The translations under genes were made by a program, and so were the position numbers. A DNA stretch of 64,000 nucleotides from Anaerolineae bacterium (GTDB lineage Bacteria > Chloroflexota > Anaerolineae > UBA3071), in contig JARYMM010000004.1 of NCBI GenBank assembly GCA_029907105.1, forward strand, positions 1 to 64,000, written 5' to 3'. The notes under the pieces are model-generated. The model saw only the letters and a list, made by a program, of their open reading frames with translations, searched no databases and was not told the DNA's origin. Below are positions 1 through 64,000 of the stretch, in pieces (position 1 is the first letter of the stretch; each line of letters begins with the position of its first letter).

Positions 1-2
1 AC

Positions 3-791
3 TGGTTCCGCCACGTCTGGGAGTACGTCTTCCCGCTCTACCCGGCGTTGATCGTGATGTCGGGCATGCTGGGCATCCCGCTGTCCCGGCTGAGCCTGGC
101 CCAGGCCCCCCTCACGGTGGGAGCCATCGTCGGAGGCGTGCTGATGGGGCTGCGGGGGATTGGCCGGCCGTCCAATCCCGCCGCCGAAGGGCGAGCGCAG
201 CGCTGGCACAGCCTGCGCACCCTGGCCCTGAGCATCTGGCCCATCGTCCTGGTCATCGTGCTCAGCCTGGCCCTGGAGCTGGAACTGGCCCTGAGCCTGA
301 CCATCGCCATCGTCCTCGCCGCCATCGTGCATCGGATGCCGCTGCGCCTTCTGGGCCAGGTGCTGCGCCGCAGCCTGTCCCCACACACCGCCTTGCTCGT
401 GGTCAGCATCATGATCTTCAAACAGCTCGTGCTGGCCAGCGGCGCGGCCGACGAGCTTTCGGCGGCCTTCATCTCCTGGGGCATCGCCCCGCTGCTGATC
501 ACCGTCGCCGTGCCCCTGATGCTGGGGCTGCTGACCGGCCTGACCATGTCCATGGTGGGCATCGGCTATCCCCTGCTGCTCCCCTTCATCACCGGCAGCG
601 AGGTGCATCTCAACACCGCCGTGCTGGCCTTCGGCGCCGGTTTCATCGGCATTCTCCTCTCGCCGCTGCATCTCTGCCTGGCGCTGACGCGGGACTACTT
701 CCAGGCCGACTGGGTGCCGCTCTACCGGCGGCTGCTGCCCGCGGCGGCTTTCGTGGGCCTGGCTGCGGCCGTGGCCTGGCTGCTGGCCTGA
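3..791 (+). CDS. DUF401 family membrane protein (5' partial)
   Basis: The reading frame is open from the first bases of the window, so the N-terminus lies outside; an internal ATG at 48 is not likely to be the true start. The product is almost wholly hydrophobic, with about seven membrane segments visible. Its C-terminal part has the small-residue and proline pattern typical of the DUF401 family, including [12 protein letters not shown] followed by a [17 protein letters not shown] stretch. Family members are predicted polytopic inner-membrane proteins of unknown function; a transporter role is only a guess. It ends 19 bases before hisF on the same strand, so it may be co-transcribed with the histidine and purine genes, although no functional link is known. 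Confidence 0.75.
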
Positions 792-810
792 AAGCAGGAA
801 AGGACGTATC

Positions 811-1620
<810 letters not shown>

Positions 1621-1625
1621 GGGAA

Positions 1626-1654
1626 GTAGGGCCAGGTCTCAGACCTGCCCCTAC
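1626..1654. repeat. Palindromic repeat (TAGGGGC family) between hisF and hisIE
   Basis: Fourteen-base arms GTAGGGCCAGGTCT (1626-1639) and AGACCTGCCCCTAC (1641-1654) with one mismatch around a single central base. It lies in the 51-bp gap between the two his genes, upstream of the GGGGAGGGGG ribosome binding site of hisIE. The same outer sequence, TAGGGGC...GCCCCTA, recurs inside hisIE and at the 3' end of the aldehyde:ferredoxin oxidoreductase gene. Confidence 0.8.
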
Positions 1655-1671
1655 TCAAGGGGAGGGGGAAA

Positions 1672-2325
1672 GTGGAGATAGAAGCAGAGATTCGATGGGA
1701 TGAGCAGGGGCTGGTGCCGGCTATCGTGCAGGATGCGCACACGGGCCAGGTGCTCATGCTGGCCTACATGAACGGCGAGGCGCTGGCCCGCACGCTGGAG
1801 ACGGGCCAGGCCTGGTTCTGGAGCCGCAGCCGGGGGGAGCTGTGGCACAAGGGGGCCACGTCGGGGAACATGCAGCGGGTGGTGGAAGTGCGCTACGATT
1901 GTGACGCCGACGCCCTGCTCCTGCGCGTGGAACCGCGCGGCCCGGCCTGCCACACCGGCCACACCAGTTGCTTCTACCGCCGCCTGCCCGGCTCGCCAGA
2001 GGGGGAGGCGGAAGACGATAAGGGGCAGGTTTCAAACCTGCCCCTACTGTGGGCCATCATCCAGGAGCGCAAGGCCCACCCGAAGGAAGGCTCCTACACC
2101 TGCCACCTGCTGGCCGCCGGCCAACCCGAAATCCTCAAGAAGGTAGGCGAGGAAGCGGTGGAGGCCATCGTCGCCGCCCAGTGCGAGGGGGATGCGCGGC
2201 TGGTGAGCGAGCTGGCCGACCTGACCTACCACATCCTGGTGCTCCTGGCGGCGCGTGGCCTCTCCTGGGCCGATGTGGAGGCGGAACTGGCGCGGCGGTT
2301 CCCGATTGCGGAGTGCGGAATGTAA
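1672..2325 (+). CDS. hisIE: Bifunctional phosphoribosyl-AMP cyclohydrolase / phosphoribosyl-ATP pyrophosphatase HisIE
   Basis: The enzyme performs steps two and three of histidine synthesis. The HisI domain (about residues 1-105) has the zinc cysteines C77, C93 and C100 in the YDCDAD and [14 protein letters not shown] motifs. The HisE domain (about 128-205) has the helical [11 protein letters not shown] metal-binding segment. The start is a GTG at 1672 behind a purine-rich GGGGAGGGGG site. The interdomain linker (about residues 117-125) is encoded by a perfect palindrome, and the last residues (IAECGM) are encoded by another repeat, so the natural C-terminus was probably altered. The gene lies between hisF and purH on the same strand. 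Confidence 0.93.
2021..2045. repeat. Palindromic repeat in frame in the hisI-hisE linker
   Basis: Perfect 12-bp arms AGGGGCAGGTTT (2021-2032) and AAACCTGCCCCT (2034-2045) around one base. It belongs to the same family as the element at 1626-1654 and encodes residues of the linker joining the two catalytic domains, where an insertion is structurally tolerable. Confidence 0.85.
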
Positions 2326-2375
2326 TGCGGAATACAGATCCTGCAATCCGCATTCCGCAATCCGCAATCCGCAAT
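2304..2375. repeat. ATTGCGGA repeat cluster at hisIE end / purH leader
   Basis: Several copies of ATTGCGGA and its complement TCCGCAAT face each other and can fold into alternative hairpins. The left copies encode the last residues and contain the stop region of hisIE; the right copies end at base 2375, immediately before the GGAGGG ribosome binding site of purH (2376-2381). A folded RNA here could influence purH translation, but that is inference. Confidence 0.7.
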
Positions 2376-2384
2376 GGAGGGAAT

Positions 2385-3953
2385 ATGTCCATCCAACGAG
2401 CATTGCTGAGCGTTTCCGACAAGACCGGCCTGGTGGAGTTTGCCCGCGGGCTGGCCGATTGGGGCGTGGAGCTCATCTCCACCGGCGGCACGGCCCACAC
2501 GCTGCGCCAGGCGGGCCTGGCCGTGCGCACGGTGGAAGAGGTCACCGGCTTCCCCGAGATCCTGGACGGGCGGGTCAAGACCCTGCATCCGGCCATCCAC
2601 GGCGGCATCCTGGCCCGCCGGGAGCCGGCCCACCTGGCCGAACTGGCTGCCCATGCCATCGGGCCCCTTGACCTGGTGGCCGTCAACCTCTACCCCTTCG
2701 CCCAGACCGTGGCCCGGCCCGAGGTGACCTTGGCCGAAGCCGTGGAGCAGATAGACATCGGCGGCGTGGCCCTGTTGCGGGCGGCGGCCAAGAACTTCGC
2801 CGCTGTGACCGTGCTCTGCGACCCGGCCGACTACCCGCCCGTTCTGGCCGAGCTGCGCCGGCGAGGTGACGTCTCCCTGGCCACGCGCCAGCGGCTGGCA
2901 CTCAAGGCCTTCCGCCACACGGCGGGCTACGACGCCGCCATTGCCGACTACCTGGCCGGCCAGTTCCCTGAGGCCTCTGCCGAGGCGTCCCACCGAAGGG
3001 CCAGCGAGCCTTTCCCTGCCGAGCTGCACCTGCACCTCTGGCGTGTGCAGGCCCTGCGCTACGGCGAAAACCCCCATCAGCAGGCCGCCCTCTACGGCCT
3101 GGCCCCGGAAGCCACACCCCTGGGCGGGCGGCTGCTGCAGGGCAAGCCCCTCTCCTACAACAACCTCCTCGACCTGGACGCCGCCTGGCACGCCGTGGGC
3201 GACTTTTCGGCCCCCACCGTGGTCATCGTCAAACACAACAACCCCTGCGGCGTGGCCTGCGCGGAGACCCTGGCTGGGGCCTTCTCTCTGGCCCTGGCCG
3301 GCGACCCGCTGTCGGCCTTCGGCGGCGTCATCGCCGTCAACCGCCCCTTCGATGAAACGGTGGCGGAGGCTCTGGACAACCTGTTCGTGGAGGCCATCGC
3401 CGCCCCCGGCTTCACCGCCGGGGCGCGCCAAGAGCTGGCCCAGAGGCCCGGTTGCCGCCTTTTGGAGATGGGCGACGTAGAGACAGGGCTTGCCCCTGCC
3501 CCGGAGTGGGAACTGCGCAGCGTGCGGCAGGGCATCCTGCTGCAGGAGCCCGACACGCCGGGAGACGAGGAATGGCGGGTGGTGAGCGCGCGTCAGCCGA
3601 CGGCCGGGGAACGGGAGAGCCTGGCCTTCGCCTGGCGGGTGGTCAGGCACGTGCGCTCCAACGCCATCGTCCTGGCGCGGGGCCAGGCCACGGTGGGGAT
3701 CGGAGCAGGGCAGATGAGCCGGGTGGACGCCGTGCGCCTGGCCGTGCTCAAGGCCGGCGAGCGGGCCAGAGGGGCGGTACTGGCCTCCGATGCCTTCTTC
3801 CCCTTCCCCGACGGAGTAGAGGAGGCGGCGCGGGCGGGGGTGACGGCGGTCGTCCAGCCGGGCGGCTCTGTGCGCGACGAGGAGGTCATCGCTGCCGCCG
3901 ACGCGGCCGGGCTGGCCATGCTCTTCACCGGACGCCGCCATTTCCGCCACTGA
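2385..3953 (+). CDS. purH: Bifunctional AICAR formyltransferase / IMP cyclohydrolase PurH
   Basis: PurH catalyses the last two steps of de novo IMP synthesis. The N-terminal MGS-like IMP cyclohydrolase domain (about 1-195) has [12 protein letters not shown] and the STGGTAHTL phosphate site. The C-terminal AICAR transformylase domain has [11 protein letters not shown], the catalytic VKHNNPCG motif and [11 protein letters not shown]. The length of 522 residues is normal for the family. The frame is open upstream of 2385, but the ATG there has a GGAGGG site and the protein starts as expected ([13 protein letters not shown]). The interdomain region at about residues 195-210 is encoded by a repeat also found inside the PHP gene at 47829. 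The position after hisF and hisIE links it to AICAR recycling. Confidence 0.95.
2966..2991. repeat. Dispersed repeat in frame inside purH
   Basis: The reverse complement reads GACGCCTCGGC, then A, then GAGGCC and TCAGGG. Nearly the same string occurs in the PHP-domain gene at 47829-47853, differing by one substitution and one inserted base. In purH it encodes an Ala/Glu/Ser-rich piece between the two enzyme domains. Confidence 0.65.
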
Positions 3954-3981
3954 CGCCTCTCAGCGGGCCAGTGTCAAAACC

Positions 3982-3999
3982 GGGGATCTGACGATCCCC
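3982..3999. terminator. Hairpin between convergent purH and Ldh_2 genes
   Basis: GGGGATC (3982-3988), loop TGAC, GATCCCC (3993-3999). It lies 28 bases after purH and abuts the stop codon of the opposing gene. No clear T-run follows on either strand, so it may be a weak bidirectional terminator or a repeat: the same GATC-TGrC-GATC core occurs at 28620-28635 and 54565-54584. Confidence 0.4.
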
Positions 4000-5109
4000 T
4001 CAAAGCAAATTTCCATTTAGAACAGGAGGGGGAGAAACCCCGTACTCTTCGCCAATGGCGCAGATTTCGGCGTAGGTGGTCCGCAGCAGCGGGACCCCCA
4101 GGCGCAGGCACTCGGCCTCCCTCTCGAATTCCTTCTGGCCGGCGAAGTAGACCCGCTCAGCACCCTCGGCGGGAGGGCTCTCCCGCAGGCCCCTGAGCAG
4201 GCGGTCCATCTGGCGACGGAACCCCCGCGGGTCACGGAAGGCAGCGATCTTGATGGCCCCGAAGAAATGGCTGACTCGCCCGGCAGAGGTCTCCGTATCG
4301 GAGAGCTCCGCTCCGCAAGGGGCAGCGCAGAGCACGGCGCACAGGATATCCACCATGATGGCCAGCCCGTATCCCTTGTGCCCGCCGAAATCCTCCCCCG
4401 CGCCCCCCAGGGGCAAAAGGCCGCCTCCCCGGCGATGGAACATGTCATCCAGAAGGGTACGGGCATCCTTTGCCGGTTGACCGGCCCTGTCCACGGCCCA
4501 TCCCGCAGGGAGCTCTTTGCCAAGCCGCTCATACACCTCGATCTTCCCGCGGGTGACTACGGTGGTGGACATGTCCAGCACGAAAGCCCGCTCTTCGTCG
4601 GCCGGCGCGGCAAAGGCCAGAGGATTGGTGCCGTACATGACCTGACGTCCGAAGGTGGGCACCGCCAGGGCCGCCGTATTGGTCATGGCGATCCCCAGCA
4701 TGTCTTCTGGCAGGGCCATCATCGCATAGTAGCCGGCGATGCCGAAGTGGTTCGAGTCGCGGACGCACCCGAAGGCTGCCCCGTTTCCCCTGGCCTTCTC
4801 GATCACCATGCGCATGGCCCTGACGCTGACCGGCGCGCCCATCGCCCCATGTGCGTCAATCACCACCGATGCCGGCGTGTCCACCAGGACCTCGACGGGC
4901 GCCCGGGGGCAGATCACGCCCGTCTTGAGCCCGTTGACGTATCTCCCCAGGCGCGCCACGCCGTGCGATGGGATGCCGCGGGCATCCGCCGCCACCAGCA
5001 CTCTGGCTGCCGTTCTGCCATCCTCTTCTGAGAGGTCGAGGCTCTGGAAAACCCGCTGACAGAAGCTTTCCAGAGCCTCGCCCTGTATCCTCACAACCTG
5101 TGTTTCCAT
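4000..5109 (-). CDS. Ldh_2 family (malate / L-lactate / ureidoglycolate-type) NAD(P)-dependent dehydrogenase
   Basis: The 369-residue protein belongs to the malate/L-lactate dehydrogenase family (Ldh_2), which oxidises or reduces 2-hydroxy acids with NAD(P) and has a fold unlike classical LDH. Family signatures are SHGVARLGRYV near residue 53, DSNHFGIAGYY, the MYGTNPLAFAAP segment, and GGHKGYGLAIMVDIL in the C-terminal half. The ATG is preceded by GAGGGG. It is the last gene of the minus-strand sugar locus, 13 bases downstream of the MoaD-like gene, which suggests a role on a hydroxy- or keto-acid made from the sugar. The exact substrate cannot be assigned from sequence alone. Confidence 0.85.
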   Translation of the reverse strand: METQVVRIQGEALESFCQRVFQSLDLSEEDGRTAARVLVAADARGIPSHGVARLGRYVNGLKTGVICPRAPVEVLVDTPASVVIDAHGAMGAPVSVRAMRMVIEKARGNGAAFGCVRDSNHFGIAGYYAMMALPEDMLGIAMTNTAALAVPTFGRQVMYGTNPLAFAAPADEERAFVLDMSTTVVTRGKIEVYERLGKELPAGWAVDRAGQPAKDARTLLDDMFHRRGGGLLPLGGAGEDFGGHKGYGLAIMVDILCAVLCAAPCGAELSDTETSAGRVSHFFGAIKIAAFRDPRGFRRQMDRLLRGLRESPPAEGAERVYFAGQKEFEREAECLRLGVPLLRTTYAEICAIGEEYGVSPPPVLNGNLL

Positions 5110-5122
5110 GAACGACCCCTCA

Positions 5123-5392
5123 TCACCCGCCAGCGAGGGGAGGAAAAAGCGCTATCACATCCCCTTCCCTGATCTCGGTGGAAAGCCGGGCAGGGAATTG
5201 CTCCCAGCCCCTTCCGTTGAGGATGGCCATCACCTGGGGGTTGGGCAGGGAGAACCCGTAGCGCCTGTTCAGCCATCCGGCCACATCGCCCAGGGTAGCG
5301 CCTGCCGGGAAAGTGACCTCCTCCTGTCGGCACCCCGTCCGGTCTCTGAGGCTGGCGAGGTACTTTATCTGCACCCTGACGCTGTCTTCCAT
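5123..5392 (-). CDS. MoaD/ThiS-like beta-grasp protein
   Basis: This small protein (89 residues from the ATG at 5392) has the ubiquitin-like MoaD fold pattern: an N-terminal beta strand (VQIKYLASLRDRTG), a GATLGDVAGWL helix, and a C-terminal PPLAGG whose terminal Gly-Gly is the activation site for thiocarboxylation in molybdopterin synthesis. It lies just downstream of the aldehyde:ferredoxin oxidoreductase gene, a common arrangement for tungsten enzymes in archaea and anaerobes, so it is probably dedicated to the tungsto-pterin cofactor of that enzyme. The frame is open upstream to 5476, but the protein would then include residues read from the palindrome at 5405-5428. Confidence 0.85.
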   Translation of the reverse strand: MEDSVRVQIKYLASLRDRTGCRQEEVTFPAGATLGDVAGWLNRRYGFSLPNPQVMAILNGRGWEQFPARLSTEIREGDVIALFPPLAGG

Positions 5393-5404
5393 CACAAAGC
5401 CAGC

Positions 5405-5428
5405 AGGGGCGGACGGCCGTCCGCCCCT
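5405..5428. repeat. Perfect 24-bp palindrome at the AOR stop codon
   Basis: AGGGGCGGACGG (5405-5416) followed directly by CCGTCCGCCCCT (5417-5428). It overlaps the TAG stop of the oxidoreductase gene and separates it from the MoaD-like gene. Its ends match the TAGGGGC...GCCCCTA family seen at 1626 and 2021, with a different centre. It could stabilise the 3' end of upstream mRNA. Confidence 0.8.
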
Positions 5429-7244
5429 AATCCTCCAGGCCCAACTGGCGCACCGCTTCCGGCCTGGGCACGCCATCCTCGTCCCAGCCCCGCGCCTGGT
5501 AGTACTCGTCCAGCATGACGGCGTACATCTCTTCGGTCAAGATGCGCCCCCTGGTCGGCCCCGTGGGTATCGCCTCCTGCGTGATGCGCTCCGGCAGGAG
5601 GTCGTCCTTCCGCCGTATGCCCTCGCGGTTGAGGATCAGCCGCTCCAGGGTGTAGATGCGGGCGCCGATCTCCATCAGCTCGGGGGTGAAATCGTGGCCG
5701 GTCACCGCCGCCAGCACGTCGCCCTGGGGCTCGTCGCCGAAGCCCAGGGCGCCCCTGACCACCGTGCACAGGCCCAGGCTGTCCACGTAAGCCCGGTTGT
5801 CCTGGAGGGTCTTCACCAGGAGGCCCTTGCCCTTCAGGGCGAAGCGATCATACTGGCCGCTCTGTAGCTCGGCGCGGATCGTCCAGCCGCCCACGTTGTG
5901 GCAGGCCCCCCGGCTGGACGTGCCGTAGGTCAGGCCGTTGCCGTGAAAGCCGCGCGGGTCATAGGCGGCGAAGGGCAACCCCTTGACGGCCAGGATGTAG
6001 CGCTTCCATTCCGGCCGCTCCCGTGCCACATGGGCCATGCCCTCGGCCAGCAGGTCGCCGATGCCCCGCCGCTCACCGATCAGCCTGACCATTTCCACCA
6101 GCGCCTGGCCACTGCCGAAACGGGCTTCGATCCCCTCCGTCTCCCGGGAGGAGATCAGGCCCCGTTCGTAGAGCTCCATGGCCAGGGCGACGGCGTTGCC
6201 CGTGGAGATGGTATCTATGCCCAGCTCATCGCACAGTTGGGTGGCGGCGACGATAGCGCCGAAATCGTCCACGCCGCAATCAGGCCCCAACATGCCAATG
6301 GTTTCATATTCCACCCGCGCCTGCGCCCCGGCAAAGGGGCCTTCCTTCACCCGACACACCTTGCCACAGGCCACCGGGCAATGGTAACAGGCATAGTTCT
6401 TCACCCAATACTCCTGGCGCATGGCGTGGGCGTCTATGTTGTCCATGCCCTCGAAATAGGCGGTCTGGAAATTGCGTGTGGGCATGCAGCCCAGCTCGTT
6501 GATGATCTCGAGGTACTGGGGCGTGCCGTAGCGCGTGTGGTTGGCGCGGGTCTCCCGCAGGTTCCTGATGGCCTCCTGCCGGATTTCGGCCACCCTCTTC
6601 TCATCGGCCACGGGGATGGTGCCGCGGCCCAGCACGGCGATGCCCTTCAGCCTCTTGGAGGCCAGCACAGCTCCTGCCCCTCCCCGGCCCACGGCGCGCG
6701 AGTCCACATTGATGTAGGCCAGCCGAACCAGCCGTTCGGCCGCCGGGCCGATGCACAGCGCGCCCGCCCGGCGGTCGCCTATGGCCTCCCTCAGCGCCGC
6801 CAGAGCCCTGTCGGTGGTCCAACCCCGCCAGGGGCGGGCATCGCCGAAGGTCACCTCGCCGTCCCGGATCAGCAGATAGGTCCACTCGGCGGCCTGCCCC
6901 TCGATGATGAGCCCATCGAAGCCGCAGAACTTGAGTTGCGGGCCGAAATCCCCGCCGCTGTTGGCGCAGAGGTAGATCCCCGTCTCCGGGGACCTGGTGC
7001 TCAGCCCCATCTTGGTGGTGGAGGGCAGGTTGACGCCCGTCAGGGGGCCCGTGACCAGGAAAACCTTGTTGGCCGGGTCGAACGGCTTCACCTGCGGGCC
7101 GATTTCGTCGTAGTACATCCTGGCCGCCAGGCCGCGCGCCCCCAGCAGCTTGCGAAGCTCGTTTTCCTTCAGAGCCTCGGTGCGGCATTCCCTGCTCGAA
7201 AGGTTGATGCGCAGGATCTTTCCCAAGTAGCCACCTTGAAACAT
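5427..7244 (-). CDS. aor: Aldehyde:ferredoxin oxidoreductase (tungsten-dependent)
   Basis: AOR oxidises aldehydes to carboxylic acids with ferredoxin as acceptor, using a tungsten bis-pterin and one [4Fe-4S] cluster. From the ATG at 7244 (site TCTGAGGGAG) the protein has 605 residues. The cluster cysteines C286, C289, C293 (CYHCPVAC) and C493 (SLGLC) match the spacing known from Pyrococcus furiosus AOR, also 605 residues. The N-terminal MFQGGYLGKILRINL and the pterin-binding NSGGDFG are typical. It follows a 2-hydroxyacid dehydrogenase gene and precedes the MoaD-like gene. In this sugar locus a glyceraldehyde- or sugar-derived aldehyde is a plausible substrate, by inference. It points to anaerobic or low-potential metabolism. 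Confidence 0.93.
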   Translation of the reverse strand: MFQGGYLGKILRINLSSRECRTEALKENELRKLLGARGLAARMYYDEIGPQVKPFDPANKVFLVTGPLTGVNLPSTTKMGLSTRSPETGIYLCANSGGDFGPQLKFCGFDGLIIEGQAAEWTYLLIRDGEVTFGDARPWRGWTTDRALAALREAIGDRRAGALCIGPAAERLVRLAYINVDSRAVGRGGAGAVLASKRLKGIAVLGRGTIPVADEKRVAEIRQEAIRNLRETRANHTRYGTPQYLEIINELGCMPTRNFQTAYFEGMDNIDAHAMRQEYWVKNYACYHCPVACGKVCRVKEGPFAGAQARVEYETIGMLGPDCGVDDFGAIVAATQLCDELGIDTISTGNAVALAMELYERGLISSRETEGIEARFGSGQALVEMVRLIGERRGIGDLLAEGMAHVARERPEWKRYILAVKGLPFAAYDPRGFHGNGLTYGTSSRGACHNVGGWTIRAELQSGQYDRFALKGKGLLVKTLQDNRAYVDSLGLCTVVRGALGFGDEPQGDVLAAVTGHDFTPELMEIGARIYTLERLILNREGIRRKDDLLPERITQEAIPTGPTRGRILTEEMYAVMLDEYYQARGWDEDGVPRPEAVRQLGLED

Positions 7245-7255
7245 GGCAATCTCCC

Positions 7256-8224
7256 TCAGATGACGCGGTGGAGTGGCTCCTCGCCCCGCAGCACGGCCAG
7301 GCAGTCGCGCAGCGCACCCCACCCCATGGCGTTGATCGCCGCATCGGTGTGCGCCCCGATGTGCGGCGTGGCGATGACCTGAGGCAGGGAGAGCAGCGGG
7401 TGGTCCGGGCCGGGCGGTTCCTGGGCGAACACATCCAGGGCCGCGCCCCGCAGGTGGCCGCTCTGCAGCGCGGCGAACAGCGCCTCCTCGTCCACCAGCT
7501 CCCCCCGCGCCGTGTTAATAAGAAAGGCGCCGCGCTTCATCCGGGCCAGGAAGTCAGCATTCACCATGCCCCGCGTCTCCGGCAGGAGCGGCACGTGGAG
7601 GGAGAGGAAGTCGCTCCTGGAGATGACCTCCTCCTGTGGGCAGAGGAGCGCACCGAACTCCCGCGCGGTTGCTGCATCCACCGCCGGATCATAGGCCAGG
7701 ACGGTGCATTCGAAGCCCCGCAGGCGGCGGGCCACCTGCCTGCCCACGGCCCCCAGGCCAAGGAGGCCCACCACTTTCCCTTCCAGCGAGACGCCCTCGG
7801 CCCGCGCTGGCCGGCCGGCCCTGATCTCCTGGTTGGCCAGGGGGATCATGCGGGCCAGCGCCAGCATCAACCCGACGGTCAGTTCGGCCACGGCGGTCGC
7901 GTTCACGCCAGGCGTGTTGGTGACGACGACGCCTTTCTCGCCGGCTGCCTCCAGGTCCACCTGGTCTACCCCCACCCCGTAGCGGGCGATGACCCGCAGC
8001 CGGTCGGCTGCCTCCAGGGCAGCCCGGTCAATGATGTCCAGGCCGGCGATGTAGCCATCGCAACCCGGCAGGAGCGCCCGCACCTCGGCGGAGGTGAGCG
8101 AACGGCCGAGGGGGTTGTAGACCACCTCGCCGACGGCCGCTTCCAACTCGGCCTTGAGCCGCGGGTCGTACTTGCCAAAGGAGCGTGGGGTGACCAGCAC
8201 CCGACAGGAACGCAGATCTCTCAT
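7256..8224 (-). CDS. D-isomer-specific 2-hydroxyacid dehydrogenase (phosphoglycerate dehydrogenase-like)
   Basis: The protein (322 residues) is an NAD-dependent D-2-hydroxyacid dehydrogenase. The Rossmann motif GLGAVG is at residues 156-161, with the following NTARGELVDEEAL (active-site Arg) and PHIGAHT (active-site His) motifs; the N-terminal part has ARYGVGVDQVDL. It lacks the ACT regulatory domain of long SerA enzymes, so a catabolic hydroxyacid (glycerate-, hydroxypyruvate- or sugar-acid-related) role is as likely as serine synthesis. It starts 2 bases after the phosphoglucose isomerase gene ends, with a GGGGGAG site, and is 11 bases from the AOR gene, so all are probably one transcript. 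Confidence 0.88.
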   Translation of the reverse strand: MRDLRSCRVLVTPRSFGKYDPRLKAELEAAVGEVVYNPLGRSLTSAEVRALLPGCDGYIAGLDIIDRAALEAADRLRVIARYGVGVDQVDLEAAGEKGVVVTNTPGVNATAVAELTVGLMLALARMIPLANQEIRAGRPARAEGVSLEGKVVGLLGLGAVGRQVARRLRGFECTVLAYDPAVDAATAREFGALLCPQEEVISRSDFLSLHVPLLPETRGMVNADFLARMKRGAFLINTARGELVDEEALFAALQSGHLRGAALDVFAQEPPGPDHPLLSLPQVIATPHIGAHTDAAINAMGWGALRDCLAVLRGEEPLHRVI

Positions 8225-8226
8225 CG

Positions 8227-8808
8227 CTACTCCCCCGCACGCCAGCGCGGATTGTCCACTATGCAGGGCTGGCTATCGCGCTCTACGACCAGCTTGCGGA
8301 AGCCCTGCCTCTCGATGGTGCCGTAATCGTGCCCGGCGTAGGCCGGATAAGTGAAGAACATCACCAGGTCCTTTTCCCTGCCGGTATTGACGGAGCGATG
8401 GGCCCAGCGCGGCGGGATGTAGAGCACCTTTCCCGGACGCAGTTCCTCGACAGCCCACTCGCCTTCGGGTGTCTCCATCACCATCATGCCCTCGCCCTGC
8501 AGGCAATAATAGACCTCTGCGGTCTCCAGGACGGCGTGGAAATGCCCCTTGGTCATGAAGTACTCGTCCCCTACCTTCCCCGGGTGCACGATGGAGACGC
8601 CATGCAGCAGCTCGCCCGGCACCTCGGGCCGGTGGATCTCGTAGACCTCGTACAGAACGACGTCCTCCCGCGCCAGCATCGCCTCATAGCTGCCCTGATC
8701 GGCATATTGCCCTCTCATGGAGGAAAGCGTACGGACGATGTGATGGTCGTATTGGCTGGGAATCCCGCCCGGCAGAGCGATGCTGATGGTAAACGGACCA
8801 TCTTGCAT
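8227..8808 (-). CDS. pgiA: Cupin-type (archaeal-type) glucose-6-phosphate isomerase
   Basis: The enzyme interconverts glucose-6-phosphate and fructose-6-phosphate. It is the small cupin form, unrelated to classical PGI. The cupin metal ligands H89, H91 and E98 (GHFHAVLETAE) and H137 (PPRWAHRSVN) sit one residue from those of the Pyrococcus furiosus enzyme (H88, H90, E97, H136). YYCLQGEGMMVM and the TYPAYAGHDYG segment are also typical; 193 residues is a normal length. Cupin PGIs are best known in archaea and sporadic in bacteria. Here it sits between a Gfo/Idh dehydrogenase and a hydroxyacid dehydrogenase in a sugar cluster, so an isomerase role on a related sugar phosphate is possible. Confidence 0.87.
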   Translation of the reverse strand: MQDGPFTISIALPGGIPSQYDHHIVRTLSSMRGQYADQGSYEAMLAREDVVLYEVYEIHRPEVPGELLHGVSIVHPGKVGDEYFMTKGHFHAVLETAEVYYCLQGEGMMVMETPEGEWAVEELRPGKVLYIPPRWAHRSVNTGREKDLVMFFTYPAYAGHDYGTIERQGFRKLVVERDSQPCIVDNPRWRAGE

Positions 8809-8891
8809 AAAGCATTCTCCCTTGAATGTTCCAACGCTTGAACGTTCAATAAAGTGCCTGTCACCTCATTTGTGGCTCTGTCGCGCATGTT

Positions 8892-9932
8892 TCAGGTCTC
8901 CCCCAACACCTCGCGGAGGTATACGGGCCGTTCCTCGCGGAATGACTTTGTGCCGGCCAAAACGCAGGCCACGGCCCACCGTCCGTCATGACCACCCACC
9001 TTTGGCGGCGTCTCCCTCTGAATGCAGTGGATGAAATGCTCCATCTCCAGGATGTAGCCCCAGGCAAACCGTTGCCCCCAGGTGCGATAGATGGGCGTGA
9101 CCAGGCCCTGATCACGGTTGGTGCATACTACCACGGCCTGGCCCCGCATCTCGCCAATCTGCATGATCCCTCGCTCGCCCACGATCTCCACCCGCGCATC
9201 GTAGCCATATTCACAGGGACATACTCCCGAGATGCAGCCCAGGGCCCCGCTCTCGAAGCGGATGTTGACCAGGACGTTGTCATAGAAGTCAGGAACCTCT
9301 ATGCCGAGGGCCTTCCCTTTGAAGTTGGCGATTTCAGCGTAGACCCGCTCCGGATTGGAGCCCATCAGCCAGCGGGTGCAGTCCCAGTCGTGGCTGTTGA
9401 CCTCGGCCAGGAGGCCGTTCGATTTGCTCAGGTCCCAGGCCCAGGGGGGCGGCAGGCCCGGCCCGTGCGACAGCGACTTGATGAGCATGGGTCGCCCGAT
9501 CTCCCCCGCCTGAAGGCGCTCATAGGCGGCCACGAATTCGGGGTCGAAGCGGCGCATAAAGCCGATCTGCAGGAAAACGCCGTGACGCTCGGCTGCGGCG
9601 ATGATCTCATCGCACTCGGCAAGGGTGAGGGCCATCGGCTTCTCCAGAAAGACGTGCTTCCCAGCCTCCGCCGCCATCACGGCCAGGGTCTTGTGCGTGA
9701 ACGTGGGGGTGGTGATGACGACCGCATCGAACCGGCCCCACTCCAGGGCCGCTTCCAGCGATTGGAAGCGCGCTTCTATGCTGAACTGGTCGGCGGCGGC
9801 GTCCAGCACATCCCTCACAGGCTCCACAATGCCCACCAGTTCCCCCGCCGGGATATGGCTGACCAGGGAATGGGCGTGCACTTTGCCCGCCCGTCCTGCG
9901 CCCACCAGACACACCCGTATCACTTTCGACAT
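8892..9932 (-). CDS. Gfo/Idh/MocA family oxidoreductase
   Basis: The protein (346 residues) has an N-terminal Rossmann fold with the GAGRAGKVHA dinucleotide motif at residues 11-20 and the FLEKPMALT segment carrying the conserved lysine of the family. The C-terminal alpha/beta domain has the SHDWDCTRWLMG motif that holds the catalytic histidine. Members oxidise polyols, inositols or sugar derivatives with NAD(P). The nearest well-known type by pattern is inositol 2-dehydrogenase, but the substrate cannot be settled here. The start has a GAGGGGG site. It is 16 bases downstream of an SDR gene and 83 bases upstream of the isomerase gene. Confidence 0.88.
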   Translation of the reverse strand: MSKVIRVCLVGAGRAGKVHAHSLVSHIPAGELVGIVEPVRDVLDAAADQFSIEARFQSLEAALEWGRFDAVVITTPTFTHKTLAVMAAEAGKHVFLEKPMALTLAECDEIIAAAERHGVFLQIGFMRRFDPEFVAAYERLQAGEIGRPMLIKSLSHGPGLPPPWAWDLSKSNGLLAEVNSHDWDCTRWLMGSNPERVYAEIANFKGKALGIEVPDFYDNVLVNIRFESGALGCISGVCPCEYGYDARVEIVGERGIMQIGEMRGQAVVVCTNRDQGLVTPIYRTWGQRFAWGYILEMEHFIHCIQRETPPKVGGHDGRWAVACVLAGTKSFREERPVYLREVLGET

Positions 9933-9948
9933 CTCGCCCCCTCATGCC

Positions 9949-10701
9949 TCAGAGAAGAATCGAAAAACCGCCGTCCACGCTGAGGCCCTGTCCGGTGCAC
10001 CAACTGGCCTCATCGGAGGCCAGGTAGAGCACGGCGGCGGCCACGTCCTCCGGCCGCCCCAGCCGCCCCAACGGCGCCTTCTGGGCCAGTGCCTGGCGAT
10101 CGGCCTCCTCGGGCATATCGCTCAACAGCATGTCGGTGACTATGGGCCCCGGACATACGGCGTTCACGGTGATATGGTAAGGGGCCAGCTCCACGGCCAT
10201 GGCCCGGGTCAGGGAGAGCACCGCGCCCTTGGAGGCGCTGTAAGCCGCATGGCCCGGCTCCCCGACCACGGCAGCCTTGGAGGAGATATGGACGATGCGT
10301 CCCCCGCCCTGCTCGATCATGTAGGGCACAACGGCCTGGGAAGGGAAGACCACCCCCAGGACGTTCACCTCGAAGAGCCGCAGCCAGTCGGCGCGCGTCT
10401 CCTGGGTGAAGGGCGCCCGGGTGTGGATCCCGGCATTGTTGACCAGGATGTCAATGCGCCCGAACCGCCGGGCTATCTCGCCGACGGCCTCCACAACCTG
10501 CCCTTTGTCGCTCACGTCGGCCTGGAAGAAACAGGCTCGTCCGCCCTCGGCCTCGATCTGTGCCGCCGCCTTGCTGCCGGTTTCGGCGTTCTTGTCCACG
10601 ATGGCGACGGTTGCCCCTTCCGTCGCCAGCGCCCTGGCGATGGCCAGGCCGATGCCCCGGCTTCCGCCGGTGACGATGGTTACCTTCTCCCGGAATCTCA
10701 T
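9949..10701 (-). CDS. Short-chain dehydrogenase/reductase (SDR)
   Basis: This is a classical 250-residue SDR. It has the cofactor motif TGGSRGIG (residues 11-18), NNAG at 88-91, the active-site serines at 140-141, Y154 and K158 (YSASK), and a C-terminal GQGLSVDGGF. D36 after the second strand (VAIVDKN) favours NAD over NADP. Such enzymes in sugar clusters usually oxidise polyols or sugars; it was probably not recruited for fatty-acid synthesis, as there are no fatty-acid genes nearby. It has a GGGAGG site and is encoded between the FGGY kinase and the Gfo/Idh gene. Confidence 0.9.
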   Translation of the reverse strand: MRFREKVTIVTGGSRGIGLAIARALATEGATVAIVDKNAETGSKAAAQIEAEGGRACFFQADVSDKGQVVEAVGEIARRFGRIDILVNNAGIHTRAPFTQETRADWLRLFEVNVLGVVFPSQAVVPYMIEQGGGRIVHISSKAAVVGEPGHAAYSASKGAVLSLTRAMAVELAPYHITVNAVCPGPIVTDMLLSDMPEEADRQALAQKAPLGRLGRPEDVAAAVLYLASDEASWCTGQGLSVDGGFSILL

Positions 10702-10739
10702 CCCTCGCCTCCCAAGAGGCCCTCTTCAGGGCCGATATT

Positions 10740-12302
10740 TCACGCCCCTCTCCCACCAGGGGGCTGCGGCAGGGTGGCCAGCCGCCGATAGAAGGGGCCG
10801 GTTTCAGTAAGAAGAGCGATGTACTGCTGAACGCAGGCTTGATAGAAGCGATGGACCTCCGGCCGCGGCTCGATCCGGCTGATGGCCTCCACGAAGCGAC
10901 GGGCGGTGGCCTTGAGGTCGCTGAAGAGCCCCACGGCGTAGCCGGCGACGATGGCTGACCCCAGCACGGCGAACTCCTCGCGGTTCAACTGCACATAGGG
11001 AAGCCCCAGCACGTCAGCCTTGATCTGGTTCCAGAACTGGCTGCGAGCACCGCCGCCGATGACGCGCGCCTCCTTGAATTCGGTGTCCGGCAGAAGGGCC
11101 TTCTCGATGCCCAGGTAATAAGCATACTCGTAGGCGATGCCCTCCAGGATGGCGCGGTAGAAGTGGGGCTTCCGATGCGCCCAGGTGAACCCTATCCACA
11201 GCCCGCGCACGTCGGCGTCGCTGGGGCAGACGCGGCCCTGCAGATGGGGCAGGAAGAGCAGCCCATCCGAGCCGGCCGGCACCTCGCTGGCCAGGTTGTC
11301 CAGGATGGCGTAGACGTTCTCGCCCCTGGCCTGAGCCTGCTCCTTGATCTCGCTGGCCAGCTCATCCCTGAACCAGCGCAGGTTCAGCCCCCCTCCGTTG
11401 ATGTAGGCCAGGGCATACCAGAGCTCCTCCGGCACCAGCCGGGCCGTGAAGAGCGTCTTGTGCTCCACATCGGGCACGAACCTGTCCACACAGATGGCGA
11501 AGACGGAGGCCGTCCCCGCCACGTCGAAGACCAGGCCGGGCTCCACCATGGCCGCGCCCAGCATGCCTGCCGCCTGATCCCCTGCTCCGGCGGCGATGGG
11601 CGTCCCGGCCACCAGCCCGCAGTCGCGGGCTGCCTGTGGCGTCACCTTGCCGATGATCTCCCAGGGGCGCACGATGCGGGCCAGTTTCTCCGGCGGTATC
11701 CCGAACTCCCCACACAGCTCCTCATCCCAGGCTGCCCTGACCGTATCGCTGAGGCAGGAGAAATGGATGTAGGTGTAATCCATGAAAGCCTCTTCGCCCT
11801 TGAGCCCGGCCATCCGCCCGGCCACATAGCCCGCCGGAACGACGAATTTGCAGATCCTGCGGAAAACCTCGGGCCGCTCGTGCATCCACCACAGGATCTT
11901 GGGCCCGTGGGAGTAGGTTGGAGGCCCCCCGCTGCGCCGGATGATGGCCTCCTCACAGCGCCTCATCTGCTCGATGTAGGGTTTGCAGCGGGTATCCAGC
12001 CAGGAATCGTAGACCGTCGGCGTGCCCCACTCCTCGTCCACCGTGCCGATCCCGGACATCTGCCCGTCGAAAGCGATGGCCGCCACGTCCGAGGGCTTTA
12101 TGCCGCTGGATTCCAGGCACTCCCGGATGGTGCGCACGGCGGAGCCATAGAAATCCTCTGGATCCTGCTCCACCCATCCGGGCTGCGGGTAATAGAGCTT
12201 CGATTCCTCGTAGGCACTGGCAAGCAGACGTCCCTCGGCGTCGAAGATCGCTGCCTTGGTGCCCATCGTCCCCAGGTCCACGCCGATGAGGTAACTCTTC
12301 AT
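10740..12302 (-). CDS. FGGY-family carbohydrate kinase (xylulokinase-like)
   Basis: The kinase phosphorylates a sugar or ketose with ATP. At 520 residues it shows the two-domain FGGY architecture: VDLGTMGTKAAIFD (ATP phosphate loop) at the N-terminus, the AFDGQMSG segment, the GAGDQAAGMLGAAMVEPG segment at the centre, and GGGARSQFWNQIKADVLG near residue 420. The overall pattern is closest to xylulokinases, but the substrate-binding loop is not diagnostic. A GAAAGGAG site precedes the ATG at 12302. It lies between the zinc alcohol dehydrogenase and an SDR, and would phosphorylate a ketose made by the epimerase and dehydrogenases of this locus. Confidence 0.9.
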   Translation of the reverse strand: MKSYLIGVDLGTMGTKAAIFDAEGRLLASAYEESKLYYPQPGWVEQDPEDFYGSAVRTIRECLESSGIKPSDVAAIAFDGQMSGIGTVDEEWGTPTVYDSWLDTRCKPYIEQMRRCEEAIIRRSGGPPTYSHGPKILWWMHERPEVFRRICKFVVPAGYVAGRMAGLKGEEAFMDYTYIHFSCLSDTVRAAWDEELCGEFGIPPEKLARIVRPWEIIGKVTPQAARDCGLVAGTPIAAGAGDQAAGMLGAAMVEPGLVFDVAGTASVFAICVDRFVPDVEHKTLFTARLVPEELWYALAYINGGGLNLRWFRDELASEIKEQAQARGENVYAILDNLASEVPAGSDGLLFLPHLQGRVCPSDADVRGLWIGFTWAHRKPHFYRAILEGIAYEYAYYLGIEKALLPDTEFKEARVIGGGARSQFWNQIKADVLGLPYVQLNREEFAVLGSAIVAGYAVGLFSDLKATARRFVEAISRIEPRPEVHRFYQACVQQYIALLTETGPFYRRLATLPQPPGGRGA

Positions 12303-12324
12303 CGCTCACTCCTTTCACCGGTTA

Positions 12325-13368
12325 TCAGGGGATCAGGAGAACCTTGAGGTGCTCCCCCGAGGCCGCATCGGCCAGGGCCGCTCCGATCTCCCACAGCGGC
12401 CTTCGGGCCGTCACCAGGGGCTGCAGCGAGAGGCGACCGGAGGCCAGCATCTGCAACGTCTGGCGATACTGGGCGGTGTTCGATCCCGTCGTGCCGGTGA
12501 CCGTCACCTGGCCGTAGTGGATCCAATTGGAATTGACACAGGCGCGGTCGCGCCCCCCGGCCAGCCCGGCGAAGAAGTTCACCCTTCCCCGCCGCGCAGC
12601 CAGTTCCACAGCCTGCTCCTGTAGGGCCGTGGAGCCCACGGCCACGATGACCACATCGGCGCCGCGGCCATCGGTGGCCTTCAGCACCGCTTCCTTCAGG
12701 TCCTCTTTCTGGGGATCAACCACCAGGTCCGCCCCGAACTCTGCGGCCAGCCGGGCCCGATGCTCCTGCACCTCGCTGACGATGACCTGGCCTGCGCCGC
12801 TGTAGCGGGCCAGCAGGAGGTGCATCAGGCCCATCGGCCCGGCGCCCATGATGAGCATCGCTTCGCCGGGAGCGAAGCGGCAGGCCTGTTGGGCGTTGGT
12901 GCAGCAGGATAGGGGCTCGTTGAGGACTGCCTCCTCGAAGGAGAGGCTATCGGGCACCTGGACCACGTTTCCCTGGCGCACCGCCGGCGCCGTGATGCGC
13001 ATGTACTCGGCGAAGCCCCCATCGAGGGTGATGCCGAAGGCATCATAGTCGGGGCAGAGGTTGTTGTTGCCCTGCACGCACTCCCGGCACACGCCGCAGC
13101 CGAAGTTAGGGGCCACGGCCACGCGCATGCCCGGCGTCAGGTGGGCTACCCCCTCACCGACGGCGACGATCTCCCCCGCCACTTCGTGGCCCAGGATGCG
13201 TGCTGTGTCCCCGCGGATCTTGAAATGGCCGTGGTTGAAGATGCGCAGGTCGGTGGCACAGACCGAGGCGGCGCGCACCCGCATCACCGCTTCCCCCGGC
13301 CCCGGCTGGGGGGTGGGCACCTCCTCCAGCCGGATATCATGCGGGCCATGATACACCGCAGCCAGCAT
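12325..13368 (-). CDS. Zinc-dependent MDR dehydrogenase (sorbitol/threonine dehydrogenase-like)
   Basis: This is a medium-chain dehydrogenase of 347 residues from the ATG at 13368. Catalytic zinc ligands are C37, H61 and E62 (ILGHEVAG). The structural zinc cysteines are C91, C94, C97 and C105 (GCGVCREC...NLC). The Rossmann motif GAGPMGLM follows near residue 170. This pattern suits polyol or threonine dehydrogenases that oxidise a secondary alcohol with NAD. The frame extends upstream into the small lipoprotein gene, but that part lacks family similarity. In the locus it may oxidise a sugar alcohol to the ketose used by the adjacent kinase. Confidence 0.9.
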   Translation of the reverse strand: MLAAVYHGPHDIRLEEVPTPQPGPGEAVMRVRAASVCATDLRIFNHGHFKIRGDTARILGHEVAGEIVAVGEGVAHLTPGMRVAVAPNFGCGVCRECVQGNNNLCPDYDAFGITLDGGFAEYMRITAPAVRQGNVVQVPDSLSFEEAVLNEPLSCCTNAQQACRFAPGEAMLIMGAGPMGLMHLLLARYSGAGQVIVSEVQEHRARLAAEFGADLVVDPQKEDLKEAVLKATDGRGADVVIVAVGSTALQEQAVELAARRGRVNFFAGLAGGRDRACVNSNWIHYGQVTVTGTTGSNTAQYRQTLQMLASGRLSLQPLVTARRPLWEIGAALADAASGEHLKVLLIP

Positions 13369-13370
13369 GG

Positions 13371-13796
13371 CTATTCCTTCCCCAGGCAAGGCAATAACTG
13401 ATCCCGGCTCTCGATGACGATGGCCGGCCGGCCTTTGTAATCCTCGATCGTCCCTGTGATCCGCACGCACTTGCCGGCCAGGTCGGACAGGTCGAGATTG
13501 AACGAAACGCCGCAAAACGAACCGTGCTCCCGGCTGAAGATCAAGAGAGAGGCACCTTCTGCCTTGTCCACGCGCAGGACACCCCCCTCCACGCACTGAG
13601 ACTGGCCCAGATGGTCCGATGCCCAGCGCCAGGCAATGCACTCGAAGAGGCGCGTGGGCGTGGGCCCGCCTGTCACAGGTGCTTCAGAGGTAACGGTCGG
13701 GATCGGCGTAGGCCATTCGTGCTGATAGGTTCTTTTAGGCGCACAGGCCGCCAGGAGAAGTATCAGAAGCAGGATCAACACCCCTAATCTCTTCAT
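13371..13796 (-). CDS. Small predicted lipoprotein with OB-fold-like C-terminus
   Basis: The 141-residue product begins with MKRLG, a leucine-rich hydrophobic segment and a lipobox (LLAAC18), so it is probably exported and lipid-anchored. A Pro/Thr-rich linker follows. The C-terminal part (GKCVRITGTIEDYKGRPAIVI) resembles the beta-strand pattern of short OB-fold domains. No enzymatic motif is visible and the function is unknown. It ends 2 bases before the start of the zinc dehydrogenase gene and is the first gene after the terminator at 13856-13901. It may therefore start a separate transcript, although no strong promoter was recognised. Confidence 0.75.
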   Translation of the reverse strand: MKRLGVLILLLILLLAACAPKRTYQHEWPTPIPTVTSEAPVTGGPTPTRLFECIAWRWASDHLGQSQCVEGGVLRVDKAEGASLLIFSREHGSFCGVSFNLDLSDLAGKCVRITGTIEDYKGRPAIVIESRDQLLPCLGKE

Positions 13797-13855
13797 CCCA
13801 TCAACCCTCCGTTCATCACCCCCCGGGCATGGCTGAGGTCCGCCTGGAGCGGGAA

Positions 13856-13901
13856 AAGCGAAGGGAACTTCCTGTGGTCACCCAAGGAGTTCCCTTCGCT
13901 T
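13856..13901 (-). terminator. Intrinsic terminator after the first sugar ABC module
   Basis: On the minus strand, a perfect 14-bp stem AAGCGAAGGGAACT / AGTTCCCTTCGCTT with an 18-base loop follows the permease stop by 20 bases, and is followed by TT then C-rich DNA. It separates the transporter genes from the downstream dehydrogenase/kinase genes, so the locus probably has at least two transcripts or an attenuated one. Confidence 0.65.
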
Positions 13902-13921
13902 CTTTCACCCTCCGATAAGGC

Positions 13922-14956
13922 TCAGCCGCCGTACCTTCGTCGCAGTTGATCGAATAGAACAACCCCGATGATGAGCAGGCCCATGACCACCCGCTGAGCG
14001 AAGTCCTGCATGTTGTGGAGGTTCAGGACGTTGCGCAGGATGCCCATGATGAGAGCTCCGACCAGGGAGCCGATCACGCCGCCTTCCCCGCCGAAGAGGT
14101 TGGTCCCGCCGATGACGACGGCGGCGATACTCTGGAGCTCCATGCCATCCCCCATCAAGGCGTTGGCGGAATTCATCCGCCCGGTCAGCACCAGGCCGGC
14201 CAGGGCTGCCAGAACCCCCATGAGGACGTAGACCAGGAGCTTGGTGCGATCCACATCAATCCCCGAGACCCTGGCGGCTTCCCTGTTCCCTCCCAGGGCG
14301 AAGATAGCACGTCCGAACCCGGTGTGCTTCAGGATCACCCAGCCCAGGATGACGACGGCCAGGGCAATGAGGGGTCCTGCCGGAAACCCCAAGACGGTTC
14401 CACTGCCCAGCCAGATGATCTCCGGGGGCAGGTAAGCCTTGAGGGTCAGGGCGGTCAGGTGGGAAGGAACGGGCAATCCCCCGGTCAGGAGGAGCCCCAG
14501 GCCACGGGCTGTGACCATCATCCCCAGGGTGGCGATGAAATCAGGGATCCTGCCTTTGGTGATGATCAGGCCGTTGATGAGGCCCAGAAGGGCCCCAGAG
14601 GCCAGTCCCATCAGTATGGCCAGCCCCACAGGGATACCCCAATAGCAGTAGGCGACCGAGGCCAGCGAGCCAGCGAAAGCCACCACGGCCCCCACGGAGA
14701 GGTCAATGCCCGCCGAGATGATGACCATCGTCTGCCCCACGGCCAGGATGATGTCAGGAGCTGTGCGCTGGCCCACGTTGATGGCGTTGGTGGCGCTGAA
14801 GAAACGGGGAGCCGTGGAAACATAGTAGATGAAGAGAAGCACGGCGACCACCAGGATGATCCTGATGCCCAACCGTATCCTCAATTGAGGTGTCGCCACC
14901 CACGTCCCGACCCGCCCCAAAGCAGAAACGCCAGACTCGGAAGGATTTTTAACCAT
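13922..14956 (-). CDS. Sugar ABC transporter permease (RbsC/BPD_transp_2 family)
   Basis: This inner-membrane permease has 344 residues and about 8-10 membrane segments. The family signature is clear: SAGIDLSVGAVVAFAGSLA near residue 80 and GLINGLIITKGRIPDFIATLG in the middle. The C-terminal VIGGTNLFGGEGGVIGSLVGALI is typical of ribose/galactose-type carbohydrate permeases. The start at 14956 has an AAGGAGG site. The ATPase gene lies 20 bases upstream. Only one permease accompanies this ATPase, as in ribose systems where a single RbsC forms a homodimer. The binding protein is not adjacent; the lipoprotein at 22902-24191 is the best candidate. Confidence 0.92.
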   Translation of the reverse strand: MVKNPSESGVSALGRVGTWVATPQLRIRLGIRIILVVAVLLFIYYVSTAPRFFSATNAINVGQRTAPDIILAVGQTMVIISAGIDLSVGAVVAFAGSLASVAYCYWGIPVGLAILMGLASGALLGLINGLIITKGRIPDFIATLGMMVTARGLGLLLTGGLPVPSHLTALTLKAYLPPEIIWLGSGTVLGFPAGPLIALAVVILGWVILKHTGFGRAIFALGGNREAARVSGIDVDRTKLLVYVLMGVLAALAGLVLTGRMNSANALMGDGMELQSIAAVVIGGTNLFGGEGGVIGSLVGALIMGILRNVLNLHNMQDFAQRVVMGLLIIGVVLFDQLRRRYGG

Positions 14957-14976
14957 TTAGTGTCCTCCTTGAAAAT

Positions 14977-16467
14977 TTATCTCACTACCGCATACCTCAT
15001 GAGATCTTCCTGGGTGCCCTGGCCTCTGGCGAACTCGGCAGTGAAGGAACCGCCGGCCATCACCAGGATGCGGTCAGCCATGGCCAGAACTTCCGGCAAC
15101 TCCGAGGAGAGCATGATGATCCCCACCCCCTGCCCGGCCAGGTCATTCATCAGCCGAAAGACCTCTGCCTTGGCCCCGACGTCAATCCCCCGCGTCGGTT
15201 CGTCGAAGATGAGGATTTTGGAGCGGCTACATAGCCACTTGGCCAGGGCGACCTTTTGCTGATTGCCACCGCTGAGGAATTCGACCCTTTGGTGGAGTTT
15301 GGGGGTATGGATGCCCAATTCCCGCACATACTTCTCTGCCGCCTGCCTTTCCTCGCTGTGTTTGAGGAAGCCCAACTGACAGATTTGCTTCAGGCTGGCC
15401 AGGGTGATGTTGGCGGGGATGGAGAGGTGCGGGATCAGGCCCTCTTTCCGGTCCTCGGTCAGATAGCCGAAACCCAGTTCGATAGCCTCGGCGGGGGAGG
15501 AGATTTCGACCTTATTGCCGTCCACAAAGATCTCCCCGCTATCCATCCGGTCAACCCCGAAGAGAACACGGGCAAAGGGTGTGCGGCCTGACCCCAGAAG
15601 GCCGAAAATGCCCAGGATCTCCCCCTCGTGCAGGGTCAGGTTGAGGTCATGTAACATGCCCTCCACCGTCAAACCCCGAATCCTCAGAAGCTCTCTCCCC
15701 CGCGGCACCTCCGTCTTGGGGAATTGCTCCCCCAGCTCCCTGCCCACCATCATGCGGATCAGGGTGGCCTCATCGGCCTGCTCCACCGGCAAGGTGCCTA
15801 TCTTCTTGCCGTCCCGCAGGACGGTCACTCGCTGGCCGATCTGAGGGACTTCGGCCAGCCGATGGGAGACATAAATGACGGCTACCCCCTTCTCCTGTAG
15901 CCCGCGCAGAATATGGAAAAGCCGTTCCCGCTCCTCTTCGGACAGGGCTGATGTGGGTTCGTCCAATAACAGGATCTGCACATTCATGGACAGCGCCTTG
16001 GCGATCTCGGTCAATTGCCGTTCGCCCATGCTCAGGTCGCGGACGCGCTGCCGGGGGTCAATGTCAACCCCCAGATCATCCAGGATGTTCCTGGCCCGGG
16101 AGAAGGTTTCCGCCCAATCCACAGTCCCCAATGGTTTGCGCTTCGGAAGCCTGCCCAGGAAGATGTTCTCAGCCACGCTGGTGCTGGGGATGAGACTGAG
16201 CTCCTGGTATACCATGCCTATCCCCAGCTCCCAGGCATGGTGAGGGTTGAGGATCTCAACCTCCTGGCCGCGCAGAGTGATGCGGCCGCTGTCCTTGGGG
16301 AGAGAGCCACTGAGGATTTTCATAAAGGTGGACTTGCCCGCCCCGTTCTCGCCCAAAAGGACGTGGATTTCCCCCTCAAAGAGATCGAAATCCACGTGAT
16401 CGAGGGCGTGAACGCCGGGGTAACTTTTGTCAATGCCCTCAGCCCGCAAGATCAATGAAGAAGACAT
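14977..16467 (-). CDS. Sugar ABC transporter ATP-binding protein (RbsA/MglA family)
   Basis: A 496-residue double-ABC ATPase. The first domain has Walker A at G39-T47 (GENGAGKST), the signature LSMGERQL and Walker B LLLDEPTSAL. The second has the degenerate Walker A GLLGSGRTPF usual for RbsA-type proteins, with the signature LSGGNQQKVALAKWL and IFDEPTRGIDVGAK. It energises import of a monosaccharide through the permease encoded 20 bases downstream. The start has an AAGGAGG site. A 266-base gap separates it from the upstream SDR gene, so it may have its own promoter. Confidence 0.93.
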   Translation of the reverse strand: MSSSLILRAEGIDKSYPGVHALDHVDFDLFEGEIHVLLGENGAGKSTFMKILSGSLPKDSGRITLRGQEVEILNPHHAWELGIGMVYQELSLIPSTSVAENIFLGRLPKRKPLGTVDWAETFSRARNILDDLGVDIDPRQRVRDLSMGERQLTEIAKALSMNVQILLLDEPTSALSEEERERLFHILRGLQEKGVAVIYVSHRLAEVPQIGQRVTVLRDGKKIGTLPVEQADEATLIRMMVGRELGEQFPKTEVPRGRELLRIRGLTVEGMLHDLNLTLHEGEILGIFGLLGSGRTPFARVLFGVDRMDSGEIFVDGNKVEISSPAEAIELGFGYLTEDRKEGLIPHLSIPANITLASLKQICQLGFLKHSEERQAAEKYVRELGIHTPKLHQRVEFLSGGNQQKVALAKWLCSRSKILIFDEPTRGIDVGAKAEVFRLMNDLAGQGVGIIMLSSELPEVLAMADRILVMAGGSFTAEFARGQGTQEDLMRYAVVR

Positions 16468-16578
16468 GGCTTACACAGCCTCCTTGGCTGGATGAAGTTT
16501 CCCATTTTCTCTACAAACAGGGCAAGATTTTGCCTGTCACCTTAAGCCAAACGAAGGGCCTCCTGCTCGCTCCCGCAT

Positions 16579-16616
16579 GAGATTCTTCGCTCCACTTCGT
16601 TCCGCTCAGAATGACA
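16579..16616. repeat. GAGATxCTTCGCT...CGCTCAGxATGACA repeat, copy 1
   Basis: Copy of a short dispersed repeat in the 266-base gap between the ATPase and SDR genes (16468-16733). It starts GAGATTCTTCGCT and ends CGCTCAGAATGACA; a divergent second copy is at 50870-50933. The rest of the gap shows no gene. The CAGGGCAA / TTGCCTG imperfect hairpin near 16520-16540 is the only other structure seen. Confidence 0.55.
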
Positions 16617-16733
16617 TACTTGTCGGTTCGAGGCAAAGCTTCGCCGGGATTATACCACCGTCCCCGCTTCATGGCCAAATGGTCCAGGAGGAAAAGGCCC
16701 CCTTTCTCTTTCCGGACGGTTCTGGAGGGCCGC

Positions 16734-17495
16734 TCACTGGGCCGTGTACCCCCCGTCTATGGAGAGGATCGAACCTGTGGCGTAGGGGGATTCGTCGGAA
16801 GCCAGATAGAGGATGCCGGCGGCGATTTCCTCTGGCCGGCCCAGCCTGTTGGCAGGACGAACCTGTTCCAGGGCACGCCGTGCGGCGGCCGGGTCTGGCG
16901 CCCTTTCCACCGCCGCCTTCACCAGAGGAGTCTCTGTGGTGCCAGGACACACGCAGTTGACCCTGACATGATAAGGGGCAAAATCTACGGCCATGCTCCG
17001 GGTCAAAGCGATGACCCCGCCCTTGGACACATTATAGGCAACCTGATTCTTGATGCCCACGATCCCGGCTTCGGAGCTGACATTCACGATGGAGCCACCG
17101 CCTCCCCTGATCATCTCGGGGATGCAGTACTTGGAACAGAGGAAAACGCCTTTGAGATTGACGTCCAGGATGCGGTCCCAATCCTCCTCCGATGTCTCCA
17201 CAGCATTGGCCTGCATGTAGATGCCGGCATTGTTGACCAGGATGTCCAGTTTGCCGTACGTTTCAACGGCGGTCCTGGCCATTCTCTCGGCATCGGCCGC
17301 CCTGGACACATCCACCTGGACGAAGATAGCCTCTCCGCCGCCTGCCTTGATCAGGCTAACCGTTTCCGCCCCCATGTGCGGATCGCGGTCGGCGACCACC
17401 ACTTTGGCCCCCTCCCTGGCGAAGAGAAGGGCAGTGGAACGACCGATCCCTGCCCCTGCGCCTGTAATGATGGCGACCTTACCAGCCAGCCTCAT
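16734..17495 (-). CDS. Short-chain dehydrogenase/reductase (SDR)
   Basis: A classical SDR of 253 residues from the ATG at 17495. It has TGAGAGIG (11-18), NNAG (88-91), active-site serines about 140-141, Y154 and K158 (YNVSK), and the D36-containing VVVADRD suggesting NAD. The C-terminal [13 protein letters not shown] is typical. It is 17 bases downstream of a sugar permease gene, so it is probably co-expressed with the second ABC module and acts on the imported sugar or polyol. It resembles the SDR at 9949 only at family level; the two probably act at different steps. Confidence 0.9.
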
Positions 17496-17512
17496 TTTTC
17501 CCTCCCTGAATG

Positions 17513-18490
17513 TCACTTGATGATCTTTATCCTCTTTCTGTCTATTGTGGCGACGCTCATGCCCAGGGCGATCAAGCCGAAGACGATCATCTGGGTATCG
17601 CGGCCGATGGCCAGCATGAGCATTCCCGCCTGAATCCACGTAATGATGATCACCCCCAGCAGGGTTCTGTGTGGGCCTCCGACACCACCGGTGAGAGCTG
17701 TGCCGCCGGCGACCACGCTGGCGAAAAGCGGTATGGGCATATCCGCACCGATCAACATGGAGCCACCCCCCAACTGGGCCATATACAAAACCCCCGCCAA
17801 CCCCGCCAGAAAGCCGCTGAGCATGAAGACATAGATTCTATGCCTCTCCACGTTGATGCCCGAAAGCCCGGCCCCGATCAGGTTTCCTCCCACCGCATAC
17901 GTGCGCCTTCCAAATGGCGTGTATATGGCTATGAAGGTGCTGATCAGCCAGATGCCTATCGCCCAATAGAAAATCGAGGGTAAACCGGCGATGAAGGTCG
18001 TCGCCAGGGACCTGAAAGTCTCATTATATATGATGTGGAGGAAGCCCTTGGAGAGATATAGCGCAGCCCCCTCAACGACCACAGAAACGCCAAGGGTGGC
18101 CATAAAAGAGGGGACATTGAACCTGGCCACGAAGAGCCCGTTGATAAAACCGAGCCCCGTGCTGATGATTAAAGCTAAAGGGATCACCAGGAACCCAAGC
18201 TTGTCCATGTACAACACGCACAGGAGCGCTGCCAGCTTCAACAGGCTTACCACCGAGAAGTCAAAAGAGCCCATCATGACCACGAAGGTTAATCCACAGG
18301 CGGCTATCAGGAAGTAGGACATGGCATACACCAAAGTGATCATCCCATCATGGCTGAGGAAGAACGGGTTTACCGCCTGGAATCCGACGATAATCGCTAT
18401 GGCGGCGACGATCGGTCCGACCGTGGTCATATTTCTTCGCAGCCAACCCTGGGAAAACAGCGGTCTGGCCATCGCTTTTTCACCCCTCAC
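17513..18490 (-). CDS. Sugar ABC transporter permease (BPD_transp_2 family)
   Basis: This membrane permease of 325 residues has the carbohydrate-uptake signatures: [18 protein letters not shown], then [21 protein letters not shown], and [21 protein letters not shown] near the C-terminus. Its start overlaps the stop of the preceding permease by 4 bases, indicating translational coupling. An alternative ATG lies 18 bases inside (18472). With the second permease it would form a heterodimeric channel served by the ATPase at 19452. Confidence 0.9.
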
Positions 18491-19455
18491 GTGATTGTGA
18501 CCCCCTTCAACCCCCTGGAACCCACGACAATGGACACGATGAGCAACAGGCCCACCAGGAGTTGTACGGCCTCGGGATGCAGTAACGAAAGCAGCAATCC
18601 CCTGTAGACCACCGCATACGTCAGCGCGCCGAGGATCGTCCTCTGGGGCCCGCCGCTCCCCCCGACGAGAGGCGTTCCACCCAGGACTATGGCCACAAGC
18701 GGTCCAACGACATTGTTTAGATTGAGCTCCACAGGCGCTGCGCCGCCGAGATGGGGGAACAGGATAACCGCCCCTACGCCTGTAAACAGCCCGCTCAAGG
18801 TGAAAGCCAGGATTTTGTGCTTATCCACGTTTATTCCGGCCAGTTGAGCCCCTTCCTCATTCGATCCAATGGCATATATATATGTGCCTATCCTGGTGCG
18901 TTTCATGACGAATATGGCGGCGAGGATGATGGGGATAGACCACAAAAAGGCTGTGGGCAGGTGGGGGATCAGCGACGCGGTGATAAAAGCATATTCGCGC
19001 ACAGACCTGGGGTAGCCCCCCGAAAGCGTAGCCGTTATTCCCCAATAGGTCACCAGCAAACTCAAGGTCAGGATGAAGGAAGGGATTTTCGCCTTGACCT
19101 GTATGACGCCAATGAGGAACCCTGTCACCAGCCCCAGCAGGGGTATGACAAGGATGGAGAACATCCCCGTTATCGGCATGAGAAGCCACACGAGGATCCC
19201 TCCCAGCATCCAGATGCCCACATAGGACAAGTCCAACGACCCGGTCACCACCACAATCGAGGGACCCAGGGCAAACAAGGTGAGCGTGACAAACTGCTTC
19301 AGAATCGTGGAGAAGTTTAAGGGGGTCAGAAACCTTTCTGGATACAACGCCGAAAACAGCACCACAAAACCGATCAAGGCCAGGATCACAGGGTGAGTCT
19401 TCAGGGTTTGAATTAGGACCTGAGGCACAACGTTCTTTCTGGCTGGGTTCTTCAT
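18487..19455 (-). CDS. Sugar ABC transporter permease (BPD_transp_2 family)
   Basis: The 322-residue partner permease has VVTGSLDLSYVGIWMLGGILV, LIGVIQVKAKIPSFILTLS, and VLGGTPLVGGSGGPQRTILG as the signature segments of the family. Both ends overlap neighbouring genes by 4 bases (ATPase upstream, second permease downstream), a tight arrangement typical of an operon making subunits in fixed ratio. Substrate cannot be predicted from the permease alone. Confidence 0.9.
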   Translation of the reverse strand: MKNPARKNVVPQVLIQTLKTHPVILALIGFVVLFSALYPERFLTPLNFSTILKQFVTLTLFALGPSIVVVTGSLDLSYVGIWMLGGILVWLLMPITGMFSILVIPLLGLVTGFLIGVIQVKAKIPSFILTLSLLVTYWGITATLSGGYPRSVREYAFITASLIPHLPTAFLWSIPIILAAIFVMKRTRIGTYIYAIGSNEEGAQLAGINVDKHKILAFTLSGLFTGVGAVILFPHLGGAAPVELNLNNVVGPLVAIVLGGTPLVGGSGGPQRTILGALTYAVVYRGLLLSLLHPEAVQLLVGLLLIVSIVVGSRGLKGVTIT

Positions 19456-20996
19456 GCCGCTGTCACCTCTCTAAACTCCGCAGGGCTAAGAACTCTCTGC
19501 ATCCTACCACCTTTGATGAATATGATCGTATCGCACAGTATGGAGTACTCTTTGGGGTCATCGCTTACGAGGATCATGGAGGCGCCGCTCTTCTTCATCT
19601 CCAGCAATACTTCGTAGATGTCCTCTCTGGCTCCCACATCTATTCCTATCGTCGGGTCCTCGAGCAAAAGGATATCGGGGCTCCTTTCGAGCCACTTTCC
19701 TACGGAAACCTTCTGCTTGCTGCCGCCGCTCAGAGAGGTGCAATCGGTATTCACGCTCGGGGCGGCGATCCTCAACTTCTTCACGATCCTCTCGGCCATC
19801 TTTCTCTCGGCGCTGAAACTTATCACCGGCACGCGCCCCGTCAATAATATCCTCCCGATATTGACGATGGAGATGTTCTTGGCGATAGGCCAGTTGAGGA
19901 ACAGCTCCTTCCCGGTTTCACCTGAGAAATAGCCGATACCCCTTTCCAACCTGAGGTGGGGAAGCTCATCGGCTTTGACCGTCTGACCCTTGACGGTCAG
20001 GCTTCCCTTATCAAAACCGACGAGGCCGGCGATGGTTCTTATGATCTCACTCTTGCCCGAGCCGGCGGGGCCGAAGAGACCTATACACTCGCCCCTATGT
20101 AGATGAAAGGAGATGTCATAATAATAACTATTCTTGGTCAAATTGCTGGCCGTCAACGCGATCTCCTCGCCCACGGCCTTCTCCAGGCCTGGTTTGTAGA
20201 GGTACTCCGACGAGCCCCTGCCGACGATGGCCCGGAACAGGTCTTCCTCCGTCACCTTTTCCCTGGTTAGATCATGGTAGGCGACCTGCTTTCCGTCGCG
20301 CAACACGTATACCCTGTCTGCGAATTCCCTCACCTCTGGTATGATGTGGGAAACAAAGATGAACGAGGAATTCCTCTTCATCGCCAGGATGTCATTGAAT
20401 AGCCCCTGACGCTCTTCGATAGCTAACGGTGCTGTAGGCTCGTCGAGGATGATGATCGGCGTGGTGTCGGTATCCTCACGTTCCAGTCTTATGCTCAGAA
20501 TGGCTTTCGCTATTTCCACCATCTTCTGGGTAGAAAGCGGCAATTCATACATGAAGCTCTCAATATCGCAGTCTACGCGCAGCTCCTCCAATATCTCCCC
20601 TGCCACCCTCTTCATCGTGTCTATTTGCAGGCTCGAGAATTTGACGTATTTATCCTCATGGCCCAAGAGAAGGAACTGATATACCTGCAGATGGGGTATC
20701 ACCCCCTTTTCCTGGTAAACTATGGAGATCCCTCTTCCTGCCGCCTCCTTTGGATCCCTGGGGAACGGCACCCTTCTTCCTCTATAATACAATTCCCCTT
20801 TGTCTGGAGCATACACGCCCACCAAAATCTTCATCAATGTGGATTTCCCGGCCCCGTTTTCCCCTACGACGCCCACGATTTCATTTTGGTGGACGGTTAT
20901 GGTCACCTCATCCAGAGCCCTTACAACTCCATCGAAGGTTTTGGAAACACCCCTGACCTCCAACAACGGAGCCTCTGCTGGCGTCGCCATGCTCAT
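19452..20996 (-). CDS. Sugar ABC transporter ATP-binding protein (double ABC)
   Basis: A 514-residue protein with two ABC domains. The first has GENGAGKST (Walker A), the LSTQKMVEIAKAIL signature region and LDEPTAPLAIEE. The second has a canonical Walker A (GPAGSGKSE), unlike the degenerate one in the ATPase at 14977, plus LSGGSKQKVSVGKWL and LEDPTIGIDVGAR. Two in-frame ATGs (20996, 20990) follow a GGAGAGG site. It powers import through the two permeases just downstream. A 275-base gap without recognisable features lies between it and the binding-protein gene upstream. Confidence 0.92.
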   Translation of the reverse strand: MSMATPAEAPLLEVRGVSKTFDGVVRALDEVTITVHQNEIVGVVGENGAGKSTLMKILVGVYAPDKGELYYRGRRVPFPRDPKEAAGRGISIVYQEKGVIPHLQVYQFLLLGHEDKYVKFSSLQIDTMKRVAGEILEELRVDCDIESFMYELPLSTQKMVEIAKAILSIRLEREDTDTTPIIILDEPTAPLAIEERQGLFNDILAMKRNSSFIFVSHIIPEVREFADRVYVLRDGKQVAYHDLTREKVTEEDLFRAIVGRGSSEYLYKPGLEKAVGEEIALTASNLTKNSYYYDISFHLHRGECIGLFGPAGSGKSEIIRTIAGLVGFDKGSLTVKGQTVKADELPHLRLERGIGYFSGETGKELFLNWPIAKNISIVNIGRILLTGRVPVISFSAERKMAERIVKKLRIAAPSVNTDCTSLSGGSKQKVSVGKWLERSPDILLLEDPTIGIDVGAREDIYEVLLEMKKSGASMILVSDDPKEYSILCDTIIFIKGGRMQRVLSPAEFREVTAA

Positions 20997-21271
20997 CCAT
21001 CCTCTCCGCTATCCTGCTCCGAAAATGTCATCTCCGCCCACCGGCCTTGGTCTGGCGGCGATTGAACGTGATCACACCATGCTCAAAGTAGCAGATAGGG
21101 CCAAAAGGATAGGGGGCGGATACGCTTCCCTCGCCGCCGCCTGGCTGCTTGCTCATGGAGCGGAATCCTCGGCAGGCTGCGCCCGCCTCAGACCTCGCCG
21201 CGTTCCGCCCCCCGTGCTCGCTGCGCGCCGGGTTCTGTTTATCCCACGCGCCAACAAACGGTTTCAGGTCC

Positions 21272-22771
21272 TCACACCCAGATGGGTTCTGTCTTCAGCT
21301 CCGGCGGGAACTGTTTCGCATATTCCTGAGCCTGCTCCCAGGTATCGGCCCAACTGAAGTCGAGGAAGTACTTGTGGAGGGCGGCAACGTGAGCCTTGAG
21401 GGCTTCGATGCTTCCGAACTTCTTCAGCTTGGCCGGGAAGTAATAGTCATGCTGGCCCAGGTAGGTTCCTCCACCGGCATGGCGGTCATAGGTCAGGCCG
21501 AGCTCCTTGCACTTGGACACGGAGATGAGCCTGAAGTCATAGGGATACTCTGGCTTCTCCGCCTTCATCTGCTTCAGGATCTTCTCCAGATTCTCCTGGG
21601 TGGGGCCCAGCTTGAAGCTCGGATGGTAGGTCAGGCGGGCGGCTTCAGCCAGCGCCTCGATCTCACCGGGTCGGCCGTAGCAGTCTATCCTGCCCGCCTG
21701 AACCATCTCATCCTTTGTCGGATACCAGGCTCCCACACAGAGATCATAGAGCATGGGGACCATTCTTCCGCCAAAGTAGGGGATGGCGAATCCAGCGGTC
21801 ACCAGGAAGTTCCCCTTAAGGATTTCTTCCGCAGTGGTCATCTCCATGTCTCTGGAGGCTGTGTAGGGGCCAATCTTCAGGCCGCGGTCTTCGCAGGCCC
21901 TCAAAGCGCCCGTGGTCTGTGAGTCGTTGGCACCCCACAGAGCCTCATAGTCCGTGCGCACCGCCAGCGATGCCTCGGCCGCTTTTCGTCCACCCTCATA
22001 CCACCACTCACCATATTGGTGACCCAGCACTTCCATTTCCGGATAGAACTTCCAGGCCTGGAAGACGCCCAGGTTGATGTAGACAGTAGAACAGGTGGCC
22101 GCCGTCTTGTGCGCCTGGTGGTGCAGCAACTTCCTCTTCCCATTCTGCCGCATCTTCTCGAAGAGCAGCATCAAGGGGAGGAACGTCTGCTCGTCCGACA
22201 GAGGCGTATTATCTACGACCCAGCGTGGCCCCAGGTCTCCTGGGAACATCTCCCCGGTATAGCCGAAGTGCGTGGCCATGAACACGTTGTTCTCGTTGCA
22301 GATCCTCGTCAACTCGGTCATGACAGCGGCGGATGGGCAGTTATAGACGATCGCCCTTGCCCCGGCGACGATCATGCTCTCCGTGGTCTCGATCCACGCC
22401 GGATCGGATTCGGCCACGGCACCGATGAACTCCAGACCGAGCTGTCTGCAAGCCTGTTCACAGGCCTGGTAGCACATCATCAGATATTCCTGGGCCAGCC
22501 CCCAGGTGATGTGGCCTATGGCGAACTTTTCCCCAGGCTCAGCGTTCTTGTATTTCTGCGCCAGGGCCATCCTCTCTTCTTCAGCCGCCTCGACCGGCAC
22601 GCGTACCTCAACGGTGACCGGGACTTCCTTCACCACTTCCTTCTCCACCACCACCGGGGTAGGTGCCGCACAACCTGTCGCCAGACCGGCAGCCGCAGCT
22701 CCGGCGACCTTAGCCACGGTGCCTAGTGCCTGACGCCTGGTGATCTTTCGGGGATCCCCTCCTGTCTTCAT
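21272..22771 (-). CDS. Sugar ABC transporter substrate-binding lipoprotein with Tat-like signal
   Basis: The start is fixed by GGAGG upstream of the ATG at 22771, giving 499 residues. The N-terminus has a twin-arginine motif (TRRQAL, R12-R13) followed by an alanine-rich segment and a lipobox ending LATGC34. This suggests export in folded form and lipid anchoring. A short Val/Glu/Lys linker follows. The mature part has the alternating pattern of periplasmic-binding folds (FAIGHITWGLAQEYLMM, then MIVAGARAIVYNCPSAAV), although the C-terminal third is longer than usual. It precedes the ATPase and two permeases and should supply them with ligand; the ligand is unknown. Confidence 0.85.
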   Translation of the reverse strand: MKTGGDPRKITRRQALGTVAKVAGAAAAGLATGCAAPTPVVVEKEVVKEVPVTVEVRVPVEAAEEERMALAQKYKNAEPGEKFAIGHITWGLAQEYLMMCYQACEQACRQLGLEFIGAVAESDPAWIETTESMIVAGARAIVYNCPSAAVMTELTRICNENNVFMATHFGYTGEMFPGDLGPRWVVDNTPLSDEQTFLPLMLLFEKMRQNGKRKLLHHQAHKTAATCSTVYINLGVFQAWKFYPEMEVLGHQYGEWWYEGGRKAAEASLAVRTDYEALWGANDSQTTGALRACEDRGLKIGPYTASRDMEMTTAEEILKGNFLVTAGFAIPYFGGRMVPMLYDLCVGAWYPTKDEMVQAGRIDCYGRPGEIEALAEAARLTYHPSFKLGPTQENLEKILKQMKAEKPEYPYDFRLISVSKCKELGLTYDRHAGGGTYLGQHDYYFPAKLKKFGSIEALKAHVAALHKYFLDFSWADTWEQAQEYAKQFPPELKTEPIWV

Positions 22772-22854
22772 GTCGAACCTCCTTCGGATCATGGCCCTAT
22801 CTGCTAGTCTGAGCACGGCTGCTACATAATGAATCGGCTGTGGTTCCTTCAGGG

Positions 22855-22888
22855 GGTAAGGATCGCCTCCTTGGAGGCGATCCTTACC
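22855..22888. repeat. Perfect 16-bp hairpin between two binding-protein genes
   Basis: GGTAAGGATCGCCTCC (22855-22870) and GGAGGCGATCCTTACC (22873-22888) around TT. It is 14 bases after the stop of the lipoprotein gene at 22902. No T-run follows on the minus strand, so it is more likely an mRNA-stabilising or attenuating hairpin than a full terminator; it could keep binding-protein mRNA in excess. Confidence 0.6.
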
Positions 22889-22901
22889 GACAACATTCCT
22901 A

Positions 22902-24191
22902 CTACTCTACACGGGGAGAGCCGCCCTGCATGATGGTCTCCCAGTCAATGGGCTCCAGCGCAGGATGCGGGTAGAAGAGGCGTGCGTTCTCCTTGTACAT
23001 CGTCCGGGGCCGGATGTCGAAGATCTGGGGCACCTTCCCACCGCAGACCATGGTGACGGCGAACTCGGTGCCGTACCAACCCCACTCCGGGAAGCCATGA
23101 TGGGTCTCGGCAATCATCTTCCCTTCGGCGACCCGGTCAGCGGACTCCGGTGTGACGTCGTTGGTGAAGATGGCAATCTTGCCGCTCCACGGCCCTTCGC
23201 CGGCAACCTCCAACCGCCCGGCCCGCTCAGCGGCCAGCATGGCGCCCAGCCCCATCTCGTTGGAAGCCGCCCAGATGAAGTCCAGCGTCCCCGGCGGGTT
23301 GGCCGTCATGAAGTCCTCGGCGGCCTTGATACCCTTCTCCCGGTTCCAGTCAGCGGGCAGAGTGCCCACGATCTCGATGCCAGGGAACTCATCCACGATG
23401 CTGTGGAACCCGTTCAGCCGCGCCCTGGAGAAGAACCCGCCGGCGATGCCCTCAATGATGGCCCCCCGGCCCTTGACCGCCGCCTTTTCCTCGGGGGTGA
23501 TGGTCTTATAGAGGTTTTCCCACCAGGCGAGGTCGAGATACTCGTCAGGCTTGACATCCACCTTGCGGCCGGCCCCCAGAACGCCCGGCCCACCGAAGTA
23601 GTCAACGACGGCGAAGCCGGAGATGCGCCCGGCTACGGTGTTGTCGAAGCCGATGTACGAGGCCACCTCCACGCCAGCGATGGGCTCCAGGAGGTTGACG
23701 ATGATCACCGGGATGCCTGCTTCATTGGCCTTCTTGATGGCCGGGATGACCACCTCCACTTCGATGGGGGAGATGCCGATGACGTCACAGCCCCTGGCCA
23801 CGAAGTCCTCGATGATGGCCACCTGGTCTCCAAAGGCGATGTGGCTGGTCGGCGCTTGAGAGACAAGGCTGACGAGCTTGAACCCGTGCTTCATGGCATC
23901 GGCAGCCGAGAGCTCCCAGTAGTCCGTGGCTGTCCTGAAGACGCCAGTGATGTCCGGCGGTGTCCAGCAGATGGTAATGCGATCGGGACACGGAGCCTTC
24001 GGTGCCGGCGTCGGCGTGACCACGACCTCTTTTTCGACCACCACCTCCTTCTCGACGACGACGGTCTCGACCACTGGCTTCTCCACCACCACCTCCTTCT
24101 CCACAACCACCGGTGTCGCCGCAGGGCAGGCAGTGAGCAGAGGCAGCAGGATCACCAGTGCTAGAGCGGTCCACAGTCTCTTGTAGGACAT
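22902..24191 (-). CDS. Sugar ABC transporter substrate-binding lipoprotein (Peripla_BP_4-type)
   Basis: A 429-residue lipoprotein: signal peptide with lipobox LLTAC22, then a linker of repeated VVEK-type units (about residues 28-60), then a ribose-binding-like domain. Typical segments are AIIEDFVARGCDVIGISP, KANEAGIPVIIVN and GFDNTVAGRISGFAVVDY. The start has an AAGGAGGAG site. It is the first transporter gene downstream of the epimerase. The RbsA/RbsC pair at 13922-16467 lacks an adjacent binding protein, so this one probably serves it; two binding proteins next to one another suggest two sugars imported by one locus. Confidence 0.9.
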   Translation of the reverse strand: MSYKRLWTALALVILLPLLTACPAATPVVVEKEVVVEKPVVETVVVEKEVVVEKEVVVTPTPAPKAPCPDRITICWTPPDITGVFRTATDYWELSAADAMKHGFKLVSLVSQAPTSHIAFGDQVAIIEDFVARGCDVIGISPIEVEVVIPAIKKANEAGIPVIIVNLLEPIAGVEVASYIGFDNTVAGRISGFAVVDYFGGPGVLGAGRKVDVKPDEYLDLAWWENLYKTITPEEKAAVKGRGAIIEGIAGGFFSRARLNGFHSIVDEFPGIEIVGTLPADWNREKGIKAAEDFMTANPPGTLDFIWAASNEMGLGAMLAAERAGRLEVAGEGPWSGKIAIFTNDVTPESADRVAEGKMIAETHHGFPEWGWYGTEFAVTMVCGGKVPQIFDIRPRTMYKENARLFYPHPALEPIDWETIMQGGSPRVE

Positions 24192-24385
24192 GTTTTACTC
24201 CTCCTTGATTTTCCTTCGGGCGCATACGCCCAAACTGAGGGTTTACCCGCTGATTACGAAGCCTGTATCCGCCGTTTCCGTTTGCCTGGACCTCACCTCC
24301 TTCCGCCAATTTCGGCCTGCCTGGGACAGATTAAGCGCCTGCCCGATCTGCCCCTGACTGCACCCCGTTCAGCCGTAAATCACGA

Positions 24386-25249
24386 CTACTTCAACACACC
24401 CCGTATGAACATCAGGGCCTTCCGTGCCTCTCCGTCCAACTCCAGGCCCACGCTCATGTCGCGGAACACCCTGATGTCGCGCCCCACTTCCCCACCGGGC
24501 ATCAGGAAGGGCTCCATGACCACATAGCCCTGGTAACGGATCTTGCGCAGGGCAGCGCCGACCTCTGTCCAGGGGATGTGGCCATACCCCGGCGGCATGC
24601 GGTTGTTCTCCCCAATGTGGAAGTGCCCCAATCTGTCGCCCGCCTTCAGGATCGCCTCGCCAATGAAATCCTCCTCGATGTTCATGTGGAAGGTATCGAG
24701 GAGGATCCTGGCATTGGGGCTGCCCACCGCCTCCACATAGGCGATGGCCTCGTCACAGGTGTTCAGGAGGAATTGCTCGAAGCGGTTGACCACCTCCATG
24801 TTGAAGATGACATTGTTGTCCTCTGCCGCCTTGATGGCCTGCTTCATGGAGGCCACACTGCGCTCGACATAGGGCCGTTTGTCTGTCACCCCCGCGGGCA
24901 GGGTCGCCGGCCAGCAGCTATAGATGATCCCGGACAGGTTTCCCCCGCCCATTTCGCCGATGGCCTCGGCCATTTGTCGAAGGAAGGCAATGCCGTTCTT
25001 GCGAAGGGTTGGGTCTTCGGAGGCGATGTCGTATTGCGGGGGAAGGCCGATGCAGTGCGACAAGACAATGCCCTTATCGTCGGCGTGCGCTTTCAGGCTT
25101 TGGCGCTCTGCGGATGTCATGCGACCTATAGTGCCGCCGTTGACCTCCAGGACGTCAAATCCCAACCCGGCGGCCTTGTCAATGAAGGGGTGAAAATCGG
25201 CGTCCCAGTCGTGGGTCCAATAGGCATAGTAGATGCCGACTTTGTTCAC
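24386..25249 (-). CDS. D-psicose/D-tagatose 3-epimerase-like sugar epimerase
   Basis: A (beta/alpha)8 xylose-isomerase-like epimerase of 287 residues. The GTG at 25249 is preceded by GGGAGG and is the best start. The metal ligands predicted from the family are E152 (NMEVVNRFEQF), D185 (LLDTFHMN), H211 (GHFHIGENNR) and E246 (VVMEPF), the same positions as in Agrobacterium tumefaciens D-psicose 3-epimerase. These enzymes invert C3 of ketoses such as fructose/psicose, tagatose/sorbose or ribulose/xylulose. It is the first enzyme gene after the GntR regulator, so a rare ketose is likely processed by this locus. Confidence 0.85.
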   Translation of the reverse strand: MNKVGIYYAYWTHDWDADFHPFIDKAAGLGFDVLEVNGGTIGRMTSAERQSLKAHADDKGIVLSHCIGLPPQYDIASEDPTLRKNGIAFLRQMAEAIGEMGGGNLSGIIYSCWPATLPAGVTDKRPYVERSVASMKQAIKAAEDNNVIFNMEVVNRFEQFLLNTCDEAIAYVEAVGSPNARILLDTFHMNIEEDFIGEAILKAGDRLGHFHIGENNRMPPGYGHIPWTEVGAALRKIRYQGYVVMEPFLMPGGEVGRDIRVFRDMSVGLELDGEARKALMFIRGVLK

Positions 25250-25289
25250 CTTGACCTCCCCAATGGGATGCTGCTGACGGCACAAAAGC

Positions 25290-26132
25290 CTACGCCAAAT
25301 CATTGCTGGGGGGCAGGTCCACCCCCTCCCCGCCCAGCACCTCCCTCACCCCGCCCTGCTCGCGAATGCGCACAAGCTCCACCTCGAACCGCGAGCGATC
25401 GCCACGATGGAGCGCATGATAGTACTCAACAGGGGTGCCATCCTCCAGGTAGCTCACGCTATCCAACAGGACCAGCGGTGTCCCCTTCTCCACCTGCAGC
25501 AATTGGGCTTCATACTCATTGGCCGGGACCGCCTCTATGGTTCGCCGCCCCCGGGCAATGGTCAGGCCATAGCGTTTCTCCAGACACGCATACAGGGACT
25601 GCCCGGACAGGTCTTCATGGAGGATTTCGGGACACAGCTCATAGGGCAGATAGGTGGTGACCAGGACGATGGGCTCATCTTCGATGAAACGCAACCGCTC
25701 GATCACGATCACCGGGACATCCGGTTCAAGCCCCAGATACGCCGCCACTTTGGGGTTGGCCGGGATGACCTCCCGCTTCAGCACCTGGGAGACTGGCGTA
25801 TAGCCCCGCTCCACCATGTCCTGATAGAAGCCGGTGAGCTTCTGCACCAACCCCTCCAGGATCTTCGGCTCGGCCACGAAGGTGCCCTTGCCTTTCCGCC
25901 GCACGATGAGGCCCCGATATTCCATGTCCTTAAGGGCCTGGCGGATCACCGTCCTGCTGACGCCGAATATCCGACACAGCTCCGGTTCACCGGGGAGCTG
26001 GTCGCCCGGCCGCCAGTCGCCGCGCTCGATATGCTCCCGCAGGGCCTCCTTGATCTGGACATAGTACGGGATGGGGCTATCATAATCTACAGAGGTGCGC
26101 AGAGAATCTAAAATTTCCGCAGAGGCAGTCAA
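25290..26132 (-). CDS. GntR-family (HutC/UTRA) transcriptional regulator
   Basis: A 280-residue repressor-type regulator. The N-terminal winged helix (about 15-90) has PYYVQIKEALREHIERG, LPGEPELCRIFGVSRTVIRQAL and KGKGTFVAEP. The C-terminal UTRA effector domain (about 105-260) has the VIVIERLRFIEDEPIVL segment and ends in VEYYHALHRGDRSRFEVE. The start is TTG at 26132 with AGGAG six bases upstream. It is the first gene of the minus-strand sugar locus and is divergent from the dehydratase genes, so it probably represses itself and the locus until a sugar phosphate binds UTRA. Confidence 0.92.
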   Translation of the reverse strand: MTASAEILDSLRTSVDYDSPIPYYVQIKEALREHIERGDWRPGDQLPGEPELCRIFGVSRTVIRQALKDMEYRGLIVRRKGKGTFVAEPKILEGLVQKLTGFYQDMVERGYTPVSQVLKREVIPANPKVAAYLGLEPDVPVIVIERLRFIEDEPIVLVTTYLPYELCPEILHEDLSGQSLYACLEKRYGLTIARGRRTIEAVPANEYEAQLLQVEKGTPLVLLDSVSYLEDGTPVEYYHALHRGDRSRFEVELVRIREQGGVREVLGGEGVDLPPSNDLA

Positions 26133-26166
26133 CTTGTACTCCTGTTATCCTGTTATTACAAAAGCT

Positions 26167-26195
26167 ATTATAGCACACTTCCCGAAAGTTGTCAA
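26167..26195 (-). promoter_or_regulatory. Consensus sigma-70-type promoter of the GntR gene
   Basis: On the minus strand, TTGACA (26190-26195), a 17-base spacer and TATAAT (26167-26172), both exact consensus. The start of transcription would be near 26160, leaving a leader of about 28 bases with AGGAG before TTG. Two CCTGTTAT/CTGTTAT repeats at 26141-26157 lie just downstream of the -10 and could be part of an operator for autoregulation. Confidence 0.8.
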
Positions 26196-26211
26196 AAATG
26201 AAAGGTGACCT

Positions 26212-26241
26212 TTGCCTTCCCCCGCCCTTTCGTGGTACAAT
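26212..26241 (+). promoter_or_regulatory. Possible promoter for the dehydratase genes
   Basis: TTGCCT (26212-26217), 18-base spacer, TACAAT (26236-26241). The predicted start is only a few bases before the ATG at 26257 and would cut the GGCGGAGG binding site, so either the start is leaderless-like or the true promoter lies elsewhere in the 124-base divergent region. Confidence 0.3.
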
Positions 26242-26256
26242 GGGGCGGAGGTTTCC

Positions 26257-27360
26257 ATGTCCCCCTACGATGCCATCCTCAACGACCTGCAAACCCTCGG
26301 CGAGATGCCGCTGCGCCGCTGGCGGGAGCGCTTTCCCGGCTTCCGCCCGCTGGGTTTCATGAATGCTTACCTGCCGGAGGAGCTCTTCCACGCCGCCGGC
26401 TTCACCCCCGTCCTGCTTCTCCATCGCCGGGAAGACCGCGGTCAGGCCAAGGCCCACCTGCCTGGCTTCACCTGCTGGGTGGCGCGCAGCGCGCTCGACC
26501 AGGCGCTGGCTGGCGAGCTGGAGGGGCTGGCCGGCGTGGCTTTCGCCCAGAGCTGCGATGCCGTGCAGGCCCTGGCCGACCTCTGGCCGCGGGCTGTGCC
26601 CCAACTGCCCGCCTTCTACGTGGCCATGCCCCATCACCTGGCCGCGCCGGCCGCCCGCTCTTACCTGCTGGCCGAACTGCAACGGCTGCGCTGGCGCCTG
26701 GAAGAGATGACCGGCCAGGCCATCGGCGACGAGGCCTTGCAGGCCAGCATCGCCCTCTACAATCGCACGCGGGCCCTCCTGGGGCGGCTGCACGAACTGG
26801 CCGACCGCCTGCCGCCACCGGCGCTGCACGCCGCGCGGCAGGCCGCTTTCCTCATGCCCAAAGAGCTCTATTACCCGCTGCTGGCCCAATTGCTGGAGCA
26901 ATTGCCGCCGTCCGGCACAGGCAGCCCGCGCCTGGTCGTCGTCGGCTCCGAGCTGGCCGACCCCTCCCTCTACCAGGTCATCGCCGAGGCCGGCGGCCGC
27001 GTCGTGGGCGACCTGCTCGACCTGGGGCAGCGCCACTTCGCCCTTCCGGTGGACGAGACGGGCGATCCCCTGCAGGCGCTGGCTGACCATGCCCTGGCCC
27101 TGCTGCCCACGCCGACGAAGTACCATCCCCAGCGACGGCGAGATGCGCACCTGCTGGAGACTGTGCGCACGCGCCAGGCCGACGGCGTCATCTTCGCCCG
27201 TCAGAAGTTCTGCGAACCCCACGGCTTCGACTACGTGATGCTGAAAGCGGCGCTGGACCGGGCCGGCGTGCCCCATCTGCTCATCGAATTGGAGCAGACG
27301 CCCCACGTCGGCCAGATGCGCACGCGGATCGAGGCCTTCCTGGAGATGATCGGAGCCTGA
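26257..27360 (+). CDS. 2-hydroxyacyl-CoA dehydratase-like subunit (HgdB/BcrC superfamily), first
   Basis: The 367-residue product belongs to the 2-hydroxyglutaryl-CoA dehydratase D-component family, which includes 2-hydroxyacyl-CoA dehydratases and benzoyl-CoA reductase subunits. Recognisable parts are the N-terminal GFMNAYLPEELFHAAGFTP, AFAQSCDAVQALADLW with a likely cluster cysteine, FCEPHGFDYVMLK and the C-terminal PHLLIELEQTPHVGQMRTRIEAFLE. The ATG at 26257 has a GGCGGAGG site; an in-frame ATG at 26212 is less likely. The second subunit follows 2 bases later. The ATPase activator such enzymes need is not encoded in this window. Confidence 0.85.
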   Translation: MSPYDAILNDLQTLGEMPLRRWRERFPGFRPLGFMNAYLPEELFHAAGFTPVLLLHRREDRGQAKAHLPGFTCWVARSALDQALAGELEGLAGVAFAQSCDAVQALADLWPRAVPQLPAFYVAMPHHLAAPAARSYLLAELQRLRWRLEEMTGQAIGDEALQASIALYNRTRALLGRLHELADRLPPPALHAARQAAFLMPKELYYPLLAQLLEQLPPSGTGSPRLVVVGSELADPSLYQVIAEAGGRVVGDLLDLGQRHFALPVDETGDPLQALADHALALLPTPTKYHPQRRRDAHLLETVRTRQADGVIFARQKFCEPHGFDYVMLKAALDRAGVPHLLIELEQTPHVGQMRTRIEAFLEMIGA

Positions 27361-27362
27361 CC

Positions 27363-28589
27363 ATGCCCACCTACCCCCGCCTGCAAAGCCTGAAAACCAT
27401 CAACCGGGCTATGGAGCAGTATTACGTCAAGCGCAAGCTCATGGCCCGCCTGAAGCCCGTGGCTTACGTCACCAGCGGCGCGCCGGTGGAGATGCTGGAG
27501 GCCATGGGCGTGCTGACCCTCTATCCGGAGAACTACGGCGCCCTGTGCGGGGCGCGCCGTGAGGCCGTCGGTCTCTGCGAGGTGGCCGAGGTCGCCGGCT
27601 ACTCGCAGGACCTCTGCTCCTATGCCCGCGGGCACATCGGCGCCGTCCTGCAGCCCGCCCATGCGCCGCTGAACGGCCTGCCCAAACCGGACCTCCTGCT
27701 GTGCTGCAACAACATCTGCGGCACGGTGCTCAAGTGGTACGAAGCGCTGGCCGACCACTACGACGTGCCGCTCTTCGTGCTCGACGTGCCCTTCCAACAC
27801 GGGCCGCAGCCGCAGCCCCACGCCGTGCAGTACGTCGTTGCGCAGTTGGAAGCGCTCATCGCCTGGACGGAGGAGGTGACCCGCCGCCGCTGGCAGCCGA
27901 AGAAGTTCCGTCAGGTGCTGGCTCTGTCCAACGAGACCCTGCGGCTGTGGCAGGAGATCCGCGACCTGGGCCGGCACAGGCCCTCGCCCATCAACGCCCC
28001 GGACCTCTTCGTGGCCATGGCCCCCATCGTGGCCCTGCGCGGCACACGGCAAGCAGTGGAGGTGTACCGCGAGCTGAAGGCCGAGCTGGAGCGGCGCGTG
28101 GCCGATGGCGTCGGCGCCGTGCCCGGCGAACGGCATCGCCTGCTCTGGGACAACATCGCCATCTGGTACCAGCTCTACCGTTTCTTCCGGCCCTTCATGG
28201 ACGCCGGGGCCTGCTTCGTCACCGACAGCTACACCAACGCCTGGGCTGCCGCCGAGCCGGTGGACCTGGACGACCCGCTGCCCAGCATGGCCCGCACGTT
28301 GCTGGCCGTGTACATCAACCTCGACCTGCCGAGCCGCGCTCGCATCGTCGCCGACCTGGCCCGGCGCTTTGAAGTGGACGGCATGGTCATGCACGCCAAC
28401 TGGAGCTGCAAGCCCTTCTCGCTGACGCAGAGCGACCTTCAGGCTGCGGTGCGGGAGGAGGTCGGGGTGCCCGCGCTGGTGCTGGAAGCGGACATGTGCG
28501 ATTCCCGTCGCTACAACGAGGGTGCGGTCAGGGAACGCATCGCGGCGTTTCTGGAGATGCTGGGCTCAGTGGATGGAAGTTTGCTCTGA
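27363..28589 (+). CDS. 2-hydroxyacyl-CoA dehydratase-like subunit (HgdB/BcrC superfamily), second
   Basis: A 408-residue homologous partner subunit. Typical motifs are PVAYVTSGAPVEMLEAMGV, LCSYARGHIGAVL with a conserved cysteine, LLLCCNNICGTVLKWYEALA, and MHANWSCKPFS with VPALVLEADMCDSRRYNEGAVRERI near the C-terminus. These cysteines are candidate [4Fe-4S] ligands. The two genes form a tight pair and probably encode a heterodimeric, oxygen-sensitive radical dehydratase or reductase. With no CoA ligase, transferase or activator nearby, the substrate is unknown. They may also be a YjiM-type homologue of unclear activity. Confidence 0.85.
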   Translation: MPTYPRLQSLKTINRAMEQYYVKRKLMARLKPVAYVTSGAPVEMLEAMGVLTLYPENYGALCGARREAVGLCEVAEVAGYSQDLCSYARGHIGAVLQPAHAPLNGLPKPDLLLCCNNICGTVLKWYEALADHYDVPLFVLDVPFQHGPQPQPHAVQYVVAQLEALIAWTEEVTRRRWQPKKFRQVLALSNETLRLWQEIRDLGRHRPSPINAPDLFVAMAPIVALRGTRQAVEVYRELKAELERRVADGVGAVPGERHRLLWDNIAIWYQLYRFFRPFMDAGACFVTDSYTNAWAAAEPVDLDDPLPSMARTLLAVYINLDLPSRARIVADLARRFEVDGMVMHANWSCKPFSLTQSDLQAAVREEVGVPALVLEADMCDSRRYNEGAVRERIAAFLEMLGSVDGSLL

Positions 28590-28599
28590 GGGGACTGCC

Positions 28600-28664
28600 G
28601 GATCCGACGGCCTGAGGACGGGATCTGGCGATCCCTTTGGAGCGAGAAGAGCCAGCGATGGGAT
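28600..28664. repeat. Palindromic repeat related to the 54516-54606 element
   Basis: GGGATC, loop TGGC, GATCCC (28620-28635) followed by a divergent stretch that ends GGATGTACTGAGA. The element at 54516-54606 shares the GATC-TGGC-GATC hairpin and ends TGATGTACTGAGA. This copy lies between the dehydratase genes and the unrecognised gene at 28698. Confidence 0.55.
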
Positions 28665-28697
28665 GTACTGAGAGCAACAAACACGAAGGAGGAACAA

Positions 28698-29897
28698 ATG
28701 GCCAAGGAAGAATGGGAACGTCAACTGGAAGAGGCCGAGGCATTGGTCCATCGGTTCGCCCAGTGGTTGGTGAAAGAAAAGCGCCTGAGTCCTGAAGAGG
28801 CCAGCAATCATGGCTTCAATGCCCATGTCCTGGCCGATTACCTGATCTGCTATGAGGGCCTGACGCTGGAAACGGTAAGCGAACAGGCGCTGAAATGGTT
28901 TCTCTACAGCCATTACATACGCAAGGTCATGGCCCCTCGAGAGACCGAGTTGGCCTTGCCTCGTTCTATCGGCTTGCTGTACGAGTACCTGCATGTCCTC
29001 GGCCGTGTGAGTGATCTCGGCTGGATCCAGGCCCTCTGTGCCGATGAGCAGAGATACCGGGCGCGGTGGCAAGGCTATCAGGACCTGGATGTCGAGGATG
29101 AAGAAGCCTTTCGGCGCGGCTTCGGAAAGTGGATCAACGAGCTGCGGCAGGAGATTTTGGTGGTGAAGATACCCGACGACCAGGCCGAGTCCCTGGCCGT
29201 GCGCAAGGATATGGTGACGCTTCTGAGCTACATTCGGGATCATCGGGTGGTGGCCACGCAGGCTCGCCGCAGCTTGCCCCTGAAAGCGGTGCGGGAAATC
29301 AACGCCCTGTTCGTCAACCCCCAGGAACTGGACTATCAGTACAGCGACGGCACGGTGCGCACGCTGCGCAGCGAGGATGAAGCGGAGCGGGTGAGCTGGT
29401 TAGACATCGTGGCCCGCGTGGGCGAATTGCTGACCGTCGGCCGGGGGCGGCGGATACAGCTCACCGAGAAAGGGGAGGCTTTCCTGGCGGCCGATCCCCG
29501 CACCCAGGTGTGGATCATGTTCGATACCTGGTGGTATCGGGTCAACTGGGCTATTCGTTATCCCTTCACCGGTCTGGATGACTACTTGCCCTATCACAGC
29601 GAGATCGTTGTCTACAACCGGCTCATGGAGCTTCCCGTGGGCGAGCGCATCCCCTTCGAACCCTTCGCCGACAGGCTCATCGCCGAGCTGGGGCTGACCT
29701 GGAAGGCGGAGGATACCACCTTCGCTCAGACTGCGCTGCGCGGGGCCATCAGGGCCATGGTCATTGACATATTGGAGCTTTTCGAGGCCGCCGTGCTTCA
29801 CTACGAAACACGCATCCGTTGGGGGCGCCCCTGGCGCGAGTTGGCGGCTTTCGAGATCACCGACTTCGGCCACAAGCTGTTGGAATCCCTCGGCTAG
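28698..29897 (+). CDS. Protein of unknown function (399 residues)
   Basis: Not recognised with confidence. The product is a soluble, charged protein without signal peptide. The N-terminal 100 residues are helical and rich in Glu, including EEAEALVHRFAQWLVKEK. A middle segment (about 160-230) has the pattern RRSLPLKAVREINALF, which reminds of the helical winged segment found next to plasmid-type pRiA4b ORF-3 domains; this is a weak resemblance. The C-terminal third is tryptophan-rich and acidic. The ATG at 28698 has a GGAGGAACAA site. It lies between the dehydratase pair and a Nudix gene 9 bases downstream, so it may be expressed with that gene. Confidence 0.7.
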   Translation: MAKEEWERQLEEAEALVHRFAQWLVKEKRLSPEEASNHGFNAHVLADYLICYEGLTLETVSEQALKWFLYSHYIRKVMAPRETELALPRSIGLLYEYLHVLGRVSDLGWIQALCADEQRYRARWQGYQDLDVEDEEAFRRGFGKWINELRQEILVVKIPDDQAESLAVRKDMVTLLSYIRDHRVVATQARRSLPLKAVREINALFVNPQELDYQYSDGTVRTLRSEDEAERVSWLDIVARVGELLTVGRGRRIQLTEKGEAFLAADPRTQVWIMFDTWWYRVNWAIRYPFTGLDDYLPYHSEIVVYNRLMELPVGERIPFEPFADRLIAELGLTWKAEDTTFAQTALRGAIRAMVIDILELFEAAVLHYETRIRWGRPWRELAAFEITDFGHKLLESLG

Positions 29898-29905
29898 GAG
29901 CGCAT

Positions 29906-30430
29906 ATGGGCAAGCAGGATCAGGGCATTGCTGTCAGCCGCGGGCGTGATCATGTCGTCCCCCGCACGCTCAGCTTCATCACCCACGGCGAGGACGTGCT
30001 CCTGCTGCGCGGGGCGCCCGACAAGCGCATCTGGCCCAACCGCTATAACGGCGTGGGCGGCCATGTGGAACGGGATGAGGACGTGCTCACCGCCGCTGTG
30101 AGAGAGATGCAGGAGGAGACAGGGCTGCAGGTGCGCAACGTGCGGCTGCGGGGCGTGATCCACATTGACGCCGGCGAGGCGCAGACGGGCATCCTGCTCT
30201 TCGTCTTCACCGCCCAGGCGATGGAGCGCCAGCTCTCGCCTTCACGTGAAGGGACGCTGGAGTGGGTGCCCCGCGAGCGGCTGTCCTCCCTGGACCTGGT
30301 GGAAGACCTGCCGCTGATCCTGCCCCGTGTGCTGAGCATGGCCGCCGACGAGCCGCCCTTCTTCGCCCACTACGACTACGACGAGGACGACGCCCTCATC
30401 GTCACCTTCGCCTGCCATTCCACAGGCTAG
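29906..30430 (+). CDS. Nudix hydrolase
   Basis: A 174-residue Nudix protein that hydrolyses a nucleoside diphosphate linked to another group. The Nudix box is complete: G-x5-E-x7-REMQEETGL, starting at the second glycine of GGHVERDEDV (about residues 50-72). The frame opens earlier, but the ATG at 29906 follows the stop of the previous gene by 8 bases, with TAGGAG as site. Substrate could be an oxidised nucleotide such as 8-oxo-dGTP or another dinucleotide; the sequence does not decide. The last 29 bases overlap the 3' end of the convergent GH38 gene. Confidence 0.9.
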   Translation: MGKQDQGIAVSRGRDHVVPRTLSFITHGEDVLLLRGAPDKRIWPNRYNGVGGHVERDEDVLTAAVREMQEETGLQVRNVRLRGVIHIDAGEAQTGILLFVFTAQAMERQLSPSREGTLEWVPRERLSSLDLVEDLPLILPRVLSMAADEPPFFAHYDYDEDDALIVTFACHSTG

Positions 30431-33341
30431 CGCGAAAGCGCACGGTGACGATCTCCCGCGGCCGCACGGCCAATTCGACATCCCCCTGGCTGCCCACTGC
30501 CAGCTCTTCCAGCCACTCCTCGTCCAGACGCAGGCGGTCAGCGCGCGGGAAAGGTCGCCAGGGCCGCAGGCGGACAGGAATCACCTCGTCGGCCAGGCTG
30601 TAACCGCGCACGATCCAGCCGTCGCCATCTTCGGCCTGCTTGATGGCCGTGACGACAAAGCTCGCCGGCTCGACATGCACCATGCTTCCCTGAGGGGGCA
30701 ACTCGCCGGCGTGCCGGCCCGTGCTCACCGCCCGCAACGGGGCAGCGAAGGCATGTCCCGCGGCGAAAGCGGCCAGCCAATCGCCGGCGTGCGGGATGAG
30801 GGCGTAGTCGAACGCGTGCAGGCCGGGGCATTGAGCACCCGGCGTGGGCAAGGCCGGGCCGGCGTGCCCGCGACGGCTGTGCAGGTCACTCCGCGAGAGC
30901 CAGCCCACGCAGCGCAACAGAGTAAGAGCGATCGTCGTCTGCTCCTCGCCGGGGATGACCTCTACCTCCGGCAGGCCGCGGTTGGCCACCAGCAACCCCA
31001 GGCTCCCGTCGCTCACCTCCACGAAATGGCGCTGCGGCTGCTCCGCCACCGGCTGTTCGATCCAGTCGGAGGTGTCCTCTGCCGGCCGGCCCAGCGGCCG
31101 CCTCACCACGTCGAAGTGCCCATCGTAGCGGGCGCTGGAGGTCACCAGGGGAGCAGGGAAATGGACGCGCAACCGGTGGTCACGGGCGCGGTTGTCCACC
31201 ACCGTGTGAATGTCCACCCGCCGCACGCCAGGGCTGAGGCTCACTCTGGTCTGTATGGGCACTTCCACCAGCTCGGCGGCGCGAGAGCGGCGGTCGGCGG
31301 CCAGTCCTGCCGGCAGGCGGTACAACAGGCCGATGTGCAGCGTTTGCCGCGCCGGTCCGACCTCGACCCGTATGTCCGGCGGCTGGGCGGGCGCAGCGAT
31401 CAGGCGATCCTCCTCCGGCTGGCAGAAAGTATACACGTCTCCGCGGTCGCCGCCATCGGCGAAGCGGTTAAGGCCAGAATACACCGTGCCCGTCTCCCGG
31501 TCGGTGACGGTCAGCGTGCCATCGGCAGGGTCGGCCTGCACGACAAAGAACTCGTTCTCAATTGTGCAGGGGTGCAGAGGTGGGGAGGCGCAGAGGCGCA
31601 GCCCCCCTTTCTCCCCGTCTCCCCCTCTCCCCGTCTCCCCGTCTCCCCTTCTCCCTGTCTCCCCGTCTCCGCCGACCTCCAGCGTCCAGGTCTTGTAGCC
31701 AAATCCCGGCACGTGGCGGGCGACGAAGCGCAGGCGCCGCCGCGGGGCCAGCCGCACCAGCAGGTGACAGCGGGCGACTTCCCCCTCGGCCAGCAGCGCC
31801 TGCACCTGGGCCACCCCCGCGGCCAGCGCCTCCAGGTTAGGCTCCCCCTGGGCGCTGAGCAGGACTTCGATGCGCACCGTTTCCCCTTCTCGCCAGGCGC
31901 GTACCGCCGTCAAGGCCATGTCCATCACCCGCCCGCTGGCCGCGCCGCCCATCATAGTCAGCAGCTCGGCCTTCGTCACTTCCCCGTCGGCCAGCACCCA
32001 CTCCTCCCGCTCCAGCCATTCGAGCGGCGCTTCCTGTCCGTCCTCATCCACCAGGCGCAAGGCAGCCTCTTCCGCTCCATCTGGCACTTCAACGAGGGCC
32101 TCGACCACGTCGCTGCGCGGCCCGGCCGTGGGGTTGAAGACAATCACGGAGTGAGGAGAGGCCGTGTTCACCGCCCTGGCCAGCGCCTCCAGGCTCTGCC
32201 GCGTGATCTCCTGGCCAATCTGTTCCACCTCGTCGAAGCGCACGGCCATCTCGGCATGCACCTGGTCCACGCTGCAGCCGCAGATGGAATCGTGCGGATG
32301 GTTTTCCAGCAGCCGGTGCCAGGCCAGGCGCAGCACGTCGGCCGGGCGGCGCAGCCGGTCGGCCGGCTGCAGGCCGGTGAGGAGCACGGTGGGCGGGCGC
32401 CGGTCCACCTGCTCCGCCCAGCAGGAGAAGGGCTCGGCCCAGCGCTCCAGCAACGTCTCGCAGGTGGCGTTGCGCTGCTTGATCCACATGCGTGTGGAGA
32501 GGACGCCCGGTATCAGGTGGTGGCGCTTGCACTGCCGCAATTCCCCTCTGATGACAGGGAAGTCCAGGCCTGTGGCGCGCACGGCGGCCACGTAGTCGGG
32601 CAGCGTGCTGTGCATGAGCCGATCGCCCCCCAGGCGGCCGGCAGCGCGGGCCATGGCCTGCGGCAGGCCGGGTTGGGCCTCGTGATGGTCCGTGCCGTTG
32701 AGGAGCAGCAGATGCGGCGTTGCCGCGTGCGGGGCCAGGCTCTCGCTGGCCTTGGCGATCATGCCGGCAAAGGCCTCGGGGTGATCCACGGGCAGGTTGG
32801 CCACATTGCCGTAGCCGTCGCGCAGGTAACAGAGGAGCACGCGGGAGCCGTCGGGGGCTTCCCACTGCAATTCCACGGGCTCATCGCTCAGGCCCCGGCG
32901 CAGCACGGCGCTCTGCAGCCCAAAACCGCGCAGGATCTGCGGCAGTTGCCCGATGTGGCCGAAGAGGTCAGGGGCGTAGCCGACGTCCATGCGCCGGCCG
33001 AAGCGGCGGGCGGTCTGCGCCCCCAGCAGCAGGTTGCGCAGCAGCGCTTCGGGGCTGACCAGGAACTCGTCGGCCAGGACATGCCAGGGGCCGATGGCCA
33101 GACGGCCAGCCTGCACCAGACGGCGGATCTCCTCTTCCTTCTGCGGCCGCACGGCCAGGTAATCCTCCAGGATGATGGTCTGGCCGTCAAGCATGAAGTG
33201 GCGGTAGTCCGGGTCGCTGTGCAGCAGGTCGAGCAGCTTATCCATCAGCGCCACCAGCCGCAGCCGGAACTGCTGGAAGGTCAGGTACCACTCCCGATCC
33301 CAGTGGGTGTGAGAGACGAGGTGTAAGGTACGGGAAGTCAT
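30402..33341 (-). CDS. Glycoside hydrolase family 38 alpha-mannosidase
   Basis: This 979-residue protein hydrolyses alpha-mannosides. The N-terminal catalytic domain has zinc-binding H13 and D15 in SHTHWDREW, and the nucleophile/zinc ligand D125 in YAPDLFGHIGQLP. Helical and beta-sandwich domains follow, as in bacterial mannosidases. There is no signal peptide, so it is probably cytoplasmic, acting on imported mannosides. The ATG at 33341 is the start, as upstream residues lack similarity. Residues about 557-592 are low-complexity GDGETGR units encoded by an inserted repeat (31564-31672), which is in frame and probably in a loop. It ends within the Nudix gene on the opposite strand. Confidence 0.92.
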   Translation of the reverse strand: MTSRTLHLVSHTHWDREWYLTFQQFRLRLVALMDKLLDLLHSDPDYRHFMLDGQTIILEDYLAVRPQKEEEIRRLVQAGRLAIGPWHVLADEFLVSPEALLRNLLLGAQTARRFGRRMDVGYAPDLFGHIGQLPQILRGFGLQSAVLRRGLSDEPVELQWEAPDGSRVLLCYLRDGYGNVANLPVDHPEAFAGMIAKASESLAPHAATPHLLLLNGTDHHEAQPGLPQAMARAAGRLGGDRLMHSTLPDYVAAVRATGLDFPVIRGELRQCKRHHLIPGVLSTRMWIKQRNATCETLLERWAEPFSCWAEQVDRRPPTVLLTGLQPADRLRRPADVLRLAWHRLLENHPHDSICGCSVDQVHAEMAVRFDEVEQIGQEITRQSLEALARAVNTASPHSVIVFNPTAGPRSDVVEALVEVPDGAEEAALRLVDEDGQEAPLEWLEREEWVLADGEVTKAELLTMMGGAASGRVMDMALTAVRAWREGETVRIEVLLSAQGEPNLEALAAGVAQVQALLAEGEVARCHLLVRLAPRRRLRFVARHVPGFGYKTWTLEVGGDGETGRRGDGETGRGGDGEKGGLRLCASPPLHPCTIENEFFVVQADPADGTLTVTDRETGTVYSGLNRFADGGDRGDVYTFCQPEEDRLIAAPAQPPDIRVEVGPARQTLHIGLLYRLPAGLAADRRSRAAELVEVPIQTRVSLSPGVRRVDIHTVVDNRARDHRLRVHFPAPLVTSSARYDGHFDVVRRPLGRPAEDTSDWIEQPVAEQPQRHFVEVSDGSLGLLVANRGLPEVEVIPGEEQTTIALTLLRCVGWLSRSDLHSRRGHAGPALPTPGAQCPGLHAFDYALIPHAGDWLAAFAAGHAFAAPLRAVSTGRHAGELPPQGSMVHVEPASFVVTAIKQAEDGDGWIVRGYSLADEVIPVRLRPWRPFPRADRLRLDEEWLEELAVGSQGDVELAVRPREIVTVRFRASLWNGRRR
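31564..31672. repeat. Low-complexity tract in frame in the GH38 gene
   Basis: Tandem copies of CTCCCCGTCTCCC-type units (about 31609-31672) next to GTGCAGAGG/CGCAGAGG units (31564-31600). The two repeat types lie together in a single block and encode GDGETGRRGDGETGR-like and Leu/Cys/Pro-rich residues. The frame is preserved. The tract is much more repetitive than the flanking gene, as expected for an insertion or expansion. Confidence 0.85.
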
Positions 33342-33354
33342 ATATCTGCTCCTT

Positions 33355-34581
33355 TTACCGATATGCCCACTCCAGCGCCGCCTCGAACATGGCCACCACG
33401 TTCTGTGGCGGCACGTTGGCCTGGATGTTGTGCACCGCACAGAAGACGTAACCGCCGCCGGGGGCGAAAATCTCCACAAGCTGGCGCACATGCTGGCGGA
33501 CCTCTTCCGGCCTGGCGTAGGGCAAGACGTGTTGCGTGTCTGCCCCGCCGCCCCAGAAGACGATATCGCGGCCGAACTCCCGCTTCAGCCGCGCCGGGTC
33601 CATCTCCGCCGCCGAGATCTGCACCGGATTCAGGATGTCCACGCCGATCTCGATGAGATCGGGGATCAGGCGGTAGATGCTGCCGCAGGAGTGCAGGAAG
33701 ATATAGGGGCTGGGTCTGCCCCTGTCGCGGCTGTAGGCTCTGACGGCCTCGTACACCTGCCGCTGATACGGCTTGATCATCCGGCGGTACATCTGCGGAG
33801 ATATCTGCGGCCCGCGCTGGGTGCCCATGTCATCGCCCATCTGGATGATGTGAATGACATCGCCCACGGCGTCCAGGTAGCGCGGCAGGTTGGCCACGTA
33901 GTGATCGGCCAGCTTCTGGGCCAGCGCCTGGGCCAACCTGGGCTCCAGGGCCAGGTCCATCATGAAACGCTCCCAGCCGCGCAGGTCCTGGGCGGCCTCC
34001 ATGATGCTGCCGCCGAAGTGGCCCATGATCGCCTTGTCCGTGGTTTCGTACAGCCGACGGCCCTCGCTGCGCAGCCAGGCCAGCTCCCTCTCGGAGATGC
34101 CCGGCAAGGGGAAGGCCTCGATCTCGGCGACCGTGGTGGCCTCGGCCAGCGGGTGGTACACCCGGTCGAAGTAGAGGCCGCCGGCCGGCATGCGGCGAAT
34201 GATGCGGCCCGCGCTATCGAGGATGAGCCAGTCGCCGCGCTCGTTTTGCTGCGGGCAGAAGCCGGAGGGAACCAGGGCTGGCGAGCCATCGGGCAGCGTC
34301 CAGGGCTTCCAGGCCGGGTGGGCGGGGTCGAAGCCCAGCGGGGCGCGGGGCAAGGGGAGCACATCCACGCCGAAGCGCTCCAGGACCGGCGGCTCCGGAT
34401 GGGCCAACTGCTGGCCGATGTCGTAGACCTTTGTTTCGCCGCCTGTCAGTCCCAGATAGGCCTTCAGACGGTTATAGGCCACGGCCATGATGCCGGTGGA
34501 GGCCATGCCGTCCAGGTCAATGGGCACGCGATCGGGTTCCTGGTGTTGCAGGGCGGTCAGAAGGCGTTGTCTGGAGTTCAT
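33355..34581 (-). CDS. Uroporphyrinogen decarboxylase-family protein (methyltransferase-like)
   Basis: A 408-residue URO-D superfamily (beta/alpha)8 protein from ATG 34581 with an AGAGG site. It begins MNSRQRLLTALQHQEPDRVPI, the typical start of URO-D-like methyltransferases. Motifs include GHFGGSIMEAAQDLRGWERFM, FLHSCGSIYRLIPDLIEIGVD with a likely zinc-binding HxC and a further cysteine in VFCAVHNIQ. True heme-pathway HemE lacks this HxC arrangement, so a corrinoid- or CoM-type methyltransferase or an unknown role is more likely. It is 13 bases upstream of the GH38 gene and is transcribed with it, as often seen in carbohydrate loci of this kind of bacterium. Confidence 0.8.
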   Translation of the reverse strand: MNSRQRLLTALQHQEPDRVPIDLDGMASTGIMAVAYNRLKAYLGLTGGETKVYDIGQQLAHPEPPVLERFGVDVLPLPRAPLGFDPAHPAWKPWTLPDGSPALVPSGFCPQQNERGDWLILDSAGRIIRRMPAGGLYFDRVYHPLAEATTVAEIEAFPLPGISERELAWLRSEGRRLYETTDKAIMGHFGGSIMEAAQDLRGWERFMMDLALEPRLAQALAQKLADHYVANLPRYLDAVGDVIHIIQMGDDMGTQRGPQISPQMYRRMIKPYQRQVYEAVRAYSRDRGRPSPYIFLHSCGSIYRLIPDLIEIGVDILNPVQISAAEMDPARLKREFGRDIVFWGGGADTQHVLPYARPEEVRQHVRQLVEIFAPGGGYVFCAVHNIQANVPPQNVVAMFEAALEWAYR

Positions 34582-34964
34582 TGCTTGCCTCTTTCGGTAG
34601 CTGTTCAGCCAGGCTATCACGTTGGCGATAGACCTGGACCGGGTAGGGCAAAGCTTCGCTTTGCCCGCGCCAGGCAAAGGCTTGCGCTACGGGCCGAATA
34701 GCCCCTCGTTCGAGGGTATCGCATATTCTACACCGATTCCTCTTGCTCTCCAACCCGGCGGTCTCCTGTTCGCAGGCGGGCACGCCGTGCAGAGGCCTGT
34801 GAACCTTTGACGCCCAACACGGTTGGGATGCCACCCCTTATATTGGAACCTCAGCCCAAATGGGCTTGCGCAGCGATCAGGCGCAAGCCCCAACATGTAA
34901 TGAGCGAGGGGGTACCCCTCGTACTTCCCCGGCTTTCGCTGCGCACGCCCCAAATGTAACTGAC
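34582..34964. other. Divergent intergenic region with several palindromes
   Basis: No gene is seen. Palindromes include GGGCAAAGC-TTC-GCTTTGCCC (34646-34666), GGGCTTGCGC with GCGCAAGCCC (about 34863-34892) and GAGGGG-GTA-CCCCTC (about 34907-34921). The region separates the URO-D gene (minus) from the Opp-type operon (plus), whose promoter follows at 34965. Confidence 0.6.
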
Positions 34965-34993
34965 TTGACAGGACGTTGGTTATGGTGTAAAAT
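34965..34993 (+). promoter_or_regulatory. Consensus-like promoter of the first Opp/Dpp operon
   Basis: TTGACA (34965-34970), 17-base spacer, TAAAAT (34988-34993). Transcription would start near 35000, leaving a leader of about 60 bases before the GTG at 35061 with AAGGAG. Confidence 0.75.
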
Positions 34994-35060
34994 CAGAAGC
35001 GGATGGGGAAAGTTATGTCCACATCGTTGGTCCGGCCGTGATACATTCCAAGGAGCCTCC

Positions 35061-36038
35061 GTGAGACCACTTCTCGCCGTCAATAACCTCCGCGTATACT
35101 ATCACACAGCGCAAGGGCCGGTCAAAGCGGTCCAGGACGTCAGCTTCGATCTGCAGGCCGGGGAGCGGCTGGGCCTGATCGGCGAGTCCGGGTCGGGCAA
35201 GTCCACCCTGGCCCTGGCCATCATGCGCCTGATCAAGCCGCCCGGCCGCATCGAAGCTGGCGAGGTCTGGCTGGATGGCACCCCTGTGCTGAGCCTTTCC
35301 GAAGAGCAGATGCGACAGCTCCGCCTGGCCAGCATCGCCCTGATCAGCCAGGGTGCCATGAACTCCCTCAATCCGGTGATGCGGGTCAGGGATCAGATTT
35401 TGGATGGCCTGCACGATCACGGCTTGCGCCTGTCCAGGTCAGAGGCAGAGGAGCGTGTGGGGGAGCTTCTGGAATGGGTGGGCCTGCAGCGCTCTGTCGC
35501 CGACATGTTCCCCCACGAGCTCAGCGGGGGCATGAAACAGCGGGTGTGCATTGCCATCGCCATCAGCTTGCACCCCAAGGTGATCATCGCCGATGAGCCC
35601 ACCAGCGCCCTGGACGTGGTCGTGCAACGCCAGGTCATGGAGACCCTGCGCCGGGTGCAGGAGGACCTGGCGGCCTCGGTGATCCTGATTGGCCACGACA
35701 TGGGGCTCACCGCCCAGTTCGCCGATCGCGTGGGCATCATGTATGCGGGAAGGCTGGTGGAAAGCGGCCCCGTGGGCGACATCTTCTCCCAGCCCCGGCA
35801 CCCCTACAGCCAGTTGCTCATCGCCAGCCTGCCCACGCTGGAAAAGAAGGGCGTGTTTCAGGGCATCGCCGGCTTCCCGCCCTCGCTGCTCGAACTGCCG
35901 CCGGGCTGTGTGTTCCATCCCCGCTGCCCTTACGCCATGGAGCGGTGCAGCAGGGAAGAGCCGCAACTGAGACCGGTGGGGCCCCGCCATCAGGCCGCCT
36001 GTCATCTGCTGGCAGAGGGCCAGGAGGTGACGGCATGA
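35061..36038 (+). CDS. Opp/Dpp-type ABC transporter ATP-binding protein (DppD-like)
   Basis: A 325-residue ATPase. Walker A is GESGSGKST, the signature is LSGGMKQR, Walker B is IIADEPTSALD. The C-terminal region has the oligopeptide-type GCVFHPRCPYAMERC segment, whose cysteines can bind a [4Fe-4S] cluster in some DppD proteins. The GTG at 35061 with AAGGAG is chosen over an upstream open frame that lacks similarity. It is the first gene of an operon and overlaps the partner ATPase by 4 bases. Such systems also import oligosaccharides in Thermotogae and Chloroflexota, so the ligand need not be a peptide. Confidence 0.9.
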   Translation: MRPLLAVNNLRVYYHTAQGPVKAVQDVSFDLQAGERLGLIGESGSGKSTLALAIMRLIKPPGRIEAGEVWLDGTPVLSLSEEQMRQLRLASIALISQGAMNSLNPVMRVRDQILDGLHDHGLRLSRSEAEERVGELLEWVGLQRSVADMFPHELSGGMKQRVCIAIAISLHPKVIIADEPTSALDVVVQRQVMETLRRVQEDLAASVILIGHDMGLTAQFADRVGIMYAGRLVESGPVGDIFSQPRHPYSQLLIASLPTLEKKGVFQGIAGFPPSLLELPPGCVFHPRCPYAMERCSREEPQLRPVGPRHQAACHLLAEGQEVTA

Positions 36039-37072
36039 CCGCGCTGCTCGAGGCTCGCCATGTGACCAAAATCTTCGGCGGGGGGCTGATCAAGAAACGC
36101 CGCACCGTGGCCCTGGAGGATTTCTCGCTGGCCATCGGCAACAGCGGACAGCCCATGATCACCGGCGTGGTGGGCGAGAGCGGCAGCGGCAAGACGACCA
36201 TGGCCCGTCTGCTCCTGGGCCTGGAGTCCCCCACTCAGGGCGGGGTGTTCTACCAGGGGAAGGACCTGCGCCAGCTCTCGCGTGCCGAATGGCGCTCCTT
36301 CCTGCAGGACGTGCAGCTCATCTTCCAGGACCCTTTTGAGGTCTACAACCCCTTCTATCCGGTGGACCGCGTCCTGATGACGCCCATCGCCAAGTTCGGG
36401 CTGGCCCGTTCGAAGGCCGAGGCGCGGGCGCTGATCGAGGAAGCATTGCAGGCGGTGGGGCTGCGCCCGGAGGAGACCCTGGGGCGCTATCCCCACCAAC
36501 TGAGCGGCGGGCAGCGCCAGCGGGTGATGGTGGCGCGGGCGCTCCTGTTGCGGCCCCGGCTGATCGTGGCCGATGAGCCCGTTTCCATGATAGATGCCTC
36601 CCTGCGCGCTACCGTTCTGGACAACCTGCGCCAGCTCAACGAAGGGTTTGGCATCTCCCTGATCTACATCACCCACGACCTGACCACGGCCTATCAGATC
36701 AGCCACAACATCATCGTGCTCTACAAAGGCTCCGTGGCCGAGGTGGGCGATGTGGAGCTGGTGGTGGGGCAGCCGCAGCATCCCTATACGCAATTGCTGA
36801 TCGGCTCCATCCCCCTGCCGGATCCCAGCCGCCGCTGGCGGGGGGAGGCTCCGGCTTCCGCCCTGGGCCAACAGGCGGGTGATGGTGCGGGTTGCAAATT
36901 CGCCGACCGTTGTCCGCAGGCCTTTTCCCTGTGCCTGGAAAAGGCGCCGCCTTTGTTCCAGACCGATGACCACCGCGCCGCCGCCTGCTACCTGTATCGC
37001 GACCACGCCTTGCTGCCGCTGGAGGAGATGGACCAGGTATTCGCGCGCAGGACAGCGCCGGCGCGGGGGTGA
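36035..37072 (+). CDS. Opp/Dpp-type ABC transporter ATP-binding protein (DppF-like)
   Basis: A 345-residue partner ATPase. Walker A is GESGSGKTT, the signature LSGGQRQRVMVARALL, Walker B LIVADEPVSMIDAS. The C-terminal GCKFADRCPQAFSLC carries the cysteine pattern of the family. The ATG overlaps the upstream stop (ATGA). The two ATPases form a heterodimer. Unlike most dpp operons, the binding-protein and permease genes follow rather than precede, and they are separated by 619 bases holding toxin-antitoxin remains. Confidence 0.9.
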   Translation: MTALLEARHVTKIFGGGLIKKRRTVALEDFSLAIGNSGQPMITGVVGESGSGKTTMARLLLGLESPTQGGVFYQGKDLRQLSRAEWRSFLQDVQLIFQDPFEVYNPFYPVDRVLMTPIAKFGLARSKAEARALIEEALQAVGLRPEETLGRYPHQLSGGQRQRVMVARALLLRPRLIVADEPVSMIDASLRATVLDNLRQLNEGFGISLIYITHDLTTAYQISHNIIVLYKGSVAEVGDVELVVGQPQHPYTQLLIGSIPLPDPSRRWRGEAPASALGQQAGDGAGCKFADRCPQAFSLCLEKAPPLFQTDDHRAAACYLYRDHALLPLEEMDQVFARRTAPARG

Positions 37073-37227
37073 TGGATGCATGCATCCGCTATTAGATGCA
37101 GCGGATGAACCCGACCGGCTCGGGCCGTCCAGCCCTCCCTGCGCTCGGGCTGCCGGCCTTTCGCCGGCGGGTTATCCGCCGCCCTGTTGGGCGGCCTACG
37201 TGGACGGGCGAGGCAAGAGGTCGTGAG

Positions 37228-37418
37228 ATGAAGGATTTGATGGAAGTACTTCCGATGGCTGAGATCACCAAATTCTGCCATCGTTGGAAGATTCAAGAGT
37301 TGGCAGTATTTGGCTCTGTGTTACGCGCGGACTTCGATACCGGGTGCGTCGCAAGGAAATCCTGAGCACGGCTTCTGTAATCTTTCCTGAAGGCAGGGTG
37401 GCTTATGAGACGAGATGA
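37228..37418 (+). pseudogene. MNT-type nucleotidyltransferase antitoxin remnant
   Basis: The open frame 37228-37365 encodes ELAVFGSVLRADFD, the start of the minimal-nucleotidyltransferase motif, then stops. A second frame (37347-37418) continues with RRKEILSTASVIFPEGR, which resembles the C-terminal end of the same family. The catalytic centre between them is missing, so the gene has lost an internal part and is shifted. The 155 bases before it have GC-rich hairpins (GCCGGC at about 37152-37168) and no gene. Confidence 0.7.
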
Positions 37419-37551
37419 AGGCACTTTGTTAGATATCGCAAAAGCTGCACGTGCCGTCTTGACATTTACGCAGGGCCTGCAGAAGGACCAATCTCAGCCC
37501 AACCGCCAGAACGCTCATTACGGCTCTGGTAATGCTGGGCGGCCTGGATAA
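37405..37551 (+). pseudogene. HEPN-type toxin remnant
   Basis: MRRDEGTLLDIAKAARAVL and the following residues match the N-terminal helix of HEPN (DUF86-type) toxins that pair with MNT antitoxins. The start overlaps the MNT remnant by 14 bases, as in intact MNT/HEPN pairs. The frame then becomes unrelated and ends after 48 codons; the RxxxxH catalytic motif is absent. It is a broken toxin gene. Confidence 0.65.
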
Positions 37552-37691
37552 TGTTCCGCATCGTTATGGTCGGCAAAGTGCTATCCTCCCTGGGCCAGCC
37601 TCAGGAGGCCAGGGGGCCCCAGTCCACTCAAGTGGGCAGCGGTCTGGCGCTGCTACACCACAATCACAATACACTACAAGGAGGTCAAGAG

Positions 37692-39314
37692 ATGCTAAAG
37701 CGTACATGTTTCCTCAGCGGCTTGGTTGTTGTGGCATTGGTTCTGCTTGCTTGCGCCGCACCGGTGGCTCCGCCCGCTGCCCCCGCACCGGCCCAGCCCA
37801 CTCCGACGGCTGCGGTGAGCGAAGGCGGGACCATCATCGTCGGGCTGCAAGCCGAGCCAACGACCCTCGATTCCCAGCAGATCAGCGACTACAATTCACA
37901 TCGGGCAGCCTATGGCATCTATGACCACCTGTTGCGCTTCAAAGATGAGAGCACAGAAGTGGAGCCAGGCCTGGCCGAGTCGTGGGAGATCTCCAGCGAT
38001 GGGCTCGTCTACACCCTGCACCTGCGCCAGGGCGTGAAGTTCCACGACGGCACCGATTTCAACGCCGAGGCAGTCAAGTTCAACCTGGAGCGGCAGATTG
38101 ACCCCAATCACCCCTATCACGATACCGGCGAGTTCCCCTATGCAGAGTTCACCTGGGGGATGGTGAAGCAGGTAGATGTGGTGGACGACTACACGGTTCA
38201 GATCACGCTCAAGGAGCGTTTTGCGCCTTTCCTGAACCACCTGGCGATGCATCCGGCGGCCATGGCCAGCCCCACCGCTATCCAGCAGTATGGGCGCGAC
38301 TTCTCCATCCACCCCGTGGGTACCGGCCCCTTCAAGTTCGTGAGCTGGACGCCCGGAGTGGAGGTGGTATTGGAGAAGAACCCTGACTACTGGCGCGGGG
38401 CCCCCAAGATTGACCGGGTCATCTACCGCCCCATCATCGAAGACCAGGCCCGCCTGACCGAGCTGGAGGCTGGCGGCGTCAATTTCATCGTGAACATCCC
38501 GCCCGATGAGCTGGCCCGCCTTAAGCAGGACCCTCGCTTCACCGTGGTCGAGCAACCCGGCATGCACACCTGGTGGCTCGCCTTCAACCATCTGAAGGCC
38601 CCCTTCAACGACAAGCGCGTGCGCCAGGCTATGAACTACGCGGTGAACAAGCAGGCCATCGTGGATAACATCCTGAAGGATACCGGCATCCTGGCCATCA
38701 ACCCGCTGCCGCCGGTGGTGTGGAGTTACACCGATGAGGTCACTCGCTTCGACTACAACCCGGAGAAAGCCAGACAGCTCCTGGCCGAGGCCGGGTATCC
38801 CGATGGTTTCTCCTGCACCCTCTGGGTGCCTGAATCGGGCTCAGGCATGCAACAGCCGGTGCTCATGAGTACCGCCATCCAGGCCGACCTCAAAGCTGTA
38901 GGGGTTGATTGCAAGATCGAGATCTTCGAATGGGGCATCTACCTGGACAAGGTGATTGTCCCTCCCGAAGAGGCCGAATATGACCTGTTCGCCATGTCTT
39001 GGATCGGTGACAACGGCGATCCAGACAATCACCTCTACATCCTGCTGAGCGGCGACCAATGGCCTCCCCATGGCTACAACATGGGCTTCTACAAGAACGA
39101 AGAGGCCGATGCGCTCATGCGAGAGGCACGCGTTACCCTCGACCGTGCCAAGCGAACTGAGTTGTACACCAAAGTCCAGAAGCTGATTGTGGACGACGCT
39201 CCCTGGATCATCATTGACCATGAGACGCAGATCGTGGTCATGGATCGCAAGATCAAGGGCTTCAAGCTCCATCCTACGGGCCCCTTCCGCTTTGAGAACG
39301 TGTGGATGGAGTAG
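37692..39314 (+). CDS. Family-5 solute-binding lipoprotein of the first Opp/Dpp system
   Basis: A 540-residue lipoprotein. Signal peptide with lipobox VLLAC21, a Pro/Ala linker, then an SBP_bac_5 domain. Typical segments are SWEISSDGLVYTLHLRQGVKFHDGTDFNAEAVKF, VGTGPFKFVSW and KNPDYWRGAPKIDRVIYRPI. The C-terminal lobe has YTKVQKLIVDDAPWIIIDH. The ATG at 37692 is chosen for the signal peptide; an upstream open frame is not coding-like. The substrate (oligopeptide, oligosaccharide or another ligand) is unknown. The two permease genes follow. Confidence 0.9.
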   Translation: MLKRTCFLSGLVVVALVLLACAAPVAPPAAPAPAQPTPTAAVSEGGTIIVGLQAEPTTLDSQQISDYNSHRAAYGIYDHLLRFKDESTEVEPGLAESWEISSDGLVYTLHLRQGVKFHDGTDFNAEAVKFNLERQIDPNHPYHDTGEFPYAEFTWGMVKQVDVVDDYTVQITLKERFAPFLNHLAMHPAAMASPTAIQQYGRDFSIHPVGTGPFKFVSWTPGVEVVLEKNPDYWRGAPKIDRVIYRPIIEDQARLTELEAGGVNFIVNIPPDELARLKQDPRFTVVEQPGMHTWWLAFNHLKAPFNDKRVRQAMNYAVNKQAIVDNILKDTGILAINPLPPVVWSYTDEVTRFDYNPEKARQLLAEAGYPDGFSCTLWVPESGSGMQQPVLMSTAIQADLKAVGVDCKIEIFEWGIYLDKVIVPPEEAEYDLFAMSWIGDNGDPDNHLYILLSGDQWPPHGYNMGFYKNEEADALMREARVTLDRAKRTELYTKVQKLIVDDAPWIIIDHETQIVVMDRKIKGFKLHPTGPFRFENVWME

Positions 39315-39427
39315 AGAGGCCGGGGGACGACTCTACGCGGACGCAAGCCCCGCCGGGGTGCGGATGGCTCCGGCGGGGCATTAGCGCACAGAACAAGTCC
39401 AGACCAGAAGGCTTATCGGGGTCATTC

Positions 39428-40375
39428 ATGACACGATACATTGCCAGACGAATGCTCAGTCTGATCCCTGTGCTGATCGGGGTCACTCTGCTCGTCTTCC
39501 TCGTCATGCAGTTGGCCCCAGGGGATCCGGCCCAGATCATGCTTGGGCCTAAAGCCACCGAGACCGCCGTGGCCCAACTGCGGCACGAGCTGGGCCTGGA
39601 TCAGCCGTTGCTTGTTCAGTACGGGCGTTGGCTGATTCATATCGTGCAAGGCAATTGGGGCCGCTCCATTCAGCTCAAGCGAGAGATATTGCCCTTCCTC
39701 TTAGGCCGCTTCGGGAATAGCGCCTATCTGATGCTCTTCGCCACCCTTCTGGCCTGTTCGGTGGGCGTCCCGGCTGGCATCCTCTCTGCGGTCAAGCAAT
39801 ATTCGGTGGGCGACCGCGTGGCTATGGTTCTGGTGCTGATCGGTTTCTCCACGCCGATTTTCTGGCTGGGCATCATTCTGCAAATCCTCTTCGGCCTCGT
39901 CTTTGGGATCCTGCCGGTGTCCGGTTTGCAATCACCAGGGCGTGCGGATCTGGGTGATTTGATTGTCCACCTGATATTGCCCTCTCTGACCCTGACCACA
40001 GGGGCCACCGCCATCATCGCCCGTATGACCCGCTCCAGCATGCTGGAGGTGATCCGGCAAGACTATATCCGCACCGCGCGCAGCAAGGGATTGAGTGAGC
40101 GTTCCGTGATCAGCCGCCACGCCTTGAAGAACGCGCTGATCCCTGTGGTCACCGTGGTCGGCATGCAGGTCGGCTATCTACTGGGCGGGGATGTGCTGGT
40201 GGAGATAGTGTTCTCTTACCCAGGCATTGGCCTGGCCATGGTAAACGGGATTCTGGCCAGGGATTTCCCCCTTGTGCAGGGAGCCATTCTCCTGGTCGCA
40301 TCCTCCTATGTATTGGTCAACCTGGTTGTAGATATCGTCTACGCCTATCTGGACCCTCGAATTCACTACGAGTAG
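39428..40375 (+). CDS. Opp/Dpp-type ABC permease (DppB-like), first system
   Basis: A 315-residue membrane protein with six predicted segments. The start MTRYIARRMLSLIPVLIGVTLLVF is diagnostic for DppB. The EAA loop region with TARSKGLSERSVISRHALKNALIPVVT contacts the ATPase, and the end VDIVYAYLDPRIHYE is conserved. The ATG at 39428 is the start. DppC follows 12 bases downstream. Confidence 0.92.
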   Translation: MTRYIARRMLSLIPVLIGVTLLVFLVMQLAPGDPAQIMLGPKATETAVAQLRHELGLDQPLLVQYGRWLIHIVQGNWGRSIQLKREILPFLLGRFGNSAYLMLFATLLACSVGVPAGILSAVKQYSVGDRVAMVLVLIGFSTPIFWLGIILQILFGLVFGILPVSGLQSPGRADLGDLIVHLILPSLTLTTGATAIIARMTRSSMLEVIRQDYIRTARSKGLSERSVISRHALKNALIPVVTVVGMQVGYLLGGDVLVEIVFSYPGIGLAMVNGILARDFPLVQGAILLVASSYVLVNLVVDIVYAYLDPRIHYE

Positions 40376-40387
40376 TGCTGGAGAAAT

Positions 40388-41302
40388 ATGCAGGCCGGAG
40401 CGATAGACGCCTTGCCTCAGACGCCTCGAGGCGCTGAGATGGGAGGGGCTGTGATAGCGCGCAGCCCAACTCAGGAAGCCCTGCAACGGCTCCGGCGAGA
40501 CCGGATGGCTGTGGCGGGGGCCATGCTCTTGTTTTGCGCGGCACTGGTCAGTGTGCTGGCGCCGGTGCTGGCCCCACAAGACCCTACTCAGACCAACCTG
40601 GCTCAGAGACTGGCTCCCATAGGCACGCCAGGCTATCCGCTGGGATCGGACGAGCTGGGGCGAGACATCCTGAGCCGGCTGATCTGGGGCGGCCGCGTCT
40701 CCTTGTTGGTCGGCTTCGGCGCTGTGATCGTGGCAATGGGTTTCGGCGTCATCGTGGGATTGATGGCCGGGTACTTCGGCGGCTGGCTGGACTCGGTGAT
40801 CATGCGCCTGATTGACGTTTTGATGGCCTTCCCCGCCATCCTGCTGGCCATTGCCATCGTAGCCTCCCTGGGGCCGGGGCTGCGCAACGCCATGCTTGCC
40901 ATCAGCATCGTCGGCATCCCGTACTATGCGCGGATCATCCGGGGAAGTGTGCTATCTCTGCGCGAGTTGGAGTTCATCCAGGCCGCCCGGATCATCGGCG
41001 CGCCCGATCTTCGCATCCTGACACGGCATGTCCTGCCCAACTGCCTCAGCCCCTTGATTGTGGCAGCCACCCTGGATGTGGGCTGGATGATCATGGCTGC
41101 GGCCGGCCTGAGCTTCCTGGGCCTGGGTGCTCAGCCTCCCACCGCCGAGTGGGGTGTGATGCTGAGCGCTGGCCGCCAGTTCATACGGATTGCCCCCCAT
41201 CTTTCCGTGCTGCCAGGGGCAGCGATCCTTCTTGTCGTGTTAGCGCTCAATTTCCTCGGCGATGGCCTGCGTGACGCGCTGGACCCGCGCTTACGCCAGT
41301 GA
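40388..41302 (+). CDS. Opp/Dpp-type ABC permease (DppC-like), first system
   Basis: A 304-residue permease with LGSDELGRDILSRLIWGGRVSLLVG, the DppC hallmark, FFPAILLAI-like helix region, QAARIIGAPDLRILTRHVLPN (EAA loop) and LNFLGDGLRDALDPRLRQ at the end. It completes the membrane channel of the first system. A second ATG at 40439 is possible. The 241 bases after it hold a hairpin (ATGCCCCGAC with GTCGGGGGCAT at about 41406-41435) and a two-codon ATG-AAC-TGA after a GAGGAGG site (41466-41474). Confidence 0.92.
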   Translation: MQAGAIDALPQTPRGAEMGGAVIARSPTQEALQRLRRDRMAVAGAMLLFCAALVSVLAPVLAPQDPTQTNLAQRLAPIGTPGYPLGSDELGRDILSRLIWGGRVSLLVGFGAVIVAMGFGVIVGLMAGYFGGWLDSVIMRLIDVLMAFPAILLAIAIVASLGPGLRNAMLAISIVGIPYYARIIRGSVLSLRELEFIQAARIIGAPDLRILTRHVLPNCLSPLIVAATLDVGWMIMAAAGLSFLGLGAQPPTAEWGVMLSAGRQFIRIAPHLSVLPGAAILLVVLALNFLGDGLRDALDPRLRQ

Positions 41303-41543
41303 GGACCGTCTGGGCTGTCGCCGACTGACACCCGTCCCTCGCCATCCCCACCGCCGGGGTGTAGGCCATCTTGATTTAGCAAGGTTTCAGCATCTGAGGA
41401 CGCTTATGCCCCGACGCCGGAATGGTCGGGGGCATTGCGACCAGATTTCAACGAGGAGGTGCCTATGAACTGAAAGACACGACTTTTTCATAAAAATGAA
41501 CCCCGTATTCTTCGATTCTAAGTCCAAGAAAGGAGAGAAGACT

Positions 41544-42509
41544 ATGCGAAGCAAATACTTAGGCGCATTGTGCATGCTGCTCCTGCTGGCCGTATTGCTG
41601 GTGGCTTGTGCGCCGCCACCAATGCCGGTAGCAACCCCAGCAGGTCGGCTTCCCGGCTTCTGGCAAGTGTATGAAGATACGTTCAAGGAGGCCAAGTATG
41701 TGGACTTGACGCATGCCTTCGAACCCGTCCAACCGGTTTGGCCTGGTTTTGGCAACGCTCAGTTTAAGCCCGCCGTCGCCGGCCAGGCTATTGAAGGCTA
41801 TGTGGAAAAAGGGCAGGAGTTCACCTACGAGCAGCATGGCTTCGTCGCCACAGCTTATGAGCTCCCCACCGATCAATATGGCACCCAACTCGACCCACCG
41901 GCCCATTGGGACAATCTGGGAGCAACCATCAGCGACATCCCTGCTACCTATGCCATTCGCCCCCTGGTAGTCATCAGTATAGCCGATAAGGTGGCCCAGG
42001 ATGAAGGATACCATCTCCAGGTGCAGGACATTCTGGACTGGGAGGCCAAGTATGGACGTATCCCAGAGGGGGCGGTGGTCATGGTGCGCTCGGACTGGTA
42101 TAAGAAATGGGGAGACCTGGAGCGCTTCAATCAAAAACCTTTTCCGGGCGTGAGCCTGGACGCCTTGAAGTTTCTCCATCTTGAACGGAAAATCCTTTTC
42201 CACGGCCATGAACCTCTGGATACAGATACCACGCCCACTCTGGAGGGCGAAGCCTGGCTAATGCACAACCATTTTGCCCAGGCGGAAGGTGTCGCTAACC
42301 TTGACCAGGTACCAGAGGCGGGCGCACTCATCATCATCGGTTTTGCCAAGCCCAAAGGCGGCACGGGTGGTTATGCCCGCTACGTTGCCGTGTGCCCGAA
42401 AGATTGGCCTTACGGGGTCTCCGTGGTGGAGATGCCCGGCGCGCCCTTACCCACCCAGACGGCGCCTCTCAAACGGGATGAGAATGGGGTGCTCAGGCCG
42501 ACGCCATAG
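41544..42509 (+). CDS. Cyclase-family (kynurenine formamidase-like) lipoprotein
   Basis: A 321-residue exported lipoprotein (lipobox LLVAC22) with a cyclase/hydrolase domain related to kynurenine formamidase and isatin hydrolase. The metal-binding motif usually written HxGTHxDxPxH appears here as QYGTQLDPPAHW, so the central histidine is glutamine; later PGVSLDALKFL and HGHEPLDTD are typical. It may thus have altered metal binding or belong to a subgroup. The ATG at 41544 has an AGGAGAG site. It follows the first Opp operon and may act on a ligand imported by it; the reaction is unknown. Confidence 0.78.
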   Translation: MRSKYLGALCMLLLLAVLLVACAPPPMPVATPAGRLPGFWQVYEDTFKEAKYVDLTHAFEPVQPVWPGFGNAQFKPAVAGQAIEGYVEKGQEFTYEQHGFVATAYELPTDQYGTQLDPPAHWDNLGATISDIPATYAIRPLVVISIADKVAQDEGYHLQVQDILDWEAKYGRIPEGAVVMVRSDWYKKWGDLERFNQKPFPGVSLDALKFLHLERKILFHGHEPLDTDTTPTLEGEAWLMHNHFAQAEGVANLDQVPEAGALIIIGFAKPKGGTGGYARYVAVCPKDWPYGVSVVEMPGAPLPTQTAPLKRDENGVLRPTP

Positions 42510-42835
42510 CAGCCAAACCTATGTCCGCAACAGCCCAGGTGGTGCTGCCGGAGGAGTGAGCGGACAGAGTATGCCCTATGGAGCACCGCTGTTGGTGGGC
42601 AAAGTCCTATACAAGCCACAATGGAGGCCGCCTCATGATGGTCGGGAGGAGGGTCGCCCCTCCTCCCGACACTACAGAACCAGACGTGTGTCCCAAGGGC
42701 AGTTTCAAGCGAACAAGGCACGGGTGCATTTTCCCCTCCCCTGGTGGGAGGGGTTGGGGAGGGGGGAGTGGAGATGGCGGCAGCAAACCCATAACTCGTC
42801 AAGAAATTGAAATGCGCCCCACAGGGCACCCCATC
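42510..42835. other. Intergenic region with GC-rich hairpins
   Basis: No gene is seen between the cyclase and the small ORF. A perfect 13-bp hairpin, GTCGGGAGGAGGG (42641-42653) with CCCTCCTCCCGAC (42658-42670), may end the cyclase transcript, though no T-run follows. A second hairpin CCCCTCCC/GGGAGGGG is near 42732-42752. Confidence 0.6.
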
Positions 42836-42864
42836 TTGCGCTATCTCCATACCCGGAGTATAAT
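42836..42864 (+). promoter_or_regulatory. Promoter upstream of the small ORF at 42925
   Basis: TTGCGC (42836-42841), 17-base spacer, TATAAT (42859-42864). The -10 is exact consensus. It could drive the small gene and perhaps the following binding-protein gene. Confidence 0.55.
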
Positions 42865-42924
42865 ATATTGTGGTCAATTGGCATCGTTTCACACCTTCCG
42901 ACTTTGAGTACGATTTTGAGCGAG

Positions 42925-43110
42925 ATGAACTCTCAAGAGGAGATTGACAGGATCGTGGTGGCGCAAGCTGATGATGATTCGGCATGGGAAGAGCCCATCT
43001 ATGTGCGACGAGAAGAGCTGGGGGCGTTTTCCATCCCTGCTGAACTCGCCGCACGTGTAGCGTTTCTCGCTCTCCGGTTGGAGCGAGAGATACGAAGGGA
43101 GGTGATGTGA
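42925..43110 (+). CDS. Small CopG-antitoxin-like protein, possibly degraded
   Basis: A 61-residue product from ATG 42925. MNSQEEIDRIVVAQADDDSAW followed by EEPIYVRR and LGAFSIPAELAARVAFLA resembles the central part of small CopG-like antitoxins seen next to toxin genes. The end (LRLEREIRREVM) departs from that pattern and no toxin gene is adjacent; an overlapping frame upstream shows short similarity-free coding potential only. It may be an orphan or shortened antitoxin. Confidence in the family is low. Confidence 0.45.
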   Translation: MNSQEEIDRIVVAQADDDSAWEEPIYVRREELGAFSIPAELAARVAFLALRLEREIRREVM

Positions 43111-43212
43111 CCACTCAATACGCTCTGTCGTCTTCCGATGGCGTTGGCAGGAGAACGCCATCGGGATAGCATAAGGCTCCCGTCATTCATTCCTTAATGA
43201 GGAGGAAGGTCA

Positions 43213-45132
43213 ATGAAGAAGCTGGCAGCACTATTGGTGCTCACGCTGGTGGGCACGCTCTTGGCGGCTTGCCCGGCCCCCACGCCTCAGATCATCGAGA
43301 AGGAAGTGGTGGTCGAGAAGCCGGTCGTGGCAACCGTCGTCGTGGAGAAGGAGGTGGTCGTCGAGAAGCCGGTCGTGGAGACCGTCGTCGTGGAGAAGGT
43401 GGTCGCCCCGACCCCAGCCCCCGTGAGCGCTCAGGAACTGGCCCGCCGCCAGACGCTCAATATTGCCATCGGCGGCCGCATCGCCGATCCCACCAACCTG
43501 AACATCTATGCGCCGGGGGTCAGCCGCTCCAGCACGGGCCTGCACCAGATGATCTACGAGTACTTCTTCTACCAGAACCTGCAGACCGGGGAGTACATCC
43601 CCTGGCTGGCGGAGAGCTACGAGTACAATGACGACTTCACCGCCATCACCGTCAAGCTGCGCGACGGGGTCACCTGGAGCGACGGCGAACCCTTCACTCC
43701 CGAAGATGTCGTCTTCACCTACAACCTGCTCCTGAACAACCCGGGCATGACCTGGGCGGCGGAAGTATCCAAGTGGGTGGGGTCGGTGGAGAAAGTGGAC
43801 GACCTCACCGTGCGCTTCAACCTGAAGAAGGCCAGCCCCCGCTACCACCTGAACCGTGAGGCCTTCCCTGCCGTGGGCATCTGGGGTGGCATCACCATCC
43901 TGCCCAAGCACATCTGGGAGGGACAGGACCCTCTGACCTTCAAGAGCTCTAACCCCATCGGCACAGGCCCCTACACGTTGGCCAAGGCCACGGAAACGGC
44001 CATGACCTACGAGCGCGATGAGGACTGGTGGGGGACGAAGGTCTTCGGGGTGAAGCCGGCGCCCAAGACCGTCAACTTCGAGTACCTGGGCCCCGAGACC
44101 AACGTGGCCCTGGCTCTGGCCGCCAACGAGATTGACACCCCCTTCATCGGCATCCTCTCCCTGGGCTCCTTCAAAGAGGTGGTCAAGCGCAATGCCAACG
44201 TCCGCGCCTGGCACAAGGAGGCGCCCTATGCCTGGCTTGACCCCTGCCCCAGGCCGCTGATGGTTCAGAATGCCACCCCGCCCTGGGACAAGAAGGAGGC
44301 GCGCTGGGCCCTCTCCTACCTGATCAACTGGCAGGCTGTGGTTGACCTGGCCTACGAGGGCACCACCGTGCCGAGCTGGGGCATCTGGCCCTTCTACGAT
44401 GGCAACCAGCCCTACTTCGATGCCATCGCCGACCTGCTGGAACAGTATCCGACGGCGACCTACAATCCGGACAAGGCCGCGGAGCTCTTCACCTCCCTCG
44501 GCTACACCAAGGGAGCCGACGGCTACTGGACTTCTGCCGCCGGGGAGAGGCTCAAGGTCCGCTACGTGGTCAACGCCAACTCCACGGAAGAGATGAAGGT
44601 GTCCGCCGTGCTGGCCGATCAGCTCGAGGCCGGAGGGATTGAGGTCGAACTGCAGCCCCTGACCGACCCCGTTCTCGCCGATACCATCCTGCGCGGCGAG
44701 TACGAGATCAAGCTGCACTCCTTCTGCCCCGGCTACATTTTCGACAACCTGGAGCTGTTCCACAGCAAGTACTATGTCCCGCTGGGCGAGCCAGCGCCCT
44801 GGTATGAGCGGAACTCCTTCCGCTACAAGAACGAGGCCTTCGACGCCATCCTGGACGAGATGGCCGTCACACCTCCCACCGAGGTGGAGAAGGTCAAGGA
44901 CCAGTTCCGCCGCATCATGGCCATCTGGCTGGACGAGCTGCCCGTCATCCCGGGCGTGCAGGCGCCTGCCCTGGTGCCCTTCAGCACCACCTACTGGGTA
45001 GGGTGGCCTTCGGCCGATAACCCCTGGAACATGCCGGTGAGCTGGTGGGCGACCTTCAACCTGGTGATCAACGGCTATCCCTCGCCCGAGACAGGCGAAT
45101 GGGTCGGCGGAATCCGCTCTGCGTTCGAGTAG
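43213..45132 (+). CDS. Family-5 solute-binding lipoprotein of the second Opp/Dpp set
   Basis: A 639-residue lipoprotein. The signal peptide ends in the lipobox LLAAC20, and a long linker of repeated VVVEKxVV units (about residues 28-60) follows. The SBP_bac_5 domain starts near 75 and has LRDGVTWSDGEPFTPEDVVFTYNLLL, IGTGPYTLAKA and the C-terminal lobe GYPSPETGEWVGGIRSAFE. The linker would hold the domain away from the membrane or through a cell wall layer. The ATG has a GAGGAAGG site. It is followed by two permeases but no ATPase. Confidence 0.9.
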   Translation: MKKLAALLVLTLVGTLLAACPAPTPQIIEKEVVVEKPVVATVVVEKEVVVEKPVVETVVVEKVVAPTPAPVSAQELARRQTLNIAIGGRIADPTNLNIYAPGVSRSSTGLHQMIYEYFFYQNLQTGEYIPWLAESYEYNDDFTAITVKLRDGVTWSDGEPFTPEDVVFTYNLLLNNPGMTWAAEVSKWVGSVEKVDDLTVRFNLKKASPRYHLNREAFPAVGIWGGITILPKHIWEGQDPLTFKSSNPIGTGPYTLAKATETAMTYERDEDWWGTKVFGVKPAPKTVNFEYLGPETNVALALAANEIDTPFIGILSLGSFKEVVKRNANVRAWHKEAPYAWLDPCPRPLMVQNATPPWDKKEARWALSYLINWQAVVDLAYEGTTVPSWGIWPFYDGNQPYFDAIADLLEQYPTATYNPDKAAELFTSLGYTKGADGYWTSAAGERLKVRYVVNANSTEEMKVSAVLADQLEAGGIEVELQPLTDPVLADTILRGEYEIKLHSFCPGYIFDNLELFHSKYYVPLGEPAPWYERNSFRYKNEAFDAILDEMAVTPPTEVEKVKDQFRRIMAIWLDELPVIPGVQAPALVPFSTTYWVGWPSADNPWNMPVSWWATFNLVINGYPSPETGEWVGGIRSAFE

Positions 45133-45146
45133 TAACCGTCAACGAT

Positions 45147-45181
45147 GTGGGGGCGGTCTCCCCATAGGGGCCGCCCCCCAC
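45147..45181 (+). terminator. Hairpin after the second binding-protein gene
   Basis: GTGGGGGCGG (45147-45156) pairs with CCGCCCCCCAC (45171-45181) with an inner CCCC/GGGG extension, followed by TTTGTT. It lies 14 bases after the stop and 37 before the permease start, so it may partly terminate and give more binding protein than permease. Confidence 0.6.
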
Positions 45182-45217
45182 TTTGTTCGGTTCATCCGCT
45201 TCGACAAGGAATGACCA

Positions 45218-46231
45218 ATGGCCTACTTAAGGTATCTCGGGCAGCGGCTCGTCATCCTCGTGGCGACCATCTTCATCTCCATCACCGTGGTCTTCTTCGT
45301 GCCGCGCATGGTTCCCGGCCATCCCCTGGCCGCCGTCTTCAGCAAGCTGGCCGCCATGGGGGGCAGCCTCAACGCTCCGGAGCTCATCGAGGAGTACACG
45401 CGCATCTTCGGCCTGGACAGAAGCCTGTGGGAGCAGTATGTGAGCTTCCTGCGCGAGCTGGCCCGCGGCAACCTGGGTTATTCCATCAGCAGCTTCCCTT
45501 CCCATGTCTCTGACCTGTTGAAGCCCGCCATCCCCTGGACCATCGGCCTGCTGACGGTGACGACCCTGATCAGTTGGATCTTGGGTTCCCTCATCGGCGC
45601 CGTCGTGGGCTGGAGGGGCCAGAAATCACGCTTCTTCCAGGCCCTCGTGCCGGTAGCCCTGGTACTGTATAGCATCCCCTATTACATCCTGGCCATTATC
45701 CTCATTTTCCTCTTCGCTTTCCACTGGCCCATCTTCCCCCTGCCGGGACCCTATTCGGTGGGGATAGAGCGGGAGCTCTCTTTGGAGTTTGTCCTGGACG
45801 TGCTGCGCCATGCCATATTGCCTGCCCTGAGCATCATCCTGGTTTCGCTAGGCTGGTGGTTCCTGAGCATGCGCAGCCTGATCACCTCCCTGAAAGGCGA
45901 GGACTACATCCTGCAGGCTGAGGCCAAGGGGCTTTCCGACCAGCGCATCCTGTGGGGCTACGCCTTCCGCAATGCCCTCTTGCCTCAGGCCACCGGCCTG
46001 GCCATCTCTCTGGGCCATATCGTCGGCGGGGCACTCCTGACCGAGGTCATCTTCGCCTATCCCGGCCTCGGCTCGTTGATCTACAGTTCCATCCAGGGCA
46101 AGGACTACCCGCTCATCCAGGGCGGCGTCCTCCTCATCATTCTGTCGGTAGCCCTGGCCAATTTCCTCATTGATATCACCTATCCGTTGATTGACCCACG
46201 GATTCGCACAGAGCGCGCGGGGAGAGGGTAG
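45218..46231 (+). CDS. Opp/Dpp-type ABC permease (DppB-like), second set
   Basis: A 337-residue permease of the DppB type. It has the start YLGQRLVILVATIFISITVVFFVPRMVPGHPL, the EAA loop AEAKGLSDQRILWGYAFRNALLPQ, and the ending FLIDITYPLIDPRIRTERAG. It lies 86 bases after the binding-protein gene, and the DppC partner follows 3 bases downstream. Confidence 0.9.
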   Translation: MAYLRYLGQRLVILVATIFISITVVFFVPRMVPGHPLAAVFSKLAAMGGSLNAPELIEEYTRIFGLDRSLWEQYVSFLRELARGNLGYSISSFPSHVSDLLKPAIPWTIGLLTVTTLISWILGSLIGAVVGWRGQKSRFFQALVPVALVLYSIPYYILAIILIFLFAFHWPIFPLPGPYSVGIERELSLEFVLDVLRHAILPALSIILVSLGWWFLSMRSLITSLKGEDYILQAEAKGLSDQRILWGYAFRNALLPQATGLAISLGHIVGGALLTEVIFAYPGLGSLIYSSIQGKDYPLIQGGVLLIILSVALANFLIDITYPLIDPRIRTERAGRG

Positions 46232-46234
46232 CTC

Positions 46235-47104
46235 ATGGCCACGGCACGAGTTGAAACGGGCAAGGGATACGTCGGCGAACTCCTGCGTAACAGGAAGTTC
46301 CTCATCGGATTGATCATCTTCCTGACCCTGTTGACCTTGGCTGTGGCAGGGAACCTGACCACGGATCCTGCCTCCAGGCGCTCAGGCAGCTTCCCCGCCC
46401 GCCTTCCCCCGGGGCCGGGATGGCCGCTGGGCACCGACACGCTGGGGCGGAGCATCGCCGTCCAGATCAGCGAGGCGTTGCCCAAATCCCTGCAAGTCGG
46501 CCTGATTGCCGCCTTCCTGGGCACCTTCTTCGGCGCCCTCATCGGCTTCGTCAGCGGCTACTTCGGCGGGATGGTGGACGCCGTGCTGCGGGTCTTGATT
46601 GACGTCTTCCTCTCCATACCCTCCCTCCTGTTCCTCATCCTGATCGCTGCCCTGGTGAAGGGGGTGAACGTCCAGGCCATGGCCCTGATCATCGGCGCCT
46701 TCGCCTGGCCCTCGCCCGCCCGCCAGGTGCGCGCCCAGGTGCTGAGTCTCAAGGAGCGGGCTTTCGTGCAGGTCGCCCGCCTCTCGGGCATGTCCGGCCT
46801 GGAAATCATCTTCCGCGAGTTGATGCCCCACATGCTGCAATGGTTGGGGGCCAATTTCGTCAACGCCTTCCTCTCCGCCGTCCTGACCGAGTCGGGCCTG
46901 TCCCTCCTCGGGTTGGGCCCGCAGCGGGAGATGACCCTGGGCATGATGGTCTACTGGGCCCTCAGCTATGCAGCCATCCTGCAGAACCTCTGGTGGTGGT
47001 GGGCACCGCCGGTGCTGGCCCTCATCTGCCTCTTTCTCTCCCTGTACCTGATCCACCTGGGCCTCGACGAAGTGAGCAACCCCCGACTGCGCTCACAGGC
47101 GTGA
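46235..47104 (+). CDS. Opp/Dpp-type ABC permease (DppC-like), second set
   Basis: A 289-residue DppC-type permease. LGTDTLGRSIAVQISEALPKSLQVG is the family hallmark, and the EAA loop is VARLSGMSGLEIIFRELMPHMLQ. The N-terminus is short. No ATPase genes follow, unlike the first and third systems; the next gene encodes a PHP-domain hydrolase. The set may use ATPases from the first system or from elsewhere in the genome. Confidence 0.9.
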   Translation: MATARVETGKGYVGELLRNRKFLIGLIIFLTLLTLAVAGNLTTDPASRRSGSFPARLPPGPGWPLGTDTLGRSIAVQISEALPKSLQVGLIAAFLGTFFGALIGFVSGYFGGMVDAVLRVLIDVFLSIPSLLFLILIAALVKGVNVQAMALIIGAFAWPSPARQVRAQVLSLKERAFVQVARLSGMSGLEIIFRELMPHMLQWLGANFVNAFLSAVLTESGLSLLGLGPQREMTLGMMVYWALSYAAILQNLWWWWAPPVLALICLFLSLYLIHLGLDEVSNPRLRSQA

Positions 47105-47151
47105 TACTCCCGACCGGCGCAGCCAATCCACAGGAGCGGTTAATCCCCTTG

Positions 47152-48660
47152 ATGCCCATACAACCTGTCCAATGTCACGATGGCTCCTTGCTTTGGACCC
47201 TGTCCGGTCACCTCACGCCAGAGGACAAGGCAGCCGACGATTACCTCTTGCTGCCCTTCGACGTGCCCCCCGGCCTGCAGCGGCTGACCGTCTCCTACGA
47301 ATACGGCGCAGCGGTCAGCGCTGCCCTGCCCGCCGGCAGCGGCAACGTGCTCGATATCGGCTGCTTCGACCCCCGCGGCAGCCAGTTCCTGCAGGGGGAA
47401 GGCTTCCGCGGCTGGAGCGGCAGCGAACGGCGTACCTTCACCATTGCCCTGGCCGAGGCCACGCCCGGCTACCTGCCCGGCCCCATCTACCCCGGCACCT
47501 GGCACATCCTCCTCGGCCTGTACCGCATCCTGCCCGCCGGATGTGACTATCGCCTCACCATCGTCGGCCAGCGCGGTGAAGGGCCGCCGCCACCGCCGCC
47601 CGCTCCGCTGGCCTCTCCGCTATTGCGCAGGGAAACCCGCTGGTACCGGGGCGACCTGCAAAGCCACACCCACCACTCCGATGGCACAGGCAGCCTGCAC
47701 GACCTGGCAGCAGCGGCCCGGGCGCGGGGGCTCGACTTCGTCGCCGTCACCGAGCACAACACGGTCAGCCATCTGCCCCACCTGGCCCAGGTCGGCGGCG
47801 ACGCCCCTTCGGGCAGAGCGCCTCGGCCGACGCCTCGGCGGAGGCCCTCAGGGCGAAGCCTGCTCCTCATCCCCGGCGAGGAGATCACCACCTACTACGG
47901 GCACGCCAACGCCTGGGGCATCCAGGGCTGGCAGGAGTTCCGCTGCCGCGACGACGCCACCATGGCCCGCATCATGGAGGCTGTGCACGCCGCCGGGGCC
48001 CTCGTCTCCGTCAACCATCCCAAAGACGACGGCCCGCCCTGGGAGTACAGCCCCGATCTGCCCTTCGACTGCGTCGAAGCCTGGCAGGGGGTGTGGGCCT
48101 CCAACAACCATCAATCGCTGGCCTTCTGGGACCGCCTGCTGCGGCAGGGACGGCGGGTGGTGGCTGTGGGGGGAAGCGACAAGCACGTGAAGCCCTTCCA
48201 GGGAGAACCGGCGCCCTACGACCTGGGCACACCAACGACCTGGGTCTATGCTGACGAGCTTTCCACGGCCGGCATCCTGCGCGGCATCCGGGCGGGGCAT
48301 GTCTTCATCTCCGCCGGCCCGCAGGGGCCGGAGTTGTACCTGAGCGCCGACGCCGATGAGGACGGTGTGTACGAAAGCATGATGGGGGACGAGATACTCC
48401 TCCCCGCCGGGCAGCGCATAGGGCTGCGCGCCGGCGTGGTGAACGGCGATGGCCTGACCCTGCGCATCGTCTCGGTCACCGGTGTAAAGGAAATCGCCGT
48501 GGAGAGTGAGGACTTCAGCACCTGCTGGGAGAGCAGGGCGGAAGGCGACACTTTCTATCGGCTTGAGCTGGTTGAGCCTCCCTCTGGGGAGAGCGCCCAT
48601 CCAGCCACGGCGCAGCGACTGGCTCTGTCCAACCCCATCTACGTGTCTGTCGGCGCGTGA
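47152..48660 (+). CDS. PHP-domain metallohydrolase (CehA/McbA-like)
   Basis: A 502-residue protein with an N-terminal beta domain (about 1-150) and a PHP domain. Metal-binding motifs are GDLQSHTHHSDGT (about residue 170), AVTEHNT, the NHPKDDGPPW segment, and GGSDKHVKPF near the C-terminal end of the domain. These match CehA/McbA-type hydrolases, which act on phosphoester or carbamate bonds. A Pro/Arg-rich in-frame insert (about residues 219-240) is encoded by a repeat also present in purH. There is no signal peptide. The ATG at 47152 has a GGAG upstream at long spacing. Function could be a sugar-phosphate or carbamate hydrolase. Confidence 0.8.
   Translation: MPIQPVQCHDGSLLWTLSGHLTPEDKAADDYLLLPFDVPPGLQRLTVSYEYGAAVSAALPAGSGNVLDIGCFDPRGSQFLQGEGFRGWSGSERRTFTIALAEATPGYLPGPIYPGTWHILLGLYRILPAGCDYRLTIVGQRGEGPPPPPPAPLASPLLRRETRWYRGDLQSHTHHSDGTGSLHDLAAAARARGLDFVAVTEHNTVSHLPHLAQVGGDAPSGRAPRPTPRRRPSGRSLLLIPGEEITTYYGHANAWGIQGWQEFRCRDDATMARIMEAVHAAGALVSVNHPKDDGPPWEYSPDLPFDCVEAWQGVWASNNHQSLAFWDRLLRQGRRVVAVGGSDKHVKPFQGEPAPYDLGTPTTWVYADELSTAGILRGIRAGHVFISAGPQGPELYLSADADEDGVYESMMGDEILLPAGQRIGLRAGVVNGDGLTLRIVSVTGVKEIAVESEDFSTCWESRAEGDTFYRLELVEPPSGESAHPATAQRLALSNPIYVSVGA
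47829..47853. repeat. Dispersed repeat in frame in the PHP gene
   Basis: GACGCCTCGGC, then G, GAGGCC, C, TCAGGG. It is nearly the same as the reverse complement of purH 2966-2991. It encodes Thr/Pro/Arg residues in a loop just before the LLLIPGEEITTYYGH strand. Confidence 0.65.
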
Positions 48661-48738
48661 GTTGATGCAGGCTACTGACGAGTCTGGTGGGGCGATTTTC
48701 CATCTGCTGAGGCTGATGGTATAATAAATATGTAGTGT

Positions 48739-48854
48739 ACTATTCAGGCTCAAGCGGGGGGCAGCCCCCACCCTGACCCCCCTGCTCCGGGGGAGGGTTG
48801 GGTGGGGGCGAAAAAACGCCTGTCTGAGTACCTGGCGGGGGATGCCTGAATAGT
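48739..48854. mobile_element. MITE-like element of 116 bp
   Basis: Perfect 11-bp terminal inverted repeats ACTATTCAGGC (48739-48749) and GCCTGAATAGT (48844-48854) enclose a second pair, GCCCCCACCC and GGGTGGGGGC. No coding capacity is present. The structure fits a miniature inverted-repeat element; its source is unknown. It lies between the PHP and YbaK genes, 14 bases after a TATAAT-like box at 48720-48725. Confidence 0.65.
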
Positions 48855-48923
48855 TATCCTTCAACAACACTCAACAGGGAGACCACCGGTTGAGTGGGGA
48901 GCTGACGAAAAGGAGGGATGGCC

Positions 48924-49394
48924 ATGAGATGCAAAGAGCGACTCAAGAAGTACCTGCGCGAACACAACGTCTCCTTTGAAACCATGATCCACCCCGAGGC
49001 CTACACGGCCCAGGAAGTCGCCGCCGCCCAGCACGTTTCCGGTCACCAACTGGCCAAGGTGGTCATGGTCTGGGCCGACGAGCGCATGACCATGCTCGTC
49101 CTTCCGGCCAGCGCCCGCGTTGACTTCCGCAAAGCGGCCAGGGAACTGGGGGCGAAGAAGGTGCGGCTGGCCACGGAAACGGAGTTCTCCCAACATTTCG
49201 ATGATTGCCAGGTGGGGGCCATGCCCCCCTTCGGCAACCTGTACGAGCTGCCCGTCTACGTGGACCGTGCCCTGACCGAACACGACGAAATCGTCTTCCG
49301 CGTCGGCACCTACACAGAGACCATGAAAGTCGCCTACGCCGACTTCGAGCGGCTGGTACAGCCGCAGGTGGGAGAGTTCGGCCTCTATCCCTGA
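48924..49394 (+). CDS. YbaK/EbsC-type aminoacyl-tRNA deacylase-like protein
   Basis: A 156-residue YbaK/ProX-type protein that hydrolyses mischarged tRNAs in related families. Typical segments are HPEAYTAQEVAAAQHVSG, KVVMVWADERMTMLVLPA, and the CQVGAMPPFGNLYELPVYVD motif, whose glycine-rich loop forms the active site. Two ATGs exist: 48918 sits one base behind AGGAGG, too close, so 48924 with a 7-base spacing is preferred. It lies apart from tRNA synthetase genes. Confidence 0.9.
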   Translation: MRCKERLKKYLREHNVSFETMIHPEAYTAQEVAAAQHVSGHQLAKVVMVWADERMTMLVLPASARVDFRKAARELGAKKVRLATETEFSQHFDDCQVGAMPPFGNLYELPVYVDRALTEHDEIVFRVGTYTETMKVAYADFERLVQPQVGEFGLYP

Positions 49395-49448
49395 GCCCAT
49401 GTGATTCTCGCCGCGCCAGCCCGCATTTCGAGATCACGGCCCCACGCG

Positions 49449-50831
49449 ATGGACAAGGGCAGCGCACAGCAGATGGCGTGGGCAGCGTGCCTCGGCCTCA
49501 TCCTCTGCCTGCTGCTGGCTTACCCTGGCTGCCCGCAGCCCGTGTCCACTCGAAACGAAGCCCTTGCGTCGAGGCCACCTGAGGAGGTCGTCATGCCACC
49601 ACTCAAGCTACCCGCTTCTGACATTGGCGTACCCGTAGCTGGCAGGTGTGGTCTCATCAGCAGACTCTGGAACCGGCTCCTGGGGTGGGTTTGTCGCCAG
49701 AAACCGGTTCTGAGGCCGATATCGGACGCCGAGGCACGGTCGTCTCGATCCTCAGAGGAGATGCCCTGGAGCACCGCCGTCAACCTGTCCAACAGCAGCA
49801 CCGATTCCCGCTCCCCGGCAGTAGCCCTGGCTCCCGACGGCACGGTGCATGTGCTCTGGGAAGAGGGGGAGGAGATCTACCACAGCTACCGCAGCGATAC
49901 GGGCTGGTCTTCCCCCGTCCGCGTGGCCACCGGCGAACGCCCGACCTTGGTGGTGGACGGCAACGGCACCGTGCACGCCCTCTTCGCCAACGAATTCGGC
50001 GGCAACTGGGAAATCTTTTACGTCCACTGGGCGGGCAGCCATTGGACGCTGCCGCGCAACATCTCTTACACCAGCGGCGCTTCGGGCATGCCGCGCCTTG
50101 CCCTGGCCCCCGATGGCCTGCTCCACGCCGTGTGGGCCGACACCACGCCCGGCTATTCGGTCATCTACCACGGCCAGCAGCAGGGGCCTTACTGGATCAA
50201 CCAGCCCATTCCCAACGCCCGCGGCAGCGTGCCGGCGCTGGCCATTGACGGTCAAGGCCGACTGCACGTCGTCTGGCAGGATCAGGACACCCCTTCCAGC
50301 CCCTTCGAAGTCTACTACAGCCGCCGGGACAGCCAGGGGTGGTCACTGCCGGAAAACATCTCCGCCAGCGCCAGCGCCCAATCGGCCATCGCCGACCTGA
50401 GCCTGGACGCCCAGGGCACGGCCTATCTGGTCTGGGAAGAGGAAACCGGCGGCGGCTGGCAGATTTACCACAGCTACGGGCAGGTGGGCTACTGGTCCGT
50501 GCCCGCCGACATCTCGCAGTCGCCCAACGCCTGTCATCTGGCCCGGGTCGTCGTCACGCCACAGCAGGTCATGCATGTGGCCTGGGAAGAGGGCACGGTC
50601 CTGCGCTCCCGCCACAAAGGAGCTCAGGCCGGCGAGTGGTTCCCGGCGGAGACCATCGCCAGCAACCCGCTGGGGTTGGGCGACGTGGCCCTGGCTGCTG
50701 CCGCCGATGGCCGTGTGCACGCCGTGTGGGCCGCCCGCATGGCCGGCGGGCAGCGAGACATCTTCCACAGCGAACGGCCCTCGGCGCTCAAGCACAAGAT
50801 CATCTTCCCCATCGTCATGCGCGACAACTGA
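49449..50831 (+). CDS. Secreted beta-propeller (sialidase-like repeat) protein
   Basis: A 460-residue protein with an N-terminal hydrophobic segment that ends in a possible lipobox (LLLAYPGC). Residues about 120-440 hold repeated units of the form LAPDGTVHVLWEE / VDGNGTVHALFANE / IDGQGRLHVVWQDQ, about six to seven, as in BNR/sialidase-like propellers. No Asp-box catalytic set is obvious, so binding is likelier than hydrolysis. The C-terminus KIIFPIVMRDN resembles the hydrophobic end found on secreted Chloroflexota proteins. Start choice (49449) is uncertain; GTG 49401 and ATG 49473 are possible. Confidence 0.75.
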   Translation: MDKGSAQQMAWAACLGLILCLLLAYPGCPQPVSTRNEALASRPPEEVVMPPLKLPASDIGVPVAGRCGLISRLWNRLLGWVCRQKPVLRPISDAEARSSRSSEEMPWSTAVNLSNSSTDSRSPAVALAPDGTVHVLWEEGEEIYHSYRSDTGWSSPVRVATGERPTLVVDGNGTVHALFANEFGGNWEIFYVHWAGSHWTLPRNISYTSGASGMPRLALAPDGLLHAVWADTTPGYSVIYHGQQQGPYWINQPIPNARGSVPALAIDGQGRLHVVWQDQDTPSSPFEVYYSRRDSQGWSLPENISASASAQSAIADLSLDAQGTAYLVWEEETGGGWQIYHSYGQVGYWSVPADISQSPNACHLARVVVTPQQVMHVAWEEGTVLRSRHKGAQAGEWFPAETIASNPLGLGDVALAAAADGRVHAVWAARMAGGQRDIFHSERPSALKHKIIFPIVMRDN

Positions 50832-50869
50832 AGAAGTCAAAGGGGCCGATCGCGTCACCATGCAGGCAA

Positions 50870-50933
50870 GAGATGCTTCGCTGGAGTCGGCCGAGCAATA
50901 AAGTTTGACGCCTGAAACCCGCTCAGCATGACA
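50870..50933. repeat. GAGATxCTTCGCT...CGCTCAGxATGACA repeat, copy 2
   Basis: Starts GAGATGCTTCGCT and ends CGCTCAGCATGACA, like the copy at 16579-16616, but with a longer middle. It lies between the propeller and radical SAM genes. Confidence 0.5.
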
Positions 50934-51007
50934 AATACGGTTGTAGTATTAGGCCCCTCAGCCCCCTGTCTGTTACCGATCGGGGGGCGAATCACCGGAG
51001 ATCCGGG

Positions 51008-51904
51008 ATGAACCTCACCGGTTTACACCTGCTGCTGAGCTATAAATGCACCCACGAGTGCGATCATTGCTTCGTCTGGAGCAGCCCGCGGGCCGAGGGG
51101 ACGATGACCCTGGCCCAGGTGCGGGAGATTTACCGCCAGGCAGCGGAGTTGGGCACGGTGCGCCACATCTTCCTGGAGGGGGGCGAGCCGTTTCTCTACT
51201 ACCCGATCATGGTCAAGGCTGTGGAAGAGGGGCGGCGATGCGGTTTCCAGGTGGGGGTGGTCTCCAACAGCTACTGGGCCACCAGCGAAGAGGATGCCCT
51301 GGAATGGCTGCGGCCGCTGGCCGCCGCGGGGCTGTCCAGCCTTGACCTCTCCAGCGATCTCTTCCACGGCGAGGCGGACGAGCAGACGGAGACGCCGGAG
51401 GCCAGGCGGGGCACGGCGGCGGCGCAGGCGTTGGGCCTGCGCTGTGGCAGGCTCACCGTGCAGACGCCGGTGGGCGGCGCGCTTTATCCGGAGCAGCCGG
51501 GCGATACGCTGATGTTCCGCGGCCGCGCCGTGGCCAAACTGCTGGCGGGGGTGCCTCGCCAGCCCTGGGAGAGCTTCGTGGAGTGCCCCTACGAGGATCT
51601 GGCCGAGCCCGGCCGCGTGCATGTGGACCCCCTGGGCTACCTGCATCTCTGCCAGGGGCTGACCATGGGCAACCTCTTCCAGCGGCCGCTGGCCGGGTGG
51701 GTGGCCGCCTACGATCCGCAGAAGCATCCCATCGTCGGGCCACTGCTGGCGGGCGGTCCGGCCGAGCTGGTGCGTCGCTACGGGCTGGCGCACGAGGAAA
51801 GCTACGCCGATGCCTGCCACCTCTGCTACACGGCCCGCCAAACCCTGCGCCCTCGCTTCCCCGACCTCCTGGCCCCTGACCAGATGTACGGCGTGGGGTT
51901 GTAG
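51008..51904 (+). CDS. Radical SAM protein with SPASM-like C-terminus
   Basis: A 298-residue radical SAM enzyme. The cluster motif CxxxCxxC is C14, C18 and C21 (CTHECDHC), and HIFLEGGEPFLYYP is the SAM-contacting GGE segment. The C-terminal third has further cysteines in VECPYEDL, GYLHLCQGLTMGN and ADACHLCYTA, like an auxiliary SPASM-type cluster. Such proteins modify peptides or act on other substrates. The protein is short for a SPASM enzyme. No obvious precursor peptide is adjacent, although a mini-ORF lies at 52386-52418. Confidence 0.83.
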   Translation: MNLTGLHLLLSYKCTHECDHCFVWSSPRAEGTMTLAQVREIYRQAAELGTVRHIFLEGGEPFLYYPIMVKAVEEGRRCGFQVGVVSNSYWATSEEDALEWLRPLAAAGLSSLDLSSDLFHGEADEQTETPEARRGTAAAQALGLRCGRLTVQTPVGGALYPEQPGDTLMFRGRAVAKLLAGVPRQPWESFVECPYEDLAEPGRVHVDPLGYLHLCQGLTMGNLFQRPLAGWVAAYDPQKHPIVGPLLAGGPAELVRRYGLAHEESYADACHLCYTARQTLRPRFPDLLAPDQMYGVGL

Positions 51905-51941
51905 GAGGACTTTGGAGCGCCCTGGGCCGGTTCTTCTGATC

Positions 51942-51970
51942 TTGACAGAAATCGTGTCATGTGGTAAAAT
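51942..51970 (+). promoter_or_regulatory. Consensus-like promoter upstream of the third Opp/Dpp operon
   Basis: TTGACA (51942-51947), 17-base spacer, TAAAAT (51965-51970), the same -10 as the promoter at 34965. It would begin a leader of about 490 bases that includes the 155-bp repeat and a mini-ORF before the binding-protein gene. Confidence 0.65.
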
Positions 51971-52006
51971 TTGGATGTTCACAAAACACGTGTCGTACTA
52001 TTTAGG

Positions 52007-52161
52007 GTCATTACGAGGAGCGCAGTTTGCGACGAAGGACCATCCCTCGCTGGCGCTCGGGACAGGCCGCCGAGGCTCGCCCGAGGCGCAATCCCCAGGC
52101 GTGCAGGAGATTGCTTCGCTTCATCCGGCGAAAACCCCTGCCGGATGAAGCTCGCAATGAC
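52007..52161. repeat. 155-bp palindromic element GTCATTACGAG...CTCGCAATGAC
   Basis: Outer ends GTCATTACGAG (52007-52017) and CTCGCAATGAC (52151-52161) pair with one mismatch. Inner hairpins include GCTTCATCCGGC with GCCGGATGAAGC (about 52117-52152) and CCGAGGCTCGCCCGAGG-type repeats. The ends are typical of a dispersed bacterial repeat; no ORF is present. Confidence 0.7.
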
Positions 52162-52473
52162 GGGGCTGGAGTCTTCGTAAACTCGATCACATTCCCTGGA
52201 CAGCCTATGTCCCTCCTTCCTAACCACAGTGCCACAGCCCTGGCAAGAGTTGGGCTGCATTGTAACGCCCATGTTTCCGGAATACACCGAAGACCGACAG
52301 CACCCCATCCAGCGCGCAGGATTGCCAGCAGACTTTATACACCGGCGCCATGCCGCTTTTCCCAGTCACGAGCAAAGGAGGTGAGGTGAAGTATGGATTA
52401 TTAAGTGAGACAGACTGACTGTCGGCAGGTCCAAAAATCAGAATAAAAGAAACAAACAAGGAGGGCAGTAAAA
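52162..52473. other. Leader region with a strong binding site and a mini-ORF
   Basis: Between the repeat and the binding-protein gene. AAAGGAGGTGAG (52374-52385) is a near-perfect ribosome binding site followed directly by GTG and a ten-codon frame (52386-52418) that ends in TGA. This may be a leader peptide or a decayed gene start. No other gene is seen. Confidence 0.4.
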
Positions 52474-54447
52474 ATGAAAAGGCTGATCGCATTGTTGGTT
52501 TCTCTGGTGGTGCTGGCCGCCTGTGTCCCGGCCCCCCAAGTGGTGGAGAAAGTCGTCGAGAAACCGGTGGTTCAGACCGTAGTCGTTGAGAAGGTCGTAA
52601 CGCCGACGCCCGTTTCGGTGCCAAAAGAGGAAAAGGTGGTCATGGGCTTTCCCCGCAGCGAAACCCTGTTCGCCCAGCAGTTGACGGGACGTGTCGGCAC
52701 TCCCGATAACTTCAACGAATGGGTGGGTTGGAAGAACCGGGATCGTGGCATGGCCCAACTGATGAACGAGCCGCTGTGGACCATTGAGCCCGCCGTCGGA
52801 GAAGTGATCAACAGCCTGGCGGCTGCCCCACCCCAATACAATGAAGATTTCACCCAGATGACGGTCAAGCTCAGGGAGGGCGTGTATTGGAGCGACGGGG
52901 TGGAGTTCACCGCCGACGATGTGGTGTTCACCATCGAGAAGGTCAAAGCCACCCAGGGTCTGAACTACAATGTCCAGTTGCAAGGGGTGAAAAGCGTTTC
53001 CGCACCGGACAAATACACCGTGGTCGTCGAACTGACCGAGCCGAACTCCCGCTTCCACGCCTACTTCCTGGATCGGTGGGGATGCCTCTTCATCATGCCC
53101 AAGCATGTGTTCGAGAAGGTCGAGGATATCCTGACCTTCGAGTACAACCCGCCGCTGAGCCTGGGCCCATATGTCCTCCACAGTTACGATCCGGCCGGCT
53201 TCTGGACGGCCTGGCAGTTGCGGGACGACTGGGAGAGAACCCCCACCGGGATGCTCTATGGCCAGCCCAAGCCCAAGTACGTCGTGTTCGTCACCCACCA
53301 GGACCCCGCCTCCGCCGTGATCGCCCAGGTACGCCATGAGTTGGACACGGCGCAACTGACCCTCGAGTCCCTGAGGGCTGTCCTGGCCCAGAACCCCTAT
53401 GCCCGCGCCTACCGCCGCGAGTTCCCGTGGGTGGTCAACACCGATCCATGCGTGACTGGCCTTACCTTCAACACGCTCAAACCGCCGTTTGACAATCGCG
53501 AAGTGCGCTGGGCCCTGGCCCTGGCCATTGACATCGTCTCGTACGCCGCCAATGCCATGGACGGCGCCCTCATGATGAGCGCCCTCCTCACCCCATCCGT
53601 GCCCCTGTACCTGAAGGAATACTACCAGCCAATGGAGCCATGGCTGCGAGACTTCACCCTTGACCTGGGCAACGGGGAGACCTTCAAGCCCTACGATCCG
53701 GAGGCGCCCTTCCGGCTGGCCGAATACGCGCGAAGCCGTGGCTACGTTGTCCCCGAAGATCCTGATCAAATCAGGGCGACCTTTGGCTATGGCTGGTGGA
53801 AGTACGCCCCTGATGTGGCAGCCAAGCTCCTGGAGAAGAACGGCTTCACCCGCGACAAGGATGGCAAGTGGCTCCTCCCTGATGGCACGCCGTGGAAGTT
53901 CACCGTGCTCACCGATCCCAATCCCGGCCATCATCACTACCAGAACACCTTCGCTGCGGTGCAGGAGTGGCGGAAGTTCGGGATTGATGTAGAGGCGAAT
54001 GTGAACGAGATGTGGAGCACGCTCAACCTGAACGGGCAGTTCGACATCAGCACGGCCTGGCCGGCATACGAGCCCTGGGGCGGCCACGTGGACCTCTACC
54101 GGACCTTCGACAACTGGAACTCCGCCTATGTGGAGAAGGAGCTGGGTAAGCCGCACTATGGCCATCTCTCCCGCTGGTCAGATCCGCGCATGGACCAGGT
54201 CATCGCTGAACTCAGGGGCACCGACTGGAACAACACCGAGCGGATCATCGAACTCGGCATGGAAGGGCTGAAGATTGCCGTCGAGGAGATGCCGGGTATC
54301 GCCACCTACACCTATGTGGGGGCCCTCACCTGGGATGAGTACTACTGGACGAACTGGCCAGGCGCTGAGAACATTTACACTCAGCCATACCATCACTGGC
54401 CAAACTTCAAGTACATGTTGCCATTCCTGGAACCCACTGGACGGTAA
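52474..54447 (+). CDS. Family-5 solute-binding lipoprotein of the third Opp/Dpp system
   Basis: A 657-residue lipoprotein with lipobox VLAAC17, a short VVEK/VVTPTP linker, and an SBP_bac_5 domain. Segments are MTVKLREGVYWSDGVEFTADDVVFTIEKVK, LGPYVLHSYDP and TAWPAYEPWGGHVDLYRTF in the C-terminal lobe. It has an AAGGAGG site. It is the first gene of a complete operon (B, C, D, F) followed by GH3 and GH8 genes, so it probably binds an oligosaccharide, perhaps a xylo-oligosaccharide, by inference from context. Confidence 0.9.
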   Translation: MKRLIALLVSLVVLAACVPAPQVVEKVVEKPVVQTVVVEKVVTPTPVSVPKEEKVVMGFPRSETLFAQQLTGRVGTPDNFNEWVGWKNRDRGMAQLMNEPLWTIEPAVGEVINSLAAAPPQYNEDFTQMTVKLREGVYWSDGVEFTADDVVFTIEKVKATQGLNYNVQLQGVKSVSAPDKYTVVVELTEPNSRFHAYFLDRWGCLFIMPKHVFEKVEDILTFEYNPPLSLGPYVLHSYDPAGFWTAWQLRDDWERTPTGMLYGQPKPKYVVFVTHQDPASAVIAQVRHELDTAQLTLESLRAVLAQNPYARAYRREFPWVVNTDPCVTGLTFNTLKPPFDNREVRWALALAIDIVSYAANAMDGALMMSALLTPSVPLYLKEYYQPMEPWLRDFTLDLGNGETFKPYDPEAPFRLAEYARSRGYVVPEDPDQIRATFGYGWWKYAPDVAAKLLEKNGFTRDKDGKWLLPDGTPWKFTVLTDPNPGHHHYQNTFAAVQEWRKFGIDVEANVNEMWSTLNLNGQFDISTAWPAYEPWGGHVDLYRTFDNWNSAYVEKELGKPHYGHLSRWSDPRMDQVIAELRGTDWNNTERIIELGMEGLKIAVEEMPGIATYTYVGALTWDEYYWTNWPGAENIYTQPYHHWPNFKYMLPFLEPTGR

Positions 54448-54468
54448 GGCGGGAACCCGAAGAGAGAG

Positions 54469-54498
54469 CACGAGCAGGGGGTTTTCCCCCTGCTCGTG
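54469..54498 (+). terminator. Strong hairpin after the third binding-protein gene
   Basis: CACGAGCAGGGGG (54469-54481), loop TTTT, CCCCCTGCTCGTG (54486-54498), followed by TGTTGT. A perfect 13-bp stem shortly after the stop suggests partial termination that makes binding protein more abundant than permease. Confidence 0.7.
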
Positions 54499-54515
54499 TG
54501 TTGTAGAGTCAGATT

Positions 54516-54606
54516 CAGTAGATCACAATTGCTCGCGGCGGATTGCCAAATCCGCCGCCAGGCTGCTGGATCTGGCGATCCAGCGGGAGCAAATTGTGAT
54601 GTACTG
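54516..54606. repeat. 91-bp cruciform-like repeat
   Basis: Outer arms CAGTAGATCACAATT-GCTC (54516-54534) and GAGC-AAATTGTGATGTACTG (54587-54606), with one mismatch and one extra base. Inside are two perfect hairpins: GGCGGATT/AATCCGCC (54537-54556) and GCTGGATC/GATCCAGC (54565-54584). A related copy is at 28600-28664. Confidence 0.75.
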
Positions 54607-54627
54607 AGATTGCTAAAAGGTGGAAAA

Positions 54628-55635
54628 GTGAGGTTCGTCAGGCGATATCTCATCCCGCGGCTCATCCAATATGTCCTCGTGACCTGGCTGGGGATCACGG
54701 TGGTCTTCATCATCCCCAGGCTGCTGCCCAGCGACCCGATCGAGAGCATGGTCGCCACCCTTCAGGCCCAAGGAACTTTCCGGGACCCGGAAGCGGTCAG
54801 GCAGATGGTTGATACGTTGCGAGACATGTATGGCCTGGAGAAGTCATTGCCCGAGCAGTACATCTCATTCTGGAAGCGACTCCTCTCTGCCGACTTTGGG
54901 CCTTCGTATTTCTCGTTCCCCACTCCTGTGATCAAGCTGATAGGGCGATCTTTTCCCTGGACGGTCGGCTTGCTCCTCACGACTACCGTGTTGTCCTGGA
55001 TTATCGGGAACATCACCGGTGGACTCTCAGGGTATTTCACGGGAAACAGGCTGCTAAAGATTGTTGACTGGATAGTGATGTTCCTGCGCCCTATCCCCTA
55101 TTACGTATTAGGCCTGACCCTCGTCATCCTGTTTGCTTATCTGCTTCCCTTATTCCCCTTTGAAGGAGGGTACACCATTGGCGCGAAGATCGCCTTCACC
55201 TGGAGCTTTATCAAAGACGTCCTGAGACATGCCTTCCTTCCGGCCCTCTCCTTGAGTCTGCTGGGCGTGGCGGTCAACCATCAGACCATGCGGCTCATCA
55301 TCCAGGGGGTTAAAGAGGAGGACTACATACGGTACGCCAAAATCGCCGCCGTCAAGGAACGGGCGATCTTCGGCCGCTACGCCATGAAGAATGCCATACT
55401 GCCCCAGATCACCGGCCTTACCCTTTCCCTGGGGCAGATCTTCGGTGGCGCCCTGATCACGGAAATCGTCTTTTCCTACCCCGGGTTGGGCTTTCTGCTC
55501 TACCGGGCCATTGTGAACAGTGACTACAACCTGATCATGGGTATTACGACCATCTCTATCATAGCCATCACCACGCTGATCTTACTTGTTGACCTCCTAT
55601 ATCCGTTGTTTGACCCCAGGATAAGGTTCAGATAA
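54628..55635 (+). CDS. Opp/Dpp-type ABC permease (DppB-like), third system
   Basis: A 335-residue DppB-type permease from GTG 54628 (site AAGGTGG). It has RLIQYVLVTWLGITVVFIIPR, then the EAA loop AKIAAVKERAIFGRYAMKNAILPQ and ends LLDLLYPLFDPRIRFR-like. The upstream frame is read through the cruciform repeat and is not part of the protein. It is followed by DppC after 17 bases. Confidence 0.9.
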   Translation: MRFVRRYLIPRLIQYVLVTWLGITVVFIIPRLLPSDPIESMVATLQAQGTFRDPEAVRQMVDTLRDMYGLEKSLPEQYISFWKRLLSADFGPSYFSFPTPVIKLIGRSFPWTVGLLLTTTVLSWIIGNITGGLSGYFTGNRLLKIVDWIVMFLRPIPYYVLGLTLVILFAYLLPLFPFEGGYTIGAKIAFTWSFIKDVLRHAFLPALSLSLLGVAVNHQTMRLIIQGVKEEDYIRYAKIAAVKERAIFGRYAMKNAILPQITGLTLSLGQIFGGALITEIVFSYPGLGFLLYRAIVNSDYNLIMGITTISIIAITTLILLVDLLYPLFDPRIRFR

Positions 55636-55652
55636 ACCGGAGAACAGGCCAG

Positions 55653-56507
55653 ATGAAGACACTGAGGGACCTGTGCAGGGACAGCCGATTCAGCCTTGGC
55701 GCTGTGGTGGTTCTCATCCTCCTGCTGCTTGCTCTTCTTTCGTTCTTTTCCCCCTACGACCCCATCGAGTGGCGTGTGGTCCAGCGCGACCTGCCACCTT
55801 CATGGAAGCATCTCCTGGGAACAGACTCCAAAGGCCAGGACGTGTTCTGGCAAATGACGTTTGCGGTGCGCAACTCCCTCGCCCTGGCGGTTTTCGCCGC
55901 CGCGATTTCCAGGGTTATCGCCGTGGTGGTGGGCCTGCTGGCCGGCTACAGCGGAGGCCTGATTGATCGGGTGCTCATGTTCATCAGCGATGGCTTCCTG
56001 GTGATGCCGCTGTTCTTGATCATCGTGATGCTGGCCATGCTGGTGCGGGAGCACATGAACACCGTGAATCTGGCCCTGCTGCTCGGGGCGCTGGGATGGG
56101 CCTGGGATGCCCGGCTCATACGGTCCCAAGTCTTGAGTTTACGGGAAAGGGAGTTCACCTATACCGCCATCCTCTCCGGAACCCCTACGCGCAAGCTGAT
56201 ATTCAACGAATACTCCCTATTTATTACGCCGCTCGTTTTCACCACGCTCATCAATAACATGGCCTGGGTGGTGGGAATGGAGATCACCCTGGCGCTCATC
56301 GGTTTGACCAACCTGAACATCCCCACCCTGGGGGCCATGCTTCGGTGGGCCGTCAGCTACCAGGCCATGCTCCTCGGCCTGTGGTGGTGGCTATTGGCCC
56401 CCATTGGAGTCAGCATTGCCCTGTTCGTCGCCCTGTATCTGGTATCCTTAGGCACCAGCGAATACCTCGACCCCAGGGCCCGCATCCAACGGGTAGGGGC
56501 AAGGTGA
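55653..56507 (+). CDS. Opp/Dpp-type ABC permease (DppC-like), third system
   Basis: A 284-residue DppC-type permease with LGTDSKGQDVFWQMTFAVRNSLAL, MFISDGFLVMPLFLIIVML, and the EAA loop TAILSGTPTRKLIFNEYSL. It lies between DppB and the ATPase pair, with its stop 11 bases before the next start. Confidence 0.9.
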   Translation: MKTLRDLCRDSRFSLGAVVVLILLLLALLSFFSPYDPIEWRVVQRDLPPSWKHLLGTDSKGQDVFWQMTFAVRNSLALAVFAAAISRVIAVVVGLLAGYSGGLIDRVLMFISDGFLVMPLFLIIVMLAMLVREHMNTVNLALLLGALGWAWDARLIRSQVLSLREREFTYTAILSGTPTRKLIFNEYSLFITPLVFTTLINNMAWVVGMEITLALIGLTNLNIPTLGAMLRWAVSYQAMLLGLWWWLLAPIGVSIALFVALYLVSLGTSEYLDPRARIQRVGAR

Positions 56508-56518
56508 GGGGGGCTGCC

Positions 56519-57503
56519 ATGTGGGTGCTGAAGGCAGAACAACTGGCATCTTTTTACATCCTGGACATTTTCGGCGTGAAGAAGGTTGTCCAGGCTGTCA
56601 ACGGAGTGGACCTGGAAATACGCGAAAACGAGGTCTATGGGATTGCCGGGGAAAGCGGATGCGGGAAAACCACCCTGGTGAAAACCCTCTTTGGCAACAT
56701 CGAGCCGCCATTGAGGCTGATGGGCGGAAAGGTATGGTACCGGGTGGGCGGAGAACAACTGGATTTGTTCTCCTTGAGGCCGGAGGAGAGACGGGAATTA
56801 CGGTGGGAATTCATCTCCTATGTCCCCCAAAGTTCGATGAGCAATCTCAATCCGGTCATCAAGCTCAAGGGGACGTTCAGGGACTTCCTGGAAAGCCACG
56901 TCCCCTATGAGACGAAACGCGATGTGCTCGAAATCGCCCGGCGACATCTCCTGGAGCTGGGCCTGCCGCCGAAGGTTCTGGAAGCATATCCTCATCAGCT
57001 TTCTGGGGGGATGCGCCAGAGGGTCGTTATCGCCCTGGCCTCCTTCCTCTCCCCGCGGGTTCTGATCGCCGACGAGCCCGTGACCGCGCTGGACGTGGTG
57101 GTGCAGCGGGGGGTCCTCCAGCTCCTCAAAGAGGTGCAGGAAAAATTGGAGAACACCCTGGTCATCGTCACGCATGACATGGGGGTTCTTGCTAACATCG
57201 CCGACCGCATCGGCATCATGTATGCCGGGAGGATCATCGAGGAAGCGAGAGTGGAGACCATTTTCGCAGAGCCGCTCCATCCTTACACCAAATATCTGAT
57301 CAATTCCCTTCCCCAATTCGGCGACAAGGGGATGCGGGAGGGCGCGCCCGGAGCCCCTCCTTCGCTCGTGGACCCTCCGGGTGGCTGTGCTTTCCATCCC
57401 CGCTGTCGCCTGGCCATGGAGATTTGCAGACAAGAGGTGCCCAGGTGTCAGAGCGTGGGCGTTCAACACAGGGTGGCCTGCTGGCTGATGCAGAAGGGTC
57501 AGG

Positions 57504-57520
<17 letters not shown>
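56519..57520 (+). CDS. Opp/Dpp-type ABC ATPase (DppD-like), third system
   Basis: A 333-residue ATPase from ATG 56519 with a GAGGGGGG site. Walker A is GESGCGKTT, the signature LSGGMRQRVVIALASFL, Walker B LIADEPVTALD. The C-terminal GCAFHPRCRLAMEIC has family cysteines. The last 17 bases overlap the start of the partner gene. Confidence 0.92.
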
Positions 57521-58460
<940 letters not shown>

Positions 58461-58545
58461 GAAGGGGAGCGCGTATGAAGAGACTCGGCTAATACACACC
58501 AGGGGAAAACCCATACCTTTACACAGAAGAAGGGAGCCATAGACC

Positions 58546-60906
58546 ATGACCAAAGAAAGCAAAGCCATTTACCTGGATCCCGCCCAATCGACCGAGAGAA
58601 GGGTAAACGATCTCCTGTCACGAATGACGTTGGACGAAAAACTGGCCCAACTCAGCGCAGTGTGGGTATATGAGCTGCTGGAAGACATGGCCCTTTCCGA
58701 CGAAAAGGCCAGGAGGTTAATCGGAAGCGGCATCGGTCAGATCACCCGCATCGGCGGGGCCAGCAATCTGGGGCCGGAGGCCAGTGCAGAGCTGGCCAAC
58801 AGAATCCAGGCTTTCCTGGTGGAGAACACGCGGCTCGGCATCCCAGCCATCGTCCACGAGGAGTGTTGCAGCGGCTACATGGCCAAAGGAGCAACCTGCT
58901 TCCCGCAGATCATCGGCCTGGCCAGCACCTGGGAGCCGGAACTCGCCGAAAAGATGACCTCTGTGATCAGGACGCAGATGAAATCGGTGGGAGCTCATCA
59001 GGGACTGGCTCCTGTGCTGGACGTTACCAGGGACCCAAGATGGGGCAGGGTGGAGGAAACCTTCGGCGAAGACCCTTATCTGGTCTCGCGCATGGGCACC
59101 GCGTACGTCAAAGGGCTGCAGGGACCGGAGCCGAAGCAAGGCATCATCTCCACCGGGAAACATTTCGTGGGCTACGGCATGTCAGAAGGGGGCATGAACT
59201 GGGCACCCGTTCACCTCTCACCCAGGGAACTGCGCGAGGTATTCCTGGCACCCTTTGAGGCAGCGATCAGGGAAGCCCGGCTGGCCTCCATCATGAACGC
59301 CTACCACGAACTGGACGGCATCCCCTGCGGCAGCTCAAAGGAACTCCTGACCGAGATCCTCAGGAATCAATGGGGCTTTGACGGCATCGTCGTCTCCGAT
59401 TACATGGCCATCAACATGCTGGCGGATTATCATCATGTGGCCAAAGACAAAGGCGAAGCGGCCAGGTTGGCCTTGGAAGCCGGCATTGACATCGAATTGC
59501 CCAGCACCGATTGCTATGGCCAGCCCCTTCGCCGGGCAATTCAAAACGGAACGGTCAGCGAGTCTTTGATAGACGAAGCCGTCAGGCGGGTTCTGAGGAT
59601 GAAGTTCCTTTTGGGGTTGTTTGAGAACCCCTACGTAGATGTTGAGAGGGTTTCTGAGGTCTTCGATACCCCTGAACAACGCGCCCTGGCCCGCCAGATA
59701 GCGCAAAGGTCCATCGTCTTGCTCAAGAACGATGGGGACCTCTTGCCGTTGAAGAAGGATATCTCTTCCATCGCCGTCATCGGGCCGAATGCGGACAGCA
59801 TCAGGAATATGCTGGGCGATTATGCCTACCCTGCTCACATAGAGTTCATGGAATTCATGCAGAGCGGCCATGTGATCGAGACGCCCACGCCGGGCAAGAT
59901 AGAGCTGGGCGACACCTATGTCCCCATGCGCAGCGTGCTGGAGGGCATCAAAGGCAGGATCTCACCTCAGACCAGGGTGTATTATGCCAGGGGCTGCGAT
60001 GTAACGGGCGAATCCAGGGAAGGCTTCGCCGAAGCCATTGAGATGGCCAGGAAGTCCGAGGTCGCGGTGCTGGTTGTGGGCGGCAAATCAGGCCTGACCC
60101 CCGACTGCACCTGCGGTGAATTTCGCGACCGCGCCGACATAGGATTACCCGGCGTCCAGGAGGAGTTGGTGCGGGCCGTCTACGAGACCGGGACACCAGC
60201 GGTGGTGGTATTGGTCAACGGCAGGCCATATGCCATCCCCTGGATCGCCGAACATATCCCCGCCATCGTGGAAGCGTGGCTGCCCGGTGAGGAAGGCGGC
60301 GAGGCCGTGGCCGATGTCCTGTTTGGCGACTACAATCCCGGTGGCAAGCTGCCGATCACATTCCCGCGGGCGGCGGGGCAAATCCCCATCTTCTACGGCC
60401 ACAAGCCTTCCGGGGGACGCTCCTTCCTGTATGGCGACTACGTTTCACTGAGCGCCAGGCCGCTTTTCCCGTTTGGATATGGCCTGAGCTACACGCGATT
60501 TGAGTTCAGCAACCTCCGGATCGCGCCGAAGCAGGTGGGGGCAGAAGGGAAAGTGCGGATAAGCGTTGAGGTCAAGAACGTCGGCGAGCGGGGAGGGGAC
60601 GAGGTCGTCCAACTCTACGTACACGACGTGCTGTCGAGCGTCACCAGGCCGGTCAAGGAGCTAAAGGGGTTCAAGAGGATCACCCTGGAACCGGGGGAAA
60701 AGAAGACCGTAACCTTCACCCTTGCGGTAAGCCAGCTCGGTTTCTACAACCGGGATATGAAGTTTGTGATGGAGCCGGGTGCCGTCGAGGTCATGATAGG
60801 CAGTTCGTCGGAAGACATACGGCTTAGCGGAGAGTTTGAGATTATCGGAGAGGTAACCGAAGTCGGCACCATCAAGACGTTCTTCAGCGCAGCAGACGTG
60901 CACTGA
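58546..60906 (+). CDS. Glycoside hydrolase family 3 beta-glycosidase
   Basis: A 786-residue GH3 enzyme. The N-terminal barrel has LDEKLAQLSAVW, DVTRDPRWGRVEETFGEDPYLVS and GKHFVGYG. The nucleophile is D285 in GFDGIVVSDYMA. The C-terminal alpha/beta domain has LLKNDGDLLPLKK, and a fibronectin-like end with VSVEVKNVGERGGDEVVQLYVHD type residues. No signal peptide is seen, so it acts in the cytoplasm on imported oligosaccharides. With the GH8 gene downstream, a beta-xylosidase role is attractive, but beta-glucosidase cannot be excluded. It lies 85 bases after the ATPase gene. Confidence 0.93.
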   Translation: MTKESKAIYLDPAQSTERRVNDLLSRMTLDEKLAQLSAVWVYELLEDMALSDEKARRLIGSGIGQITRIGGASNLGPEASAELANRIQAFLVENTRLGIPAIVHEECCSGYMAKGATCFPQIIGLASTWEPELAEKMTSVIRTQMKSVGAHQGLAPVLDVTRDPRWGRVEETFGEDPYLVSRMGTAYVKGLQGPEPKQGIISTGKHFVGYGMSEGGMNWAPVHLSPRELREVFLAPFEAAIREARLASIMNAYHELDGIPCGSSKELLTEILRNQWGFDGIVVSDYMAINMLADYHHVAKDKGEAARLALEAGIDIELPSTDCYGQPLRRAIQNGTVSESLIDEAVRRVLRMKFLLGLFENPYVDVERVSEVFDTPEQRALARQIAQRSIVLLKNDGDLLPLKKDISSIAVIGPNADSIRNMLGDYAYPAHIEFMEFMQSGHVIETPTPGKIELGDTYVPMRSVLEGIKGRISPQTRVYYARGCDVTGESREGFAEAIEMARKSEVAVLVVGGKSGLTPDCTCGEFRDRADIGLPGVQEELVRAVYETGTPAVVVLVNGRPYAIPWIAEHIPAIVEAWLPGEEGGEAVADVLFGDYNPGGKLPITFPRAAGQIPIFYGHKPSGGRSFLYGDYVSLSARPLFPFGYGLSYTRFEFSNLRIAPKQVGAEGKVRISVEVKNVGERGGDEVVQLYVHDVLSSVTRPVKELKGFKRITLEPGEKKTVTFTLAVSQLGFYNRDMKFVMEPGAVEVMIGSSSEDIRLSGEFEIIGEVTEVGTIKTFFSAADVH

Positions 60907-60936
60907 AAGCCTGTCCAAGAAACGCTTCTCCTCCGA

Positions 60937-60976
60937 AAACACCTCTGGCCGGCCCCCTGACCGGCCAGAGGTGTTT
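60937..60976 (+). terminator. Intrinsic terminator after the GH3 gene
   Basis: AAACACCTCTGGCCGG (60937-60952), 8-base loop, CCGGCCAGAGGTGTTT (60961-60976): a perfect 16-bp stem ending in TTT, 30 bases after the stop. It separates the GH3 gene from the GH8 gene. Confidence 0.75.
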
Positions 60977-61007
60977 GGATGAGCCAGTTAGCCTTCATGA
61001 ATAGACC

Positions 61008-62336
61008 ATGCCCATGAAGCGAGGCTTTATCTTTTCCGCCCTGCTTGTGCTCGTTCTGTCCCCCTTGCTGTCGGGTTGCAATCCCGCTAAAAGTGCGCCC
61101 TCTGACCACATCACCAAGAAGCCTTCCTTGCCCTCCCCAACTCCTGCTCCGCAAACAGCCGTGCCGGCCCCGGTGGGGGCTTTCACCTCGGGCCGATATC
61201 GCAACCTGTTCAAGGAGATGCTCGGAAAGGACGAGGCCGAAATCCGGGCCAGGCTCGACGCGGCCTGGGAGCAACTGTTCTACGGCGACGACGACACCCA
61301 GCGCGTCTACTATCTCGTTGGCAACGATATGGCTTACATCGAGGACATCGGCCATCATGATGTTCGCTCCGAGGGCATGTCCTACGGGATGATGATCGCC
61401 GTACAGATGGACAAAAAGGAGGAATTCGACCGCCTGTGGAAATGGGCCAGGACCTACATGTACCACACCAGCGGCCCCTATCGGGGCTACTTTGCCTGGC
61501 ACTGCAGGCCAAACGGCGAACAGATAGATGCCAACCCCGCTTCGGATGGCGAAGAGTGGTTGGCGATGGCGTTGCTGTTCGCATCGGGGCGATGGGGCAA
61601 TGGAACCGGCATCCTGGACTATCGCGCCGAAGCGCAGGCCATCCTCGATACCATGCTACACAAGCAGGACCAAGAGGGCGGCCTGGCGACCAATATGTTT
61701 GACGCCGGGACCAAACAGGTCGTTTTCGTGCCCAGGATCGGCCCTGATTCGAGCTTTACCAATCCGTCATATCACCTGCCGGCCTACTACGAACTGTGGG
61801 CACGTTGGGCGGACAAAGACAACGGGTTCTGGTACGAAGCGGCTGCCGCCAGCCGCGAGTTTTTCAAGAAGGCTGCTCATCCGGAGACGGGGCTGATGCC
61901 CGACTACGCCGCATTCGATGGCTCCCCCACCGATCCCTGGGGCGGCGGGCACGACGTTTTCAGGTTCGATGCCTGGCGGACGGGGATGAACGTGGCCGTG
62001 GATTATGCCTGGTTCGCCGCCGATGAATGGGAGATTGAGCAGAGCAACCGGCTGCTCAACTTCTTCTACAGCCAGGGCCTCGCCTCGTATGGCAATCAGT
62101 TCACCCTGGACGGCAGGCCGCTCTCCAGCGATCACTCGCTGGGGCTGGTCGCCATGAATGCTGTGGCCGGATTGGCCGCAACGACCGATAAAACGCCCGA
62201 ATTTGTCAGAGCGCTCTGGGATGCCTCCCCTCCCACCGGCAGGTGGCGCTATTACGACGGCCTGCTCTATATGCTGGCCCTCTTGCACGTCAGTGGGAAT
62301 TTCCGCATCTACTCGCCCCAGGCAACCTCGCCTTAG
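61008..62336 (+). CDS. Glycoside hydrolase family 8 lipoprotein, reducing-end xylose-releasing exo-oligoxylanase-like
   Basis: A 442-residue lipoprotein (lipobox LLSGC24) with a Ser/Pro/Thr linker and a GH8 (alpha/alpha)6-barrel. The segment DVRSEGMSYGMMIAVQMDKKEEFDRLWKWARTYMYHT and later DGEEWLAMALLFASGRWG resemble Bacillus halodurans Rex. Putative general acid is E122 (SEGMSYG) and general base D321 (FRFDAWR). Rex releases xylose from the reducing end of xylo-oligosaccharides. Being lipid-anchored, it would act outside or in the cell envelope, feeding the Opp-type importer. Start ATG 61008 (or 61014) lacks a good binding site. Confidence 0.88.
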   Translation: MPMKRGFIFSALLVLVLSPLLSGCNPAKSAPSDHITKKPSLPSPTPAPQTAVPAPVGAFTSGRYRNLFKEMLGKDEAEIRARLDAAWEQLFYGDDDTQRVYYLVGNDMAYIEDIGHHDVRSEGMSYGMMIAVQMDKKEEFDRLWKWARTYMYHTSGPYRGYFAWHCRPNGEQIDANPASDGEEWLAMALLFASGRWGNGTGILDYRAEAQAILDTMLHKQDQEGGLATNMFDAGTKQVVFVPRIGPDSSFTNPSYHLPAYYELWARWADKDNGFWYEAAAASREFFKKAAHPETGLMPDYAAFDGSPTDPWGGGHDVFRFDAWRTGMNVAVDYAWFAADEWEIEQSNRLLNFFYSQGLASYGNQFTLDGRPLSSDHSLGLVAMNAVAGLAATTDKTPEFVRALWDASPPTGRWRYYDGLLYMLALLHVSGNFRIYSPQATSP

Positions 62337-62376
62337 AGTGATGCTGTTTGAGGACGGGGTCCTGACGAAGCCGATC

Positions 62377-64000
62377 CTACGGCCCCTTGCCCGCTGAGCC
62401 GGGGATGTCGCGCTCCACCGCCTCCCGCACCGTCAGCCGCCGCGTGACGATGTACCAATCGGCGATAGTGCGGAAACGGTCGCTGGGCTCGTTCAGGCGA
62501 CCGATCGTCACCCCCTGAACTTTCTCCCGCACGCCGTAGCTGTACACGGGGTGAAATAGCGGCAAGGCCGGCAGTTCCTCGGCGAAGATGTCCTGAAACT
62601 CCCGATACAGGGCCATGCGCCGCGCCTGGTCGCCGGTCATCCTTGCCTCTTCCATGATCTCGTCGGCCCGCCGGTGAGCCCAGCCGGCGTAGTTCTGCCC
62701 ACCCTCCACCTGCGTGGAATGCCAGAGCGGGTAGGGGTCAGGATCGCCGCTCAGCTCCCAACTGACCAGGGCGGCGTCGAAATGCCGGGGGTAGAGAAAA
62801 TCGCTCACCAGACCGGCGAAGCTCACCGGTTGCGGCACGGCGCGCACCCCCACCTCGGCCCAGTCGGCGGCGATCATCTCCAGCATGCGCACGCGCACCG
62901 CATCGTCGTCGCCCAGGAGGATGAACTCCAGCCGCTGCTCCCCCTTCTCACGCACGCCATCGCCGTCGCCATCCCGCCAGCCGGCCTCCTCCAACAGGGC
63001 GCGAGCCGTCTCGGGCTCGTAGCCGTAGTGACGCACCTCCTGGTGATAGGCCCAGGTGCGGGGGACGATGGGGCTGTGCGCCAGCACCCCCTCACCGCCG
63101 GTGGCCTGGTCAATCAGCGCCTGGCGGTCCAGGGCGTACAGCAGGGCCTGGCGCACTTCCTTCTCCTGCAATTGCGGCGTGTTGGGGTTGTTCAGGTTCA
63201 GGAGGATGGCCACGAACCCGGCCAGCGGTGCGGAGAGGATGTTCATCTCTTCGATGGCCGCCGCCCAACCCAGGTCGCCGGGCAAGATGCGGCTGATGGC
63301 GTCTACTTCCCCCCGCTCGAAGGCGGCATAGATGCTCTGGTAGTCAGGGTAAAAGCGGAACTCCACTGCCTCCAGGTACGGAGGCTTGCCGCGGGCGTAG
63401 GGATTGGGCTCCAGGACGGCGTGCAGGGCATCCACTTCCGTGAGACGGAAAGGCCCGGTGCCCACCGGCCGCGTGTTGAGCTGGGCGCGGGGCATCAGCC
63501 GCGGCGGGATCTCCTTCCACAGATGGGCCGGCAAGAGGCCCATGGTCGTGTAGTCCAGAAACGGCGTGAAAGGTTCGGCCAGGGTGAAACGGACAGTATG
63601 CTGATCCAGCTTCTCCACCTGCACGCGGCGCCACAGCTCCCGTATGTCGGGGAGGCCCTGAAAGTCGGCATCCTGCACGACGCCGATGGAATAGAGCACA
63701 TCGTCCGCCGTGAAGGGAATGCCGTCGTGCCAGCGCACGTCCTGGCGCAGGGTGAACGTATAGACGAGACCGTCGGGTGAGATGTCCCAGCGTTCGGCCA
63801 GGGCGGGGACGACGTTGCCTTGCTCATCGAAAGCAGTCAACCCCTGGAAAATGAGCGCGCAGAGGTCCTGGTCCACGCTGTTGTAGTGGCTGAGGAGCGG
63901 GTTGATGTATTGCGGGTTGCCGGCCAGTCCTTCCACGTAGACGCCGCCCTGGGCAGGGACCGTGGTGGTGGTGACAGAGTACGCCGAATAGGCCAACAGG
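62377..64000 (-). CDS. Family-5 solute-binding protein (5' end outside the window)
   Basis: The frame continues past the right edge, so the N-terminus is missing. About 540 residues are seen. A hydrophobic stretch (LLAYSAYSV) at the edge is the end of a signal/anchor segment, then GGVYVEGLAGNPQYINPLLSHYNSVDQD. SBP_bac_5 segments are FTLRQDVRWHDGIPFTADDVLYSI, VGTGPFRLTEVDA and the C-terminal LFHPVYSYGVREKVQGV. It faces the GH8 gene convergently, 40 bases apart. It is a binding protein for another Opp-type importer not in this window. Confidence 0.88.
   Translation of the reverse strand, partial: LLAYSAYSVTTTTVPAQGGVYVEGLAGNPQYINPLLSHYNSVDQDLCALIFQGLTAFDEQGNVVPALAERWDISPDGLVYTFTLRQDVRWHDGIPFTADDVLYSIGVVQDADFQGLPDIRELWRRVQVEKLDQHTVRFTLAEPFTPFLDYTTMGLLPAHLWKEIPPRLMPRAQLNTRPVGTGPFRLTEVDALHAVLEPNPYARGKPPYLEAVEFRFYPDYQSIYAAFERGEVDAISRILPGDLGWAAAIEEMNILSAPLAGFVAILLNLNNPNTPQLQEKEVRQALLYALDRQALIDQATGGEGVLAHSPIVPRTWAYHQEVRHYGYEPETARALLEEAGWRDGDGDGVREKGEQRLEFILLGDDDAVRVRMLEMIAADWAEVGVRAVPQPVSFAGLVSDFLYPRHFDAALVSWELSGDPDPYPLWHSTQVEGGQNYAGWAHRRADEIMEEARMTGDQARRMALYREFQDIFAEELPALPLFHPVYSYGVREKVQGVTIGRLNEPSDRFRTIADWYIVTRRLTVREAVERDIPGSAGKGP

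Follow-up and report, generated by a model that had tools for sequence, protein, structure and literature searches.

The data presented here suggest that, in an Anaerolineae bacterium, a small MoaD-like protein encoded directly after an aldehyde:ferredoxin oxidoreductase (AOR) gene serves as a sulfur carrier for tungstopterin, and is co-expressed with an AOR that works in sugar or polyol catabolism; we regard this as moderately probable. The two genes correspond to a Class I WOR and its WorX, a pairing already in the literature, and they sit in a cluster of sugar-use genes that is conserved around related AOR genes. The stretch of DNA analysed, called the window throughout, is 64,000 nucleotides long and forms the start of a 134.7-kb contig in a genome of 3.78 Mb (133 contigs, completeness 92.7%).

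The AOR gene cluster

As the first-pass annotation had described, the MoaD-like gene follows the AOR gene directly, and both lie on the minus strand. The features are listed below together with the number of related loci, out of 73 found in a scan of one genome per species, in which a relative of the neighbour was seen; these counts are lower bounds, as the loci are of unequal size and contig ends truncate many of them.

4000-5109, minus strand: Ldh_2 family malate/L-lactate-type dehydrogenase (PF02615, 384 bits); 0 of 73 loci
5123-5392, minus strand: predicted MoaD-like sulfur carrier, WorX-type, 89 aa, C-terminal GG, ATG at 5392 (PF02597, TIGR01687)
5405-5428, no strand: perfect 24-bp palindrome with arms of 12, member of a dispersed family (inverted-repeat scan)
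5427-7244, minus strand: AOR-type tungsten aldehyde:ferredoxin oxidoreductase, predicted Class I WOR large subunit, 605 aa (PF02730 and PF01314)
7256-8224, minus strand: D-2-hydroxyacid dehydrogenase family protein (PF02826/PF00389); 42 of 73 loci
8227-8808, minus strand: cupin-type phosphoglucose isomerase family (PF06560; 190 bits to PDB 1j3p); 53 of 73 loci
8892-9932, minus strand: Gfo/Idh/MocA dehydrogenase, inositol-dehydrogenase-like (profile and similarity); 33 of 73 loci
9949-10701, minus strand: SDR dehydrogenase (profile search); 19 of 73 loci
10740-12302, minus strand: FGGY carbohydrate kinase (PF00370/PF02782); 41 of 73 loci
12325-13641, minus strand: Zn-dependent alcohol dehydrogenase family, true start probably internal (by eye); 38 of 73 loci
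13371-13796: small lipoprotein-like ORF just before the rest of the run (ORF list, by eye)
13922-26132, minus strand: rest of the same-strand run, with ABC transporter genes, an SDR and two substrate-binding proteins (mostly by eye), including the next three
13922-14956, minus strand: ABC transporter gene (PF02653)
24386-25303, minus strand: ketose 3-epimerase (290 bits to D-tagatose 3-epimerase)
25290-26132, minus strand: GntR-type regulator (by eye)

The link to sugar oxidation drawn in the first-pass annotation is real in that the neighbouring genes are conserved in relatives of this AOR locus. Bacteria from several phyla, and also archaea, have FGGY kinase, cupin isomerase and dehydrogenase genes next to related AORs. 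In Wolframiiraptor, Geocrenenecus and other archaeal relatives the cupin isomerase gene comes straight after AOR, and their loci contain no MoaD. The remaining six AOR loci of the window's genome served as a control, and the only matches there were an SDR (1), a sugar ABC transporter (1) and a TIM-barrel protein (1). One of the binding proteins further along the run is of the ribose type by similarity match. The FGGY kinase falls under all NCBIfam equivalog cut-offs, and its best PDB matches are mixed in function. This context supports the prediction that the window AOR oxidises a sugar- or polyol-derived aldehyde. In the part of the 2022 Wolframiiraptor paper cited here, such enzymes are tied to sugar use in general terms (PMC9246946); the terms operon, synten and gene neighborhood are missing from its main text, and no description of a conserved AOR sugar cluster was found in the literature searched. 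The conserved cluster also places a tungsten enzyme in a physiological context other than amino-acid fermentation.

The AOR protein

Profile search assigned both AOR domains to the protein, with 212.7 bits for PF02730 (AFOR N) and 423.6 bits for PF01314 (AFOR C), and it matches the P. furiosus AOR (1aor) over the full length at 424 bits. The first-pass annotation had placed its cluster cysteines at the Pyrococcus positions, and this was borne out: C286, C289, C293 and C493 align with their P. furiosus counterparts and are nearly invariant across 76 aligned AOR rows (75/76 for the first and 76/76 for each of the other three). The catalytic Glu and His (E314 and H449) are conserved in the AOR alignment, and T241 and Y428, read off the 1aor alignment, correspond to Thr243 and Tyr427, named in the cited part of PMC13328260. 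The enzyme consists of a single large subunit; the flanking genes that could be assigned by profile are not WorS, WorN or WorABC, the rest of the run having been judged by eye. By its domains, cluster cysteines and catalytic residues, the window AOR is classed as an aldehyde-oxidising Class I WOR. Tungsten is a plausible active-site metal given the presence of WtpA in the genome, with molybdenum also possible.

The MoaD-like protein

The small protein ends in PPLAGG and scores 51 bits against PF02597 (cut-off 22.5) and 58.4 bits against the archaeal-type MoaD family TIGR01687 (moaD_arch, cut-off 49.5). It stays below the cut-off of the MoaD equivalog TIGR01682 (37.4 vs 66.15 bits), which the moaCDE-linked MoaD of the same genome passes with 69.3 bits. 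An AlphaFold2 model gave a confident beta-grasp fold (pLDDT 92.2), and the top PDB matches in Foldseek were a chain of the mycobacterial molybdopterin synthase (6jbz_B), SAMP1 (3po0, in second place) and P. furiosus 1vjk. E. coli-type MoaD (1fm0_D) has the same fold (TM 0.67 by query length) and the GG tail; unlike it, the window protein fails TIGR01682 and does not adjoin moaE. The two terminal glycines, G88 and G89, are invariant in 25 aligned AOR-linked MoaD proteins, the window copy included. The modelled fold and the GG tail mark the small protein as a probable sulfur carrier of the MoaD/ThiS type, for which the published name is WorX, and its role in pterin biosynthesis is a prediction.

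Alternatively, the small protein could act as a ubiquitin-like modifier or regulator and become conjugated to AOR or to other proteins. The SAMP1 match by fold would agree with this, as would a sub-threshold hit to NCBIfam SAMP1 (37.4 of 60 bits) and the report that the Ubls of T. kodakarensis additionally become attached to target proteins (PMC11323500, cited part). However, the window has no conjugation gene beside the small protein, sulfur carriers fit the tail and fold equally well, and the linkage to AOR points to cofactor work. We therefore consider a modifier improbable and favour a sulfur carrier.

Comparison with known systems

AOR-linked MoaD genes were described in 2006 by Iyer, Burroughs and Aravind, with the same tungsten-cofactor proposal (PMC1779556). 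In the part of that paper cited, as here, the MoaD gene is strictly adjacent to AOR and in some organisms stands apart from the Moco operon. The neighbourhoods described there often include MoeB, whereas none is adjacent in the window, where the neighbours are sugar genes instead. WorX was named by Putumbaka et al. in 2026 (PMC13328260), who, in the portion cited, describe a ThiS-like gene beside single-subunit Class I WORs as it is found here, call its function unknown with a role in pterin biosynthesis only predicted, and report it missing from archaeal WORs of one class. In the main text of that paper the terms sugar, kinase, Chloroflex, Spirochaet and moae occur 0 times, and the cited portion draws no link from WorX to sugar genes or to MoaE content, whereas the window WorX sits in a sugar cluster.

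Two systems with data on the proteins themselves can be set beside the window, in both cases as given in the cited parts of the papers. The aorABCDE operon of Aromatoleum aromaticum holds MoaD-like aorD and aorE, which are absent from the purified enzyme (PMC6365974). That enzyme has three subunits, whereas no AorA or AorC was seen among the adjacent window genes named by profile. In T. kodakarensis, UblC (TK1065) is encoded beside the AOR gene TK1066, and the Ubls, TK1065 included, act in tungsten-cofactor synthesis, with the role in tungsten-enzyme activity measured (PMC11323500). T. kodakarensis differs in being an archaeon with a radical SAM gene adjacent and with functional redundancy among Ubls shown. 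When the AOR-adjacent Ubl was deleted, about 54% of the AOR activity remained and that of another tungsten enzyme, FOR, was abolished in pyruvate medium. This experiment speaks for a tungsten-cofactor role of an AOR-adjacent Ubl and against its strict dedication to AOR.

Cofactor and tungstate genes in the genome

The first-pass annotation had proposed that the pair is a tungsten-specific pterin supply module and had suggested a look for tungstate transporters and moa genes in the genome. Tungstate uptake genes are not absent: the tungstate-binding protein WtpA scores above its curated cut-off (400.6 vs 355 bits) and adjoins moaC-moaD-moaE, and WtpB-like (314.7 of 340 bits) and WtpC-like (433.9 of 440) proteins fall just under theirs. 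The moa genes are likewise present, with MoaA in addition to moaC-moaD-moaE. Given WtpA, tungsten use would fit this genome. A TupA importer was also considered; three PF12849 hits were not counted, and by eye these lie beside Pst-like permeases or a UppP-like gene. Six MoCF-domain proteins, two of them MoeA-like, and two MoeB/ThiF-type E1s complete the set. The late-pathway genes MoeB, MoaE and MoeA were not found beside the AOR gene, whose neighbours are dehydrogenases and sugar genes. A search for a Moco or tungsten riboswitch near AOR or moa genes, across 8 sources, gave none at the Rfam gathering score, only tRNAs.

The genome profile search for the ThiS family gave six matches with E no higher than 1, five of them over the cut-off. 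The best is a canonical MoaD that lies between MoaC and MoaE, downstream of the Wtp-type importer. By eye, one further match (C45) resembles a tRNA-thiolation carrier and adjoins a TtuA-like gene, and another (C71) resembles a TGS domain. The genome has a single recognised MoaE (PF02391), with its own MoaD beside it, so the AOR-linked MoaD could use it only jointly with that MoaD. AFOR_N matches number seven genome-wide, including the window AOR, and a MoaD match lies beside the AOR-family gene at only 1 of these 7 loci, the window, with none near the six others.

These data bear on the possibility that the small protein is strictly dedicated and serves the adjacent AOR alone. Its adjacency to AOR, its co-inheritance with AOR (see below) and the separate canonical MoaD beside moaE all argue for such dedication. 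However, the single MoaE must be shared, six other AOR-family genes lack an adjacent MoaD, and the T. kodakarensis deletion removed FOR activity and only part of that of AOR. Strict dedication is thus unlikely. The module first proposed is supported in part: WtpA, the cofactor genes and the conserved sugar setting agree with it, while the three points above count against both its dedication and its tungsten specificity. The first-pass annotation had also held that pairing with an ordinary MoaE elsewhere would speak against its proposal, and this counts in part: the genome does have such a MoaE, with its own MoaD beside it, and offers no other candidate partner. "Tungsten-specific" could therefore describe at most the timing and place of sulfur-carrier production.

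Linkage of AOR and MoaD in relatives

At least 300 bp downstream of AOR were available at 70 of the 73 related loci (L070, L083 and L090 were left out). A same-strand MoaD lies within 200 bp of AOR at 35 of these 70, MoaD is found anywhere in the locus at 37, the copies of L043 and L082 being non-adjacent yet inside the cluster, and the other 33 have no MoaD in the locus. An AOR of this kind therefore needs none nearby. Every AOR-linked MoaD of the 37 loci has the GG end.

For tree and distance rows an aligned AOR length of at least 480 was used, which left out L098, L100, L103 and L107; the identical AORs of L068 and L069 and the near-identical ones of L039 and L040 were all kept. AOR and MoaD distances were correlated (r 0.864, n=35), against a maximum of 0.26 in 2000 permutations, and the presence of MoaD on the AOR tree took 11 changes vs 23.6 in shuffles and is thus clustered, though both figures take in near-identical rows and shared ancestry. 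On the AOR tree the window groups with L035 within a Spirochaetota-rich clade.

Patchy presence of this kind (35/70 adjacent, 11 changes on the tree) could also arise if the MoaD-like gene were a neutral passenger that rides with AOR in a mobile cluster and has no specific role, and a mobile gene cluster is mentioned by Iyer et al. (PMC1779556, cited part). This is very unlikely, as the GG tail is invariant in divergent copies and the gene is co-inherited even where it is non-adjacent. A working sulfur carrier is the reading retained.

MoaE content of genomes carrying this AOR

From the 73 loci, 24 genomes were picked for spread, 18 with MoaD at the locus and 6 without. MoaE (PF02391) was detected in 5 of the 24, two archaeal and three spirochaete, and was not seen in the other 19, whereas MoaC was found in 23/24 and ThiS/MoaD-like genes in 24/24. 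Two of the three spirochaete MoaE matches (G004 and G005) are weak and divergent, at 27-35 bits. The set without MoaE includes two spirochaete and one deltaproteobacterial single-scaffold assemblies and the isolate Moorella sulfitireducens; runs of N in the G002 and G003 scaffolds appear as X in a number of translated ORFs, so minor losses may have occurred there. A MoaD-MoaE pair can therefore not be the general mechanism among these organisms unless MoaE is too divergent to be seen. With the divergent G004 and G005 MoaE proteins as queries against 179 locus ORF records, only those two matched; with the MoaE of the window's own genome as query against the same records, only itself and one 13.9-bit hit were returned.

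In three of these genomes, some of the additional MoaD-like genes lie near WOR genes. Within 1.5 kb of a WOR gene were 4 of 6 fetched extra MoaD-like sites in G002, 4 of 5 fetched sites in G003 and 3 of 7 in G010, with one further weak hit left out in each of the last two.

Another candidate partner is a MOSC protein encoded at the MoaC locus, which was present in 14 of 23 genomes: 13 of 18 without MoaE vs 1 of 5 with it (Fisher p 0.056). Two published genome papers, as far as the cited parts go, report comparable anaerobes. Geobacter metallireducens has MoaD and lacks MoaE, with the mechanism given as unknown (PMC2700814), and Dehalobacter lacks both MoaD and MoaE, with MOSC proteins proposed as the molybdopterin synthase (PMC4751268). 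A lack of MoaE tied to WorX was not found in the literature searched.

Taken with the MoaE, MoaC and ThiS/MoaD-like counts, the MOSC distribution and these published cases could mean that pterin sulfuration proceeds without MoaE, with a partner such as the MOSC protein beside moaC, and that the window copy was acquired and works alongside a canonical MoaD-MoaE pair. However, the MOSC association has a p value of only 0.056 and AOR-linked MoaD is uncorrelated with the absence of MoaE (MoaE in 3/18 genomes with MoaD at the locus and 2/6 without; p 0.57). Additionally, five genomes (G002, G003, G009, G014 and G017) have neither MoaE nor a MOSC protein by MoaC, the divergent G004 and G005 proteins show that remoter ones may be missed, and the window's own genome has a MoaE. 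This route is rather unlikely, and sulfur transfer together with MoaE is preferred.

A broader proposal can be made from the same data, although its probability is low. In it, a molybdopterin synthase independent of MoaE would rely on the MoaDs linked to AOR and WOR genes as its sulfur carriers, paired with the MOSC protein encoded beside moaC or with an unrecognised protein. Anaerobic bacteria that have this sugar-linked AOR would usually make tungstopterin in this way, and WOR genes moving into a new host, the present Anaerolineales-like bacterium being one example, would bring their sulfur carrier along. The cluster and its relatives offer concrete material on the function of WorX and on cofactor assembly in anaerobes without MoaE: here seven AOR-family genes share a genome with a single WorX, a canonical MoaD-MoaE pair and a Wtp importer, whereas in relatives no PF02391 MoaE is seen.

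Proposed model

The preferred reading builds on the genes themselves, the conserved tail and predicted fold of the small protein, the presence of Wtp and moa genes and the sugar cluster conserved around AOR. A MoeB/ThiF-type E1 would adenylate the C-terminal glycine of the small protein, which would then take up sulfur as a thiocarboxylate. Together with the sole recognised MoaE, the small protein would provide the pterin that MoaA and MoaC produce with its dithiolene sulfurs. MogA/MoeA would insert tungsten brought in by the WtpABC-type importer, and the tungstopterin would go mainly, though not solely, to the AOR of the same operon. Co-transcription would raise the supply of sulfur carrier while the sugar operon is on. 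AOR would oxidise an aldehyde derived from a sugar or polyol and reduce ferredoxin, and the neighbouring 2-hydroxyacid dehydrogenases may process the resulting acid. Counting against the model are the TIGR01682 score below cut-off, the 19 of 24 genomes in which no MoaE was seen and the 33 of 70 loci that lack a MoaD. In this scheme we infer the choice of partner, the co-transcription, the metal and the substrate.

A palindrome between the two genes

The first-pass annotation had the two genes separated only by a perfect palindrome, which is nearly right: the 24-bp palindrome is perfect, but two of its bases belong to the AOR stop codon, and 34 bases separate the two ORFs. It is the sole loop-free palindrome with arms of at least 11 in the window, and none occurred in any of 20 first-order resamplings. 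As RNA, a 60-nt stretch at this site would fold into a hairpin of -27.1 kcal/mol (z -1.93). A search allowing at most one mismatch made it appear unique; this was misleading, as the arms vary together. The pattern AGGGGC-N8..14-GCCCCT occurs at 46 places genome-wide vs 6 for a reversed control pattern, with inner arms perfect in 29 of the 46 sites, though the inner letters vary, and at most one mismatched inner pair in 37. No palindrome lies between AOR and MoaD of L035, the nearest relative (Anaerolineales, AOR identity 82%), where the MoaD start follows the AOR end without room for one. Because of the 46 family sites and its absence from L035, and with no long T run after it, a module-specific regulatory element or terminator was ruled out, and the palindrome is most likely a dispersed repeat that sits between the AOR and MoaD-like genes by chance. 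A second member of the family lies in the window at 2021-2045.

Molybdopterin-related genes in AOR-carrying genomes

In most of the 24 sampled genomes that carry a related AOR, no MoaE was found with PF02391, and genes for MoaC and for ThiS/MoaD-like proteins were present. Two Spirochaetales genomes encode short, divergent MoaE-like proteins that score 28-35 bits to PF02391 across the pair, and these offer a lead to cryptic MoaE in other genomes:

L177, 3348-3710: divergent MoaE-like protein, 120 aa
L178, 3117-3479: divergent MoaE-like protein, 120 aa

In another of the sampled genomes (G002, locus L160, 3329-4285), a MoaD-like gene adjoins both a Prok-JAB protease gene (PF14464) and a gene that by eye resembles O-acetylhomoserine sulfhydrylase. 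This is probably a distinct sulfur-carrier system serving amino-acid synthesis.

In the window's own genome, one further AOR-family gene comes after an ABC transporter operon of the ribose type with an aldehyde dehydrogenase gene (L019, contig C95), and another lies amid aminotransferase and aldehyde dehydrogenase genes (L018, contig C51). Based on these neighbourhoods, whose genes were named by eye, this genome therefore seems to hold both sugar-side and amino-acid-side AORs. On contig C33 of the same genome (L034), a first MoeA adjoins a second MoeA-like protein that passes the PRK14498 cut-off (772 bits against 534), and molybdenum and tungsten insertion might be split between the two.

Repeats and minor features of the window

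A dispersed family of palindromes, whose ends are constant (AGGGGC/GCCCCT) and whose inner arms co-vary, occupies 46 places genome-wide, including two in the window, where a HisF-like gene is also found:

811-1620: HisF-like protein
2021-2045: palindrome copy within a HisI/HisE-like coding ORF
5405-5428: palindrome copy

The HisF-like protein appears to contain an insertion that keeps the reading frame and adds roughly 20 residues (22 letters, not shown); it reads like translated repeat DNA. ARAGORN predicted a tRNA-Gly at 2562-2653, within a purH-like ORF. This is probably a false call, because Rfam at the gathering score finds no tRNA in the window.
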